46,001 nt of DNA from a virus. The position numbers were made by a program, and so were the translations under genes. The notes beneath the pieces are model-generated. The model ran no database searches. It had not been told where the DNA came from and saw nothing but the letters and a program-made list of their open reading frames with translations. The stretch lies in the IMG/VR virus record IMGVR_UViG_3300020000_000027, positions 1-46,001 of that record, one strand, 5' to 3'. Positions within the stretch are counted from its first letter, which is position 1. The number at the start of each line of letters is the position of its first letter. Positions 1 to 46,001 of the stretch are shown here, in pieces.

Positions 1-101
1 CCGAGCAGTTGCGGACGATCTATCAGGGGACGGCGAATCTCTCGGTGGCGAAGGATTTCCGAACATTTTCGAAGCAGGTCTACGCCTTCGGGTCCATCTA
101 A
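1..101 (+). CDS. 3' fragment of the 97-aa late protein (wrap-around copy)
   Basis: This is the last part of the gene that is complete at 45688-45981, read here in the same frame (codons begin at base 3) and ending with TAA at 99-101. It is partial only because of where the circular genome was opened. Its stop overlaps the ATG of the next gene (TAATG at 99-103). No function is recognised; see the full-length copy. Confidence 0.85.
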   Translation, partial: EQLRTIYQGTANLSVAKDFRTFSKQVYAFGSI

Positions 102-121
102 TGCGAAGCCTGAAACTGCTC
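1..121. repeat. Terminal direct repeat, copy 1 (closes the circle)
   Basis: These bases repeat at the other end of the window (45881-46001). The only difference I see is position 113 (A) against 45993 (G). The repeat spans the end of one gene and the first codons of the next, with both reading frames continuous across the join. The simplest reading is a circular or circularly permuted genome of about 45,880 bp whose contig ends overlap. A true short terminal repeat on a linear virion genome cannot be excluded. The mismatch changes the fifth residue of the secreted protein from Lys to Glu. Confidence 0.9.
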
Positions 122-1342
122 CTGATCGCGCTTCTGTTCGCGGCGCCAGTCGCGGCGCAGCCGATCTATGGGCATCCACAGCTCGGGGCGTATGGGAGTG
201 CAGCCGAGTGGCCGCCCGTCAACGGCCAGTGCTGGAAGGGTGACCCGGACCCGATTCAGGCCAGTCACGTCCACATCATCCCGCGTGGGCCGATCTACGC
301 GACGATCTTCGACTACGGCACGCTCGACATTCCGTTCACGCTGCAGATGCACAACATCGCCGGACGGATTGCCGCACTGACGGGTGAGCACATCCGCAGC
401 GTGCGCTGGGACGCGACCGGGACCACTGCCGTGCCGGATCTCGCGGGCGATCCGAATGGGTTGAAGGAGTGGACCGGAGTCGCGACGTTTGACTTCAGCA
501 TCAACCCGACGACGTTTCCAGCGGACCTGTTCAAGTTCCCCGTGCATGGGTGGGCCGAGCTGCGGTTCTTCACGCGGACGGCACTAGACGATGGGCGGAT
601 GCTCGACACCCTCATTACGCTGCCGATGTATTCGGTCATTGACCCTTCGGCGCCTGTGGCGCCGTCTGCCGAACAGGGCAACCCTGGTGTGCATCTCCGG
701 GCGAGCTGCACGCTCTGGCAGAACGGCGCCACCGCCGCGGGCGAAGTGGTCATGGAAATCTCCGACTACATCCCGCTGCTGCCGATCTTCACGCCGTGGA
801 CGACCATCGCCAACGCCTATAACTACACCGCGCCGGCCGGCGTGACGTTCGCTGACGAGGTATTCGACCAAGTGCTCGACCCGAACCTCCATATGGGCGT
901 ACGCGGGACGCTGCAGCGAGAGATCAAGGTCGGGTCCGGCGGGAATAAGCAGTTCCTCGGCCCGATCGTGTTCGACCCGGCGCTGATGGGATCTGGCCCG
1001 CGCAAAGAGATGACGGTCTGGACGCAGCCGCTCGGTTCCGAGTCGGTGTCAGCGGTGATCGTGGTCCCGGTGACCGTGGGAGCGGGTGTCCCGCCGCCTC
1101 CGGCGCTCTGCACCGATCCGACTGCGCCGAACGTCGGCCAGCCGTTGCCATGTCTGCCGCCGATCATCATCACGCCGCCGCCGACGCCTGTGTGTGAAGA
1201 CCCGCACGCCACGAACCTCGGTGGGGCATTGCCGTGCGTCTTTCCACCGCCCGTCGTCACGCCTCCGGCCTCGCTGGCTGGCGTCTATACGTTCGTCTGC
1301 GATGCGCTCGGGAAGTGTCAGTTGACGGTGATCAAGCCGTGA
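101..1342 (+). CDS. Exported protein with signal peptide and Cys-paired Pro-rich C-terminus
   Basis: The 413-aa product begins with a clear Sec signal peptide: MRSLK, a hydrophobic core, then AAPVAAQ as the likely signal peptidase I site near residue 20. The middle region is predicted mostly beta and has no family I recognise. Near the C-terminus two copies of a pattern C-x-D-P-x-A-x-N-x-G-x-x-L-P-C lie at about residues 337-351 and 365-379, separated by Pro-rich linkers. Each would form a small disulfide loop, which fits an exported, oxidised location. It sits within the virion operon and its start overlaps the preceding stop. An exported protein here could be a cell-surface factor made during infection. 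Function unknown. Confidence 0.8.
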   Translation: MRSLKLLLIALLFAAPVAAQPIYGHPQLGAYGSAAEWPPVNGQCWKGDPDPIQASHVHIIPRGPIYATIFDYGTLDIPFTLQMHNIAGRIAALTGEHIRSVRWDATGTTAVPDLAGDPNGLKEWTGVATFDFSINPTTFPADLFKFPVHGWAELRFFTRTALDDGRMLDTLITLPMYSVIDPSAPVAPSAEQGNPGVHLRASCTLWQNGATAAGEVVMEISDYIPLLPIFTPWTTIANAYNYTAPAGVTFADEVFDQVLDPNLHMGVRGTLQREIKVGSGGNKQFLGPIVFDPALMGSGPRKEMTVWTQPLGSESVSAVIVVPVTVGAGVPPPPALCTDPTAPNVGQPLPCLPPIIITPPPTPVCEDPHATNLGGALPCVFPPPVVTPPASLAGVYTFVCDALGKCQLTVIKP

Positions 1343-1343
1343 G

Positions 1344-1463
1344 TTACCAGATGGCGCGGTCCTCGTCGTCTTCTCGGCGCGTCGACGGCGCTGGGGCGGA
1401 CAGATCTGCCCGAATGATCGCAATGACGATCCCGACGAGCACCAGCCCGATAGCGATGAGCAT
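1344..1463 (-). CDS. Small single-span membrane protein on the minus strand
   Basis: A 39-aa reading frame starts at ATG 1463 and ends at TAA 1344-1346, filling the otherwise non-coding gap between two late genes. It begins with an unbroken hydrophobic stretch of about 17 residues (MLIAIGLVLVGIVIAII) followed by a charged, Asp/Glu/Arg-rich tail, typical of a tiny inner-membrane protein. It is antisense to the late transcript. I see no strong Shine-Dalgarno. A similar arrangement occurs at 13408-13572. It may be a chance frame, but the composition is convincing. Confidence 0.4.
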   Translation of the reverse strand: MLIAIGLVLVGIVIAIIRADLSAPAPSTRREDDEDRAIW

Positions 1464-1480
1464 GGGGACACGGTAGCACA

Positions 1481-2173
1481 GTGGCGATTACGTTTGTGAC
1501 ATCACAGCGCGCCGCGTCTGGGTCCGCGACCTCCCTCAGCACGGGGGCGCTCTCGGCCACGACGACGGATCTCGTGGTGGCGTGGTGCTACTGGTATGAC
1601 ACGGCGGCGACCTGTGCCATGACGTGGGGCGGGAGCCCGACCTTTACCTCGGGGACGCTCGCCACGCAGAACTCGGTGGGCCATGAAGCCCGCTGCCAGA
1701 TCTTCTGGACCTGGGGGAGTGCGATTACGAGCGGCACGCCGACCGTCACGGCCACGTTGTCTGGCGGCGGTGGCGCGCAATTGATGAATTTGGAAGTCCT
1801 GCAGATTGCGGGGACCTTGATTACGGGCGATCCGAAAGACGCGGAAGGATCGAAGGCGACGACTGGCACGGTGATGACGAGCAACACGTTCAGCACCTCC
1901 GTAGCCGACACGATCTTGGTCTGCGGGGCGTTCGTGAATGCGACTGGTGGGTGTGACACGGCCGATGCCTTCGGTGGGGTCACCGGCACGATCGCCACCT
2001 GCACGGCGGGCTATCGGATCGTGTCGGCAACGCAATCGAGTATCACGGTGGCGCTGGCGAACAACGGGCAGGACGGCGCCATGAGTTGGGCCGCCTTTAA
2101 GATCGCGAGCGGTGTGGGAGGCGGCGCAGCCACGATTGCCTCAACCTCCATGCCGCTCATGGGGGTCCAGTGA
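1481..2173 (+). CDS. Late structural protein, beta-rich (unknown)
   Basis: The 230-aa protein starts at GTG 1481. It is rich in Thr, Ser, Gly and Ala, with alternating hydrophobic strands and no long helices, as in phage surface or appendage beta-sandwich proteins. Several Cys residues (around the WCYWYD and CAMTW segments) are unusual for a cytoplasmic virion protein. Its stop overlaps the GTG start of the adaptor-like gene by four bases, indicating co-translation in the tail operon. I do not recognise a family; a head or tail decoration role is a guess from position and composition. Confidence 0.7.
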   Translation: MAITFVTSQRAASGSATSLSTGALSATTTDLVVAWCYWYDTAATCAMTWGGSPTFTSGTLATQNSVGHEARCQIFWTWGSAITSGTPTVTATLSGGGGAQLMNLEVLQIAGTLITGDPKDAEGSKATTGTVMTSNTFSTSVADTILVCGAFVNATGGCDTADAFGGVTGTIATCTAGYRIVSATQSSITVALANNGQDGAMSWAAFKIASGVGGGAATIASTSMPLMGVQ

Positions 2174-2949
2174 CCCTCTTTAGTTCCCTCTACGGCGCAC
2201 GGCTCGATGAAGAACTCGGGACGGATGACAACTCGGTGCTGTTCACCACCGCACGCCGGAAGGCCGCGATCAACAAGGGCCAGTCCGAATTCGCGGAGCT
2301 CACGGAGTGTCTCCAGCGGACGAGCACCGTCACTCTCACCGGAGGCACGTCGGAATATGACTTGAACTCGACTGTCGTGATCCCCGGTGGGGATTTTGTC
2401 CGCTTCTCAAAACAGCAAGTCGAGTTCCGCTATCGTGATGCCTCCTCGAATCTCACGATCTTGAGTGGGGACGATCTCGTCCGTCGCGACATCGACTGGC
2501 TCAATCGCTACGAACCGGGCTGGCAAGACTCGTCCGTCGCATCCTCGGTCGCGCAAATGCCGACGTGGTACTACGAACGACTCGACGGCGGGGCGCGGTA
2601 TCTCGGCTTTACACCGACGCCTTCGACCGGATCGAGTGCCAGCATGACGGCCCTCGTCCCGTATGTGGCGCGACCGGCCGTGATGTCGTCGGACACGAAC
2701 GAACCGTTCCAGATCGGCGCGGTGGTCCGAGGCGATCTTCGGGACTATCACCAGGCGCTCGTGCATTTCGCCGCGCATCAACTGGAAAAACTCCGCCGCG
2801 ATGATCAGGCGAGCGATCGCCAGCTCCAGAAGTTTCTCGGCTATGTTTCGCGCTACTACCAGAACATGCGCCGCAAGGGTGGGCAGAGCCTGACGCTGGC
2901 GCGGAACTATTTCAAGACCACCAGTAAGGTCTCGGACCCCCGCACATGA
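2170..2949 (+). CDS. Head-tail adaptor / tail tubular A-like protein
   Basis: The 259-aa protein starts at GTG 2170. Its layout fits the adaptor that docks under the portal in short-tailed phages. An N-terminal helical segment with ARRKAAINKGQSEFAE is followed by a beta-rich middle (TLTGGTSEYDL, then a segment with FRYRD), and a C-terminal helical part contains HQALVHFAAHQLEKLRRD. Such proteins form a dodecameric ring between portal and tail nozzle, which matches its place just upstream of the nozzle-like gene at 3745. Assignment rests on fold-level resemblance and gene order, not on a diagnostic motif. Confidence 0.6.
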   Translation: MTLFSSLYGARLDEELGTDDNSVLFTTARRKAAINKGQSEFAELTECLQRTSTVTLTGGTSEYDLNSTVVIPGGDFVRFSKQQVEFRYRDASSNLTILSGDDLVRRDIDWLNRYEPGWQDSSVASSVAQMPTWYYERLDGGARYLGFTPTPSTGSSASMTALVPYVARPAVMSSDTNEPFQIGAVVRGDLRDYHQALVHFAAHQLEKLRRDDQASDRQLQKFLGYVSRYYQNMRRKGGQSLTLARNYFKTTSKVSDPRT

Positions 2950-3158
2950 TCCGCCTGACCTTTGCGTGTGGGCATGCGTTCTCGATTGATGCGGCGGTGT
3001 CCGATGCCCCGCTCTGTCCGGCGTGTGGAGAACGGCGGGTGAGTCGTGTCACCGCACCGCCGCCGAAGTTTGTCGGGTGTTGCCAAGGACCGAGCGCAGA
3101 ACAGAAAGCCCTCGAAGGGCTGCCGATTGGGATTCCGAAGGAGTTGACGCATGGCTGA
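2946..3158 (+). CDS. Small zinc-ribbon protein
   Basis: The 70-aa product starts at ATG 2946, overlapping the previous stop by four bases, and ends inside the next gene. It carries a Cys/His set (FACGH near residue 8, then LCPAC near residue 24, and a later CC pair), consistent with one small zinc-binding ribbon. Such proteins are frequent between structural genes in environmental phages and have no assigned role. It could be a virion assembly factor or simply a metal-stabilised linker protein. Confidence 0.6.
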   Translation: MIRLTFACGHAFSIDAAVSDAPLCPACGERRVSRVTAPPPKFVGCCQGPSAEQKALEGLPIGIPKELTHG

Positions 3159-3744
3159 TAGTCCGTTTGGTCTCTCGTTTTCACCAGGGGCGCCGACCGG
3201 CCCGAACGGGCAACCGGCCAACGGCCAGCGGCCGTCCCCGATTCAACAGGCGATTCAGACGCTGAGTCTGCGGATTCCGCGTGTGGCGGGAGCCTCGGCC
3301 TTCACCGCGCAGCCGCTCTTGGACAGTCCTGGCGGGCTGGGACTGGGCGGGAATCCGAACAGCGCGGCGATGCTGGAACAGCTCCGGCGCATGTTGTTTG
3401 GCGGAGCGGATCAGAACGGCGCCGGGGTGACCGGCTTCAATCCCGCACCGAGTGATAACGGCCCGAGCAACGGACCGGACCTCGCCGCGATCTTCAGCCA
3501 GATCTTCGGCCAGCCCGCCGGACTCCCGCGGGACAACTCGCCGCTGACCGACAGCGGATCGGGTGCGCCGTTGGGCGAGAGCGGATCGGGCGCACCGCTG
3601 CCGGCGCAGTCGCCATCGTTCCCGTTGCCGAACTTTGTCCCAGGCAAGGACCGGAAAGAGCCGGAGCCGTGGGCAGCGGCGCAGCAGGGCCCAGCGCCCA
3701 TGGCGCCGGAACCGGACTACGGCAACGACACAAAGATGATCTAA
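3151..3744 (+). CDS. Pro/Gly-rich low-complexity late protein
   Basis: The 197-aa protein is dominated by Pro, Gly, Ser, Ala and Asn, with an internal duplication of the GSGAP(L) unit near residues 135-150 (SGSGAPLGESGSGAPL). One short amphipathic helix (AAMLEQLRRMLFGG) is apparent. It resembles disordered proteins that lie next to tail-nozzle genes in podovirus-like genomes and may be a minor virion component. Start ATG 3151 overlaps the previous gene by eight bases, and the stop abuts ATG 3745. No enzymatic motif. Confidence 0.65.
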   Translation: MADSPFGLSFSPGAPTGPNGQPANGQRPSPIQQAIQTLSLRIPRVAGASAFTAQPLLDSPGGLGLGGNPNSAAMLEQLRRMLFGGADQNGAGVTGFNPAPSDNGPSNGPDLAAIFSQIFGQPAGLPRDNSPLTDSGSGAPLGESGSGAPLPAQSPSFPLPNFVPGKDRKEPEPWAAAQQGPAPMAPEPDYGNDTKMI

Positions 3745-5655
3745 ATGCCGACGCAGGCGAAAACCAAGAAGGGGACACAGCAACGGGCGTATCAGTTGCT
3801 GCCGGTGGAGGATCCCTCCGGCGGGGTCGATCTCCGCACGTCCCCGACCTTGCTCCCGTCGAATCGGGCACGGACGCTGGTGAACTTCTCGCTCGAGGAG
3901 CCCGGTGCGCTCGTGGTGCGTCCCGGCTTCCAGAAGTTCTCCACCACCTCGTTGGGCAATACGCGGATCCAGGGTGGGGCGCGGGTCTATCTCAACACCG
4001 CGATCCCGACCGCCTTCTCCACGGCGTTTACCCTGATCGGCTGGAATGGCTCGGTCTACAACCTGAGCGACGGCGGGGTGTGGTCCGGAGCGGGTATTAC
4101 CGGCTTCAGCCCGACGAACGATCTGCACTTCCCGTCCGATCGCGATCTCGTCGCGGTCATGGACGGCTCCACGACGCCGTGGAAGTCCACCAACGGCTCG
4201 AGCTGGACGCGCTTCGGCATTACACCAGGGACCGTCGCGTCTACCGCCTCCTCGAAAGCGGGCGGCGGGTTGAGTGCGTCCGAGTTTGAATTTGGCTACA
4301 CCTATAAAGATCGCGATCTGGCGTTTGAGTCGAATGGGTCCACGGCTCTCTCGACGCTCACGCTGAGTTCGACGGGTGCGGCGGAACTCCAGATCCCGAA
4401 CAGCACCGATCCGCAAGTCGATGCGATTGTGGTCTATGCGCGGAACAAGACGCAGAACGAGTCGGTCCGTCGCAAGGCCTCCAGCTTCGCGCAACAGGGT
4501 GGGGCGCACTCCACCGTCACGATCACGTCCTCCGTGTGGACAACCTCGGATGAGGAACCGAACGACCACGACACGCCGCCGGTCCTGAGCTTCGGCGTGA
4601 TCTGGAAGAACCGGTGGTGGGCCCGGAGTGCGACACGCACGAATCGTCTGCACTTCACGCAGTTGTTCCAGCCGCAAAGTTGGCCGGCGCTGTTCTACAT
4701 CGACATTCCGTTCGAACGGGGCGATGCGATTCAGGCCGTCCTCCCGTTGGGTGACGCGCTCCTGATTTTCGGCAACACCAAGATCTTCGTGATCATCGGG
4801 CGGTCTTCGCTGGACTTCGAAGTCCGGCCCACGATTGGCAGTCTCGATGGCGCGTTCGGCCCTCGAGCGGTGGCCGTGATTGAAAACGGCGTGGTGCATG
4901 CCTCCGCCTCTGGGGTCTACATCTTTGACGGCACCGCAGACAAATTGCTGTCCTTCGACATTGATCCGGCGTGGCGCGATCTCACCGCGGCGTCGGCGTC
5001 CGATCTAGCGCGGATGGCGTGTGTCTCCCATCAACTCCGTAAGGAACTCCGGATCGCGGTGCCGCGCCGGTATCCCTCGGGGACGGACGGCGAATGGGTG
5101 CTCGATCTCAATCGCACGCGGATCAACGGCAACACCGCATGGACGGCGACGGATCGACAAATCGGCGGGTATATCCAGTGGGATGGCCCGGAGTCGGCGG
5201 CGGGAAATCGCGGGCGGTTGTTCTCCTGGCATTCCACTACAGCGCGGGTGTTCGAAGAAGCCGTGGGGACGAGTGCGAACAGTTCGAATATGACCGCGAA
5301 CTACGAAGGACCGGGCCTGACGCTCGGCGCGTATCGCGGACGGTGGCCGGATGTGCGTGGGGAATACGAACCGCACGGCGGCGCGGCCTCGATTGAACCC
5401 GTTGTGGATGGCGTCTCGCAGGGCGTGCAGGCATTGTCGATTGGACAGGGGCTCGCGGTCTACGGCACGGCGGTCTATGGCACAGCGAAGTATGGCGGCG
5501 CTGGACGGCGGCAGTGGGTGAAGAACCTCCCGTTGAGTGCGGACGGTCGGACGTTCGTGCTGAACGTGCTCTATACCGGACAGGAGCAGTTCAAGATGTT
5601 TTCCTATCACGTCGGGCTCGTCCCTGAAAGTCGATCCCGTGGCTTTAACGAATAG
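3745..5655 (+). CDS. Tail nozzle / stabilisation protein
   Basis: The 636-aa protein is beta-rich throughout and reads like the large tail-nozzle or stabilisation proteins of short-tailed phages (T7 gp12 / P22 gp10 type). Recognisable stretches are an N-terminal GGVDLRTSPTLL, a central block with IPFERGDAIQAVLPLGDALLIF followed by KIFVIIG, and a late VYGTAVYGTAKYG tandem, a pattern common in such proteins. It would form the six-fold tube below the adaptor. The stop lies 10 bp inside the 3' end of the convergent homing endonuclease gene. Family-level assignment is fairly secure; the exact orthologue is not. Confidence 0.7.
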   Translation: MPTQAKTKKGTQQRAYQLLPVEDPSGGVDLRTSPTLLPSNRARTLVNFSLEEPGALVVRPGFQKFSTTSLGNTRIQGGARVYLNTAIPTAFSTAFTLIGWNGSVYNLSDGGVWSGAGITGFSPTNDLHFPSDRDLVAVMDGSTTPWKSTNGSSWTRFGITPGTVASTASSKAGGGLSASEFEFGYTYKDRDLAFESNGSTALSTLTLSSTGAAELQIPNSTDPQVDAIVVYARNKTQNESVRRKASSFAQQGGAHSTVTITSSVWTTSDEEPNDHDTPPVLSFGVIWKNRWWARSATRTNRLHFTQLFQPQSWPALFYIDIPFERGDAIQAVLPLGDALLIFGNTKIFVIIGRSSLDFEVRPTIGSLDGAFGPRAVAVIENGVVHASASGVYIFDGTADKLLSFDIDPAWRDLTAASASDLARMACVSHQLRKELRIAVPRRYPSGTDGEWVLDLNRTRINGNTAWTATDRQIGGYIQWDGPESAAGNRGRLFSWHSTTARVFEEAVGTSANSSNMTANYEGPGLTLGAYRGRWPDVRGEYEPHGGAASIEPVVDGVSQGVQALSIGQGLAVYGTAVYGTAKYGGAGRRQWVKNLPLSADGRTFVLNVLYTGQEQFKMFSYHVGLVPESRSRGFNE

Positions 5656-6241
5656 CCCTCTCTAGCTCTCGAATGCGGGCCTGTAATCGCTTTACATAGG
5701 TGTAGTGCTCATGGTCTTTGCGGGTGGTCAGGGTGAGGTTTTCGGGACGATTGTCGGACCTTATTCCATTCATGTGGTGGACGATCTCATGTGCTTTCAA
5801 TGGTCGTCCGAGCATGTGTTCCATGACGATTCTGTGCTCGAACTGATAATTCTTCGTGCCGACATTGACCATAACGTACCCGCGAGAGAGATGCCTGCCG
5901 CCCCTCCACGAAGGGTTACTAGCGCCTTTCCTAGAGGGATAGGCGTCCTTTCGAATAACGACGCCGGCGCTTCTCAGTCGGAGATAAATGGCGCGGTTGG
6001 TGACGCCGACCTGCTTGGCGATGGTGGGAACGCCGAGACCGGATCGGTAAAGAGCAATTACGGATTCGGGGGTGGCCGATGTCTGTCGCTCCCACTTGGT
6101 GCGCCGTTTTACGCCAGCGGCCTTGAGCCTGGAAATGATTGTCGGCTGGGTGCAGCCGAGGCGCTTAGCGACTTCGTAGGAACTGTGGCCGGAGCCATAC
6201 AGCGCGATGATTTCGCTGGACGAGATGTCGTGTCTTGGCAT
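5645..6241 (-). CDS. HNH homing endonuclease with two HTH segments
   Basis: A free-standing endonuclease on the opposite strand to its neighbours (about 198 aa from ATG 6241). Two recognisable HTH repeats occupy roughly residues 1-45 and 55-95 (each with a YxSG...A.R/K.LG or VGV.T pattern), probably reading DNA. The catalytic HNH part follows: FEHRIVMEHMLGRPL, then EIVHHMNGIRSDNRPENL, then a short C-terminal helix. The HH pair and the N-x-x-x-D-N-R-P-E-N-L signature are classic for phage HNH enzymes. It overlaps the nozzle gene end by 10 bp and lies between two intact late genes, so it looks like a mobile insertion rather than part of the tail operon. Confidence 0.9.
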   Translation of the reverse strand: MPRHDISSSEIIALYGSGHSSYEVAKRLGCTQPTIISRLKAAGVKRRTKWERQTSATPESVIALYRSGLGVPTIAKQVGVTNRAIYLRLRSAGVVIRKDAYPSRKGASNPSWRGGRHLSRGYVMVNVGTKNYQFEHRIVMEHMLGRPLKAHEIVHHMNGIRSDNRPENLTLTTRKDHEHYTYVKRLQARIRELERAIR

Positions 6242-6250
6242 GATACCAAG

Positions 6251-6259
6251 AGTATAACA
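6251..6259 (-). promoter_or_regulatory. Extended -10 promoter of the homing endonuclease
   Basis: Reading the minus strand, TGT followed by TATACT (positions 6259 down to 6251) forms an extended -10 element. The start codon at 6241 lies nine bases beyond it, so a transcript would begin about two or three bases before ATG and be nearly leaderless. No good -35 box is seen at 17 bp. This would let the endonuclease be expressed independently of the late operon. Confidence 0.45.
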
Positions 6260-6261
6260 CA

Positions 6262-7035
6262 ATGAGCGCCTCCTATCCCGGTGCGGTCAAGACGTTCGCC
6301 GTCCGCAACAACGGCGACACGATCCAAGCCGCGCACATTGACGATCTACAGGATGAAGTCACCGCGATTGAAACGGGCCTGCTGACTGGCACGGCGCCGA
6401 TCAGTGCCTCGAATGCGTCGTTTGTCCATCTGAACGCCTCGGGTGATTCGACGCTGGCGTCCTCGACGCTGAAGATCGGGACCATTCCGTACATCTTCCC
6501 GTCCAGTGGCGGATCGACGGGACAGGTGTTGACCTGTGTGAGCACGAACGGGTCCACGATGACGCTGGAATGGCGCACCGCCAGCCCCGTGTCCCTGCTG
6601 CGTGCTGGGAACGGGACGGATGCGTCGGCTGGAGCGACCTCTGTGGACACCTTCAGCATCGCCAGCATCACGGCCAATGACAGTCTGGAAGTGGTCTACA
6701 CACTGGAAGCGTCGTCGCAAGCGACGGCGGCGGTGTTTCTGACCAATACGACGGATGGCGTCAATCTCGTGTCGTTGACAGGCGGCAACATCCTCACGGC
6801 GAACACCGCGATTCAGGGCCGCGCGATCCTCCGACAGCGACAGGGCGCCTCGACCACGATTGCCGCCATTGCGGACGGTCAGGTGCTCGGCGGCATCCGG
6901 TCGGACACCTCCGCGAGCGTCGGCGTCACGACGGCGTGGACGGGCACATGGTCCCTGGCCTTGCGACATGCGGGTGTGACGGCGGGCGGGACGTTGAAAT
7001 GGGGCTGGGCGGTCTATCGGAAGGCGGGCCAGTAG
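6262..7035 (+). CDS. Tail appendage / fibre protein
   Basis: The 257-aa protein opens with SYPGAVKTFAVRNNGDTIQA followed by HIDDLQDEVTAIETGL. This N-terminal pattern (YP...F, N.GDTI.A, then a helix that counts indices) is common in phage tail-fibre and appendage proteins. The rest is Thr/Ser/Ala-rich beta structure that ends with a conserved-looking W.W.VYRK segment. ATG 6262 lies just past the endonuclease gene. The stop overlaps the GTG of the next gene (TAGTG). Likely a receptor-contact or attachment component; specificity cannot be read. Confidence 0.65.
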   Translation: MSASYPGAVKTFAVRNNGDTIQAAHIDDLQDEVTAIETGLLTGTAPISASNASFVHLNASGDSTLASSTLKIGTIPYIFPSSGGSTGQVLTCVSTNGSTMTLEWRTASPVSLLRAGNGTDASAGATSVDTFSIASITANDSLEVVYTLEASSQATAAVFLTNTTDGVNLVSLTGGNILTANTAIQGRAILRQRQGASTTIAAIADGQVLGGIRSDTSASVGVTTAWTGTWSLALRHAGVTAGGTLKWGWAVYRKAGQ

Positions 7036-7388
7036 TGGCGGCCTTCGGCAACGTCGATCGCATCCTGAACGCGCTCGATGCGTCGATTCGCACGCCGATC
7101 ACCGCCGCCTTTGAATACGTGATGCGGGAACTCTCGCTGGGGGACAGTGCCAAGGCTGAGAACTTCGCGCTGTATCGCATCAGCGGGACGACGCATGCGA
7201 CGGCGAACGCGGAGTTTTCGATCACGCACGGCCTGGATCACGCGCCGAGCAAGTTGATCCCGTTTCTGCAACTGGATTCGACCGGGGGGCAGATCGTGTC
7301 GTTGAAAGTGTCGCGGATTTCGGATGCGAAGCGGATCTATTTAACAAGCCCGAGCACAGGAGCCGCGTTTGTCGCTTACCTCGAATAG
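7035..7388 (+). CDS. Small virion protein, C-terminal beta domain
   Basis: The 117-aa protein starts at GTG 7035, overlapping the upstream stop by one base. An N-terminal amphipathic helix (VDRILNALDASIR...FEYVMRELSLG) precedes a beta-rich C-terminal half with a THATANAEFSITHGL segment typical of short appendage proteins. It probably associates with the neighbouring fibre protein. No enzymatic motif and no named family. Confidence 0.6.
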   Translation: MAAFGNVDRILNALDASIRTPITAAFEYVMRELSLGDSAKAENFALYRISGTTHATANAEFSITHGLDHAPSKLIPFLQLDSTGGQIVSLKVSRISDAKRIYLTSPSTGAAFVAYLE

Positions 7389-8265
7389 TGAACGGGTCGC
7401 CATCGTCGGCACCGCCCAGACCTGGCAGAAAACGCCCTGGACGGATCCGGGGCTGAAGATCTGGAGCCTCAACGACGCCTATCGGATGAAAGGCTTCGTC
7501 CGAGCGGATGCGTGGTACGACCTCCACCCGCTGAACAAGTTCTATCACCCCGAAAACGGGATGGTGTACGCGCACCAGGTCCCACCTGGGCACTACTGCC
7601 GACCAGTGGATCACCTGACGTGGTTGGCCGGACAGTCGATCCCGGTGTGGCTGCATCCGGACTATGCGGAGCAGCATCCCGAGGCGGCGTCATGGCCGAT
7701 GGCGCGAGCGTTTCCGAAGGACGCGATTGAAGCGCACTTCGGCGGGACCGGCGCGTATTTCACCTCGTCCCCGGCGTGGATGATCGGGCAGGCCTTGATG
7801 GAGGGTGTCAAGGAGTTGCACATCTACGGGATCCATCTGGCGACGGAACACGAGTATATCGAACAGCGCCCGAACTTCGAAATGCTCTGCGGCGCGCTCC
7901 TGGGACGCGGGAAACGGACCGTCTCCGTCCACGACGGCATGCGGCGCTACGAGTCGGCGGATGGCCTCTTGGTGATTCCGGAAGCCGCGCCGATTCTCCA
8001 GAGTTCGTTTCAGTATGCGTTCGAACCCCGTCCCGCGTCCTACACCGAAACGCACAAGTGGGAGCTGCACAAGATCGATCTGAAACGGGGCCGGTTGATC
8101 GAAGCGTTGAAGCGCAAACCGGCGTGGTTGCCGTGGATCGCTGTTCCAGACGGGCGGATGTTCACCAAGACCGCGCAGGAAGAACTCTTCCGCCTCGATG
8201 CGTTGGCGGCGGATACCCACGAGATTCTCGGACGGATGCACGCGGAGGCACAGATTCATGGCTGA
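7369..8265 (+). CDS. Rossmann-like protein with LNDAY motif, possible sugar-related enzyme
   Basis: The 298-aa protein starts at TTG 7369 behind an AGGAG sequence and overlaps the previous gene by 20 bp. It opens with a nucleotide-binding-like strand and turn, RVAIVGTAQTW, followed by IWSLNDAYRMKG and WYDLHP. That combination recurs in phage proteins of unknown function with a Rossmann-like domain, sometimes placed near glycosyltransferases. Further on come MIGQALMEGVKELHIYGIHL and a C-terminal helix-rich region. An enzyme acting on nucleotide sugars or a surface polymer is possible but unproven. Its place inside the tail operon is notable given the sugar cassette elsewhere in the genome. Confidence 0.55.
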   Translation: MSLTSNSERVAIVGTAQTWQKTPWTDPGLKIWSLNDAYRMKGFVRADAWYDLHPLNKFYHPENGMVYAHQVPPGHYCRPVDHLTWLAGQSIPVWLHPDYAEQHPEAASWPMARAFPKDAIEAHFGGTGAYFTSSPAWMIGQALMEGVKELHIYGIHLATEHEYIEQRPNFEMLCGALLGRGKRTVSVHDGMRRYESADGLLVIPEAAPILQSSFQYAFEPRPASYTETHKWELHKIDLKRGRLIEALKRKPAWLPWIAVPDGRMFTKTAQEELFRLDALAADTHEILGRMHAEAQIHG

Positions 8266-9061
8266 TCCAGGAGTGGGCTACGACGGCAATCCGATCGGCC
8301 CATCGAACGGCGGCACGGCGAACAACTCCGATTTCCTGAAGCAGCTCGCGGCGGCACTCGCGGCCGTGGGTGGCGGGATCGGCGGACGGGCCATTGCCAA
8401 CGGGCAGGGCAATCCGTTGACGCAGGCGGTCCCGCCCGAGCTGTCCTCGATGCTCACGCAGGCTAATCAGCGACAGGCCTATCAGAACCCGTTGTTTCAG
8501 GCGACGACACAGGGCGTCTACGACATGCTGCCGGATTTTGCCAAGACCGGCACATCGCTGAGTGGGACGCTCGGCAACAGCATCCCGGCGCCGAGTGCGT
8601 CCGGCGGGGGCGCAGGCTTCGGCGCGGGCGCGGCCGTGGGTGCGGGTGGTGCGGCGGGCTTGCTGGCCTTGCTCGGCAAACTCGGCGGCGGCGGGGGGGG
8701 CGGGGGCGATCTCGCGAAAGCCTTCGACGCGATCAAGAACAAATTTCATCGCGGCGGTCAGGGCGGCGGCACGTCCGTGCAGCAAGTCGCGAGTCCGAAC
8801 GCGGGCTATTTCGATTCGAACGGCGATTGGCAGTCCGGATTCGAAGACGCGAACACGTCCACGCCGGAGACGAGCGGGCGGGCATTCGGACCGGACGGCA
8901 CACCGTTGCCGACGGGATTCGATCCGACGCAGAGCGCCGGCCGGACCACGAACGGCGATCCGAATCAGGCGTTGTGGGACTGGCTCGCGCAGAACGGCTT
9001 CGGCGGACAGTACGGCGGCGGCGGAGGGGATCTCGGCCCCGCAGAAGGGTTCAAACCCTAA
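8258..9061 (+). CDS. Gly-rich internal virion protein candidate
   Basis: The 267-aa protein starts at ATG 8258, eight bases before the previous stop. An Ala/Gly-rich, weakly hydrophobic helix lies near residues 25-45. A second, longer Gly/Ala stretch at about residues 112-150 ends in eight consecutive glycines. The rest is Asn/Gly/Asp-rich and probably disordered. Together with the next three large genes it forms a block resembling ejection-protein genes of podoviruses. The eight-G run at 8693-8700 is a sequencing risk, but the frame stays open and fits the downstream sequence. Confidence 0.6.
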   Translation: MADPGVGYDGNPIGPSNGGTANNSDFLKQLAAALAAVGGGIGGRAIANGQGNPLTQAVPPELSSMLTQANQRQAYQNPLFQATTQGVYDMLPDFAKTGTSLSGTLGNSIPAPSASGGGAGFGAGAAVGAGGAAGLLALLGKLGGGGGGGGDLAKAFDAIKNKFHRGGQGGGTSVQQVASPNAGYFDSNGDWQSGFEDANTSTPETSGRAFGPDGTPLPTGFDPTQSAGRTTNGDPNQALWDWLAQNGFGGQYGGGGGDLGPAEGFKP

Positions 9062-10188
9062 TGGCGGTCTTTGATTTCCAGAGCGGCGACTACACCGATC
9101 CGATCCCGACGAACCAGAACGGGTCGCAGGTCGGCAGCGGCATTCCGTGGGCGAACGGCGCGAGTCAGCCATCCGGTGCTCCGGCTGGGTTTACGTGGAA
9201 CGACACCATGGCGTCCTATGAGCCCACGCCGGGGACGGCGGCCACAGGCAGTCAGGCGACGGCTCCGAACAATCACAGCCGGATCGATCAGGCGCTGGCC
9301 TCGGCACAGTCCACGGACGATCCGAATTATTGGTACGGGAAACTCGACAGCGATCCCAACGGGTACGGCTCCGCATGGGACTATTGGGCGGGCCGGATCG
9401 CACAGGGCGATGGTGCGCTCGGCGTCCGCCAAGGCACGGTGCAGAAGTTTCAGGACGGCCCCGCCGCGTCACCCTCAAGCTATACCCCTCCGCCGGCTGG
9501 CGGGAACTATAGCGCCACGAATCCGTTCAGCGATGCCGCGACCAAGAACTATATCGATCTGTTGAACTCGCGGATTCAGCAACTCCTGACGCCGCAACAG
9601 AACCCCGACATCGGGCCGCTGCTGGACTACATGCGGAAATACTTCACGCAACTCCAGCAGCCGACCTACACCGACGCGCAGCGGGCGACGATTGCCACCC
9701 AGCAACTTGATCCGATGGAGCGCCAGCGGCAGGCGGAACTGAAGAACGTCGCCTTGACGATGGCGAATCGTGGCATCACACCGGGGTCTGGTCCCTATCT
9801 CCAGGCCGAACGCGACATCAACCAGAAGTACGACTCGCTCCGCGCACAGGCGCAAGGCGGGCAGGCGGTCAACGAGATCAACTTGGGACGAGCGAATCAG
9901 CAGCAGGCCGTGGATGTCGGCTCCGCGATTGCCTCGTTGCAGAACGGCATGTTCCAGCAGCAGGACCAGCGGGCGAATCAGGCGGTGACCGCGGCCTCAC
10001 AGATCCCGAACCTCGCGCAGCAGCGGCTGAGTCAGGCGATTCAGTTGCTGAATGGAAACAACGTGAACCCGGCATCGCTCGTCGGTTCGCTGCAGGGTTT
10101 TCAGCAGCAGGGGCTGAATCAGAACTCACAGGACAGTCAGTACTGGGCGTCGATCATCGCAGCCATGGCGAAGGCCTTCGGACTCTAA
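9061..10188 (+). CDS. Gln/Asn-rich internal virion (ejection) protein
   Basis: The 375-aa protein starts at ATG 9061 overlapping the previous TAA. Residues 1-150 are low complexity (Ser, Gly, Pro, Asp). The second half is helical and rich in Gln, Ala and Asn, with ERDINQKYDSLRAQAQ and a long QQQ-containing coiled segment. This composition is typical of proteins carried inside podovirus heads and ejected ahead of DNA. No catalytic motif such as lytic transglycosylase ES or GLMQ is visible. Assignment is by composition and gene order. Confidence 0.6.
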   Translation: MAVFDFQSGDYTDPIPTNQNGSQVGSGIPWANGASQPSGAPAGFTWNDTMASYEPTPGTAATGSQATAPNNHSRIDQALASAQSTDDPNYWYGKLDSDPNGYGSAWDYWAGRIAQGDGALGVRQGTVQKFQDGPAASPSSYTPPPAGGNYSATNPFSDAATKNYIDLLNSRIQQLLTPQQNPDIGPLLDYMRKYFTQLQQPTYTDAQRATIATQQLDPMERQRQAELKNVALTMANRGITPGSGPYLQAERDINQKYDSLRAQAQGGQAVNEINLGRANQQQAVDVGSAIASLQNGMFQQQDQRANQAVTAASQIPNLAQQRLSQAIQLLNGNNVNPASLVGSLQGFQQQGLNQNSQDSQYWASIIAAMAKAFGL

Positions 10189-11853
10189 ATGGGACAGTTT
10201 GATCAGTCCGTCGATGAGCAGGGGGTGAATCTCACCCCGGCACCGGGGCTGGATCCGTTGTCGGCGCAGAACCTCGGCGTCCCGCCCGCGTTGATTCAGG
10301 GCGCGATGCCGCAGGCGCCGATGGGTCCGGCGATGGCCCCGCCGATGCTGCCGCAGGCGCCGCAAGCGCCCGCGCAGCCGGGGAATGTCCAGCACCTGAT
10401 CTCGATGGCGTTGCTCGGCCTCGCCGCGGGTCTGGGCTCACGGCATGGCGGGGGCGGGGTCGCGAACGGTCTGATGGCGGGGCAGCAGGCGAATCAGGAT
10501 CAGCGCCAACAGCAGTTTCACGATCAGCAGGTCCAGTTTCAGCAGGCGCAACAGGAAGCGATCCGCCAGCAGCAGATGCGGGATCGCGAACAGCAGATCG
10601 CGGCGGCGGCCCAGCAGCAGCGGGAGAAGAACCTGCAAGGCGCCCTGATGACGATTCAGGCGGATGTCAAGAAGCTGCCGGATAAGGCGACCTACGACCA
10701 GCGGATCGAAGGCTACGCGAACCTGTTGCGCGGATCGGGCTATCGGTTGGATGCGAACTGGCTCCGGCAGGCCGTGCCGTATATCGCCCCGGACAAGAAA
10801 GCCCAAGCACAAGAGGCGGTGGCGGCGTTCTTCAAGAATCCGCTGAACGCGCAGCAGTTGAAAGACAACCCGCAGGCCGTGGCGAACGGGTCGATCCTGT
10901 TCGATGCGAACGGCGACGGGGTGAAAGAACTCACACCCCTCCGGAAATTGATGGACCTCGCGGAGATGTCCATGATTTCCGACGACCATGGCCAGCCCTT
11001 GACGTTGGCGCCGTCGATCTCTGGCGACAACATGCAGGTGGCGCTGAAGACCAAGCTGAATCTGTTCCGCTCGGAGAACCATCGGGAGCCGAACCCGAAG
11101 GAGATGGATCAGCTTGTCACTGAGGCGCGGACCCCGGTGAAAGACCCTGAGATGGCGGATCTGGCGAAGACGAGCAAGGAACTCCAGATCGCCTTGCAGC
11201 GGATTCAACTCGGCCAGCAGCCGTCGCCGGATGACGCAGCGACGTTTGCCCAGCAGCTCGTGGATCACAAGCTGGCGCCGAGTCAGGTGCAACTCTTCGG
11301 CGGGTTCGGCGCGCAGGGCGCGACGTTTAAGCGCATGGTCGGGACGGCTGCGCTGAAGATTGATCCGACGTTCAACTGGGAAGAAGCGGAATCGACCTAT
11401 CAGCTCGTGAAATCCCCGTCGTTCCAGAACACCGTCCGCTATATGGATAGCGTGGTGGAGTCGATGCCGCGCCTGCAGCAGACGGCGAATCAACTCGGGA
11501 ATGGCAACATCCGCTCGTTGAATGCGCTGGTCAATGCCGGGAAGAACCAGATCAACAACGTCGATGTGAAGAAGTTCAAGACCGACGTGCTCTTTGTCTC
11601 GGATGAGATCGCCAAGATCCTCCAGGGCGGAGGCACTGGCAGCGGCACCTCAGACGCGAAACTCCGACAGGCAGGGGAGATTCTCAGCACTTCGGACAGT
11701 CCGCGGGCGATTGCGGCGGCGTTGGGTGAGGCTTCGGCGCTGATGGCGAATCGACGGTCCGCCCTTACGCGGGGCACCTATCTAGATCGACCCGCAGCAG
11801 CAGCGACGAGTGATCCGGCGGCGTCAGCCCGTCAGAAGTTGCAGAACCGCTGA
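10189..11853 (+). CDS. Large Gln-rich internal virion (ejection) protein
   Basis: The 554-aa protein has a Pro/Ala/Met-rich N-terminus (residues 15-65), a short hydrophobic stretch (LISMALLGLAAGLG), and a very Gln-rich coiled coil at about residues 95-145. A long helical body follows with KLPDKATYDQRIEGYANLL and several KE/EK-rich helices. Length, helicity and position match the large ejection proteins of short-tailed phages. It starts directly after the previous TAA and its TGA overlaps the next ATG (TGATG). No peptidoglycan-hydrolase signature was found by reading. Confidence 0.6.
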   Translation: MGQFDQSVDEQGVNLTPAPGLDPLSAQNLGVPPALIQGAMPQAPMGPAMAPPMLPQAPQAPAQPGNVQHLISMALLGLAAGLGSRHGGGGVANGLMAGQQANQDQRQQQFHDQQVQFQQAQQEAIRQQQMRDREQQIAAAAQQQREKNLQGALMTIQADVKKLPDKATYDQRIEGYANLLRGSGYRLDANWLRQAVPYIAPDKKAQAQEAVAAFFKNPLNAQQLKDNPQAVANGSILFDANGDGVKELTPLRKLMDLAEMSMISDDHGQPLTLAPSISGDNMQVALKTKLNLFRSENHREPNPKEMDQLVTEARTPVKDPEMADLAKTSKELQIALQRIQLGQQPSPDDAATFAQQLVDHKLAPSQVQLFGGFGAQGATFKRMVGTAALKIDPTFNWEEAESTYQLVKSPSFQNTVRYMDSVVESMPRLQQTANQLGNGNIRSLNALVNAGKNQINNVDVKKFKTDVLFVSDEIAKILQGGGTGSGTSDAKLRQAGEILSTSDSPRAIAAALGEASALMANRRSALTRGTYLDRPAAAATSDPAASARQKLQNR

Positions 11854-13490
11854 TGGACCAGAACCAGAACGCGCTCACTGACGAAGAGCTCATGACCGTC
11901 GCGGATGATCCCGCCCTGAGGGCGAAATTGACGCCCGATGAAATGGGTCGTCTGTCCGTGCTTCGCGCTGCCAAGAGCGAGCGATCCGGCGGACCGGTGG
12001 CCCGATTTGTTGAGAATGCGATCCAACCGCTCGCGCAGGCGCCGGAGATGCTCTTAAAGATGGGGCAGGGACTGATGCCGACAGAGGCGGGGTCCAAGGC
12101 GCGAGAGGAACTCGTCCGCGGTGTAACTGATCCGATGGTCGAACGGCTCCAGATGGCGGCGCAGGCGCATCGCGAAGGCCGTCCAGCCGCGGCGCTCGGC
12201 AATGCCGCTGCCGCCTTCCCCGTGATCGGTCCTGCTGTCGCGCATGGCATTGATCAAATGCGGGAGGGGGACATCGCTGGCGGCGCGGGGACCCTGACTG
12301 GCGTCGCGGCCCCATTTGTGGCGGGACCATTGGCACGTGGTGGGGTGGCCGCGTTGCGCGGGACCACGATCGGTGAAGGCCTCGCGGACATGGCCGACGC
12401 CTCCGCGAATCGACGCATGGTGGATACCATCGTGCCGAAGGTGGGCGCGAATAAGGTCCGCCTCGGGAACCAGGCCACCGAGATCGCGCCGCAACTCCTG
12501 CGAGAACCTGGATTATCTGCCTACTCACGTAGCGGGCTGGCAGACAAGATCAGCGCGAATCTTGATAGCGCAATTGAGGGTCTTGACCGCGCCGCAGATA
12601 ATCGCGGCATTACTGGGCAGGTGAAGACAGGCCCGCTCCTTAAGCAAATCGACGCCGCGATCAGCGATCTCACGGCGCAGCCCGTCGAGGCATCAAAGGC
12701 GCCACGAACGACGCTGACGCCGCCGAGTGTCACAAAGGCCCAGCAGGTCAGTGGCATCACGGGAGAACTGACGGACGGGCAAGTCGCTCGCGTAGAGCCC
12801 TATGGGACTGCCGTCGAGCCCGCTCCAAATCGTGCCCAGCTCGACACGCTGAAGCGGATGCGCGATGAGGTGGCCGCGCTCGGCCCAGTCGCATCCTATG
12901 AGGCGATCCGGCGGATCCGATCGTCATGGGACCAAGTCGCGAAGGTCAAATACAGCCCAGCGATCTCGCCGGACTATCTCGCACGGCAGGGCGAAGCAAC
13001 CGGAGCCGCTAAAGGCGCTGGTGCGATGCGAGAGGCGTTGGCCGCGGCGGATCCGGCGACGGCGCAGGCCAACGAGACTTATCACCTCTACAGGACCGCG
13101 AATGATGTGATTCAAGCCGCGGAGCAGGCGGATCGCGTCAGGCCGAATCGAGGGCGCGGGATTATGGCGCGGACTACCGGGGCCATGATCGGCGCGGAAT
13201 CCGGCGGCGCTGTCGGTGCGGGGATTGGCGCGATGGTGGCCACGATCGCGGATAAAGCGGCGGAAATGGCCCCGACGTTTCAGGTGGCGATTGCCCGTCG
13301 TCTCGCGGCGGTCGCGGATGCCTTGCGTGCGGGTGACACCCAGACCGCACAAGCCCTTGTGGATCGCACGGTGGCGCGATTCCCCGCGGTAAAAACGGGT
13401 TTGAAGATTACCGGAAAGATGACGCCAGCGATGGCGACGGGCGAGTCCGCCATTCCACTCGCCGCTCAGGATCAACAGAAGCGCCCGTAG
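11853..13490 (+). CDS. Internal virion protein with C-terminal membrane-active segment
   Basis: The 545-aa protein is last in the ejection-protein block. It is mostly helical and rich in Ala, with Gly/Ala segments at about residues 110-165 (GPAVAHG, then VAAPFVAGPLA) and a Gly/Ala hydrophobic stretch around residue 445-460 (GGAVGAGIGAMVATI). Such weakly hydrophobic stretches are common in proteins that insert into the envelope during DNA ejection. The C-terminal 80 residues are helical and basic. Its 3' end overlaps a convergent small membrane-protein frame by about 83 bp. Function is inferred from context only. Confidence 0.6.
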   Translation: MDQNQNALTDEELMTVADDPALRAKLTPDEMGRLSVLRAAKSERSGGPVARFVENAIQPLAQAPEMLLKMGQGLMPTEAGSKAREELVRGVTDPMVERLQMAAQAHREGRPAAALGNAAAAFPVIGPAVAHGIDQMREGDIAGGAGTLTGVAAPFVAGPLARGGVAALRGTTIGEGLADMADASANRRMVDTIVPKVGANKVRLGNQATEIAPQLLREPGLSAYSRSGLADKISANLDSAIEGLDRAADNRGITGQVKTGPLLKQIDAAISDLTAQPVEASKAPRTTLTPPSVTKAQQVSGITGELTDGQVARVEPYGTAVEPAPNRAQLDTLKRMRDEVAALGPVASYEAIRRIRSSWDQVAKVKYSPAISPDYLARQGEATGAAKGAGAMREALAAADPATAQANETYHLYRTANDVIQAAEQADRVRPNRGRGIMARTTGAMIGAESGGAVGAGIGAMVATIADKAAEMAPTFQVAIARRLAAVADALRAGDTQTAQALVDRTVARFPAVKTGLKITGKMTPAMATGESAIPLAAQDQQKRP

Positions 13491-13572
13491 GGGCTGGGAT
13501 CAGCAGCGCCAGCACGAAGAAGCCGAGCCAGATCAAGAGACACGCGACGACATAAAACGCCACACGGCGCAT
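13408..13572 (-). CDS. Small single-span membrane protein on the minus strand
   Basis: The 54-aa frame runs from ATG 13572 to its stop at 13408. It starts MRRVAF, continues with a strong transmembrane helix (YVVACLLIWLGFFVLALL), and ends in a polar Arg/Ser/Pro tail. Positive residues before the span suggest a cytoplasmic N-terminus. A TACAAT hexamer lies a few bases before ATG on the minus strand, so a near-leaderless transcript is possible. It covers the 112-bp non-coding gap between the ejection and lysis genes. With the frame at 1344-1463 it is the second antisense mini-membrane protein in the late operon. Confidence 0.45.
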   Translation of the reverse strand: MRRVAFYVVACLLIWLGFFVLALLIPAPTGASVDPERRVEWRTRPSPSLASSFR

Positions 13573-13602
13573 AGACGAATTGTAACCCAAGCAGGGACCG
13601 GG

Positions 13603-13779
13603 ATGACCTTAAACGACGACTACACGGCTGGCGAAATTAAGCGGTCTTTGGCTCGGATCGAGGAGTCCATGGTGACGCAGGCCGAATTTCAGCCGGTGGC
13701 GCGGATCGTCTATGGCCTCTGTGCCCTGCTCCTCACGGGGATGATCCTGGCCTTGGTCAAGCTGGTGCTCATCAAGTGA
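13603..13779 (+). CDS. Holin-like / XhlA-type small membrane protein
   Basis: The 58-aa protein has a soluble N-terminal helix (GEIKRSLARIEESMVT) followed by a single membrane span (IVYGLCALLLTGMILALVKL). This helix-then-span pattern, with R.E.S.VT.AEF.PV.RIVYG, is widespread in phages next to lysis genes and is often annotated as holin or hemolysin XhlA-like. ATG 13603 is preceded by GGGACCGGG. It opens the gene block after the ejection proteins, consistent with a role in membrane lesion formation or lysis timing. Function is inferred. Confidence 0.55.
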   Translation: MTLNDDYTAGEIKRSLARIEESMVTQAEFQPVARIVYGLCALLLTGMILALVKLVLIK

Positions 13780-13889
13780 CGAAGCCCTACGTCACCCTGA
13801 CGTTTTTGGAATGGCTGAAGTTGACCACCAAGGCCGCGAAGTGCGATCGGCTGGTCGCGGCTTACGAAGCGGAGAACAAGACAGCATGA
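13776..13889 (+). CDS. Small hypothetical protein (37 aa)
   Basis: It starts at GTG 13776 within the previous stop (GTGA overlap) and ends with TGA overlapping ATG 13886. The product is 37 aa, with an aromatic N-terminal part (YVTLTFLEWLKL) and a basic/acidic amphipathic helix (AKCDRLVAAYEAENK). Both tight overlaps argue it is translated. Function unknown; it may be an accessory of the lysis block. Confidence 0.45.
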   Translation: MTKPYVTLTFLEWLKLTTKAAKCDRLVAAYEAENKTA

Positions 13890-14158
13890 TTTGCATCAAG
13901 CGGGATGTCACCGATCCGGCCGCCAAGCCGTTGCTGCTGGCGAAAGCCTTTCAGACCAACGCGGACGGCTCCACGTCGATCCTGATGCCCGATGGCACCT
14001 TTGCCTATCAGGAACCGATGGTCTACGGCCTCTTCCATTTCAGCCAAGAGCCGATGGGCGCGTATCAGCACTGCAAGGTGCAGGGGCAGCTCGTCGCGTT
14101 CTGGACCCGTCCGCAAGATCCGCCCTACGTCTATTCGTGGGTGGAGCTGCCGAATTGA
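13886..14158 (+). CDS. Hypothetical protein of the lysis/accessory block (90 aa)
   Basis: It starts at ATG 13886, sharing four bases with the previous gene (ATGA). The product is small and predicted beta-rich (MICIKRDV..., then GTFAYQEPMVYGLFHF, then VYSWVEL), possibly a small barrel or sandwich. There is no signal peptide and no membrane span. Its end overlaps the TTG start of the 305-aa gene. I do not recognise a family. Confidence 0.55.
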   Translation: MICIKRDVTDPAAKPLLLAKAFQTNADGSTSILMPDGTFAYQEPMVYGLFHFSQEPMGAYQHCKVQGQLVAFWTRPQDPPYVYSWVELPN

Positions 14159-15072
14159 ATCTGGCGCTCTTCGGCGGATCGGGTGCTCCGGTCTGGCCGT
14201 CGCATCTGCACGACTGGTCAGGGGCGTTCTGTATCCCGGGCGCGATGCCGTGCGATCTTACCTTCATCGGGAACGACGGGACGCCGCGTCTCTACGGTGA
14301 CGGCCAACGGATCTGGACGCCTGCGTATGGGTCGTATCCCGACCTCTGGCGTGCGGAGATGTTGCGCCTCTATAAGGCTCGCCGCTACACGCATTTTGTC
14401 TACAACATCGCGTCTCCTGATGGCGTCTACCACGACGACTATCCGGCGATGGCGGATGATCCGGTGCGTGCGCGCCGCGACCTGACTGAAATACTTCGCG
14501 CCGGCCTGATCCCCGTCGTCGCGTGTTGCAACGATGCGAATGGCGGCAGTGTCACGCCCTACGCCTCTGTCCGTGCCTGCCAAGAGCTGATCCCGATTGC
14601 CTTCCCGATGTGGGAGTGCAACGGTCCCCTTGGTGTGGATCAAATGATCAACGGGCAGAGCGTCGGCCGTATCGGAGACTGCATCAGGAACACCCGCGCC
14701 GCGCTCCTGCCGCAGACGTTGCTCTATGTGCATTTCACCGCGGGGCATGGGGCTGGGGCTGAACCCGAGGGCGACTGGTGGCAGTGGTTCGCAGCGGCGG
14801 TGAATGGCGCGGGCCTGCTCTCCCAGGATGACCACTGGTATGACTGGCGTGCGACGGCCTCCGGCCTCGCGGATACCGCGCGGCATCTCAAAGGACAGGT
14901 CGCGGGCTGGGCCGGACTCAACCTCGATAACGTCGCGTTTGAGCAACAGACGACGGTGCTCTATCGCGGTCGCACCGAGCAGGAAGGTCTGGACTTCATG
15001 GCGAACGTGATGGCCGGTCAAACACAACTCGCCGGATTTTGTGACAGCGGACACGTCAAGGAGACAGCATGA
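14155..15072 (+). CDS. TIM-barrel-like hydrolase candidate (possible lysin or virion glycosidase)
   Basis: The start is taken as TTG 14155 (TTGA overlap with the previous stop), giving about 305 aa. The sequence has alternating strands and helices with many Trp, Tyr, Asp and His residues, as in glycoside-hydrolase-like barrels. Examples are YTHFVYNIASPDG, then a helix ending RAGLIPVVACCND, then LLYVHFTAGHG, GDWWQWF and WAGLNLDNVAF. Acidic residues at strand ends (NDANGG, EPEGDW) could be catalytic. It lies between holin-like and lipoprotein genes, so an endolysin role is possible, but no standard muramidase, amidase or peptidase motif is present. Function is inferred. Confidence 0.5.
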   Translation: MNLALFGGSGAPVWPSHLHDWSGAFCIPGAMPCDLTFIGNDGTPRLYGDGQRIWTPAYGSYPDLWRAEMLRLYKARRYTHFVYNIASPDGVYHDDYPAMADDPVRARRDLTEILRAGLIPVVACCNDANGGSVTPYASVRACQELIPIAFPMWECNGPLGVDQMINGQSVGRIGDCIRNTRAALLPQTLLYVHFTAGHGAGAEPEGDWWQWFAAAVNGAGLLSQDDHWYDWRATASGLADTARHLKGQVAGWAGLNLDNVAFEQQTTVLYRGRTEQEGLDFMANVMAGQTQLAGFCDSGHVKETA

Positions 15073-15389
15073 AACGACTACTCATCGCGCCGTTGTTGGC
15101 GCTCTCGCTCACCGGGTGTCATCTCGCGCATCACCTCACCCAAGCGCAAGTCGTGAGCATCCTCACCGATGCGGGATTCGGCGTCGGTGTCGGGTGTGGC
15201 GCCGGCTGGCTGGAACCACCGTTGTGCGTCATCGCGAAACGGGTGCTGGATGATGCGCGAGCCGCGGCCGAACATGCGGATGCCGGCTGGCAGGCTGCGG
15301 CGAAAGCGGTCCTCGTGACCGACGAATCGCAGCTCCCGGAGGACAGCAAACTCCGTCCCTACTTTGATGCGGCGATCTCGCTGCTGTGA
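15069..15389 (+). CDS. Lipoprotein in the lysis block
   Basis: The 106-aa protein begins MKRLLIAPLLALSLTGC, a lipoprotein signal peptide with lipobox LTGC, so Cys17 would be lipidated. The mature part has a Gly/Cys-rich turn region (GFGVGVGCGAGW) and an Ala-rich helix. ATG 15069 is preceded by AAGGAGA, a strong ribosome site, and overlaps the upstream stop. In phages such lipoproteins act as outer spanins or as exclusion factors. The lysis-block position favours the first, but the sequence is not a recognisable Rz1. Confidence 0.7.
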   Translation: MKRLLIAPLLALSLTGCHLAHHLTQAQVVSILTDAGFGVGVGCGAGWLEPPLCVIAKRVLDDARAAAEHADAGWQAAAKAVLVTDESQLPEDSKLRPYFDAAISLL

Positions 15390-15466
15390 AGGGGATGTCC
15401 GATCTCAAGCCGCTGGAGCCGAGTATTAAGTATCTCGGGTATTTCTATCCCGGCTTCTGGCCGTGA
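15386..15466 (+). CDS. Tiny hypothetical protein (26 aa)
   Basis: It runs from GTG 15386 (GTGA overlap with the lipoprotein stop) to TGA 15464-15466, which itself overlaps GTG 15463 of the next gene. ATG 15395 is an alternative start. The peptide is rich in aromatic residues and Pro at its end (KYLGYFYPGFWP). The paired overlaps suggest it is a translated link in the operon. No function can be proposed. Confidence 0.35.
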   Translation: MKGMSDLKPLEPSIKYLGYFYPGFWP

Positions 15467-15681
15467 GTGACAAGCCGATCCTGCATGCCTTGGTCGCATA
15501 TTTCTCGCCGGTCTTTGGACTCGTGTCGGATCCCCGGATCATGCCCTTAGAAGAAGCGGTGGACTATCAGCGTGTGGGCTATGTCGTGTTTGTCGATCCG
15601 GGCGATGAAGAAGACCTCGTGCGATGGGAACAGGTCGAACGCAGTCGGACTGTGAAGAAGCGCGGCTGGTTACGAGATTGA
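15463..15681 (+). CDS. Small hypothetical protein (72 aa)
   Basis: It starts at GTG 15463. The 72-aa product has a hydrophobic N-terminal part (ILHALVAYFSPVFGLVSD) that is short for a full membrane span, then an acidic middle (DPGDEEDLVRWEQVE) and a basic end (KKRGWLRD). It may be a small soluble protein with a beta core. Neighbours are lipoproteins and tiny frames of the lysis block. No family recognised. Confidence 0.5.
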   Translation: MSDKPILHALVAYFSPVFGLVSDPRIMPLEEAVDYQRVGYVVFVDPGDEEDLVRWEQVERSRTVKKRGWLRD

Positions 15682-15682
15682 T

Positions 15683-15934
15683 ATGCGCTGGTGTCTCGTG
15701 GGAGGTCTGCTGATGACAGGGTGCGTCGCACCGTCGCATGTGCCGTCCGTCGTGCCGCCGCCGTCGCCGTACGGGGATGCCTACATCATCCCGCCGGGGG
15801 CGTTCGATGCCGAGCAGGTCTGTGCCGCATCGACCATCGATGGGATGCGCCCCCTGTGTATCACGGTGGGCGAATTTCGCCGGTATGTGAACAGCCGACT
15901 CTCGGCGGAGAACCACACCGTGAGCGCGCACTGA
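15683..15934 (+). CDS. Pro-rich lipoprotein, outer-spanin candidate
   Basis: The 83-aa protein begins MRWCLVGGLLMTGC with lipobox MTGC, followed at once by a Pro-rich linker (PSHVPSVVPPPSPYGD). A short lipoprotein with Pro-rich sequence after the lipidated Cys is the usual design of Rz1-type outer spanins. I cannot identify a matching inner spanin, and the remaining 60 residues contain two further Cys. It directly precedes the phosphoesterase gene (TGA then GTG with no gap). Confidence 0.55.
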   Translation: MRWCLVGGLLMTGCVAPSHVPSVVPPPSPYGDAYIIPPGAFDAEQVCAASTIDGMRPLCITVGEFRRYVNSRLSAENHTVSAH

Positions 15935-17008
15935 GTGGCGACGAAACCCCTGTCTCCGGAAGTCCGAGCCGCCACGCTCGCCCTGGTGACGGCCCACGGC
16001 GGCAACGTCCGCGCCGCCGCTCGCGCCGCGAAGATGTCGCGCTCGACGTTGCAGGCCCGGTATGAGACCGCGCTGACGCTAGCGCCAATCCAGCCCGCTC
16101 CGCCCCCGCCGGTCGATCCGATGGTCCGTGAACCGCTCGCGAGTTTTGAGGAAGCATGGGCGCAGTGGAGTAAGACGATCGGGCTGATGCGCGATCGGTA
16201 CGCCGGACCGCCGAAGACCAAGAAGCAGACCGGCCGGCAGAAGATCCTCGTGATTCCCGATCTCCACGCGCCATTCCATAACGTCGAGATGTTCGCCACG
16301 ATGATCGCCAGAGAGAAGGACATCGACAAGGCGATCTGCATCGGGGATTTGTCCGACTCCTATTCGCTCTCCACCTTCACCCACTACCGCTCGGTCGGCT
16401 TCTCGGAAGAGTGGGCGTCGGTCACCGCGGCATTGCAGGCGATGTCGGAAGCCTTCCCCTCGGTGGAGCTCGTGATCGGCAACCACGATGCGCGGCTGGA
16501 GAAGCGATTACGGGAGCGATTGACCCTCGACATGGTGGAAGCCGTGAAGTTCATGACGGGCGGACTGCTCTGCCCGATCACGGCCCTTGCCAAGCAGTTC
16601 CCGAACGTCACGGTGGCGAAACACCTTGTGCCGAACGGCGACTCGATTGATTGGTTCACGACGAGCGGCGATGCCTGGCTCGGACACCCGGAGAAGTATT
16701 CACGGATTCCCGGCGCCGCGCTCCGGGCCGTCGAAGACTGGCTCTCCGATCACGAAGACGATCTCGGCCTTGGACGGTTTCGTTTGATCGTCATGGGGCA
16801 TACGCATACATGGGCGCAACTCCCCTGGCGCGGACGGCAGATGCTGATCGAAACCGGCTGTCTGTGTGAGACGCAAGGCTACATGCTCAAGCCAAAGATC
16901 GGCGGGCGTCCCCAGATTCAGGGGTATGTCACCTTCGAACAGGTGAACGGGCGGACGGATTTGAACAGCGTGAAATTTCACTGGCTGGGCGCGGAAGCGG
17001 CAGCTTAG
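15935..17008 (+). CDS. HTH-calcineurin-like metallophosphoesterase fusion
   Basis: The 357-aa protein starts at GTG 15935. Residues 5-45 resemble a Fis-type or terminase-small-like HTH (GNVRAAARAAKMSRSTLQAR), followed by a Pro-rich linker to about residue 65. From residue 102 the metallophosphoesterase motifs appear in order: DLH (109-111), GDLSD (137-141), GNHD (182-185), a lone His in LGHPEK (251) and GHTH (288-291). All metal ligands of the family are present, so a two-metal phosphodiesterase or nuclease acting on nucleic acid is likely. The HTH suggests DNA targeting. Such fusions are known in phages, but the substrate is unknown. Confidence 0.85.
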   Translation: MATKPLSPEVRAATLALVTAHGGNVRAAARAAKMSRSTLQARYETALTLAPIQPAPPPPVDPMVREPLASFEEAWAQWSKTIGLMRDRYAGPPKTKKQTGRQKILVIPDLHAPFHNVEMFATMIAREKDIDKAICIGDLSDSYSLSTFTHYRSVGFSEEWASVTAALQAMSEAFPSVELVIGNHDARLEKRLRERLTLDMVEAVKFMTGGLLCPITALAKQFPNVTVAKHLVPNGDSIDWFTTSGDAWLGHPEKYSRIPGAALRAVEDWLSDHEDDLGLGRFRLIVMGHTHTWAQLPWRGRQMLIETGCLCETQGYMLKPKIGGRPQIQGYVTFEQVNGRTDLNSVKFHWLGAEAAA

Positions 17009-17018
17009 AGGGAGCGAC

Positions 17019-17207
17019 ATGGCGCGCACGACGATCGATGTCGAAGACGCGGAGACGCTCGACGGCGCAGAAGTCCGGGACCATGCGCCAGAACCCGATG
17101 ACGAGGATTTACGGACCCATGGACGCCCCCCACGAAGCGCATCTCGCCCGCATTCTCAGCCAGCTCACCGCCGACGTGCGCGCCAAGTACGAAGCCGGCC
17201 AGATTGA
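17019..17207 (+). CDS. Small acidic frame overlapping the MazG-like gene
   Basis: ATG 17019 follows a good ribosome site (GAGGGAGCGAC). The first 31 residues are strongly acidic (TIDVEDAETLDGAEVRD, then PEPDDEDL), like a real protein. The last 30 are Arg/Ser/Pro-rich and read the shadow of the MazG-like frame. Either this is a genuine 62-aa protein that overlaps the next gene, or an acidic N-terminus that joins the MazG-like frame through a frameshift. I cannot decide between them. Confidence 0.35.
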   Translation: MARTTIDVEDAETLDGAEVRDHAPEPDDEDLRTHGRPPRSASRPHSQPAHRRRARQVRSRPD

Positions 17208-17340
17208 ACACGGCGGGAATCTCTGGGAAAAGCCTGGGATGCTCGAGCAAGCCCTTGAAGAAGTGATCGACCTCGCGGTCTACCTGTATACGCTCAGAGA
17301 ACAACGTGACAGTCGGCGCACGATCACTGGCCGCGATTGA
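17083..17340 (+). CDS. MazG-like nucleotide pyrophosphohydrolase domain protein
   Basis: The 85-aa product (ATG 17083; ATG 17098 and 17119 are alternatives) shows the phage MazG-like pattern YEAGQIEHGGNLWEKPG followed by LEQALEEVIDLAVYLYTL. The E-E-x-x-D acidic cluster in the second helix would bind Mg2+. Such single-domain proteins are thought to hydrolyse (d)NTPs or alarmones to adjust host pools. Its first part overlaps the acidic frame at 17019 in a different frame, and its end overlaps the zinc-ribbon gene. Start choice is uncertain. Confidence 0.7.
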   Translation: MRQNPMTRIYGPMDAPHEAHLARILSQLTADVRAKYEAGQIEHGGNLWEKPGMLEQALEEVIDLAVYLYTLREQRDSRRTITGRD

Positions 17341-17500
17341 GCTCAGACAGGGGCGGTTCTACTGTGAACCCTGCGATCTCACGGGGACCGTGGTTCGCGA
17401 TGCGCGAGTCGTCGCGGTGAGGTGTCCTCGCTGCGGCGGGTCAGCGGAGCCGGCATCTGGAGATGAGTGTCGCCAAACCACGTCTCATAGTCCCGCCTGA
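17306..17500 (+). CDS. Small zinc-ribbon protein
   Basis: It starts at GTG 17306 inside the MazG-like gene and encodes 64 aa. A CEPC...CPRC arrangement (about residues 20-23 and 40-43) forms one zinc ribbon. The C-terminal part is low complexity and overlaps a convergent minus-strand frame. It is the last plus-strand gene before the lysogeny block. No function recognised. Confidence 0.5.
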   Translation: MTVGARSLAAIELRQGRFYCEPCDLTGTVVRDARVVAVRCPRCGGSAEPASGDECRQTTSHSPA

Positions 17501-17561
17501 GTTCTAGAAGCAGACGCTCCGTTTCCACCAACCGCGCCGTAATCTGAGACTTTGCGACCAT
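17379..17561 (-). CDS. Small helical protein downstream of the prophage lipoprotein
   Basis: The 60-aa frame starts at ATG 17561 (an in-frame TTG at 17579 is only 10 bases after the lipoprotein stop). The first 30 residues form a convincing amphipathic helix (ITARLVETERLLLELRRDYE). The last 25 are Arg/Pro-rich and antisense to the zinc-ribbon gene. It would be the second gene of a minus-strand unit with the lipoprotein. Low confidence because of the overlap. Confidence 0.35.
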   Translation of the reverse strand: MVAKSQITARLVETERLLLELRRDYETWFGDTHLQMPAPLTRRSEDTSPRRLAHREPRSP

Positions 17562-17588
17562 TGCGCTCGCCAGATGCAAGGGCTACGC

Positions 17589-17990
17589 CTACGGGCACTT
17601 CACCGTATCCCAGGACATCGTGGTCGTATAGAACCAGCCAGTCGTTAAGGGGCCGGGGACGATGAGCACCGCCCCGTTGTAGCCGAACTGTTCACCGGCC
17701 CTCACGACGGACGGATAGCTCCAGTTGGAGGAGGCGACTTGCGCTCTCGTGGTGGCATCGTAGCTGGTGGTGAGCCCACGCACGCCGGAAGCACAGCCCG
17801 ATCCGGTGTTCTGCGCGGCCCCCGAGAACACCAGGCACGTATAGAGATTGTTCGCACCGAGGGTGCAGCCCGTCACGCTGAGATTGCCCATGGAGGAGAG
17901 GGTCGCCAGCGGGAGCGGGGCCGGAGCGACCGGTGACTCCGATCCACAAGCGGACGCGAGGACGGCGAGGAGGACGATCAGGCGGCGCAT
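17589..17990 (-). CDS. Prophage-expressed lipoprotein (lysogenic conversion candidate)
   Basis: The 133-aa protein begins MRRLIVLLAVLASACGSE, a lipoprotein signal with lipobox ASAC. The mature part is Ser/Thr/Gly-rich and beta-like, with two further Cys (TGCTLG and SGCASG) and a C-terminal KCP. A strong ribosome site (AAAGGAGA) precedes ATG 17990, and a TACACT -10-like box lies at 18019-18024 on the minus strand. It sits beside the integrase and points the same way as the repressor, so it could be expressed from the prophage. Lipoproteins in this position often block superinfection or alter the host surface. That role is inference. Confidence 0.75.
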   Translation of the reverse strand: MRRLIVLLAVLASACGSESPVAPAPLPLATLSSMGNLSVTGCTLGANNLYTCLVFSGAAQNTGSGCASGVRGLTTSYDATTRAQVASSNWSYPSVVRAGEQFGYNGAVLIVPGPLTTGWFYTTTMSWDTVKCP

Positions 17991-18182
17991 CTGGAGTCTC
18001 CTTTCGGGAGCGGGTCAAAGTGTAGCAGAGCCATTAGAACGTGCGTCTGACGTGACTGGAAACCATCATTTCGCGTTGTTTGGTGTCGTGCGGCGTCGGT
18101 GACTTGAGTGTCTTTCCTCTCTGAAATGTCGAATTGGCCTGATCTTCGGACACGGCTCGCTTTCCCTGTACGTGATAGCGCC
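17991..18182. other. Non-coding gap next to the integrase; attP candidate region
   Basis: No convincing gene lies in these 192 bases. They contain the lipoprotein leader and promoter-like box and then the stretch flanking the 3' end of the integrase gene. In many temperate phages attP lies beside int, so this is where I would look. I could not define a core or arm-type repeats by eye; there are only short recurrences of GTGAC. A match of 12 bp or more to a host tRNA or other gene end would define the core. Confidence 0.3.
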
Positions 18183-19262
18183 TTACGCGGATCGCTTCGA
18201 TTTTACGGCCTTCTTTGGCGGTCCCGTGCGTGGGACGTGACCAGCGATCTGGTTCACGGCCTGCTGTGCCGCCTCATCGGTGGGGTGCAAGTACCTCTCC
18301 AGCACTTTCAGATTCTTCCAGCCGCCGATCTTCATGACCGTTTTGACATCGACGCCCGCGGCGAGCATCCGTGACGCCCCGGTGTGCCGAAGGCAGTGGA
18401 AGCTCACCCCGCCCTCGGCCCGTCCCGTCTTGACCTCCGCACGCTTACAGGCCGCCAGGAACATCGCCGCCACACGTTGCTGGCTGCGTTTGGCGTAGTA
18501 GGGGAAGTAGGACGAGCCCGTCATCGGGAGGGCATCCAGGGCCGTTCGGAGCCGTGTGGAGACGGGGATGCGGATCGCGTCGGTCTTGGTATCGGAGAAC
18601 AGGTGCGCGCCGTGATCCTGCCGGCGGGTGAGGTTCTTGGCGTTCGACAACCGCAGGAGTGTATCGAGCGCACAGACGACGAGCGCGTGTTCCTCGGGAT
18701 CGGTCAGGGCTTTGAGCAGGCGCCGTTCTTCATCGACGGTCAGGATGCGCGTATCGGTGTCAGGGACGCGGAGACGGGCAAATCCGGCCAGTGGGTTGGC
18801 CTCCAGGTATTTCGGGACCGCCGTGGTCAGGACGTGTTTCAGCAGCCCTTCCTCCCGCACCACGCTGGCGTTAGAGACGGTCTTGAGCCGCAGCGTGCGC
18901 CATTCCCTCACCAGCCGCTGATCGATGTCGCGGAGATCGTAGGCGTCGAAGAACTTGCCCACTGTCTTCAGCATCGACGTTTCCGTGGTGCCGCGTTTGG
19001 TCGGGGTGACGTGTTCGGCGTACCAGTCGCGGTGGGCTTTGAACGTCCTGGCTTGATGCGTGCCGGGGAGCTTGAAGCGGAGGCGGGCGATGTCGGCCAT
19101 GCGGGTGGCATACGCCTGCTGTGCGAGGGCGCGCATGTCCTTGTCGCCTTGGATGGAGCCGCCGTCTTTCACGATACGGGTCGATTCCCGGATCGGGCGC
19201 TGGTGCGGCCGTTCCAGCAACAACCAGAAGTACTTGGAATCCTTGCGGACAATCACGCCCAT
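18183..19262 (-). CDS. int: Tyrosine recombinase (phage integrase)
   Basis: The 359-aa site-specific recombinase has an N-terminal arm and SAM-like core-binding part (to about residue 165) and a catalytic domain. The usual catalytic set can be placed: Arg204 in TLLRLSNAKNL, Lys226 in DTKTDAIRI, His289 and Arg292 in HCLRHTGAS, Trp315 in GGWKN, and the nucleophile Tyr324 in LERYLHPT. It would integrate the circular genome at attB and, with an excisionase, excise it. Its ATG (19260-19262) lies two bases after a TGA (19264-19266) of the alternative repressor frame, suggesting translational coupling with the repressor. Confidence 0.93.
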   Translation of the reverse strand: MGVIVRKDSKYFWLLLERPHQRPIRESTRIVKDGGSIQGDKDMRALAQQAYATRMADIARLRFKLPGTHQARTFKAHRDWYAEHVTPTKRGTTETSMLKTVGKFFDAYDLRDIDQRLVREWRTLRLKTVSNASVVREEGLLKHVLTTAVPKYLEANPLAGFARLRVPDTDTRILTVDEERRLLKALTDPEEHALVVCALDTLLRLSNAKNLTRRQDHGAHLFSDTKTDAIRIPVSTRLRTALDALPMTGSSYFPYYAKRSQQRVAAMFLAACKRAEVKTGRAEGGVSFHCLRHTGASRMLAAGVDVKTVMKIGGWKNLKVLERYLHPTDEAAQQAVNQIAGHVPRTGPPKKAVKSKRSA

Positions 19263-19270
19263 ATCAGCGC

Positions 19271-19744
19271 CTATTTCTTCGGTCCGCTTTTCTTTGGGCG
19301 CGGCACATGTCGCGGGCGAGTTTTTCGAGCACCCGGATGGCGTTCGGCCGCAACGGGGCGAGCACCTGCAGGCAGTCGATGATGTTTCGCACGCGCCTGC
19401 GCGTCACGCTCGAGGCCCTCGGCAAAAGCCCGTGAGAGACGACGTAGAACCCGCGCTTCGATTCGTTCTTCCGAGTCGAGCTGGAGCGCGGAGTCATCGG
19501 GAGCCCCTTCGGGGATCGGTATAGGTTCCAAGGGGCGTCGTTCGAGATGCTCGAAGAACTCCGAGAGCGAGAGGCCGAGGCCGCGCACGGCCTTGGCAAA
19601 CGTCTCGACGGACGGCCCCTTGTTGGCGTTGGCTTCCAACTTGGAAATCGCGTTCTGCCGGAGGCCTCCCGCCGCCGCGATCTGCTCCTGTGTCCGCTCG
19701 CCCCGAGCCCGGATGAACGCGGACCGCACGGTCTTCCAGTCCAT
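19271..19744 (-). CDS. CI-like repressor, apparently frameshifted at its C-terminus
   Basis: From ATG 19744 the protein has a typical XRE HTH (residues 17-36: RTQEQIAAAGGLRQNAISKL), then SVETFAKAVRGLGLSLSEFF and an acidic linker. In this frame the last 40 residues (after DAQARAK) are Arg/Pro/His-rich and unnatural. Another frame ending at 19264 reads VRNIIDCLQVLAPLRP then AIRVLEKLARDMCRAQ, which looks like a real helical tail and ends two bases before int. So a +1 shift near 19395-19405 is likely, as a sequencing error or real mutation. Start 19744 is preferred to 19783 because an operator and a TATACT -10 box lie immediately upstream, implying a leaderless transcript. Confidence 0.8.
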   Translation of the reverse strand: MDWKTVRSAFIRARGERTQEQIAAAGGLRQNAISKLEANANKGPSVETFAKAVRGLGLSLSEFFEHLERRPLEPIPIPEGAPDDSALQLDSEERIEARVLRRLSRAFAEGLERDAQARAKHHRLPAGARPVAAERHPGARKTRPRHVPRPKKSGPKK

Positions 19745-19751
19745 GTCGGCG

Positions 19752-19757
19752 AGTATA
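19752..19757 (-). promoter_or_regulatory. -10 box of the repressor promoter
   Basis: The minus strand reads TATACT here, eight bases before the repressor ATG at 19744. Transcription would begin at or within a base or two of the start codon, so the repressor mRNA should be leaderless. The operator at 19754-19769 overlaps this box, so binding there would autoregulate the repressor. The -35 region (TTGTGG, 15 bp upstream) is weak. Confidence 0.5.
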
Positions 19758-19769
19758 CCGTACGGGATA
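19754..19769. promoter_or_regulatory. Operator 1 (TATACC-N4-GGGATA)
   Basis: A 16-bp near-palindrome, TATACCGTACGGGATA, with a 6-4-6 half-site layout. The right half GGGATA matches the consensus shared by the other two sites, and the left half has one change from TATCCC. It overlaps the repressor -10 box. Confidence 0.6.
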
Positions 19770-19784
19770 TTCCCACAAGTCATT

Positions 19785-19800
19785 GATTACCATAGGGATA
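19785..19800. promoter_or_regulatory. Operator 2 (GATTAC-N4-GGGATA)
   Basis: The right half GGGATA is perfect, while the left half matches TATCCC at only three of six positions. It lies in the divergent region between the repressor and cro, 15 bp from operator 1, and is probably a weaker site. Confidence 0.45.
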
Positions 19801-19852
19801 CGTTAGCCTCATGACACACGCGAAAAATATCCTCAAAACACACAAATAATCC

Positions 19853-19882
19853 TTGACTGAATATCCCTGATGGGATTATCGT
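19853..19882 (+). promoter_or_regulatory. Rightward early promoter
   Basis: TTGACT at 19853-19858 is a good -35. The -10 is imperfect: GATTAT at 19874-19879 with a 15-bp spacer, or TTATCG / TATCGT at 17-18 bp. The cro ATG is at 19890, so the transcript would have little or no leader and no ribosome site is visible. The operator at 19862-19877 fills the spacer. Confidence 0.5.
19862..19877. promoter_or_regulatory. Operator 3 (TATCCC-N4-GGGATT)
   Basis: A 16-bp inverted repeat, TATCCCTGATGGGATT, with a perfect left half and one change in the right half. It lies between the -35 and -10 of the cro promoter, ideal for repression of the early operon by the CI-like protein and feedback by Cro. Confidence 0.6.
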
Positions 19883-19889
19883 CTCGGAC

Positions 19890-20123
19890 ATGAAAGCTGT
19901 CTATCTCAAAGCGGCCCGCCTCAAGGCGGGGTTGACCCAAGAGCAACTGGAAGCGAAGTCGGGCGTCCCGCAAGCCGTCATCAGCCGACTGGAACGAAAC
20001 GCAAGAGCTAAGCCAGCGTTTCATACCGTGATTGCCTTGGCAGATGCGCTTCATCGCGATCCCCGACTGCTCAAATTTGGACACGTGGTCACATCTGGGC
20101 ATGCGGAGCCGGTGGCGTCATGA
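19890..20123 (+). CDS. Cro-like XRE regulator
   Basis: The 77-aa protein is a single XRE-type HTH domain: AARLKAGLTQEQLEAKSGVP, then QAVISRLERN, then a dimer-forming helix (TVIALADALHRDPRLLKF). It is the first gene of the rightward operon, divergent from the repressor, the standard place for Cro. It probably binds the three 16-bp operators to lower repressor and early transcription. The start codon lies almost at the predicted transcription start. Confidence 0.85.
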   Translation: MKAVYLKAARLKAGLTQEQLEAKSGVPQAVISRLERNARAKPAFHTVIALADALHRDPRLLKFGHVVTSGHAEPVAS

Positions 20124-20389
20124 AGCGCGGCGCGCAGGCGGTTCGCCCGGATGCGCAACAGCACGCGGGTGTGCTCAACGGCACGCATCAGGCGGGCGAG
20201 TTCGGCCCCTTCCTCAACGCCGAGAGTGCGGCGCGGTTCCTCGATTTCAGCGATTGCAAGGAGCCGGTGGAGGCGTTCCGGGCGTGGGCGAAGCGCAAGG
20301 GGATCGTCGCCGGGCATCGGGGATCGAAGTTGGTCTACGCGAAAGCCGATCTGCTGCGTGCGGTGTTTGGCAACCGGAAAGCGTCCTGA
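20120..20389 (+). CDS. Excisionase / MerR-like DNA-binding protein
   Basis: The 89-aa protein overlaps cro by four bases (ATGA). Residues 30-85 read like a winged-helix excisionase or AlpA domain: FLNAESAARFLDF, a helix with AFRAWAKRKGI, then a GSKLVYAKADLLRAV wing and helix. Small proteins of this kind assist excision by bending attL/attR or act as early regulators. The position just after cro in a phage with a tyrosine integrase makes excisionase the best guess. Confidence 0.6.
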   Translation: MKRGAQAVRPDAQQHAGVLNGTHQAGEFGPFLNAESAARFLDFSDCKEPVEAFRAWAKRKGIVAGHRGSKLVYAKADLLRAVFGNRKAS

Positions 20390-20400
20390 CATGGCGCTCA

Positions 20401-20438
20401 TTCTTAGCGCCCTGCGTCAGCTCGTCCATTACTAAGAA
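20401..20438. other. Inverted repeat in early leader
   Basis: TTCTTAG (20401-20407) and CTAAGAA (20432-20438) are perfect 7-base complements separated by 24 bases. They lie in the 63-bp gap between the excisionase-like gene and the next frame. This may be a weak transcript hairpin or a protein site. It has no U-tract, so it is not a standard terminator. Confidence 0.3.
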
Positions 20439-20494
20439 AGTCAGTTAGTTCCATGACATTTCTCGTTTTTCTCTGTTTTGCGGTCGTGGGCACG

Positions 20495-20755
20495 ATGGCG
20501 CAGTGGCCGACGAAGCCGACGATGCACGAAGCCTTGCTGGATGCCATCGCCGCCGCGCGGTTGACCTCGAAAGAGATTTACCTGTCGCTCGGCATCACCC
20601 AGAGCCACTGGTCGAAGATCGAACGCGGCGAAGCCTCGCTGCTGTTTCATCGCCTCCAAGACCTCCCGCCTGCGGTGAAGCACGAACTTCTGCCGCGCAT
20701 GGCCTATGTGTTCTGGTGCCATCGCTCGGAATCCGAGACGGAGAAAGCGTCGTGA
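20495..20755 (+). CDS. Early HTH-like protein
   Basis: The 86-aa product, taken from ATG 20495, has an HTH-like core: MHEALLDAIAAARLTSKEI then LSLGITQSHWSKIERGEAS, the last part matching XRE recognition helices. An upstream ATG at 20453 would add a hydrophobic 14-residue extension that resembles a signal peptide only by chance. It probably regulates the early operon or host genes. The stop overlaps a GTG frame. Confidence 0.6.
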   Translation: MAQWPTKPTMHEALLDAIAAARLTSKEIYLSLGITQSHWSKIERGEASLLFHRLQDLPPAVKHELLPRMAYVFWCHRSESETEKAS

Positions 20756-20772
20756 ACTCAAAGGAGCTGCAC

Positions 20773-21054
20773 ATGGTGAGTGTGATGATTCTGCCGGCGT
20801 CGTCGTTCGTCTCCGTCTTCGTCATGCAGTGGATGCCCGCGATTGTGATCGGCGCCGTCGCGGTGTCCGCGATCCTCTCCGGCTGGCTCAGGCAACGGCC
20901 GCGGATTCAGAAGTTCGTCACGGCGCTGGCAATGGCCGTGATCCTGGCCGCGACGATCTACTCAGCGGGACATCCGAAAGCGTTCCCCAAGACGACTAAT
21001 GGGATCGTGAGCGATTGCACCCTGTTCTACTGGCTCAACCCGATGTGCTGGTAA
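20773..21054 (+). CDS. Two-span inner-membrane protein
   Basis: The 93-aa product starts at ATG 20773 after AAAGGAG. Two hydrophobic segments are clear (about residues 18-38, MPAIVIGAVAVSAILSGW, and 46-64, TALAMAVILAATIYSAG), separated by a basic loop (RQRPRIQK), so both ends may lie outside the cytoplasm. The tail is short with two Cys. An early membrane protein could serve in exclusion or in protecting the membrane. Function unknown. Confidence 0.6.
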   Translation: MVSVMILPASSFVSVFVMQWMPAIVIGAVAVSAILSGWLRQRPRIQKFVTALAMAVILAATIYSAGHPKAFPKTTNGIVSDCTLFYWLNPMCW

Positions 21055-21066
21055 GGGGAGGTTCCC

Positions 21067-21417
21067 ATGATGGCCCTGCCGCAATCCTCGATGAGTTCTG
21101 TGGAGTTGGCGAAGTTGGCGCAAGCCGAAGAACGGGCGGCTGCTGAGAGAGCCGTGCCGGGATTGAAGATCACCGACGACGGCGCCCTGGTGCATCGGCC
21201 CCGTCCGGTGCTGATCTTCCCGCAAGAGTCTCCGGTCGAACGGGCCGCCCATTCCGCCGCGTGTGCGTTGGATGACCTGGAAGCCGCGATTGTGATGGCG
21301 AAATCTCGGCGAGAACTGGTCCTCTTGCGCGAGATGGCGGCGGAGATTGAAACACGGGCGGAGAAGTTGGAACGGGCGGCGCGGCTCTTTGATGAGCACT
21401 TCCCGGAGCGGCCGTGA
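21067..21417 (+). CDS. Early helical protein (116 aa)
   Basis: The start at ATG 21067 follows AAGGGGAGG. The protein has an Ala/Glu-rich N-terminal helix (VELAKLAQAEERAAAERA), a beta turn region (GLKITDDGALVH), and a long C-terminal coiled coil (RRELVLLREMAAEIETRAEK). No family recognised. It may be an adaptor or anti-host protein of the early operon. Confidence 0.6.
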   Translation: MMALPQSSMSSVELAKLAQAEERAAAERAVPGLKITDDGALVHRPRPVLIFPQESPVERAAHSAACALDDLEAAIVMAKSRRELVLLREMAAEIETRAEKLERAARLFDEHFPERP

Positions 21418-21491
21418 TCCGGAACCTCGGGGAAGTCGTCGCGGCGGTGTGTTTCGCGCTGCTGTTCTTCGCGTTGTGCGTCTTGTTCTAG
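21414..21491 (+). CDS. Tiny membrane peptide (25 aa)
   Basis: GTG 21414 overlaps the previous stop (GTGA). The 25-aa peptide is almost entirely one transmembrane helix (VVAAVCFALLFFALCVLF). The tight overlap and clean hydrophobic pattern support translation. A stable hairpin lies six bases downstream of its stop. Confidence 0.45.
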   Translation: MIRNLGEVVAAVCFALLFFALCVLF

Positions 21492-21496
21492 CTCCA

Positions 21497-21518
21497 GCGT
21501 GTCTCTGGGAGACCACGC
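21497..21518 (+). other. RNA hairpin downstream of the membrane peptide
   Basis: GCGTGTCTC (21497-21505) pairs with GAGA-C-CACGC (21509-21518) around a TGG loop, giving a 9-bp stem with a single bulged C. There is no run of T after it. It could protect the upstream mRNA or attenuate transcription within the 98-bp gap before the SSB-like gene. Confidence 0.45.
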
Positions 21519-21589
21519 GAGAAGCGGTGTAGACCGAGCCGTGGAGAGTATCGGTCAACTCAATTCAGCATCTGCACAAGGAGCAGCAC

Positions 21590-21982
21590 ATGTCACCGAG
21601 TTACAAAGCGGCGTTCGGTTCGTTTCTGAAGCAGGAAGATCTCCAGGGGAAAGCCGCGAAAGTCGTCATCGCGTCGGTCGGGCTGGACGACGTGAAGGAC
21701 ACCGACTCCGGCAAGACCGAGAAAAAGCTGGTGATGCACTTCGCCGGCAAGGACAAGGCGTTGATTCTCAATCGCACGAACTGCGAATCGCTCGAGGAAA
21801 TCTGCGGCACTGACGATTACGGCGGGTGGGTCGGCCATGCGGTCGTGCTGTTCACGGACCCTTCGGTGATGTTCGGCGGGAAGCGTGTCGGCGGGTTGCG
21901 GATTCGGTCGGTGGAAGCGGCGGCACCGCCCCCGCCTCCGGTCGCACCCGCGCCGACGGACGACGATCCCATTCCGTTCTGA
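21590..21982 (+). CDS. SSB-like protein with acidic DDDPIPF tip
   Basis: The 130-aa protein starts at ATG 21590 after AAGGAGCAGCAC. The core is a small beta-rich domain (KVVIASVGLDDV, then KLVMHFAGKDKALILNRTN, then GGWVGHAVVLF, then KRVGGLRIRSV). It ends in a Pro-rich linker and the acidic tip DDDPIPF, very close to the DDDIPF tail with which bacterial SSB recruits repair and replication proteins. Similar short proteins are common in phage replication regions. It probably binds ssDNA or mimics the SSB tail. Confidence 0.65.
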   Translation: MSPSYKAAFGSFLKQEDLQGKAAKVVIASVGLDDVKDTDSGKTEKKLVMHFAGKDKALILNRTNCESLEEICGTDDYGGWVGHAVVLFTDPSVMFGGKRVGGLRIRSVEAAAPPPPPVAPAPTDDDPIPF

Positions 21983-21984
21983 TC

Positions 21985-22266
21985 ATGCCTGGCAGAGAGC
22001 TGATCAAAGTCGAACGGGTGGACCCCTGCAAGACGGTGAATCCCTCGGTGACGAGTTGGACCGTGACCGGGGAGACGGTGGAGCTGCATCCGCGAACGAT
22101 GCAGTTTCACACCATCAACGATTGGATGGCCTCGATCTTCGCGCAGGGGAAGCAGATGGAGCGGTTGGTGTGGGTGAACTGGCGCTCCAGCCGCTTCGGC
22201 GTGAAGGACATCGTGATGGCTGAACTCGACCGATCGAAGTGGGAACACGAAAGCGAGGCGTCGTGA
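21985..22266 (+). CDS. Small early protein (93 aa)
   Basis: ATG 21985 lies two bases after the SSB-like stop. The product is mixed alpha/beta (TSWTVTGETVELHPRTM, then HTINDWMASIFAQGKQMERL, then FGVKDIVMAELDRSKW). It has no Cys pairs or membrane spans. The stop overlaps the next ATG (TGATG). Probably part of the replication block; not recognised. Confidence 0.55.
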   Translation: MPGRELIKVERVDPCKTVNPSVTSWTVTGETVELHPRTMQFHTINDWMASIFAQGKQMERLVWVNWRSSRFGVKDIVMAELDRSKWEHESEAS

Positions 22267-22463
22267 TGGACTTTGTAGACATCTTCGAGGGCGAGACGGC
22301 TTGTGATGCGTGCGGCCAGCCGACGCCACGGCTTGATCCACCGCAGGACATCGAACTCTGCGATAGCTGCTGGCGTGCAGAGCAGAGGGCCACGGAGATC
22401 AGGACGAACAACGACGCGCTCTATAAGAAGGCCGTCGCCAGATTCTTCGGATTGGCGCAATGA
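22266..22463 (+). CDS. Small zinc-ribbon protein (65 aa)
   Basis: The protein starts at ATG 22266. CDACGQ (near residue 14) and LCDSCW (near residue 35) form a four-Cys ribbon, followed by a basic helix (RATEIRTNNDALYKKAVARF). It may bind nucleic acid or a partner protein. It overlaps the next gene by four bases. Confidence 0.6.
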   Translation: MDFVDIFEGETACDACGQPTPRLDPPQDIELCDSCWRAEQRATEIRTNNDALYKKAVARFFGLAQ

Positions 22464-22657
22464 GAACCCGACCGCACGCCCATCGCTGCGATGTCTGTGG
22501 CGTCAAGACGGAGTGCTGCGGGGATGTGGAACAGAACTACGACGGCATCCCTGAATGGATCTGCCGCGAATACCACAACGACGCTCGTGGGGAGTTCCTG
22601 TGTGAGACGTGCGAAGCGTTGCCGGTGGACGACCGGGCGTCTCGGAAGGTGAGCTAG
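22460..22657 (+). CDS. Small Cys-rich zinc protein (65 aa)
   Basis: It starts at ATG 22460 within the previous stop. It carries several Cys: CDVCG (near residue 10), ECCG (near 19), WICR (near 33) and LCETC (near 47). Two zinc sites are possible. It is one of a series of small metal-binding proteins in the early operon. No function known. Confidence 0.6.
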   Translation: MRTRPHAHRCDVCGVKTECCGDVEQNYDGIPEWICREYHNDARGEFLCETCEALPVDDRASRKVS

Positions 22658-22661
22658 AGAG

Positions 22662-22841
22662 ATGGCTGAGAAACGAAAGTACGACAGCACCGTGGCGCGG
22701 ATCGCTGGGAACGTGGCCGGTCAAGCGATGAAAGATCACGACTGGTCAGATGGGGACGATGCGTTTCTGCGGCTGGCGATCTACTGCGTGAAGATCGCTC
22801 GCGCCATCGTCGATCAAGTCGAATACTCGGAACCGAAGTAA
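22662..22841 (+). CDS. Small early protein (59 aa)
   Basis: This 59-aa frame runs from ATG 22662 to TAA, which overlaps the next ATG (TAATG). It is a mixed-charge helical protein (STVARIAGNVAGQAMKDHD, then AFLRLAIYCVKIARAIVDQ). The spacing (four bases after the previous stop) and the overlap support it. No family recognised. Confidence 0.55.
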   Translation: MAEKRKYDSTVARIAGNVAGQAMKDHDWSDGDDAFLRLAIYCVKIARAIVDQVEYSEPK

Positions 22842-23218
22842 TGCCCCTGCTTCGCTCCTCGCTGAACAGACGGAAGCCCGGACCCACGGCGAGATCGCGG
22901 GCGAAACGCCGACGCGCTGAGATGGCCTACGCCGCGGTGATTCGTGCGGTGTGCGTGGAGCGCGATGGCTACTGTCGGTTCGCGCCCCTCGGCAACTGCG
23001 AGGGCGTTTCAGAGTGGGCACATATCGGTGATAAGAAGCGCGCACGCACGCGAGGCATGAAGCCGGAGCAGCGGCACACCACTGGGGGTTCCATGATGCT
23101 GTGCAAACGTCATCACCAGCAATACGACGATGGGCTTCGGACGATCGAGTTCACGACGGAGCGTGGCGCGGACGGTCCATTCACAACGCAGGATGTTTCG
23201 ACGTTCGTCGCCTGCTAA
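22841..23218 (+). CDS. HNH-type nuclease-like protein
   Basis: The 125-aa protein has a basic N-terminus (residues 5-27) and then an HNH-like zinc site: VERDGYCRF, C33-region LGNCEG, EWAHIGDKKRART, RHTTGGSMMLCKRHHQQYDD. The pattern C...C...AH...C..HH resembles small phage HNH proteins acting in recombination or packaging (NinG- or Rap-like roles). The catalytic His lies in the WAH segment. It sits among replication genes, so a Holliday-junction or nicking role is more likely than homing. Confidence 0.65.
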   Translation: MPLLRSSLNRRKPGPTARSRAKRRRAEMAYAAVIRAVCVERDGYCRFAPLGNCEGVSEWAHIGDKKRARTRGMKPEQRHTTGGSMMLCKRHHQQYDDGLRTIEFTTERGADGPFTTQDVSTFVAC

Positions 23219-23251
23219 CTGGCGGGCGTTCACCGGAGGGAGTTCACCGAG

Positions 23252-23602
23252 ATGAGCCATACAAAGGGTCCGTGGGCGGTATCGCAGTTGGGACGAAGGA
23301 ACGACGGGTCCATTGCGGTCATGACAGACAGCGATGTGGACCGGTTCGCTGTGGCCTATGTGAACGTCTCATCACCACAGCCGCGAGGGAAGGCACATCT
23401 CGCACAGGACGATGCCTCCGAATCAAATGCCCGTCTCATCGCAGCGGCGCCCGACATGCTCGATGCCCTTCGGATTGCGGCGGAAGCCCTCGACAACTAC
23501 TCCGACGTGAACGACGGCGGCAACGGCCCCGTGCCAAATCGAGCGATGGCCGCGCTGCAAGACGTCGAAGCGGCGATTGCGAAAGCAGAAGGCCACTCGT
23601 GA
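23252..23602 (+). CDS. Conserved phage protein of the HT.GPW...NARLIAAAP family
   Basis: The 116-aa product starts with SHTKGPWAV and contains ESNARLIAAAPDMLDALR, a pattern widely seen in phages of Gram-negative bacteria and still without function. The C-terminal half is helical, ending in VEAAIAKAE. ATG 23252 follows GGAGGG and GAG sequences. It is probably an early accessory protein. Confidence 0.7.
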   Translation: MSHTKGPWAVSQLGRRNDGSIAVMTDSDVDRFAVAYVNVSSPQPRGKAHLAQDDASESNARLIAAAPDMLDALRIAAEALDNYSDVNDGGNGPVPNRAMAALQDVEAAIAKAEGHS

Positions 23603-23691
23603 GCTGGTTCCGTCGTCTCTGGCGATCCTATCGGGACGTAACGCGATTAGAAGCCCTCAAAGAGCTATTGAGGAACGCGCATGAAGTCTGA
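23599..23691 (+). CDS. Small basic helical peptide (30 aa)
   Basis: GTG 23599 overlaps the previous stop (GTGA), and the stop lies inside the next gene. The peptide is a single amphipathic helix rich in Arg, Trp and Leu (WFRRLWRSYRDVTRLEALKE). Overlaps on both sides support translation. Function unknown. Confidence 0.4.
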   Translation: MSWFRRLWRSYRDVTRLEALKELLRNAHEV

Positions 23692-24028
23692 GATTGAACG
23701 CCGGCAATCGAACACCGAGAGGGTAGCGGACTTCCTCCGTGCTCATGTGGGTCGGTGGATTGACGCGAGCGAGTTTGAAGCCTTGGGTGGCCGACAGGCG
23801 TGGCGGACGCGCATCAGCGACTGCCGCACGAAGTTGGGGATGCACATCGAGAACCGGGTCCGGTATATCGGGGAGCACGCGGCGGACTGTCCCGCGCTCC
23901 AAGCCTGGGACATTGAAGGCGCGTGCATGTGTAATCGGCCGCTGATCGTGGTTAGTGAGTACCGCTATCACGAGCATCGCCCCATCGGTCCATCAGCGGA
24001 TCAGTATCGCGAAGCGAGGCTCTTTTAG
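23681..24028 (+). CDS. Winged-helix-like early protein
   Basis: The 115-aa protein has an HTH-like N-terminal part (TERVADFLRAHVGRWIDASE, then a helix with AWRTRISDCRTKLGM) and a wing-like beta hairpin (HIENRVRYIGEH), a pattern frequent in phage DNA-binding proteins. A Cys/His-containing C-terminal part (CPALQAW, GACMCN) may add a zinc site. It abuts the replication gene directly and may control it. Confidence 0.6.
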   Translation: MKSEIERRQSNTERVADFLRAHVGRWIDASEFEALGGRQAWRTRISDCRTKLGMHIENRVRYIGEHAADCPALQAWDIEGACMCNRPLIVVSEYRYHEHRPIGPSADQYREARLF

Positions 24029-24763
24029 ATGGCGTGGGTTCGCATTCACGATGCCGCGATGACGCACCCGAAGATCCTGCGTCTCAGCGACAAGGCCTTT
24101 CGGCTCTGGGTGTGGGGGCTCACGTATGCCCAACAACACCTCACGGACGGCTTCCTGCCGGCGCTGGCGATCCCTGGGGCCTTCGTCAAGAGCATCAAGG
24201 ATCTCGTCACCGTAGCCCTCTGGGAGTCTGTGGAGACCGGCTACCAGATCCATGACTACCTCGACTGGAACGATAGCCGCGCGACTGTCACGAAGAAGCG
24301 GACCGAAGCGAAGGATCGTATGACGGCTGCCCGTAATCGTTCTTTACCTGTTCGCGCGAACGAACAAGCGAACACCGTGAGAACTTCGCCAGAAGTTCTA
24401 CGTGGTTTGGTTAGTACTTCTTCTGGATCTTCTTTGGAAAGAGAGTCTGAGAGAAAACCACCGCCGATGAACGGCACCACCGATCCAGAACTCGCAGCGC
24501 GAGCCGGCGATTTCTGTGAACGCTACGCCGAGTTGTATTTCAAGCATCGGCGCGGCGCACGGTATCTGCCACGGCCAGCCCTCGATTACACGAAGGCCTG
24601 CGAACTCTGCCAAGTCTGGGACAACGACCGGCTGGAACGGCTGGCGGTGGTGTTTCTCAAGTGCGAGGAACCGTTTGCGATGTCGGGGTCACGGACGATC
24701 GGCCAGTTCGCGGCGATGGCGTCGTGGGCTGATGACCGGCTACGGGAAGCGGAGGCGTCGTGA
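24029..24763 (+). CDS. Replication initiator (O / DnaD-like)
   Basis: The 244-aa protein begins with MAWVRIHDAAMTHPKI and FRLWVWGLTYAQQHLTDGFL, the winged-helix pattern of phage replication initiators (R..D....HPK...L....R.LW). A disordered linker (residues about 104-147, rich in Ser, Arg and Glu) separates it from a helical C-terminal domain (FCERYAELYFKHRRGARYLP, then a helix with LERLAVVFLKCEE). This two-domain layout with a linker matches lambda O, where the origin iterons lie inside the linker-coding DNA. Here too that DNA holds perfect inverted repeats (24350-24399). It probably binds the origin and recruits host or phage helicase. Confidence 0.75.
   Translation: MAWVRIHDAAMTHPKILRLSDKAFRLWVWGLTYAQQHLTDGFLPALAIPGAFVKSIKDLVTVALWESVETGYQIHDYLDWNDSRATVTKKRTEAKDRMTAARNRSLPVRANEQANTVRTSPEVLRGLVSTSSGSSLERESERKPPPMNGTTDPELAARAGDFCERYAELYFKHRRGARYLPRPALDYTKACELCQVWDNDRLERLAVVFLKCEEPFAMSGSRTIGQFAAMASWADDRLREAEAS
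24350..24399. other. Candidate replication origin inside the initiator gene
   Basis: A 12-bp perfect palindrome GTTCGCGCGAAC (24350-24361) is followed by repeats of (G)CGAAC at 24356, 24361 and 24368. A perfect 8-bp inverted repeat comes next: AGAACTTC (24380-24387), loop GCCA, GAAGTTCT (24392-24399). Directly downstream is a pyrimidine-rich then purine-rich AT-richer stretch (to about 24460). Iterons plus an unwinding-prone tract within the linker region of an O-like gene is the lambda arrangement. Confidence 0.5.
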
Positions 24764-25152
24764 GCGACACGCTCGGCACGGTGGTCACGGAGGCGCTCAA
24801 GATGCGCGACGAGCTGAAGGCTGGCGGCCTCGACGGACACGCCTTGAATCAGGCGCTGGAAGCCGTCCTACGCGACTCCTGGCCGAAGCCGAAAGACCGG
24901 ACGGAACCGTGGCATGACGCCTGTGCGAACTGTCGGGACTACGGGCTGGAGATGTTGTGGTGTCCTGGGGATGCGACGTGCGGCCCGAATCTGGTCACGA
25001 AAGCGCCGCGGCCGAAGCACGGCGCGCATGAGTTCGGGAAACCCTGCTGGTGTCCGAAGGGGCAGCGGTTCCGCGAGAAGCAGGCACCAACACCTGATGA
25101 TGCGGAAACGATGGCGGCGAAACGCAAGCCAATGAGCCGGTGGGGGCGCTGA
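24760..25152 (+). CDS. Cys-rich protein after the initiator
   Basis: The 130-aa protein starts at GTG 24760 overlapping the initiator stop. An N-terminal helical region (VVTEALKMRDELKAGG) precedes a Cys-rich core: CANCRDYG, MLWCPGDATCG, then KPCWCPKG. At least six Cys could form two zinc sites. Proteins at this position often load the helicase, but there is no Walker motif here. It may instead be a structural partner of the initiator. Confidence 0.6.
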   Translation: MSDTLGTVVTEALKMRDELKAGGLDGHALNQALEAVLRDSWPKPKDRTEPWHDACANCRDYGLEMLWCPGDATCGPNLVTKAPRPKHGAHEFGKPCWCPKGQRFREKQAPTPDDAETMAAKRKPMSRWGR

Positions 25153-25493
25153 TGGACTACGAACTGTACTGGAACGGCTCGATGAAGGACACCTACCTCT
25201 GCATCCCGCCGCTGCGCTTCGGGGATCTGAGTCACTTGCAGCCGATGGTGATCGAAGACGATCCGCCCAAGCGGGTGATGCGGCCGTATCGGGATCGGAC
25301 CGAGATGCGCCAACAGATTCTGGCGATCCTGCGTCGGCGTCGCTCGATGACGATCAAAGCGTTACGGGCGGAGTTGGGCCGTCCCGATGCTCAGTTCTAC
25401 AACTTGGTGACGCGGATGACGATGCAGGGAATATTGGAGCGACCGGCCACGGGCGTGGTGCGGTTGGCGGTATTTCGGAAGGGGGCAGCATGA
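25152..25493 (+). CDS. Winged-helix regulator-like protein
   Basis: The 113-aa product starts at ATG 25152 (TGATG overlap). The second half is a winged helix: EMRQQILAILRRRRSMTIKA, LRAELGRPDAQFYNLVTR, then a wing with GILERPATGVVRLAVF. The first half is a small beta-rich domain. It may regulate the late operon or DNA replication. The next gene overlaps its stop by four bases. Confidence 0.6.
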   Translation: MDYELYWNGSMKDTYLCIPPLRFGDLSHLQPMVIEDDPPKRVMRPYRDRTEMRQQILAILRRRRSMTIKALRAELGRPDAQFYNLVTRMTMQGILERPATGVVRLAVFRKGAA

Positions 25494-25894
25494 GATTGAG
25501 TGAAGCGATTCGACTCGGAGCAATGGCAACACCGCAGGCGTCGATGGGTTACATGGACGGGGAGGGTCACTGCGCCATCGCTGGAGCGTGTGTCGCTGTC
25601 GGAATCGATGGTGTGATGAGTGTTATTGAACAGCGGCTGATTATCAACTATGAAGCCGCTCAAAAGCGGTGGCCGATCTTAGGCTCCGGCATCAACTGCC
25701 CCGCCTGCTCGGATTCTTATCACGCCGACTCCACGCTGATGATGACGCTCTGGCGTCTGAACGATGAGCATCGGTGGACGCGGGAACGGATCGCGGACTG
25801 GCTTGAAGCCATTGAGCAGCGCAGCGACGACACCCGTACATGCGATGCGGTAGGGCTGTCTCACGAGTCACCCGTGGCGGTGAACGCGCGATGA
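25490..25894 (+). CDS. Conserved phage protein (LSEAIRLGAM family)
   Basis: The 134-aa product begins MRLSEAIRLGAMATPQ and contains CAIAGACVAVGI, CPACSDSYHAD, and the ending WRLNDEHRWTRERIADWLE. These segments recur together in a widespread phage family without known function. The Cys/His set suggests zinc binding. Position among early genes. Confidence is good that it is real, low on role. Confidence 0.7.
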   Translation: MRLSEAIRLGAMATPQASMGYMDGEGHCAIAGACVAVGIDGVMSVIEQRLIINYEAAQKRWPILGSGINCPACSDSYHADSTLMMTLWRLNDEHRWTRERIADWLEAIEQRSDDTRTCDAVGLSHESPVAVNAR

Positions 25895-25930
25895 AACTTC
25901 TTCGTCGTTCTTCAATCGGGGCGCTCCCCA

Positions 25931-25944
25931 GGCGAGCAGAGGAG
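25931..25944 (+). repeat. Direct repeat upstream of the DNA methyltransferase, copy 1
   Basis: GGCGAGCAGAGGAG, including the ribosome-binding AGAGGAG, lies three bases before the methyltransferase ATG (25947). The same 14 bases occur at 26694-26707 just after the gene. The repeats bracket the gene exactly. Confidence 0.7.
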
Positions 25945-25946
25945 GC

Positions 25947-26684
25947 ATGACACCGTTGGTGCTGAGTTTGTTTCCAGGCATCGGGCTTCTCGATCGCGCC
26001 TTTGAGGAAGAAGGCTTTTGTGTAGTGCGCGGGCCGGATGTGTTGTGGGGAGGCGATGTGAAGCGATTTCACCCGCCGGCTGGGAAGTTCGACGGCGTGA
26101 TTGGAGGGCCTCCGTGTCAGCGATTCTCCACGTTGTCCAACATCAACCGCGTGCGCTATGGCGAGGAGTCGTTGGCGGAAAACCTCATTCCAGAATACGA
26201 GCGCGTCGTTGCTGAGTCGCAGCCGGATTGGGCCTTGATGGAGAACGTCCCCAACGCGCCAGAGCCGTGCGTGGCCGGGTATCGCGTGGCGTCACTGCTC
26301 CTGAATAACCGCGATTGCGGCGGCGACCAGCACCGCGAGCGTCGATTCTCGCTCCTCACGGTCGACGGTCGGGCACTCGGCTTGGAGTGGTGGCGTCCCG
26401 CGGTGTCGGCCACATGGACGCCAGCCGCGACCTCTACCGCGGGCGGTCGACGAGCCGCACCACGCATCGATGACGCAGGACGTTTCCAGGGCGCGATCTT
26501 GGTCAATCGCAGTGCCTCCGATCTCGCTCAAGCACAAGGACTGCCGGCTGACTTTCTGGCTGATGCGCCATTCACCACGCATGGACGAAAGCGCGTGATC
26601 GCCAACGGCGTGCCACTACCGATGGGTCGAGCGATTGCCAGGGCCGTGAAAACCGCGATGAACTATCAACTTGAGGTCGCTTAA
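25947..26684 (+). CDS. Orphan cytosine-5 DNA methyltransferase
   Basis: The 245-aa enzyme transfers a methyl group from SAM to cytosine C5. Motifs appear in order: I (LSLFPGIGLLDRAF, residues 6-19), IV with the catalytic Cys57 (GGPPCQRFS), VI (ENVP, 99-102), VIII (QHRERR, 128-133) and X (NGVPLPMG, 220-227). The target recognition part between VIII and X is only about 85 residues, so the enzyme is shorter than typical M.HhaI-like proteins. No partner restriction enzyme with the same origin is apparent, although a PD-(D/E)XK protein lies 260 bp downstream. It probably protects phage DNA from host restriction. It is flanked by a 14-bp direct repeat. Confidence 0.9.
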   Translation: MTPLVLSLFPGIGLLDRAFEEEGFCVVRGPDVLWGGDVKRFHPPAGKFDGVIGGPPCQRFSTLSNINRVRYGEESLAENLIPEYERVVAESQPDWALMENVPNAPEPCVAGYRVASLLLNNRDCGGDQHRERRFSLLTVDGRALGLEWWRPAVSATWTPAATSTAGGRRAAPRIDDAGRFQGAILVNRSASDLAQAQGLPADFLADAPFTTHGRKRVIANGVPLPMGRAIARAVKTAMNYQLEVA

Positions 26685-26693
26685 CCATGTCCC

Positions 26694-26707
26694 GGCGAGC
26701 AGAGGAG
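26694..26707 (+). repeat. Direct repeat downstream of the DNA methyltransferase, copy 2
   Basis: Identical to 25931-25944 (GGCGAGCAGAGGAG). Here it again supplies a ribosome site, about 9 bases before the ATG at 26717. It could be the scar of recombination that inserted or could delete the methyltransferase gene. Confidence 0.7.
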
Positions 26708-26716
26708 CGAGCCTAG

Positions 26717-26977
26717 ATGGCCACCAGAATCACGTATAGGGCGTCTGTGAGCTTTGAATCCGATTCCGCGCCCGTTCTCACGCACCGAGCGGAGATCGTG
26801 GCCGCGACTGCACGAAAAGCGGCCTCAGTCGCGATTACTGAGGCACGTCGGGCGTTTCCCGGGAGTCGTCCGCGCTCCATTGTCGTCGTCATGGAAGAAA
26901 TCAGTCGCGGCACCGTGCCGGGAAAGGCGCCGGCCAAACTCACGGCATGGCGAAAATCCGGGGATCAGCGCCTGTGA
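26717..26977 (+). CDS. Small early protein (86 aa)
   Basis: The product starts at ATG 26717 behind AGAGGAGCGAG. It looks like a small beta-alpha fold (ITYRASVSFESDSAP, then IVAATARKAASVAITEAR, then SIVVVMEEIS) with a basic C-terminus. It overlaps the nuclease gene by 31 bp. No family recognised. Confidence 0.6.
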   Translation: MATRITYRASVSFESDSAPVLTHRAEIVAATARKAASVAITEARRAFPGSRPRSIVVVMEEISRGTVPGKAPAKLTAWRKSGDQRL

Positions 26978-27303
26978 GCCTGCTTGAAGACGATCTCCTG
27001 TTCCAGATGAAGGCGTATCGACTGCCGGCGCCGGAGCGAGAGCACGTCTTTGCGAAACCACGACGATGGCGCTTTGACTTCGCGTGGCCGGATCGGAAAC
27101 TCGCGGCGGAAGTCGAAGGCGGCACATGGGTGCGTGGACGGCATTCACGCGGGGCCGGGATGCGGAAGGATGCCGACAAGTACAACCAGGCCGCCATCAT
27201 GGGCTGGTACGTCCTGAAATTGACCAGCGACATGGTGAAAGACGGTTCTGCGATTCAAACCGTGAAGGATGCGTTGAAAGCTATCAGAGCAGCGACGGAC
27301 TGA
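26947..27303 (+). CDS. PD-(D/E)XK nuclease, Holliday-resolvase-like candidate
   Basis: The 118-aa protein has the restriction-endonuclease-like core: an N-terminal helix with LLFQMKAYRLP, then RRWRFDFAWPDRKLAAEVEG (Asp and the E-x-E pair as metal ligands), then RHSRGAGMRKDADKYNQAA and a final GWYVLKLTSDMV strand. This is the compact single-domain nuclease widely present in phage early regions, usually thought to resolve recombination intermediates or process DNA. No HTH or second domain. ATG 26947 lies within the preceding gene; GTG 26974 is an alternative. Confidence 0.75.
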   Translation: MAKIRGSAPVSLLEDDLLFQMKAYRLPAPEREHVFAKPRRWRFDFAWPDRKLAAEVEGGTWVRGRHSRGAGMRKDADKYNQAAIMGWYVLKLTSDMVKDGSAIQTVKDALKAIRAATD

Positions 27304-27377
27304 TAGCTGGTTGGGGTTGTTCCGCGTGCGTTGGACGGCAATGTCCAGCCTATACGCGAGAAAAGGATTTGTTCTAA

Positions 27378-27980
27378 ATGTCTGAAACGAAACAGGTTGT
27401 GGGCGAGGCGATCCGCGCCGGTGAAGCCCACGTAGACCTTGCACCGATTAAGGCGAGGCTGGCGAATCGTTATGGCGGTGGCGAGCTGTGGGCCGATGAA
27501 CTTGAGTGCGTGGACATTACCGCGCTTCTTGCTGAGGTCGAGCGCCTTCGTGCCTCCTCCTGCTCACCCGAGGCGGAAACGGCCTTGAAGCAATGGCGCT
27601 CATGGGCCAACTTCGTGTTTCTCAAGGGTGGACCACCGCTCGGCACCGATGCGGAACTCCAGAAGCGCGTCTGTGAGCAATGGGATGCTGATGTGGCGGC
27701 CTCCCGCTCTCTAGAGACGGCCTCCGAATTGAAGCGGCTGCGTCAGGAGAATAAAACCTTCGAGTGTATGTTGCCGCCGTTGCACGCAAAAATCGCGGAA
27801 CTCAAGGCACAACTCGCGGCCTCCGACGCCCCAGAGAGGGACACCCGCCCAGAGCGTTATCACGTCGAACCAGATAAAGACAGCGATGGGGACTGGCACG
27901 TTGTGACGTTCACGGACGGACGCCGCGTGCAGATTTTCACGCAACATCCGCTTGTCATCGTGGACCCGGAGACGCACTGA
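27378..27980 (+). CDS. Coiled-coil early protein (200 aa)
   Basis: ATG 27378 follows AAAGGA and a 74-bp gap. The protein has an N-terminal region with a VDITALLAEVERLRAS helix, a middle helix, a coiled coil (SELKRLRQENKTFECM, then KIAELKAQLAAS), and a C-terminal beta domain (RYHVEPDKDSDGDWHVVTF then RRVQIFTQ). It resembles the Ea22-like accessory proteins of phages. The role is unknown. Confidence 0.6.
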   Translation: MSETKQVVGEAIRAGEAHVDLAPIKARLANRYGGGELWADELECVDITALLAEVERLRASSCSPEAETALKQWRSWANFVFLKGGPPLGTDAELQKRVCEQWDADVAASRSLETASELKRLRQENKTFECMLPPLHAKIAELKAQLAASDAPERDTRPERYHVEPDKDSDGDWHVVTFTDGRRVQIFTQHPLVIVDPETH

Positions 27981-28330
27981 TGACTGAACCCACGAAACAA
28001 GTGCCACCGTGTATTCATTCGCATGAACGCTGGAAGCTCATCTCGCGCCATTTCGCGGGCGCTCGCATCAGCATCCTCATTTGCGACTACTGCGGATGGG
28101 TGGATACCGAGGCAGCGATAGAAGACGCCCTACGGTTGGCCTCTCCCCGTGCGTCGGCAGCGGACTCTGAAAGTGCTGAGCGAACACTGCACTCAATCGT
28201 CACGATGTTGGGTTGGGAGAATATGCCACCCCGCGAGACGTTGGAACGTGACATCGCCGCGTTGAAGGCCCGTGCGTCGGCAGCGCCTATCGAGTCCTCT
28301 CCGTCTCCTGGTGCTGAGCCGACAACATGA
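27980..28330 (+). CDS. Small zinc-binding accessory protein (116 aa)
   Basis: It starts at ATG 27980, overlapping the previous TGA (TGATG). An N-terminal zinc site is possible (PPCIHSHERW, then LICDYCGWVDTE), resembling a ribbon fused to a helical tail (ESAERTLHSIVTML and TLERDIAALKARAS). The C-terminus is disordered. It probably works with the coiled-coil protein just upstream. Not recognised. Confidence 0.6.
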   Translation: MTEPTKQVPPCIHSHERWKLISRHFAGARISILICDYCGWVDTEAAIEDALRLASPRASAADSESAERTLHSIVTMLGWENMPPRETLERDIAALKARASAAPIESSPSPGAEPTT

Positions 28331-28422
28331 AGGAAGAAGAATAAAGATTTGACGCGAACACACGTTCATTTGTGCGGTTGGACGAACAGGTACCGCGTCG
28401 CAACGATGGGTAGGATTCAACG

Positions 28423-28746
28423 ATGTTTGAGACCGAAGAAACGAAACACGGCTTCGTGCTGCATCACGTCAACAGTGGCCACTTCATCCGTCGCTGTGAA
28501 GGTTATTGGACACGTGTGAGGAACCTTGGCGCTGCCGAGATGTTCGACCAACGCGGTCACGCCGAGAGTGCGCTTCAAGCCTTATTGCAAGAAGCAGGCG
28601 ATCGCGTCGCCAATAAGGAGCGATGGGCGGATCAGATGTGGTGGGACTTGCACGGCGGCCTCGTCGTGGTTCAGGAGATCGAAATCACAGCGCGGTTCTC
28701 GCAGGACGACAAACCTACACGGACAGACGACGCGGTACCTGAGTAG
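28423..28746 (+). CDS. Hypothetical early protein (107 aa)
   Basis: The start ATG 28423 follows a 92-bp gap that holds a TTGACG -35-like hexamer (28349-28354) but no clear -10. The protein is mixed alpha/beta: GFVLHHVNSGHFIRR, then HAESALQALLQEAGDRVANK, then MWWDLHGGLVVVQEI. Acidic C-terminal tail. No family recognised. Confidence 0.55.
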   Translation: MFETEETKHGFVLHHVNSGHFIRRCEGYWTRVRNLGAAEMFDQRGHAESALQALLQEAGDRVANKERWADQMWWDLHGGLVVVQEIEITARFSQDDKPTRTDDAVPE

Positions 28747-28805
28747 GCAGTGAAGGTTCTATTCGCGCATAAACGTCTGTCTTTTCTGAGCTTTGGAGTG
28801 ATGCC

Positions 28806-29141
28806 ATGATCGATCCCCACGCCCTCCGCACGCTGATCGAGCCCATAGCTCGTATTGAAACCGCGATGTTTCAACAGGCATACCATCAGCGCGAGCTTGG
28901 GCACGGCCTCGTCGCGTTGCATCTGGAACGATTCGCACGGGAGATTCATGCGGTGCTGTCCGCCCTCCCTGAGACCCCGGCACCGACACTGCTAGAAAAG
29001 GCCGTGGCGGCTCGCGATGAGCGTCCGTGGCGTTTCTATCATCTAGAACGAGACGTGTTGTTGAGGATGTTAGACGAGCAAGCAGACCGCCTTCGTGCTA
29101 TCGGTGCCGCGCCTCCCCCTCCCTCAGAGGAGAAAGCATGA
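28806..29141 (+). CDS. Helical early protein (111 aa)
   Basis: ATG 28806 follows TTGGAGTGATGCC. The protein is nearly all helix, with an Arg/His-rich middle (AYHQRELGHGLVALHLERFA) and a second helical part (FYHLERDVLLRMLDEQADR), then a Pro-rich end. It overlaps the next gene by four bases. Function unknown. Confidence 0.55.
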   Translation: MIDPHALRTLIEPIARIETAMFQQAYHQRELGHGLVALHLERFAREIHAVLSALPETPAPTLLEKAVAARDERPWRFYHLERDVLLRMLDEQADRLRAIGAAPPPPSEEKA

Positions 29142-29263
29142 GATTCCTCTGCTGGTTCTGGCACAAATGGACGTGCATCGGCAGCGGTGACGACACCGAT
29201 GGACGGTGGTATTACGTCATCAACTGCCCACGCTGCGGGAAGATTGAGAAACTCTACACATGA
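29138..29263 (+). CDS. Tiny Cys-containing protein (41 aa)
   Basis: ATG 29138 (after AGAGGAGAAAGC) encodes 41 aa rich in Trp and Cys (MRFLCWFWHKWTCIG, then INCPRCGKIEKL). The C-P-R-C-G element plus upstream Cys may form a zinc knuckle. The stop overlaps ATG 29260 of a 25-aa frame. Typical of the string of mini-proteins before the terminase. Confidence 0.55.
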   Translation: MRFLCWFWHKWTCIGSGDDTDGRWYYVINCPRCGKIEKLYT

Positions 29264-29337
29264 GCGCCACGATGAACGGCAATCGGTGGGGCTCCAATCC
29301 GTATTGGCACAACTACGGCCCGAAAGGACCGAAATGA
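29260..29337 (+). CDS. Tiny Asn/Gly/Trp peptide (25 aa)
   Basis: The frame runs from ATG 29260 (ATGA with the previous stop) to TGA overlapping ATG 29334. The peptide is polar and aromatic (NGNRWGSNPYWHNYGPKG). Translation is supported only by the two four-base overlaps. No function. Confidence 0.4.
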   Translation: MSATMNGNRWGSNPYWHNYGPKGPK

Positions 29338-29525
29338 CCGCGGCGAAGCTCTGTTGTCCCGTCTGTCAGCAATTTGAATCCCGCGTCGTGAACTCCCGCC
29401 CGGTCTCGGACTGCGCGTACATCAAACGTCGTCGGGAATGTACGCACTGCGGTCATCGGTTCTATACCCAGGAACGGGTCATCAAAGAAAAATCCGCCCT
29501 CTCGTCAACGGCATACCACATCTAG
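29334..29525 (+). CDS. NrdR-like zinc ribbon without ATP-cone
   Basis: The 63-aa protein starts at ATG 29334. CCPVCQQFESRVVNSRPVSD followed by YIKRRRECTHCGHRFYTQE closely follows the N-terminal zinc ribbon of NrdR, the repressor of ribonucleotide reductase genes (C..C...V..SR...D...IRRRREC..C..RF.T.E). The ATP-cone domain that normally follows is absent, since the protein stops soon after. It may bind NrdR boxes without nucleotide control, or serve as a generic phage DNA-binding ribbon. It is the last gene before the terminase genes. Confidence 0.75.
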   Translation: MTAAKLCCPVCQQFESRVVNSRPVSDCAYIKRRRECTHCGHRFYTQERVIKEKSALSSTAYHI

Positions 29526-29566
29526 CCCGTCCATCGCTCCGCTCGGCCGTATCCTGCCAACATCGC

Positions 29567-29953
29567 TTGAAAAAATTGAAAGGACCCCATGGGGGCGCAC
29601 GGCCTGGCGCCGGCATGCCCAAGGGCTACAAAACCCAGAAGACCCTCACGAAAGAAGCCGGCCGCGAAGCCTTACGGCAGTTGGTCTTAGCGCAGATGGC
29701 GGATCTCGCCGCCGCGCAGCTCGCCAACGCCAAAGGGCTGAAGTATCTCGTCACCCGCGACAAAAAGACCGGGAAGTTCATTCGTGTGGGAGAGGCGATG
29801 GCGGGGAATCAGACCGAAGAAACCATCGAAGTCTGGGAAAAAGACCCGTCCGTCCAAGCGTTTACCGATCTGATGAACCGAGCCCTGGATAAACCTGCCG
29901 AACAAGAACAGGCCGTCGCTGTGACGGGGACGCTGAAGATTTCATGGGCGTAA
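29567..29953 (+). CDS. terS: Terminase small subunit candidate
   Basis: The start is taken as TTG 29567, giving 128 aa that begin KKLKGPHGGARPGAGMPKG. The GGARPGAG.PKG opening is characteristic of small proteins directly upstream of terL in many phages. A helical part follows (KEAGREALRQLVLAQMADLA) and a short beta region (KYLVTRDKKTGKFIRVG). It should recognise the packaging site and regulate the large subunit. ATG 29614 inside the opening motif is less likely as the start. The stop overlaps terL by ten bases. Confidence 0.65.
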   Translation: MKKLKGPHGGARPGAGMPKGYKTQKTLTKEAGREALRQLVLAQMADLAAAQLANAKGLKYLVTRDKKTGKFIRVGEAMAGNQTEETIEVWEKDPSVQAFTDLMNRALDKPAEQEQAVAVTGTLKISWA

Positions 29954-31281
29954 CCGAAGTCGTCATCCCCTACAGCCCGCGGCCCCTCCAGCGCCGGTTG
30001 CATGAGGGGATGGACGCGCATCGGTTCGGCGTGGCGGTGTGTCATCGGCGGTTCGGCAAGACGGTCTGCGCGATCAATCAACTCCAGAAAGCCGCGCTCC
30101 TCTGCGAGAAACCCCGCCCACGGTTCGCCTACATCGCGCCGACCTACACCATGGGCAAGGCGATCGCCTGGGATTACATGAGGCATTACGCCGCGCCGAT
30201 TCCGGGTGTGGTCACGAACATCTCCGAACTTCGCGTGGATTACCCGAACGGCGGGCAGTGCCGCATCTACGGGGCGGACAACCCCGATAGCCTCCGCGGG
30301 ATCTACCTCGATGGCGTGGTGCTGGACGAGTACGGCCTGATGGCGCCGAACGTGTTCTCGGAAGTCATTCGCCCGCTGATCTCGGATCGCCTTGGCTGGG
30401 TGCTGTTCATCGGCACGCCCAACGGGAAGAACCAGTTCTACGACATCGTGCAGCAGGCACAGCGCACGAAGGACTGGTTCTTCGCCGAGTACCGCGCTAG
30501 TCAGACCGGCCTCATCGCTCCGTCCGAGCTCGAGAGTGCCCGCCAGTCGATGACCGCGGATGAGTATGCCCAAGAGTTCGAGTGCTCGTTTGAGGCCTCC
30601 GTCAAAGGCGCGGTCTACGCGAGAGAGATCATCCAGGCTCGGGAAGCCGGCCGCATCACTCGCGTGCCCTATGACCCTGCCCTCCCTGTGGATACCGACT
30701 GGGATCTGGGGGTGGGGGATGCGACAGCCATCTGGTTTAGTCAAACCCTCTACTCCGGCGAAGTGCGACTGATCGACTACTACGAGAACACCGGCCAAGG
30801 CCTTCCGCACTATCGACAGGTGCTGAACGCCAAGAACTATACCTACGGTACGCACTGGGCCCCCCACGACATCCAAGTCCGCGAGATGACCTCGGGGCAC
30901 ACCCGCCTCGATGCGGCCCGCCAGATCGGGATTGAGTTCCAGGTGAGTCCGAAAGTCGAGACGCTCGAGGACGGCGTCCATGCGGCGCGGATGCTGTTGC
31001 CGCGGTGCTGGTTCGACGCGGACAAGACCGCTCGCGGCTTGGAGTGTTTGCAGCACTACCGCTGGGATTTCAACACGCGGATCAACGAGTTCAAACATCT
31101 CCCGGTGCATGACTGGGCGAGCCATGGGGCGGATGCGTTTCGCGGGTTGGCCTATCGGCACTACACCCCGAAATACAGCCCGGAGCGACAGGCGGCGCGT
31201 GAGGTGAAGCGCGCGCAACGCGACTACGACCCGTACGACCGCGTGCGGCAACCCAAGAAAGGCAGGGGAGGCTACGGATGA
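29944..31281 (+). CDS. terL: Terminase large subunit
   Basis: The 445-aa packaging motor has an ATPase and a nuclease. Walker A is the phage-type CHRRFGKT (residues 33-40), Walker B VVLDEY (125-130) with catalytic Glu, and the coupling motif IGTPNG (156-161). The RNase-H-like nuclease has Asp252/Asp254 in DTDWDLGVGD, Asp309 in WAPHD and Asp397 in HGADAF. It would cleave and translocate DNA into the prohead through the portal at 31519. Length and motif spacing are normal for headful or cos-type enzymes. The C-terminus is basic. Confidence 0.92.
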   Translation: MGVTEVVIPYSPRPLQRRLHEGMDAHRFGVAVCHRRFGKTVCAINQLQKAALLCEKPRPRFAYIAPTYTMGKAIAWDYMRHYAAPIPGVVTNISELRVDYPNGGQCRIYGADNPDSLRGIYLDGVVLDEYGLMAPNVFSEVIRPLISDRLGWVLFIGTPNGKNQFYDIVQQAQRTKDWFFAEYRASQTGLIAPSELESARQSMTADEYAQEFECSFEASVKGAVYAREIIQAREAGRITRVPYDPALPVDTDWDLGVGDATAIWFSQTLYSGEVRLIDYYENTGQGLPHYRQVLNAKNYTYGTHWAPHDIQVREMTSGHTRLDAARQIGIEFQVSPKVETLEDGVHAARMLLPRCWFDADKTARGLECLQHYRWDFNTRINEFKHLPVHDWASHGADAFRGLAYRHYTPKYSPERQAAREVKRAQRDYDPYDRVRQPKKGRGGYG

Positions 31282-31445
31282 GCAATAACAATTTCAACGG
31301 TGGACGAGGCGGCCGAACCCAGACCAAAGCCACTCAGGCCAGCGAGCACAAGTTTGCCGGCTCGCATGCTGGCAATCCAGGCGGGAAGAAGTCCGACGCG
31401 CCTGTGAAGGGCTCACACGGTAAGGGTATGGGGAAAGGCTGCTGA
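31278..31445 (+). CDS. Small Gly/Lys-rich protein (55 aa)
   Basis: ATG 31278 overlaps the terL stop (ATGA), and TGA at 31443-31445 overlaps the next ATG. The product is Gly/Asn/Lys/Ser-rich and basic (NFNGGRGGRTQTK, SHGKGMGKGC) and would be disordered. It could bind DNA or the terminase. Overlaps on both sides strongly support translation. Confidence 0.55.
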   Translation: MSNNNFNGGRGGRTQTKATQASEHKFAGSHAGNPGGKKSDAPVKGSHGKGMGKGC

Positions 31446-31522
31446 TGTCCCAGACCTCCGGCGTCAATCCCACGCTCTACACGAACTACAAGAAGAAGGG
31501 CGCCAAGAAAGGCAAGAAGTGA
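31445..31522 (+). CDS. Tiny Lys-rich peptide (25 aa)
   Basis: The frame runs from ATG 31445 (TGATG overlap) to TGA 31520-31522, which overlaps the GTG of the portal gene. The C-terminal half is highly basic (YKKKGAKKGKK). It resembles small basic proteins placed between terminase and portal in some phages. Function unknown; a DNA-binding or portal-assembly role is possible. Confidence 0.5.
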   Translation: MSQTSGVNPTLYTNYKKKGAKKGKK

Positions 31523-33597
31523 GTAAGGCGCCACGCGATCCCTTCGATGTCTCGCTGACGAAAGAGCAACGGGAGAAGCTCGCCCTCTGGCTCTCCCAGG
31601 AGCTGGATAACGGCCTCAACGCCAAGAGCGCCCAAGACATCGAAGTCGATTACTGGCACATGCTCTATGAGCAGGCGCGGACTCGTTCATCTCGCAACCT
31701 CCCGTGGCCGGATGCGGCCGACCTCACCTCGCATCTCGCCTGCGCGAACGTGGACGCTCTCCATGCACGGGCGATGAAGACGATCTGGACCGAACCCGTC
31801 TGCACCGTGGAAGGCTGGGGTCAAGCCGCCGACAATGCCCCATTCGTCGAAGAGTTCCACCAGTGGAAAGCGGAAGAGGAGCGGCTACAGTCGGTCCTTG
31901 ACAAGCTCCTCCTGATCTCCCTGATCGAACCGCGGGGCCTCTTGGAAGTCTCGGAAGGCTCCGAGTGGCGCACCGTCCGGAAACGCATTCAGGCGCAGCT
32001 CCAGACCGATCCGACCACGGGCGGGATGGTCTATGACGAGAACGGGCAACCGCAACCGCAGACGAAACCGGATGGGACCTACGTCGAATCGCAGGATCCG
32101 AACATCCCCTCCGCGCAGATCTTGATCGACTCGACGGAGAACCAGCGCATCGGTCCGCAATACCGCATCATCCCCTACCGCGATTCGGTGATCCTCCCCG
32201 GCCATGCCCGCGAGAAAGAGGAAATCTGGGCCTACGGGAAGCGCCTGTGGAAACGCTATAGCGAGATCATGGCCCTGGCAACAGGACCACGGGCGATCTA
32301 CGACAAAGCGACAGCGGACGAACTCACCAAGACCGGCGCGGATCGGGAAGGCGAAAACGCTCTCGACCGCGCCAACATGTCCGTCGCCCCACAAGACGAC
32401 ACCACGGCTGAAAAGGAACTCTGGGAGGTTCTCGTCCTCATCGACCTCAAAGCCTTCTTCGAGACGTGGAGTATGGATGCCCCGAAGGGTGTCAAGGACG
32501 GCGCTCGGTGGTATCTGGCGACCTGTCACAAAGATCAGCACCTGTTGCTCCGCTGGCAGTATGACGATCTCGAGCGCAGCCGGTTCGTCCAGATCACCCC
32601 GTTTCCGCGTCCTGACCGGGCCACCGAGGGCTTCTCGTTTGTCGGCCACAAGCTGATCACCACGATCGAAGAGCACACCGCCTATCGCAATATGGCGGCG
32701 GATCGCTCCTCGATGGCGAACAGTGTCCCGATCCTCCGTATGCAGGGAGCCCTGTGGGATCCGGAAGAACAGCCATGGGGCCCGAAAGCCGTCATCGACG
32801 TGCGCGATCCCCGCGAACTGCACCCGATGGAAGTGCCTGACGTGCCGGCCAGCGTGTTCAATCACATGACGATGTGTGAACGCACCGCCGAACGGCTCGC
32901 CGGCATCAACGACGTGGCGTCAGGACAAGTCTCGCAGGCGGATCGCACACTGGGTGAAATTCAGATGGCGACGGAGCAATCCTTCGTCCGCATGGATCTG
33001 TTCATTCGCCGGGTGCAGGAGAGCATCGAAGACCTGTATCAGATTCGGCATGCCATCTGGAAACGTGTCCTGGCGGAACAGCCAGACGGCATCGACGCCC
33101 CACAGTCGTTGGTGGTCGGGATGGAAGGCAAAGGCGTCCCGATCGACCAGTTCATGCCGGACAAGAAGATCACGGCCTCGCTGCTGGAGGGGGCGTTCCG
33201 GTTCAAGCCGCATGGGTCTGTGGAAACGGCGGACATCGGGAAACTACGAGCGGACTTCATTGCGTCGATGCAGTTCATGCCACAACTCTTGGCGGCGTTC
33301 CCGCAGATGCAGGTGCAGTTCCGCGGACCGGCCGCCGCTCGCGCCATGACGCAGCAGTTTGTGCGCTTGTTCCGGATCCCGAATCCGCAGGCGTTTCTCG
33401 GCTCGCCAGCCCAAGAGATGCAGCAAGCGTTGGCACCGGGCGGGATGCCGCCGGGGATGCTGGGAGCACCTCCGGGTCAGCCTCCAGGTGTTCCGCCCGG
33501 TCTCCCTCCGGGGATGCCGCCTCCCGGTGGACCGCCGATGGGCGGACCAGGACTGGCCCCGCCGCCGACCGCACCGATTCCGCTCGGTGGGACGTAG
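31519..33597 (+). CDS. Portal protein
   Basis: The 692-aa protein starts at GTG 31519 directly after the terminase genes. It shows the features of large podovirus portals: an N-terminal helical region with WHMLYEQARTRSSRNLPWPD, a long body with PYRDSVILPGHARE and WYLATCHKDQHLLLRW, a segment with TAYRNMAADRSSMANSVPIL (clip/stem region), and TLGEIQMATEQSFVRMDLFI near residue 480. The last 65 residues are Pro/Gly/Met-rich, possibly a flexible barrel tail. It would form the dodecameric DNA entry ring. Confidence comes from position and pattern together. Confidence 0.8.
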   Translation: MSKAPRDPFDVSLTKEQREKLALWLSQELDNGLNAKSAQDIEVDYWHMLYEQARTRSSRNLPWPDAADLTSHLACANVDALHARAMKTIWTEPVCTVEGWGQAADNAPFVEEFHQWKAEEERLQSVLDKLLLISLIEPRGLLEVSEGSEWRTVRKRIQAQLQTDPTTGGMVYDENGQPQPQTKPDGTYVESQDPNIPSAQILIDSTENQRIGPQYRIIPYRDSVILPGHAREKEEIWAYGKRLWKRYSEIMALATGPRAIYDKATADELTKTGADREGENALDRANMSVAPQDDTTAEKELWEVLVLIDLKAFFETWSMDAPKGVKDGARWYLATCHKDQHLLLRWQYDDLERSRFVQITPFPRPDRATEGFSFVGHKLITTIEEHTAYRNMAADRSSMANSVPILRMQGALWDPEEQPWGPKAVIDVRDPRELHPMEVPDVPASVFNHMTMCERTAERLAGINDVASGQVSQADRTLGEIQMATEQSFVRMDLFIRRVQESIEDLYQIRHAIWKRVLAEQPDGIDAPQSLVVGMEGKGVPIDQFMPDKKITASLLEGAFRFKPHGSVETADIGKLRADFIASMQFMPQLLAAFPQMQVQFRGPAAARAMTQQFVRLFRIPNPQAFLGSPAQEMQQALAPGGMPPGMLGAPPGQPPGVPPGLPPGMPPPGGPPMGGPGLAPPPTAPIPLGGT

Positions 33598-33855
33598 GTG
33601 GACGAGTGGCAAGAACGAGTCATCGAGCATCGCAAGGAAGGTCGGACCTACGAGCCGCTGTATCGCGATTGGTGCATCCCGAACAGAGAGTGGCAACTGT
33701 GCAAACTGGAAGCCCTGCGTTACAAGTATGGCCGCTACAAAGGCAAGGGCGGAACGATGCAGGCGCTCGGTGATTGGGGTCGATTAGTGGCCCCTCTCGT
33801 CCCTGCGCTCATCGGCATCTACACCGTGCTGCGAATCTTACGGTATTGGCGCTAG
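33598..33855 (+). CDS. Small protein with C-terminal membrane span
   Basis: GTG 33598 immediately follows the portal stop. The 85-aa product has a basic, aromatic N-terminal region resembling a small HTH (EHRKEGRTYEPLYRDWCIPN) and a C-terminal hydrophobic segment (LVAPLVPALIGIYTVLRIL). It could be membrane-anchored or a virion protein with a buried helix. The stop overlaps the GTG of the methyltransferase (TAGTG). Confidence 0.55.
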   Translation: MDEWQERVIEHRKEGRTYEPLYRDWCIPNREWQLCKLEALRYKYGRYKGKGGTMQALGDWGRLVAPLVPALIGIYTVLRILRYWR

Positions 33856-34415
33856 TGGGCTTCGATCACGGCAACGATCTGTGTCTCTCGTTCTGGGCGA
33901 CGGCGATGGAGAAAGGCTGGATTCACTTCCCGCCGAATGCGACGGTGCTGGAGATTGGCTGTGCCGAGGCCGACTGGATCACGCCGATGCTCAAGGAACG
34001 GCCAGACCTCCAGATTACCGGCCTCGACTGGCGCGCCTGTGAGCGACCTGGCACCACGATTCAGGGGAACGTGCTTGACGCGGATCTCTTTCCTCCGGCG
34101 TCCTTCGATTGCATCGTGAGTGTCTCCGCGATTGAGCATGTCGGCCTTGGCAGCTACGAGAACGACCCCGGCGATCGACACGGCGATAAGCACGCGATGC
34201 AGAACGCGGCGCGGTGGTTGAAACCGGGGGGATGGATGTACCTCGACGTGCCGTATCGCGAGGAGGCGTACGAAGTCCACGGCAGTTTTCGTGCCTACGA
34301 TACCGCGGCGATTGATCGACGGCTCCTGCCGGGGTTTCTCAAGACGTGCTGGGCGAAATGCGTCGTGGATCATCCGGACGGCCCCTATATGGCGATGCTT
34401 TTGGAGAAGGCGTAG
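33855..34415 (+). CDS. Class I SAM-dependent methyltransferase
   Basis: The start is GTG 33855, giving 186 aa. Motif I is VLEIGCAEADW, motif II ITGLDW, motif III region GNVLDADLFPPASFDCIVSV, and the post-III strand GGWMYLDVPYRE. The order is that of small-molecule or sugar methyltransferases rather than DNA methyltransferases (no NPPY/DPPY). It may methylate a glycan or lipid. It sits between portal and scaffold genes, apart from the main sugar cassette but in the same operon. Confidence 0.75.
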   Translation: MGFDHGNDLCLSFWATAMEKGWIHFPPNATVLEIGCAEADWITPMLKERPDLQITGLDWRACERPGTTIQGNVLDADLFPPASFDCIVSVSAIEHVGLGSYENDPGDRHGDKHAMQNAARWLKPGGWMYLDVPYREEAYEVHGSFRAYDTAAIDRRLLPGFLKTCWAKCVVDHPDGPYMAMLLEKA

Positions 34416-34534
34416 TGGAGACGCTCATCTACGACGCGCTGATCCGGATTGCGGAAGCCTTAGAACGCATCATCGATCTGATCGAAGCCACGGCCGAGGA
34501 TGAACCCGAACCGCCTCCGCTCCCGAAGTGTTAA
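34415..34534 (+). CDS. Small acidic helical protein (39 aa)
   Basis: GTG 34415 overlaps the methyltransferase TAG. The peptide is one helix (LIRIAEALERIIDLIEATA) followed by an acidic/Pro tail (EDEPEPPPLPK). It resembles short oligomerising phage peptides. The TAA directly precedes ATG 34535. Confidence 0.5.
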   Translation: METLIYDALIRIAEALERIIDLIEATAEDEPEPPPLPKC

Positions 34535-34822
34535 ATGACTGACGAAAAGCAAGACCTCGACAACCTTCTGAAACATCCCGGCTGGCAGCGTGTCGTGGAA
34601 TACGCGACGAAAGACATCGCCAACCGCATCAAGACCGCCCAACGCAATGCCGCGAATGAAACCAACGACATCATGGCGCTCAACCAACTCCGCCAGTGTC
34701 TGGCGGCCGAACAAGCCCTCGAAACGTTCGTGGCGTGGCCCCAAGCCCGTCTGAAGGCGTTGGAACATGCCGCCGCGCAAACCACCACGAGCGGACAGAT
34801 GTCACGGCGAGGGACGCTGTGA
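34535..34822 (+). CDS. Helical protein before the co-chaperonin (95 aa)
   Basis: The product is all helical (NLLKHPGWQRVVEYATK, then IKTAQRNAANETND, then LRQCLAAEQALETFVAWPQA). This type of short helical protein often lies upstream of scaffold genes in podovirus-like phages, with no assigned function. It overlaps the GroES-like gene by four bases. Confidence 0.55.
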   Translation: MTDEKQDLDNLLKHPGWQRVVEYATKDIANRIKTAQRNAANETNDIMALNQLRQCLAAEQALETFVAWPQARLKALEHAAAQTTTSGQMSRRGTL

Positions 34823-35226
34823 CCCTCAAGCCGCTAGGGGATCGGATCCTCATTAAGCCCGAGATTCCGCCGAACGTCACCGAGTCCGGGTTGATTCTCC
34901 AAGAGGAGCGGAAGCCGGAACAGACCGGGACGGTCATTGCTGTCGGTCCGTGCTCACATCCACGGAAGGCCGAGGCTGAAGAACTCGCCGGATGGTTCGA
35001 CAAGTTCACGATTGATCCCGGTCAGCCCAAGACGCGGGCGAGACATGAACAGACGAAAGAACTGCTCCGCGATCTGGTCCGCAAAGAACCCGAAGTCAAG
35101 GTCGGGGATTACGTCGTGTTCTCGTGGACCGCTGGACAGGAAATCTGGGTGGAAGACGGGCAGGATCGTCTCTTGTTGATGCGTGAATCCGATCTCTTGT
35201 GTGTCGTGGAAGGTCTTGAAGTATGA
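34819..35226 (+). CDS. Phage GroES-type co-chaperonin
   Basis: The 135-aa protein starts at GTG 34819. It opens LKPLGDRILIKPE, the hallmark of GroES/Cpn10. A mobile loop follows (residues about 17-30) with the hydrophobic tripeptide LIL in place of IVL, which docks on GroEL, then TGTVIAVGP. The end matches Cpn10 as well: VKVGDYVVFSWTAGQEI, then LLLMRESDLLCVVE. Between about residues 46 and 91 there is extra helical, charged sequence not found in bacterial GroES (95-97 aa). Like T4 gp31, it probably replaces host GroES to fold the coat protein. Its place just before the scaffold gene supports this. Confidence 0.88.
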   Translation: MTLKPLGDRILIKPEIPPNVTESGLILQEERKPEQTGTVIAVGPCSHPRKAEAEELAGWFDKFTIDPGQPKTRARHEQTKELLRDLVRKEPEVKVGDYVVFSWTAGQEIWVEDGQDRLLLMRESDLLCVVEGLEV

Positions 35227-36104
35227 GTGATGAAGGGTTAGTCAATCTCGAAGAGGACGGACCGGCTGTCGAAGCGGCATTCCCCGCAGAACCGGCCGCA
35301 GCCGAAGCGCCAGCGACTGAGGCTCCTGTTGAAGCCGCCGCGGAACAGCCTGCGGAAGTCGAAGCGGTGGAAGTCGCCGGCCAACGGTATGTCCCGGCCG
35401 GTGTCCTGCGGGAACTACAGGAAGAGCGCAAACAGCGCAAGGAGCTCCAGAAGCAGAACGCCGACCTGGACGCCTATGCAAGAGACTCGCGGCCTTATGT
35501 TGAGTTCCTGAAGGCGAATCCCGGCCTAATCAACGGTCGCCAGCAACAGGCCCAACCCGCCGCACCGCAGCAGGAGACAGCCGATCCGCAGACCGAAGCC
35601 CTCGCGAAGACGTTGGACCTCTACACGCCGGAAGGGAAGCCGGACCTTGCGCGAGCGGGCACGATTCGCCAGATGATGACGGCGACGGCTCAGCAGATCG
35701 CGCAGCAGACCATCGCCCCGATGCGCGAGGAGAGCGATCAAACCAAGTCCGCCCGCAACTTCCAGGTCGCGCTGGGGATCAAGAGCGCGGACGGTCGATC
35801 CCCGAGTCAGCAGGCCCTCGCGCAGATCTGGCGCACCATGCCAGCGAGTCAGACGGCCGATCCGAATGTCGCCTCGATCCTCGCCCTGACCGCCCTTGGC
35901 CTGGACAGCGTGAGCACGAAACCCCTCCCCGCGGCGCCGGCACAAGCCCCGCTCGTCACGGAAGGGCAGGGCGGAGGACCACGCCGACCGTCCCTCTCTG
36001 CGATGGAACAGAGCATCGCTCGGGATCGCGGGATGAAAGAAGCGGACTGGGCGGCCAATACCAAAGGCTTTACCCCCGGCCGTGCGAATCAGTTAGAGGA
36101 TTAA
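35223..36104 (+). CDS. Scaffolding protein candidate
   Basis: The 293-aa protein starts at ATG 35223. It has an acidic Ala/Glu/Pro-rich N-terminus (residues 1-50), a coiled coil (VLRELQEERKQRKELQKQNA), a helical Gln/Ala-rich middle, and a basic C-terminus near residue 255-280. Acidic start, coiled coil and short basic tail are typical of podovirus scaffolds that line the prohead and contact the coat protein. It follows the co-chaperonin. No protease triad seen. Confidence 0.65.
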   Translation: MSDEGLVNLEEDGPAVEAAFPAEPAAAEAPATEAPVEAAAEQPAEVEAVEVAGQRYVPAGVLRELQEERKQRKELQKQNADLDAYARDSRPYVEFLKANPGLINGRQQQAQPAAPQQETADPQTEALAKTLDLYTPEGKPDLARAGTIRQMMTATAQQIAQQTIAPMREESDQTKSARNFQVALGIKSADGRSPSQQALAQIWRTMPASQTADPNVASILALTALGLDSVSTKPLPAAPAQAPLVTEGQGGGPRRPSLSAMEQSIARDRGMKEADWAANTKGFTPGRANQLED

Positions 36105-36635
36105 ATGCCGAGAAAACCACGGATTCAGGTCACCGAGCGCAACATCCAGACCGGACTCAACACGATCATCGACAGCGACCCGCGCTATAAGGCGCGTCTC
36201 CAGAACGTCTTCAACGAACCGTCCGCCCCGATCAATCTCCACGATGCCAGCCGGGAGTGCCGGTGGTTCAACGCGGCGATTGCGACCGATCACATCTGGC
36301 GCTCAAAGCGAAAGGGCTGGGACCAGGTGCGACTCGGGGATGTCGTGGACCCGGAGCAGATCGGTGGCTACAACGTGTCGCCGGAGGGCTACATCACCCG
36401 CGGCGAACGGGGCCATGAAGTGCTCATGTCGATGCCGAAGGAAGTCCGGCAGGCGGTGCAGGCCGCGAAGATTCGGCAGAACATCGCCACGATGGGCAAT
36501 CCCAACGCGATGAAGAACGACGTGGTCAACGCCACGGCGGAACGGTACGGCGACGAAGGGGCGGAGTACATCTCGAAGCACGTCAACGTCACCGACACCT
36601 TCGAGCGGGTGGAGCGGACGGCGATCGACGAGTAA
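36105..36635 (+). CDS. Head-operon protein of unknown function (176 aa)
   Basis: ATG 36105 directly follows the scaffold stop. The protein begins with a basic segment (MPRKPRIQVTERN) and has a mixed fold (DASRECRWFNAAIATDHIW, then WDQVRLGDVVD, then GYNVSPEGYITRGE) and a C-terminal acidic part. Proteins in this position are usually virion-associated or head-assembly factors. The final TAA shares its last A with the ATG of the nucleotidyltransferase (TAATG). Confidence 0.6.
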   Translation: MPRKPRIQVTERNIQTGLNTIIDSDPRYKARLQNVFNEPSAPINLHDASRECRWFNAAIATDHIWRSKRKGWDQVRLGDVVDPEQIGGYNVSPEGYITRGERGHEVLMSMPKEVRQAVQAAKIRQNIATMGNPNAMKNDVVNATAERYGDEGAEYISKHVNVTDTFERVERTAIDE

Positions 36636-37027
36636 TGCGGGTGCTCGCGGACGGCTGTTTCGATCCGTTGCACATGGGGCATCTGCGCTACCTGTCAGCG
36701 GCGCGAGAGTTGGGGCGGCCGTTGATCGTGCATATCGCGCCAGATGAGGCGATTCGGGCAAAGGGGCGGGAACCGTTCCAGACACGCTTCGAACGGGCCA
36801 GAACGGTCCTGCACCTTGATATGGTCGATCAGGTGCAGTGCCACGACTCGTTGGCAATCGCGGTGCTCAGCAACTGCCCACGGTATCTGGTGAAGGGATC
36901 GGACTGGCGGGGGCGACTACCGGACGAGGTGTTACAAGCCTGCCGCGAAGCCGAGACGGAAATCATCTACACCGAGACACAAGATAAAACCAGCACCGAA
37001 CGTTTGCATGACACTCGATCAGTTTGA
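36635..37027 (+). CDS. Cytidylyltransferase-like nucleotidyltransferase (RfaE2/TagD type)
   Basis: The 130-aa enzyme is a single HxGH nucleotidyltransferase domain: DGCFDPLHMGHLRYL (residues 7-21, with His13 and His16), a KGSDWRGRL segment near 88, and KTSTERL near 118, matching the late motif ISTT.R-like of the RfaE C-domain and glycerol-phosphate cytidylyltransferase families. It would attach NMP to a sugar- or polyol-phosphate. It opens the sugar cassette (overlapping the previous gene) and overlaps the next gene by 20 bases. Substrate cannot be read. Confidence 0.8.
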   Translation: MRVLADGCFDPLHMGHLRYLSAARELGRPLIVHIAPDEAIRAKGREPFQTRFERARTVLHLDMVDQVQCHDSLAIAVLSNCPRYLVKGSDWRGRLPDEVLQACREAETEIIYTETQDKTSTERLHDTRSV

Positions 37028-37637
37028 AACGCTCGTCCAGAGCCAGAAACCCGCGTCGGTGCCGTGGCAACCGGTCACGGACTACTCCTTTGAGGCACGG
37101 GCCGCGATTGAGGCGGACCATCCGCGCTTGATCAAAGAGACATTCAACCCGGACTTCGTGATCGACGCCGGGTGCGGGCCAGATGGCGTGCTGGTGCGGA
37201 TGCTGATCGATCACGGCGTGCAGGTGCTCGGATTTGACCCGCAGATACCGAAGCAGAGCATCAATCCGGCGCTCATCCATGGTTCGCTGATTGAGTCGCG
37301 CTTCGGCAATGACGATGACGAACCCTTTGCGGACCTCGTGGTCTGCCGGGAAGTCTTGGAGCATCTGACGATCGCGCATGTTCGAGCGGCCGTGCGGAAC
37401 CTCTGTCGGATGACCACCAAGTTCGTCTATGTGACGACGCGCTTCCATCCGAATCCAACCTCGTTGCTCGACGTGGCAACCTCGGACGAGCTCGACCCGA
37501 CCCATATCACGATGCTGAATCAGGACTTCCTGCGGTTGCTGTTCGTGCTGGAAGGCTTTACCCGCTGCCGTGATCTGGAAACCGCGATGGACTGGCAGGG
37601 GAAAGGGCGGGTGCTCGTCTATGAACGGCACAATTGA
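37008..37637 (+). CDS. SAM-dependent methyltransferase of the sugar cassette
   Basis: The 209-aa protein is a class I methyltransferase: FVIDAGCGPDGVLVRML (motif I), VLGFDPQ (II), ADLVVCREVLEHL (post-II, typical of sugar and small-molecule methyltransferases), then KFVYVTTRFHP. The E-V-L-E-H pattern favours a metabolite substrate. It lies between the nucleotidyltransferase and a glycosyltransferase and may methylate an activated or transferred sugar. Overlaps on both sides indicate co-translation. Confidence 0.75.
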   Translation: MTLDQFETLVQSQKPASVPWQPVTDYSFEARAAIEADHPRLIKETFNPDFVIDAGCGPDGVLVRMLIDHGVQVLGFDPQIPKQSINPALIHGSLIESRFGNDDDEPFADLVVCREVLEHLTIAHVRAAVRNLCRMTTKFVYVTTRFHPNPTSLLDVATSDELDPTHITMLNQDFLRLLFVLEGFTRCRDLETAMDWQGKGRVLVYERHN

Positions 37638-38349
37638 CGCCATCCTGAGCTACCACCTAAATCCCGCAACGTGTGGCGTGGCGAAGTTCAACCATGCGCT
37701 CGCGAAGCGGTTGGGCGTGCCATGCGATCACATCTCAGCGGTCGGCTATAAGCGCCCCCTGTGGTCGGTGAAAGCCTCCGAGGTTGGCACGAACTGGCCG
37801 TCGATCATCTCGCTGCCCTACGACGTGTTCTGGCACGATGACGGAGACGCGCTGATCACCAGTAAGGCGGAGCGGGTGTTCTACGCGGATCGCACAGGCT
37901 GTCCCTCCACCGTGGAAGGCAACCCGACCAGAGGCGCTTATCGCGTGCTCGCCTTCGGCATGGCGCACAAGTTGGCGCTGAAGCACTTCGAGAACCTCAA
38001 GCGCGAACTCGACCGCGATCATCCCGACTACACGATTGAACTCTCGACGGCGGTCCATGAAGGCAACCCATGGGATGAAGCTCTCGCGGAGAGCACGGAG
38101 GCGATGCGTGCGATTTTTGGCGATCGTCTTCGGGTATTGGGCTTTCTCGCAGATGATGCTCTGGCTCGCGTGCTTCAAGAATGCGATGCTGTGGCGGCGT
38201 TCTACGTTCCGGCCCTCCGTGCGAACAATACGACAGCATGGGCTGCGTTGTCCGCCGGCAAGTTCCTCTACACCAATCTCGACCAGCACTCGCCTGAGTT
38301 GAACCCGGAGAAATACTCCTGGGACAACCTCTTAAAGGTGCTGGCGTGA
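37621..38349 (+). CDS. GT-B-like glycosyltransferase
   Basis: ATG 37621 is chosen because the upstream frame belongs to the overlapping methyltransferase. The 242-aa protein has an N-terminal LSYHLNPATCGVAKFNHALA (typical of glycosyltransferase family GT4 starts, G.....A), a middle LAFGMAHKLALKH, and a C-terminal part with LRVLGFLADDALARVLQECD and a late AAFYVPALRANNTTAWAAL, the acceptor/nucleotide-sugar side. It is shorter than typical GT4 enzymes (350 aa or more). It would transfer a sugar to another sugar, lipid or protein. Confidence 0.65.
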   Translation: MNGTIDAILSYHLNPATCGVAKFNHALAKRLGVPCDHISAVGYKRPLWSVKASEVGTNWPSIISLPYDVFWHDDGDALITSKAERVFYADRTGCPSTVEGNPTRGAYRVLAFGMAHKLALKHFENLKRELDRDHPDYTIELSTAVHEGNPWDEALAESTEAMRAIFGDRLRVLGFLADDALARVLQECDAVAAFYVPALRANNTTAWAALSAGKFLYTNLDQHSPELNPEKYSWDNLLKVLA

Positions 38350-39275
38350 GAGAACTGATCATTGGCGGACAGCGGATCGCGGACGCTGAGCCGTGTTATG
38401 TGATCGCGGAGATTGGGCACAACCACGGCGGGGATGTCCAGACCGCGAAGGCGATGATCAAGGCCGCGGCGAAAGCGGGGGCGAGTGCCGTCAAGCTCCA
38501 GAAACGTGACAATGAAACCCTCTACAGCGCCGAGCTGCTCGCGAAGCCCTACGAGAACGAAAACAGCTTTGGGAAGACGTATGGTGCCCACCGGCTCGCC
38601 TTGGAGTTTCACGCTGAGCAGTATCGCCAGTGTCGAGCCGAAGCCGCGATCCGCAACGTCGCCTTCTTTGCGACGGCATTCGATGAAGCGTCGGCGGACT
38701 TTCTCACACTCCTGAACGTCCCGGCGATCAAGATTGCCTCGGGAGGACTGACCGATCACGCGCTGCTGCGCTACGTCTCGAAGCTCGAGCGGCCGATCAT
38801 CCTCTCAACCGGCGGAGGCACATGGGAGGACGTAGACGCCGCGGTGAACATCCTGACCGCAGGGCCGTCACCGTTCGCGCTGTTGCATTGCACGGCGGCC
38901 TATCCTGTCCTGAACTACGCGGAATTGAATCTGCTCGCCATCGTGGAGATGCGAAACCGGTATCCGAACACGGTGATCGGGTGGTCCGGGCATGACAGCG
39001 GGATCGCGATGGCACTCGTCGCCTACGCCTACGGGGCGCGGATCATCGAGAAGCACTTCACCCTGAATCGGGCGATGAAAGGGACGGATCATGCGTTCAG
39101 TCTGGAACCGGCTGGACTCCGAAAACTGGTTCGTGACTTGGCCCGAGCGCGGGAGTCCAGCGGTGACGGGGTCAAGCGTCTCTTTCCATCCGAAGTCAAA
39201 CCCCTCTCTAAAATGCGACGGGTTCACACTGACGACGGCTTACGTGTTACCGGATCCACCAATGCCAGCTATTGA
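38346..39275 (+). CDS. neuB: NeuB-family nonulosonic acid synthase lacking the SAF domain
   Basis: The 309-aa enzyme would condense phosphoenolpyruvate with an N-acetylated hexose to make a nine-carbon acid (sialic, legionaminic or pseudaminic type). Motifs in order are IAEIGHNHGGD (20-30), SAVKLQKR (47-54), KIASGGLTDH (129-138), ILSTGGG (152-158), LLHCTAAYP (179-187), IGWSGHDSG (211-219, metal-ligand His) and IIEKHFTL with KGTDHAFSLEP (233-255). Known NeuB enzymes are 340-350 aa with a C-terminal antifreeze-like (SAF) domain whose Arg reaches into the partner's site. Here the barrel ends near residue 275 and only about 30 residues follow. GTG 38346 overlaps the glycosyltransferase end. Confidence 0.88.
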   Translation: MRELIIGGQRIADAEPCYVIAEIGHNHGGDVQTAKAMIKAAAKAGASAVKLQKRDNETLYSAELLAKPYENENSFGKTYGAHRLALEFHAEQYRQCRAEAAIRNVAFFATAFDEASADFLTLLNVPAIKIASGGLTDHALLRYVSKLERPIILSTGGGTWEDVDAAVNILTAGPSPFALLHCTAAYPVLNYAELNLLAIVEMRNRYPNTVIGWSGHDSGIAMALVAYAYGARIIEKHFTLNRAMKGTDHAFSLEPAGLRKLVRDLARARESSGDGVKRLFPSEVKPLSKMRRVHTDDGLRVTGSTNASY

Positions 39276-39609
39276 GAAGTTCGAACCGCGCAAGCTCGGC
39301 CCGAAAGACTGGGGCACGGAACTGCTCGTCGCCCATACGCCGCTCTACACCGGCAAGGTGCTGAGCATGAACGCGGGAGCGACGGGCCCGTTGCAGTATC
39401 ACGAACGCAAGGACGAGACGTTTTACCTGTTCAGCGGGGAAGCCTTGGTCCATGACGGGAACGCCTCGCATCCGATGCATCCAGGCGAGAGTTGGCACGT
39501 CCCCCCAGGGGCGGTGCATCGGGTCGAAGCGATCACCGATTGCGTGTTCTTTGAAGCGTCGAACGCGGTGTTCGATGATCGTGTGGCGGTCGAGGGGCAT
39601 CCGGTATGA
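39262..39609 (+). CDS. Cupin (mannose-6-phosphate isomerase-type) protein
   Basis: ATG 39262 lies 14 bases before the neuB stop. The 115-aa single cupin has AGATGPLQYHERKDETFYLF (metal-binding H..., E) and MHPGESWHVPPGAVHRVEA (G-x-H region), the two conserved cupin boxes. Similar cupins occur next to sialic-acid-like gene sets and in nucleotide-sugar clusters, where they may epimerise or isomerise a sugar. Here it sits exactly between NeuB and NeuA. Reaction unknown. Confidence 0.8.
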   Translation: MPAIEKFEPRKLGPKDWGTELLVAHTPLYTGKVLSMNAGATGPLQYHERKDETFYLFSGEALVHDGNASHPMHPGESWHVPPGAVHRVEAITDCVFFEASNAVFDDRVAVEGHPV

Positions 39610-40358
39610 AGATGGTCGCGCTGATTCCGGCGCGGGCTGGATCGAAGCGCATTCCCGGCAAGAACACGAAACTGCTGGCTGGGCGGGCGTTATTGGAATG
39701 GTCAGTGCAAGCGGCGAAGGACAGCGGTGTATTTTCTGGCGTAGTGGTGTCGAGCGAGGACGATACCACGTTGAAGATCGCAGAGGCTGCCGGCGCAACT
39801 CCTCTGCTACGTTCTTCGGATGATGCGACCGACGATTCTCCAGACGTGCGATGGGTCAGAGATGCACTTACTGAGTGGCCCGCGAACGCCTTCGCAATTC
39901 TGCGTCCGACCTCTCCATTTCGCACCGCCGCGACGATTCTGCGCGCTTACAAGAACTTCCAGTTGCAAGAAGTTCATTCGATGCGAGCTGTCCAGATGGT
40001 GTCCGAGCATCCCGGAAAAATGTGGCAATGGGGCGGAGCGGGACACACGATCAAGCCTCTCATTCGGCATGGTTGGCCGACTTATTGGGGGGAAGCGATC
40101 GAGCCGGGGGAGACGCCGTGGCACTCACAACCCACGCAGGAGTTACCAACCGTGTTCGTGCAGAACGCCTCACTGGAGATGGCGTGGAGTTGGGTGATTC
40201 CCGCGTTCGGCACCATCAGCGGTAACAAGGTGGCCCCGTTCTTCACCGAAGGCTATGAAGGCTTCGATCTCAACACCATGGACGATTGGCGCGAAGCCGA
40301 ACGCCTTATCAAAGAAGGACTCGTTGACCTCCCCTCGCTGCCTCTGGCCCGCGTATAA
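39606..40358 (+). CDS. neuA: CMP-nonulosonate cytidylyltransferase (NeuA-like)
   Basis: The 250-aa enzyme would activate the nonulosonic acid with CTP. It begins VALIPARAGSKRIPGKN (residues 4-19, the nucleotide-binding loop of acylneuraminate cytidylyltransferases), continues with VVSSEDDTTLKIAE, FAILRPTSPFRTA (the RP.SP.R motif), and ends in FDLNTMDDWREAERLI (D...N..DD, metal and substrate binding). Length is normal (about 230-250). It follows NeuB and the cupin in the right metabolic order. PseF- or LegF-type substrates are equally possible. Confidence 0.88.
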   Translation: MKMVALIPARAGSKRIPGKNTKLLAGRALLEWSVQAAKDSGVFSGVVVSSEDDTTLKIAEAAGATPLLRSSDDATDDSPDVRWVRDALTEWPANAFAILRPTSPFRTAATILRAYKNFQLQEVHSMRAVQMVSEHPGKMWQWGGAGHTIKPLIRHGWPTYWGEAIEPGETPWHSQPTQELPTVFVQNASLEMAWSWVIPAFGTISGNKVAPFFTEGYEGFDLNTMDDWREAERLIKEGLVDLPSLPLARV

Positions 40359-41304
40359 ACAACTCCTCCGTCACACCGAATCCCCGATCCTCGCCGGTCC
40401 CTGGCGTGGCGAGGTGGGCTTCGAGGCGTTGTACTGGATTCCCTTCCTGCGTCGGCTGATGAAATCCTGCGGCATCAGCCCGGATCGGCTCATCCCGATC
40501 ACCCGCGGCGGGGCAGCGGCCTGGTATGGCACCTCGACTGGCGTGGAGCTCTACGACATGCGGACCCCGCAACAGGTCCGGGTCGAGAACCGCATCCAGC
40601 ACGCCAAACACGCCCAGTTGAAACAGACGCACTGGACACCCTTCGACCGTGCCGTCGTCAAGGACGTAGCGCACACGCTGGGCCTGAAGCATTACCTGAC
40701 CCTGCATCCCTCATGGATGTTCCAACGGTTGATGCCCTACTTCGCCAGCGAGATGAGCCTACATGCGCTCGAGCAGGACGCGCTCTTTGATCCTTTGACC
40801 GTGCCGGCGCTCCCGGTTGGCCTCGAGCTGCCGGAGAAGTTCGTCGCCGTGCGGTTCTATCTGCGGCATACGTTCCCCGGCCATCCCCAAGTACTGAACT
40901 TCGCGCAGACCTCCATCGAGCAGATCGCCGCGGGGATTCCCGTGGTGCTGTTGAATAGCGGGATTCACGCGGACGAGCATCAGGACGTGATCGTCAAAGC
41001 GATGCCCAATGTCGTGAAACTGACGGATCTGACGGACGTGACGCCGGCCAATAATCTGGCCGTGCAGAGCGCGGTGCTGGCACGGGCAATGGGCTTTGTC
41101 GGCACCTATGGGGGGCTCTCGCAGCTCGCGTTACGCCTCGGCAGGCCATCGGTGAGCTACTACCACGAGTGGGGCGGGACGGCGATCGCGCACAAGCATT
41201 TAGCCGATGCCCTCGCGTTAAATCACGGGATTCCGTGTCAGGTGCATAAGCTCGGAGAACTCCCACTGCTGCAAAGTGTCGTCCCCACGCTCGTGGTCGC
41301 GTGA
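40324..41304 (+). CDS. Glycosyltransferase candidate at the end of the cassette
   Basis: The start is taken as TTG 40324 inside the 3' end of neuA, giving about 326 aa. There is no good ATG. The protein reads like a GT-B enzyme acting with a nucleotide sugar: a Rossmann-like part (KFVAVRFYLRHTFPGHPQ), PVVLLNSGIHADEH, then a conserved-looking C-terminal LARAMGFVGTYGGLSQLALR and GRPSVSYYHEW. The G-x-Y-G-x-L-S-x-L-A pattern is like the nucleotide-sugar site of surface glycan transferases. It could place the CMP-activated sugar. Family unnamed; confidence is moderate. Confidence 0.6.
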   Translation: MTSPRCLWPAYKQLLRHTESPILAGPWRGEVGFEALYWIPFLRRLMKSCGISPDRLIPITRGGAAAWYGTSTGVELYDMRTPQQVRVENRIQHAKHAQLKQTHWTPFDRAVVKDVAHTLGLKHYLTLHPSWMFQRLMPYFASEMSLHALEQDALFDPLTVPALPVGLELPEKFVAVRFYLRHTFPGHPQVLNFAQTSIEQIAAGIPVVLLNSGIHADEHQDVIVKAMPNVVKLTDLTDVTPANNLAVQSAVLARAMGFVGTYGGLSQLALRLGRPSVSYYHEWGGTAIAHKHLADALALNHGIPCQVHKLGELPLLQSVVPTLVVA

Positions 41305-41602
41305 TCTATACCAGATATAGCCAGCGGCGTGAAATAGTCGCGCTAAGGTAGCGGTATACCGTTACGCGCACAGCTCTCCTCGCCCTGAGAGCGGGTTCCT
41401 GGGGTGTTCGGATTCCTTCGCGGCTCCGCAGACGAGCGAGGGAATCGGCCGTCGTACCGTCTGTGTTCGCGCTCACCATGCGCGTCGTACGTGGTGTTTC
41501 GGATTTCGATCGGCTCGTGGTCAGCGATCGGATTCGGCCTCGTTCTGACCTCCCAACTAACAACACGGTCTAGTCGCGCCCCTGTGCGCGCTGGGAGATC
41601 AC
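41305..41602 (+). ncRNA. Long structured leader upstream of the capsid genes
   Basis: There is no convincing gene in these 298 bases. Instead there are inverted repeats throughout: CTATA/TATAG (41306-41320), an 18-bp near-palindrome at 41348-41365 flanked by GCGC on both sides, an 11-bp stem GATTCCTTCGC/GCGAGGGAATC with one G-U pair (41411-41421 with 41436-41446), CGATCG pairs around 41510-41530, and CGCGC/GCGCG (41575-41590) immediately before the ribosome site GGGAG. It may end the sugar-cassette transcript and act as 5' leader or promoter for the coat genes. No known riboswitch recognised. Confidence 0.5.
41348..41365. terminator. 18-bp palindrome after the sugar cassette
   Basis: GTAGCGGTATACCGTTAC (one G-U-type mismatch) lies 44 bases downstream of the last sugar-cassette gene, with GCGC at 41340-41343 and 41366-41369 extending the stem around a TAAG bulge. 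It forms a strong hairpin but has no T-run, so it may be a Rho-assisted pause, an RNase site or a protein operator rather than a classic terminator. Confidence 0.35.
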
Positions 41603-42175
41603 ATGACAGACTTTGTGCTGTCGTCGGGGAACATCATGCGACCGTATCGGTCGCCATGGGGCGCCTTCCCGACGCGCGGCTTCGCGCTTTCCACGGGTAT
41701 CAGTTCGAACGCCATCATTCTGGGTCGCATCGTCGGCCTGGATGTCAACACCGACTCCAACGCCTCGCAGATCCTGCCGTCCTCGCAGACGGCCGGCGTC
41801 GTCATGTCCACCGCGATTGTCGGCGTGGCCGCCGAAGGCGCGGTCGGACCGGGCTCGACCAACACCCGCGGCACGGTCATCAGCGTCTGGGAAGCCAACC
41901 CGCTGATCGAGTTCCGCGCCAACACGCAGGGCGCGAACCTCGGTTCCTCGCAGGTCGGCAAGACCAAGGCGCTCGTGTGGGACTCGACCCTGACCATCCA
42001 TAAGGTCGATCTCAGCAACTCCACCCTGATCAACGTCCGCTGCGTCGTGACGCAGTTGCTGGACAACGAGGGCGATTCGGGTGGCGCGGTGGCGTTCCGG
42101 TTCATTGCGAATACGCCTCCCGCTGCGGATTCCACTGTCAGCCGCTCGGTGCTGGCGTTCTACGGGAAGGCGTAA
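41603..42175 (+). CDS. Small capsid-associated (decoration-like) protein
   Basis: The 190-aa protein starts at ATG 41603 after GGGAGATCAC. It is beta-rich with many Thr, Ser and Gly. The DFVLSSGNIMRPYRSPW opening, a segment with VVMSTAIVGVAAEGAVGPG and the VTQLLDNEGDSGGAVAFRFI end resemble head decoration proteins encoded just before coat genes. It would bind the outside of the capsid. Its stop lies three bases before the coat ATG. Confidence 0.65.
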   Translation: MTDFVLSSGNIMRPYRSPWGAFPTRGFALSTGISSNAIILGRIVGLDVNTDSNASQILPSSQTAGVVMSTAIVGVAAEGAVGPGSTNTRGTVISVWEANPLIEFRANTQGANLGSSQVGKTKALVWDSTLTIHKVDLSNSTLINVRCVVTQLLDNEGDSGGAVAFRFIANTPPAADSTVSRSVLAFYGKA

Positions 42176-42178
42176 TCC

Positions 42179-43099
42179 ATGGCCCAAGTACGCGGCACAA
42201 ACCCGGACCTCTACGACAATATCGACAAGACGTTCATGGGGGTCATGAAGGGGCAGCTCAAGGAGCTCCCGAAGATCTACCCGAACGTCTTCAACATCAA
42301 ATCGTCCGACCGCAAGTTCGAGCGCATCGTCTCGTACGTGCCGTTTGGCGATACCCAGTCCAAGCCCGAAGGCGAGCCCTTCGTTATGGACACTCTCCGG
42401 CAGGGCTACACGAAGGACTTCACGCACACCGAGAACGGCCTGGGCTTCGAAGTGACCCAGACGGCGCTCGAGGATGACGTGGAGAACATCCTGACCAAGG
42501 CCGGCGAGTGGCTGGCGTTCTCGGCGCGCTACGTCGAGGAAGGCCGCGCTGCGAACCCGTTCAACAACGGCTTCGGCACGGAAACCACCCCGGACGGCGT
42601 GTCGCTGTTCAACACCGCGCACCTCCTGCGCGGCGGTGGCTCAGCGAAGAACCGGCCCTCGACTGACGCGGACCTCTCAGCCACGTCGCTGACCCAGGCC
42701 CTCATCGACCTCCAGACCGATCAGAAGGACGAAGCGGGGCACCTCTCGGCCCCGGTGACCGACTGGATCCTCTACATCCCGCCGGCTCTGGAGTTCCTGG
42801 CGGATCGTCTGATCAACTCGGTGGGCCTCCCGTCGAGTGCGGACAACGACCGCAACCCGATCAAGGCGCGTCGGCAGTGGACGATTGTCGTCAATCCCCG
42901 TCTGACGGACGCGGATGCGTGGTTCCTCGTCGCCGGCGCGAAGTCGCGGCATGGCCTCACGTTCTACCGCCGTGTGCCGATCACGATGGAGCCGATGGCG
43001 ATCGATCCGCGGACGAACAACCGCATCTTCAAGTGCCGGCACCGCTTCTCGGTCGGCGCGTGGACGTGGGTCGGCACGTACGGCACCGCAGGCGCCTAG
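42179..43099 (+). CDS. Major capsid protein (HK97 fold, Mu gpT-like)
   Basis: The 306-aa protein has the pattern of HK97-fold coat proteins related to Mu gpT: a short N-terminal arm, FERIVSYVPFGDTQSKPEG, the E-loop/P-domain region TENGLGFEVTQTALEDDVEN, then WLAFSARYVEEGRAANPFN, SLFNTAHLL, a helix with TQALIDLQTDQKDEAG, WILYIPPALEFLADRLI and the C-terminal beta part ending RHRFSVGAWTWVG. About 33 kDa is normal for such coat proteins. A scaffold gene and a GroES homologue are encoded upstream in the same operon. Confidence 0.85.
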   Translation: MAQVRGTNPDLYDNIDKTFMGVMKGQLKELPKIYPNVFNIKSSDRKFERIVSYVPFGDTQSKPEGEPFVMDTLRQGYTKDFTHTENGLGFEVTQTALEDDVENILTKAGEWLAFSARYVEEGRAANPFNNGFGTETTPDGVSLFNTAHLLRGGGSAKNRPSTDADLSATSLTQALIDLQTDQKDEAGHLSAPVTDWILYIPPALEFLADRLINSVGLPSSADNDRNPIKARRQWTIVVNPRLTDADAWFLVAGAKSRHGLTFYRRVPITMEPMAIDPRTNNRIFKCRHRFSVGAWTWVGTYGTAGA

Positions 43100-43118
43100 T
43101 TCGGTATCACCGTGATGT

Positions 43119-43185
43119 GGACGCCGAGTGCCCTGACCACGGCAGGGTGTGGAGTCTCAGCCTAGGCTCGGCGTCCGACTGAGAC
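43119..43185 (+). ncRNA. Structured RNA between coat gene and next virion gene
   Basis: Within 98 non-coding bases three helices can be drawn: a perfect 10-bp stem GGACGCCGAG (43119-43128) with CTCGGCGTCC (43167-43176); an inner stem CCCTG (43131-43135) with CAGGG (43143-43147); and GTCTCAG (43154-43160) with CTGAGAC (43179-43185). The last pairs a loop segment of the first with sequence outside it, so the two either form a pseudoknot or exclude each other. AGCCTAGGCT (43159-43168) is a further perfect palindrome. The AAAGGAG ribosome site starts right after the last helix. It may adjust expression downstream of the abundant coat message. Confidence 0.6.
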
Positions 43186-43197
43186 AAAGGAGCAGGA

Positions 43198-43680
43198 ATG
43201 GGGATTACGCGATTTTCCGGCCCAGCCTACGGGGCGAAGGCCAATCTGTTTAGCTATGGACCGACGCGCGGCGATGCGAACGCCAGTACGGCGCTGATCA
43301 CGTCCGTCGTCGTGCCGCCCTATGAAACCTGGTATCTCACCGAACTCCACGTCGCGAATTCACAGGTGTCCTCGAACAGCTCGACGCCGAAAGTCGTGCT
43401 GAAGGTGAAGGGCACGAGCACCAGCGCGTCCTATCCCGGCCCCGGGCCGGATCCGAATTTCCCGACGGGTAATGCGGGGACGGTCGCGACGTTCACGGGC
43501 GGCACGTCCACCGCGGCGTTCAATGGGATCGTGACGTGCTCGGTGACGGCGGGGGAATACGAGGGGTACGCGGCGCCTGCGAACTCCACGGTCCGCATTG
43601 TCAGTTCAGGCACGATCGGCGCGTTGTCGGTCAACGTCGCCGGGTATCGTCGGTTCCTCGATAGCACTAGGGCGTCCTAA
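43198..43680 (+). CDS. Virion protein downstream of the coat gene (160 aa)
   Basis: ATG 43198 follows AAAGGAGCAGGA, a strong ribosome site. The protein is beta-rich (Thr, Ser, Gly, Val), with PYETWYLTELHVANSQVSS, a Pro/Gly loop (YPGPGPDPNFPTG) and VTAGEYEGYAAPANSTV, resembling small head-fibre or appendage proteins. The TAA overlaps the next ATG. Family not recognised. Confidence 0.6.
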   Translation: MGITRFSGPAYGAKANLFSYGPTRGDANASTALITSVVVPPYETWYLTELHVANSQVSSNSSTPKVVLKVKGTSTSASYPGPGPDPNFPTGNAGTVATFTGGTSTAAFNGIVTCSVTAGEYEGYAAPANSTVRIVSSGTIGALSVNVAGYRRFLDSTRAS

Positions 43681-44057
43681 TGGCGTGGCAAGACTGGGGG
43701 AATCCGCCGATCAATTCGACCGGGTTCGCGCCGGTCGGCGCGGGCTCAACGACCACGCTGTATGCGGAGCTCGACTCCACGCAGTTGGGGACAAAGAACT
43801 ACGCCGTCGGTCAATCTGGGCGGTTCATGGTGACGTACATCATGGGCGCCGATACCAACGTGACGTGGCAGGCGGGGCCCTGCACCTCGACGGCGCTCAG
43901 TGCGGGCGCCGATGAGTTCTTCCCGAAGACGCCGACGGGGCAGAGCGCGCAGTACGTCGTCATGCACACGCTCGAAAAGGATTATCGCATCCGTGTGCGG
44001 CAGTCCTCGACGGGCGCCAATGGGGCCGCCTTCATCTCTGCGGTGCCGCTGACCTGA
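43680..44057 (+). CDS. Virion protein (125 aa)
   Basis: The product is beta-rich (FMVTYIMGADTNVTWQAGPC, AQYVVMHTLEKDYRIRVR) and ends with SAVPLT. Spacing and composition match small jelly-roll proteins of phage heads or tails, and it resembles the preceding gene in overall character. It overlaps the next gene (TGATG). Assignment is by position. Confidence 0.6.
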   Translation: MAWQDWGNPPINSTGFAPVGAGSTTTLYAELDSTQLGTKNYAVGQSGRFMVTYIMGADTNVTWQAGPCTSTALSAGADEFFPKTPTGQSAQYVVMHTLEKDYRIRVRQSSTGANGAAFISAVPLT

Positions 44058-44569
44058 TGCCGCTCGTAGGCGAGTTCCATCAGAAGTACTGGAACATTTC
44101 GGATACCAACCTCCCGCCCGTGCATCTCGGGCGTGGGGGCTATCCGATCTGGCAAGCCAGCGTGATCACCCCGTCGCTCGTGGGGATCGTCGGCGCGTGG
44201 CTCGATACAAAGCTCGAGCAGTTCCGGTGGTGGCGGGCGCTCTATCGGCGGATTAAAGTGCTCGACCGCGAACGTCGAGCGGTCCTGTTGATCGCGTTGG
44301 AGACGTTGGAGCACCCGGCCTACACGAGCGCACAGACGGCCGTGCGGCAGACCGCGGTGACATTGGGCTTCAACCGGCCGGAGGCGTGGACGGAACTCTC
44401 GCGGCAGGTGAAAGGCTCACCGGGTCGGGCGGAGAACCACTACCGCCACCTCTTGGCGTGTCGCAAGGTCGATACCGCCGTCCGCGCCCAAGGGAGCACC
44501 TTGACGAATCCGGAACTGAATCTCGTCACGGAATTGGCCTACCACGGATTTAGCCGAGCGCATCGCTAA
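44057..44569 (+). CDS. Late protein with amphipathic helical C-terminus (170 aa)
   Basis: Residues 1-35 are aromatic and Pro-rich (MPLVGEFHQKYWNISDTNLP), followed by a hydrophobic stretch (ASVITPSLVGIVGAWL), then basic helical sequence (FRWWRALYRRIKVLDRERRA, VRQTAVTLGFNRPEAW, HYRHLLACRKVDTAVRAQG). It could be a membrane-associated or DNA-binding virion protein. The TAA overlaps the next ATG. No family recognised. Confidence 0.55.
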   Translation: MPLVGEFHQKYWNISDTNLPPVHLGRGGYPIWQASVITPSLVGIVGAWLDTKLEQFRWWRALYRRIKVLDRERRAVLLIALETLEHPAYTSAQTAVRQTAVTLGFNRPEAWTELSRQVKGSPGRAENHYRHLLACRKVDTAVRAQGSTLTNPELNLVTELAYHGFSRAHR

Positions 44570-45678
44570 TGGCGAGTTTCAACCACATCGGCGGCGCGGA
44601 GCCCTCGACGCTCACGTTCAAGGCGGCGACAGTGGTCCAGGTCCGGAACAGCTCCAATATGCACCAGGAGCTGATCTCGATTGCAGACCCCGAATCGTCG
44701 CTGGGTGTCGTCGCGGTCCTTGGAGCGGCGCCGGCCTCGACCACGTTCGGTCTCGTGGTGCGGCGGGTCGGGGATTCGACTTCGATCATCAAGGGCGACT
44801 CGACGGTCTTCCAGGGTGGGACCTGGACCATCCGGGCGAACCTGTCCTCAACATCGGCCGACAATCCCGTCCGCGCCAACCTGAGTTCGACGGCGACGGA
44901 CAACCCGGTCTTCATCTCGGGCAATTCGACCGTGATGCAGGGCGGCGGTGCGTGGGCCATCAAGGGCGATTCCACCGTGTTCCAGGGCGGTGGCGTGTGG
45001 AGCATTCAGGGTAATTCCACGGTCGCGCCGCTCGCCGGATCGACGTGGGCGACGCGGCCGATTCAGTCCAGCGCGGCCGATCTCCAGATGACCGCCACGC
45101 CGCTGGCAGGTTCCACCTGGAACGTCCGGGCCTTGCAGTCGTCTGCTGCTGATTTGCAAGCCACCGTGACGCCGATCGCGGGTTCGACGTGGAATGTGCG
45201 GGCGTTGCAATCATCGGCCGCCGATCTTCAGGTGACGGCGACACAGAACGGCGTCTGGAACTTCCAACTGGGGACGGGCCTGCAATCGACGGTGGCGCCC
45301 TCGAGCAATTCAAGCGGCATCATCGTGCGGCAGGTGATTGACAACATCCTGACGACGGCGAGTACGAGCGCGTTTTCTGCGTCCACGGCGCTGTCGATTC
45401 AGTCGTCTGGCGCGGGTCTGCGCAGTTACGTCACCGCCTACTCGATCACTTCGACGGTGCAAGCGGTCACAAAGGTGGCGTTTTACAGCTCGGGCAACAT
45501 GCTCTGGCCGGTGGCGATCGCGGCGCTCTCGAGTGCGTTTGCTGGCGTGAATCTCGCGGTCAGTGCGCCGGCCTATCTGTTTCGCACGAACAACCAGAGC
45601 GAAGCCCTGACGCTCAATACGGGCAATTCCACGATTGCGGGATTCAAAGTCGGCGTCAGCTATTTCCGCGCCCCCTAA
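44569..45678 (+). CDS. Repeat-containing fibre-like protein
   Basis: The 369-aa protein is beta-repetitive. Residues 70-150 hold imperfect units based on GDSTV(F/M)QGG.W.I, and residues 154-225 are three contiguous 24-residue repeats of the form P(L/I)AGSTW(N)(V)R(A)LQSSAADLQ.T.T. The C-terminal 110 residues form a compact domain (ASTSAFSASTALSIQSSGAG, then SYVTAYSITSTVQAVTKVAF). This is the architecture of trimeric beta-helical fibres with a C-terminal knob. Position among virion genes supports a head or tail fibre. An AGGAG site lies just downstream for the next gene. Confidence 0.65.
   Translation: MASFNHIGGAEPSTLTFKAATVVQVRNSSNMHQELISIADPESSLGVVAVLGAAPASTTFGLVVRRVGDSTSIIKGDSTVFQGGTWTIRANLSSTSADNPVRANLSSTATDNPVFISGNSTVMQGGGAWAIKGDSTVFQGGGVWSIQGNSTVAPLAGSTWATRPIQSSAADLQMTATPLAGSTWNVRALQSSAADLQATVTPIAGSTWNVRALQSSAADLQVTATQNGVWNFQLGTGLQSTVAPSSNSSGIIVRQVIDNILTTASTSAFSASTALSIQSSGAGLRSYVTAYSITSTVQAVTKVAFYSSGNMLWPVAIAALSSAFAGVNLAVSAPAYLFRTNNQSEALTLNTGNSTIAGFKVGVSYFRAP
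45028..45243 (+). repeat. Three tandem 72-bp repeats encoding 24-aa units
   Basis: The repeats correspond to residues 154-177, 178-201 and 202-225 of the fibre-like protein. Protein identity is high (units 2 and 3 differ at three or four residues), while the DNA differs at many third positions, so they are not a very recent duplication. The repeat number could vary between relatives and change fibre length. Confidence 0.75.
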
Positions 45679-45687
45679 AGGAGTCGG

Positions 45688-45981
45688 ATGTCTGTCTATA
45701 CGGTCGATCGGACCACGATCAATGCCAAGGCTGGCAACTTGCTGCAGCAGTTGGACGCGACGTTTCTGCGGGTGCAGCAATTGAAAGCCTTCCTCGACAC
45801 GATTCCGGATGCCTCCTTGATCTCCGCCTACGGCTACGTGCAGGGCGACATTGACATCCTGCGTTCGTCCCTCGTTGATGCCGAGCAGTTGCGGACGATC
45901 TATCAGGGGACGGCGAATCTCTCGGTGGCGAAGGATTTCCGAACATTTTCGAAGCAGGTCTACGCCTTCGGGTCCATCTAA
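45688..45981 (+). CDS. Small helical late protein (97 aa), full-length copy
   Basis: ATG 45688 follows AAAGGAGTCGG. The protein is mostly helical with several heptad-like stretches (GNLLQQLDATFLRVQQLKAF, then GDIDILRSSLVDAEQLRTIY). It may bridge fibre and tail components. Its 3' part is duplicated at 1-101 because the circular genome is cut here. The TAA overlaps the ATG of the exported protein. Confidence 0.7.
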   Translation: MSVYTVDRTTINAKAGNLLQQLDATFLRVQQLKAFLDTIPDASLISAYGYVQGDIDILRSSLVDAEQLRTIYQGTANLSVAKDFRTFSKQVYAFGSI

Positions 45982-46001
45982 TGCGAAGCCTGGAACTGCT
46001 C
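45881..46001. repeat. Terminal direct repeat, copy 2
   Basis: This is the same sequence as 1-121 except G at 45993 in place of A at 113. It shows the genome is circular or circularly permuted. The one mismatch suggests strain variation in the sample or an end-of-contig error. Confidence 0.9.
45981..46001 (+). CDS. 5' fragment of the exported protein gene (wrap-around copy)
   Basis: The first seven codons of the gene at 101-1342 are repeated here, reading MRSLELL instead of MRSLKLL because of the mismatch at 45993. A Glu in place of Lys would weaken the positive N-region of the signal peptide, so the Lys version at 113 is the more plausible sequence. Confidence 0.8.

Follow-up and report, generated by a model that had tools for sequence, protein, structure and literature searches.

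Gene content of the locus

The window, by which we mean the whole 46,001-nucleotide stretch of DNA that was analyzed, carries seven overlapping genes on the plus strand at positions 36635 to 41304, which encode, in order, a nucleotidyltransferase, a methyltransferase, a putative glycosyltransferase (GT1), a NeuB-family synthase, a cupin, a NeuA-type CMP-sugar synthetase, and a second glycosyltransferase (GT2) with a GT9 fold. This arrangement, proposed in a first-pass annotation, was confirmed by gene calls and by overlaps of 4 to 104 nt between neighboring genes. Upstream on the same strand lie the genes for the terminase large subunit (TerL; 29944 to 31281; phrog_2, E = 3e-35), the portal protein (31519 to 33597; phrog_1216, E = 2e-8), a second SAM-dependent methyltransferase (33774 to 34415; Methyltransf_23, 1e-10), a GroES-like co-chaperonin of the head module (34696 to 35226; Cpn10, 5e-15), a putative scaffold without a family match, named from its position and conserved synteny (35223 to 36104), and, just before the cassette, a head-operon protein recognized by conserved synteny (36105 to 36635). 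Downstream, also on the plus strand, is the gene for the major capsid protein (42179 to 43099; Phage_capsid_4, 1e-15). The cassette thus lies between the scaffold region and the coat gene, as had been claimed, but the coat gene is preceded by a 298-nt gap (41305 to 41602), similar to that in relatives, and by a plus-strand gene at 41603 to 42175 whose product has no family match, is kept in the lineage, and is possibly a decoration protein. No sigma-70 site or terminator-like site was listed in the gap. GC content does not jump at the cassette, and its position within the head operon upheld the suggestion that it is placed for expression with the virion genes.

The virus is a soil-type bacteriophage. 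On the minus strand are a tyrosine integrase (18183 to 19262; Phage_integrase, 9e-15), which identifies the phage as temperate, and an HTH repressor-like protein (19271 to 19783; HTH_3, 2e-8). Two genes outside the originally delimited span are likely additional cassette members: the methyltransferase gene at 33774 to 34415, which has a homolog within the cassette of two relatives (L013 and L047), and a late-module gene at 7369 to 8265 (plus strand) for a protein with a CstII/GT42 fold, a candidate CMP-sugar transferase. No transmembrane-like or hydrophobic segments were found in the seven cassette proteins, the second methyltransferase, or the CstII-fold protein.

Enzyme families and predicted folds

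Pfam family calls on the cassette are matches above the gathering score. The 309-aa NeuB-family synthase (38346 to 39275) matched PF03102 at 4e-71 (239.8 bits against a gathering score of 22.1), and its active-site residues are kept. Across a 21-row NeuB alignment, 13 of the 14 positions equivalent to PEP, metal, and sugar-contact positions of meningococcal SiaC were invariant (E25, K53, Q55, T110, K129, S132, S154, Y186, S213, H215, E234, H236, and D247, which we take to have these roles in NeuB); the equivalent of N184 is Ala in the window NeuB. A C-terminal SAF (antifreeze-like) domain is usual in characterized NeuB enzymes, and in the meningococcal enzyme one of its arginines makes contact with the N-acetyl sugar. 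The test for a SAF domain in the window NeuB was negative; an unrelated 19-residue tail stands where the domain would be expected. The domain (PF08666) is present in two phage relatives that branch early (L024 and L035) and in a bacterial homolog (L058). The NeuB of the window phage has lost it, so that activity on a standard substrate is putative. The N-acetyl sugar might be provided by the host.

NeuA (39606 to 40358) matched PF02348 (CTP_transf_3) at 3e-18, with 66.8 bits against a gathering score of 22.6, and carries the motif IPARAGSKRIPGKN; its nearest solved relatives are CMP-NeuAc synthetases, with KdsB a much weaker match. These profile searches placed both enzymes in the families expected for a CMP-nonulosonic acid pathway, yet both fell under the curated equivalog cutoffs: NeuB for NeuAc synthase (TIGR03569; 236.5 versus 399.65 bits) and for the pseudaminic acid synthase PseI (TIGR03586; 197.7 versus 340.25 bits), and NeuA for PseF (TIGR03584; 91.4 versus 205.7 bits). 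Given these scores and the loss of the SAF domain, the nonulosonic acid product named in the first-pass annotation is putative.

Among the remaining proteins, the methyltransferase (37008 to 37637; Methyltransf_23, 2e-10) and the sugar isomerase/epimerase-like cupin (39262 to 39609; Cupin_2, 2e-12) were identified as predicted; the start codon of the cupin gene lies at about 39262, the start at 39091 in the open reading frame list being too early. The small HldE-II/TagD-like nucleotidyltransferase (36635 to 37027; CTP_transf_like, 4e-12) had been taken for a cytidylyltransferase of the pathway, but it most resembles heptose-phosphate adenylyltransferases (HldE domain II; rfaE_dom_II, 4e-17, below cutoff) and not to CMP-sugar enzymes. 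GT1 (37621 to 38349) accompanies the rest of the cassette in both phages and bacteria and was not matched by Pfam, PHROGs, NCBIfam, or a PDB profile search, so its label as a glycosyltransferase is inferential. GT2 (40255 to 41304) scored below the Glyco_transf_9 gathering score (14.7 versus 22 bits); its AlphaFold2 model (pLDDT 90) has a predicted GT-B architecture of the GT9 (heptosyltransferase) type, with Z = 13.5 over 246 residues (rmsd 4.0) and Foldseek matches to WaaC/TibC at a probability of 1.0.

The gene at 7369 to 8265 had been overlooked in the first-pass annotation. The top 10 Foldseek hits of its AlphaFold2 model (pLDDT 88) were sialyltransferases throughout (best E = 7e-4), and the model matched the CstII-like fold with Z = 10.3 over 155 residues, the HPPK fold being next and close at Z = 9.6. 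Identity to GT42 sialyltransferases was about 14%. As for the catalytic His of CstII (H188), none of the His residues beyond residue 45 is invariant or nearly so in the 16 family sequences. The gene was found in 18 of 19 NeuB-positive long records versus 2 of 10 NeuB-negative ones, a co-occurrence confounded by shared descent; NeuB-negative relatives G027 and G028 carry it, and three HK97-type phages (L143, L144, and L147) have a copy inside their NeuB cassette.

Conservation and distribution

The gene order of the cassette recurs between head genes, with the same junctions, in ten or more independent metagenome contigs. NeuB was present in all 12 contigs of at least 30 kb whose coat protein is at least 72% identical to that of the window, in a relative at 57%, and in most relatives at 47 to 50%. 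Distances between NeuB proteins correlate with those between coat proteins (Spearman 0.58, permutation P = 0.0025), dN is much lower than dS, and the NeuB proteins of the window coat family form a single, phage-only clade (SH-aLRT 95); the cassette is long-lived and under purifying selection. A contig considered as a cassette-less relative (L048) was rejected: it looked empty between the genes like those at 36105 and 41603, but a fuller cluster that includes NeuB lies at another place on it.

Related NeuB genes occur at other sites as well. In HK97-type siphophages, separate clades occupy the site between TerL and portal, often accompanied by SDR, NeuA, transketolase, and FkbM genes, and in L012 and L015 a NeuB of separate origin immediately precedes TerL. 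In L159, in L163, and by eye also in L161, the cassette adjoins an integrase gene; a further candidate, L192, was rejected because the neighbor is a helicase-methylase protein. In Acidobacteria metagenome-assembled genomes we found the parent cluster together with SDR, aldehyde dehydrogenase, and transketolase genes, and the homologous bacterial clusters sit among glycosyltransferase and polysaccharide genes.

The cassette is almost absent from known isolate phages: NeuB relatives occurred in 3 of 50,697 records, at 30 to 39% identity, and one of the three is a bacterial capsule contig filed as a phage. In a NeuB scan of GTDB genomes for prophages, none of the 80 loci among the matches listed had the window coat or portal gene, and coat-protein searches in 396, 385, and 396 genomes of three groups returned only distant coat relatives. 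A search of open-license papers for phage work on virion glycosylation, NeuB, or the sialic, nonulosonic, pseudaminic, and legionaminic acids turned up no description of a cassette like this in a head operon, a weak absence given that scope.

Discussion

The gene families, the NeuB active site, the predicted folds of GT2 and the 7369-8265 protein, the conserved placement, and purifying selection are directly supported, and phages of this lineage probably coat either their own particles or their host with sugar. Our preferred reading, to which we assign a probability of roughly one half, is that the window phage synthesizes a nonulosonate-like sugar in CMP-activated form and attaches it to its own virion. 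The cassette would then give the phage a pathway of its own for making one activated acidic sugar and transferring it. NeuB would condense PEP with an aldose, taken from the host or converted by the cupin, to a 2-keto-3-deoxy, nonulosonate-like acid, which NeuA would activate with CTP; the HldE-like enzyme might supply a second nucleotide sugar as donor for GT2, GT1 and the CstII-fold protein would complete the transfer, and the two methyltransferases could cap the glycan. The acceptor would most likely be at least one virion protein that receives the sugar in the cytoplasm during head and tail assembly, so that released particles would carry an acidic sugar coat. The identity of the sugar, the pairing of donors with transferases, the methyl caps, and the virion as acceptor are what we infer here.

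The main rival reading, given the cassettes beside an integrase in some relatives, is that the sugar is placed on an envelope polysaccharide of the host, in lysogens or late in infection, and blocks superinfection or readsorption of progeny to debris. We consider this the less likely destination. The integrase and repressor, the integrase-side position in relatives, of the type associated with lysogenic conversion, and the location of the bacterial parent clusters among glycosyltransferase and polysaccharide genes lean toward the host surface; in the window lineage, however, the cassette lies inside the head operon and not by the integrase, and it encodes no membrane flippase, polymerase, or GtrA/GtrB-like protein. 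This lack of membrane proteins, together with the placement of related NeuB genes between TerL and portal or adjoining TerL in unrelated phages, leans toward the virion as acceptor.

A separate doubt concerns the chemistry and is compatible with either acceptor: the NeuB-like enzyme might make another 2-keto-3-deoxy sugar, for example from a transketolase-derived precursor, and not a C9 nonulosonate. The distance from the NeuAc, Pse, and PseF cutoffs, the missing SAF domain, and the SDR and transketolase genes of the parent bacterial clusters and several phage relatives are consistent with this, whereas the closeness of NeuA to CMP-NeuAc synthetases over KdsB and the retention of most NeuB sugar-contact residues speak against it; we judge it less likely than not. 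That the cassette is an assembly chimera, or newly captured and nonfunctional host DNA, is refuted to a very high degree of confidence by its attachment to phage head genes through the same junctions in many independent contigs, the even GC content, the low dN relative to dS, and the phage-only NeuB clade.

If the self-decoration reading holds and the sugar sits on the particle, this phage would parallel the sialylated animal viruses. Its particles would then differ in charge, in adsorption, in how they persist in soil, and in how hosts or predators recognize them, and late-operon glycan genes in virome data should be considered as candidate virion genes before being put down to stray host metabolism. 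The phage virion glycosylation described in the papers cited here rests on phage glycosyltransferases, while here the genes for synthesis of the acidic sugar are themselves conserved in the head module, and related NeuB genes stand in comparable places in unrelated phages. We tentatively extend this to the idea, which we hold as somewhat speculative, that in uncultured phages head modules have repeatedly acquired nonulosonate-type synthesis to yield self-sialylated virions, with de novo CMP-sugar synthesis by a SAF-less NeuB and transfer by a CstII-fold enzyme of a new family.

The nearest known systems share some features with these genes and differ in others. The 7369-8265 protein shares its predicted fold with the GT42 sialyltransferases CstII and Cst-I but differs in that no His is conserved across the C-terminal half of its family alignment. 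The NeuB/NeuA clusters of Acidobacteria (L058, L060, L068, and L073) contain the same families as the window cassette, and in L058 and L060 the order from nucleotidyltransferase through methyltransferase, GT1, and NeuB to NeuA is also the same; the bacterial NeuB, however, retains the SAF domain, and the bacterial clusters have SDR, aldehyde dehydrogenase, and transketolase genes between or after these, where the phage has none of them and has a cupin. The gtr serotype-conversion cassettes are likewise glycan genes on temperate phages. Their products include a membrane flippase and a lipid-linked transferase, neither of which was found in the window cassette with its lack of hydrophobic segments. 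Mycobacteriophage capsids bear glycans (Freeman 2023, as cited in PMC11256854 and PMC12619734), and in Che8 and Rita, where capsid or tail subunits are reported to be glycosylated (Freeman 2023, via PMC11256854), the transferases are phage encoded, as are the putative ones of the window. As far as the citing papers tell, mycobacteriophage glycosylation involves no de novo CMP-sugar synthesis, whereas the head operon of the window phage has its own NeuB, NeuA, and nucleotidyltransferase.

Results

The 46,001 bases of the window make up an entire IMG/VR record, classed as linear. Because its first and last 121 bases (1-121 and 45881-46001) are direct repeats with a single mismatch, it probably represents a complete genome, about 45.9 kb long, whose assembly was circular. 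Genes for an integrase and a repressor, both on the minus strand, make a temperate lifestyle probable. On the plus strand, TerL, the portal, a second methyltransferase, a GroES-like protein, a putative scaffold and gene 36105-36635 precede the seven-gene block (36635-41304), which stands among the head genes as the first-pass annotation had placed it; a 298-nt gap, gene 41603-42175 and the coat protein gene at 42179 follow. The early region encodes a C5 cytosine DNA methylase (25947-26684; Pfam DNA_methylase, 1e-17), and the late region a protein that combines an HTH with a calcineurin-like phosphoesterase (15935-17008).

The proposed enzyme set was largely borne out: Pfam confirms the nucleotidyltransferase, methyltransferase, NeuB (38346-39275), cupin and NeuA, while GT1 (37621-38349) is retained only as a putative transferase. 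GT2 (40255-41304) had no family match above threshold; its role is supported by the fold of an AlphaFold2 model (pLDDT 90, pTM 0.88), for which GT9 heptosyltransferases were the best structural matches (Z 13.5 and 13.1). NeuB lacks the antifreeze-like SAF domain and, except for N184, keeps the PEP-, metal- and sugar-binding residues of meningococcal SiaC. The claim of a CMP-nonulosonate pathway thus holds at the level of Pfam families and these residues, but NeuB fell below the NeuAc synthase and Pse synthase cut-offs and NeuA below that for PseF. By our estimate, the chemistry is very probably that of a 2-keto-3-deoxy acid activated with CMP.

IMG/VR scans returned 17 loci with the NeuB query and 39 with the coat protein query. 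The cassette occupies the same site, between genes 36105 and 41603, in at least nine of these phage loci (L002, L003, L010, L011, L032, L035, L040, L044 and L047, among others). Gene order varies more than content: NeuA and cupin have exchanged positions in L024, the cupin lies upstream of NeuB in L044, and on the L009/L029 contig the cassette adjoins the portal-scaffold block, with gene 41603 and the coat gene elsewhere on the opposite strand. Of 17 viral records tested, 16 carried NeuB and one, a 17-kb fragment, did not; NeuB was also present in L159, L160, L161, L163 and L192, all of which except L159 share the coat protein family. Among more distant coat relatives it occurred in three of six (48-53%) and in none of seven (about 35%). 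All 23 NeuB rows of the window's coat family form one clade (SH-aLRT 95), distances between NeuBs correlate with those between coat proteins (Spearman 0.58, permutation p 0.0025), and in the closer pairs dN is about one tenth of dS. Shared placement, single clade, correlation and low dN together argue that the pathway has long been under selection; an assembly chimera carrying host DNA, raised earlier as a possible refutation, is ruled out by recurrence across the lineage and by the same clade, correlation and dN. Beside the cassette of L192 lies a restriction-modification-like fusion of a helicase and an N6/N4 DNA methylase (12664-15216). GT2 homologues near the portal gene in two NeuB-negative coat relatives (L220, L221) indicate that GT2 may predate NeuB in this family.

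Gene 7369-8265, outside the cassette span first described, is also kept in the lineage. Its AlphaFold2 model (pLDDT 88, pTM 0.68) retrieved CstII, Cst-I and Pasteurella sialyltransferase at Foldseek ranks 1-10 (Z 10.3 to the sialyltransferase fold), and the best sequence-profile match, CstII, was weak (E = 1). Because pterin pyrophosphokinase follows closely (Z 9.6) and the C-terminal half of the family alignment has no conserved His, we regard it as a candidate partner with a predicted CstII-like fold and do not file it as GT42. The gene occurs in 18 of 19 NeuB-positive long records versus 2 of 10 NeuB-negative ones (one-sided Fisher p ~9e-5, computed by hand and confounded by descent).

In HK97-type siphophages (defined by phrog_9 terminase, phrog_12 portal and phrog_10 coat), NeuB lies immediately downstream of TerL. 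It is accompanied, ahead of the portal, by SDR, NeuA, transketolase or FkbM methyltransferase in L014, L018, L142, L143, L145-L147 and L149, and by none of these in L162 and L167; the order NeuB-SDR-NeuA(-transketolase)-FkbM is seen between terminase and portal in L018, L142, L143, L146, L147 and L149. A second, shorter CstII-fold copy sits within the cassette of L143, L144 and L147. These NeuBs occupy one side of an SH-aLRT 96 branch, separate from the window's clade, and those of L012 and L015, just upstream of TerL, group elsewhere among bacterial sequences. NeuB was thus probably acquired several times, ending beside terminase or portal in these lineages, the number of uptakes being approximate in a quick-search tree.

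Discussion

We propose that late in infection NeuB and NeuA would be made from the head operon together with capsid parts and would convert a host sugar to a CMP-activated acidic sugar, which soluble transferases would attach to virion proteins before the cell lyses, together with a second sugar and methyl caps. We give the virion as acceptor about an even chance (roughly 0.5), because the cassette lies in the head operon and recurs in unrelated phages, because we found no membrane glycan machinery, and because the glycosylated capsids of mycobacteriophages, described in two papers (PMC11256854, PMC12619734), offer a precedent. Placement of the sugar on the host surface would better suit a temperate lifestyle, the position of the cassette on the integrase side in L159 and L163 (by eye also in L161) and the location of the bacterial parent clusters among polysaccharide genes, but sits poorly with the three genomic observations just listed, and we consider it less likely than the virion.

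The closest bacterial NeuBs among the matches listed (52-58%) have a SAF-like C-terminal tail, confirmed as a SAF domain in L058. In the acidobacterial MAGs L058 and L060 the cluster reads nucleotidyltransferase-methyltransferase-GT1-NeuB-SDR-aldehyde dehydrogenase-NeuA-transketolase, and most of it recurs in L068 and L073. The window shares the first four genes in the same order, whereas a cupin replaces SDR and aldehyde dehydrogenase and the transketolase is absent. Since a distant phage relative (G011, locus L138) retains SDR and transketolase, and the early-branching L024 and L035 retain SAF, the tree suggests that reduction took place within the phage family; SAF-like tails also occur in phage loci L025 and L044. 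The SDR, aldehyde dehydrogenase and transketolase in the bacterial NeuB/NeuA cluster of L058 (11093-16344) suggest that its precursor comes by a route distinct from the usual HexNAc pathways.

A NeuB search of 50,697 phage records gave only three matches, all distant. One of these is a bacterial contig, from Moritella viscosa (L268, FPLJ01000048.1); although it sits in the phage collection, it bears genes for capsule and sialic acid, and none of its annotations is phage-like. We found no report of a comparable phage system in open-licence full text. Glycan modification by phages is known; what appears to be new here is its combination with predicted CMP-sugar synthesis by the phage itself.
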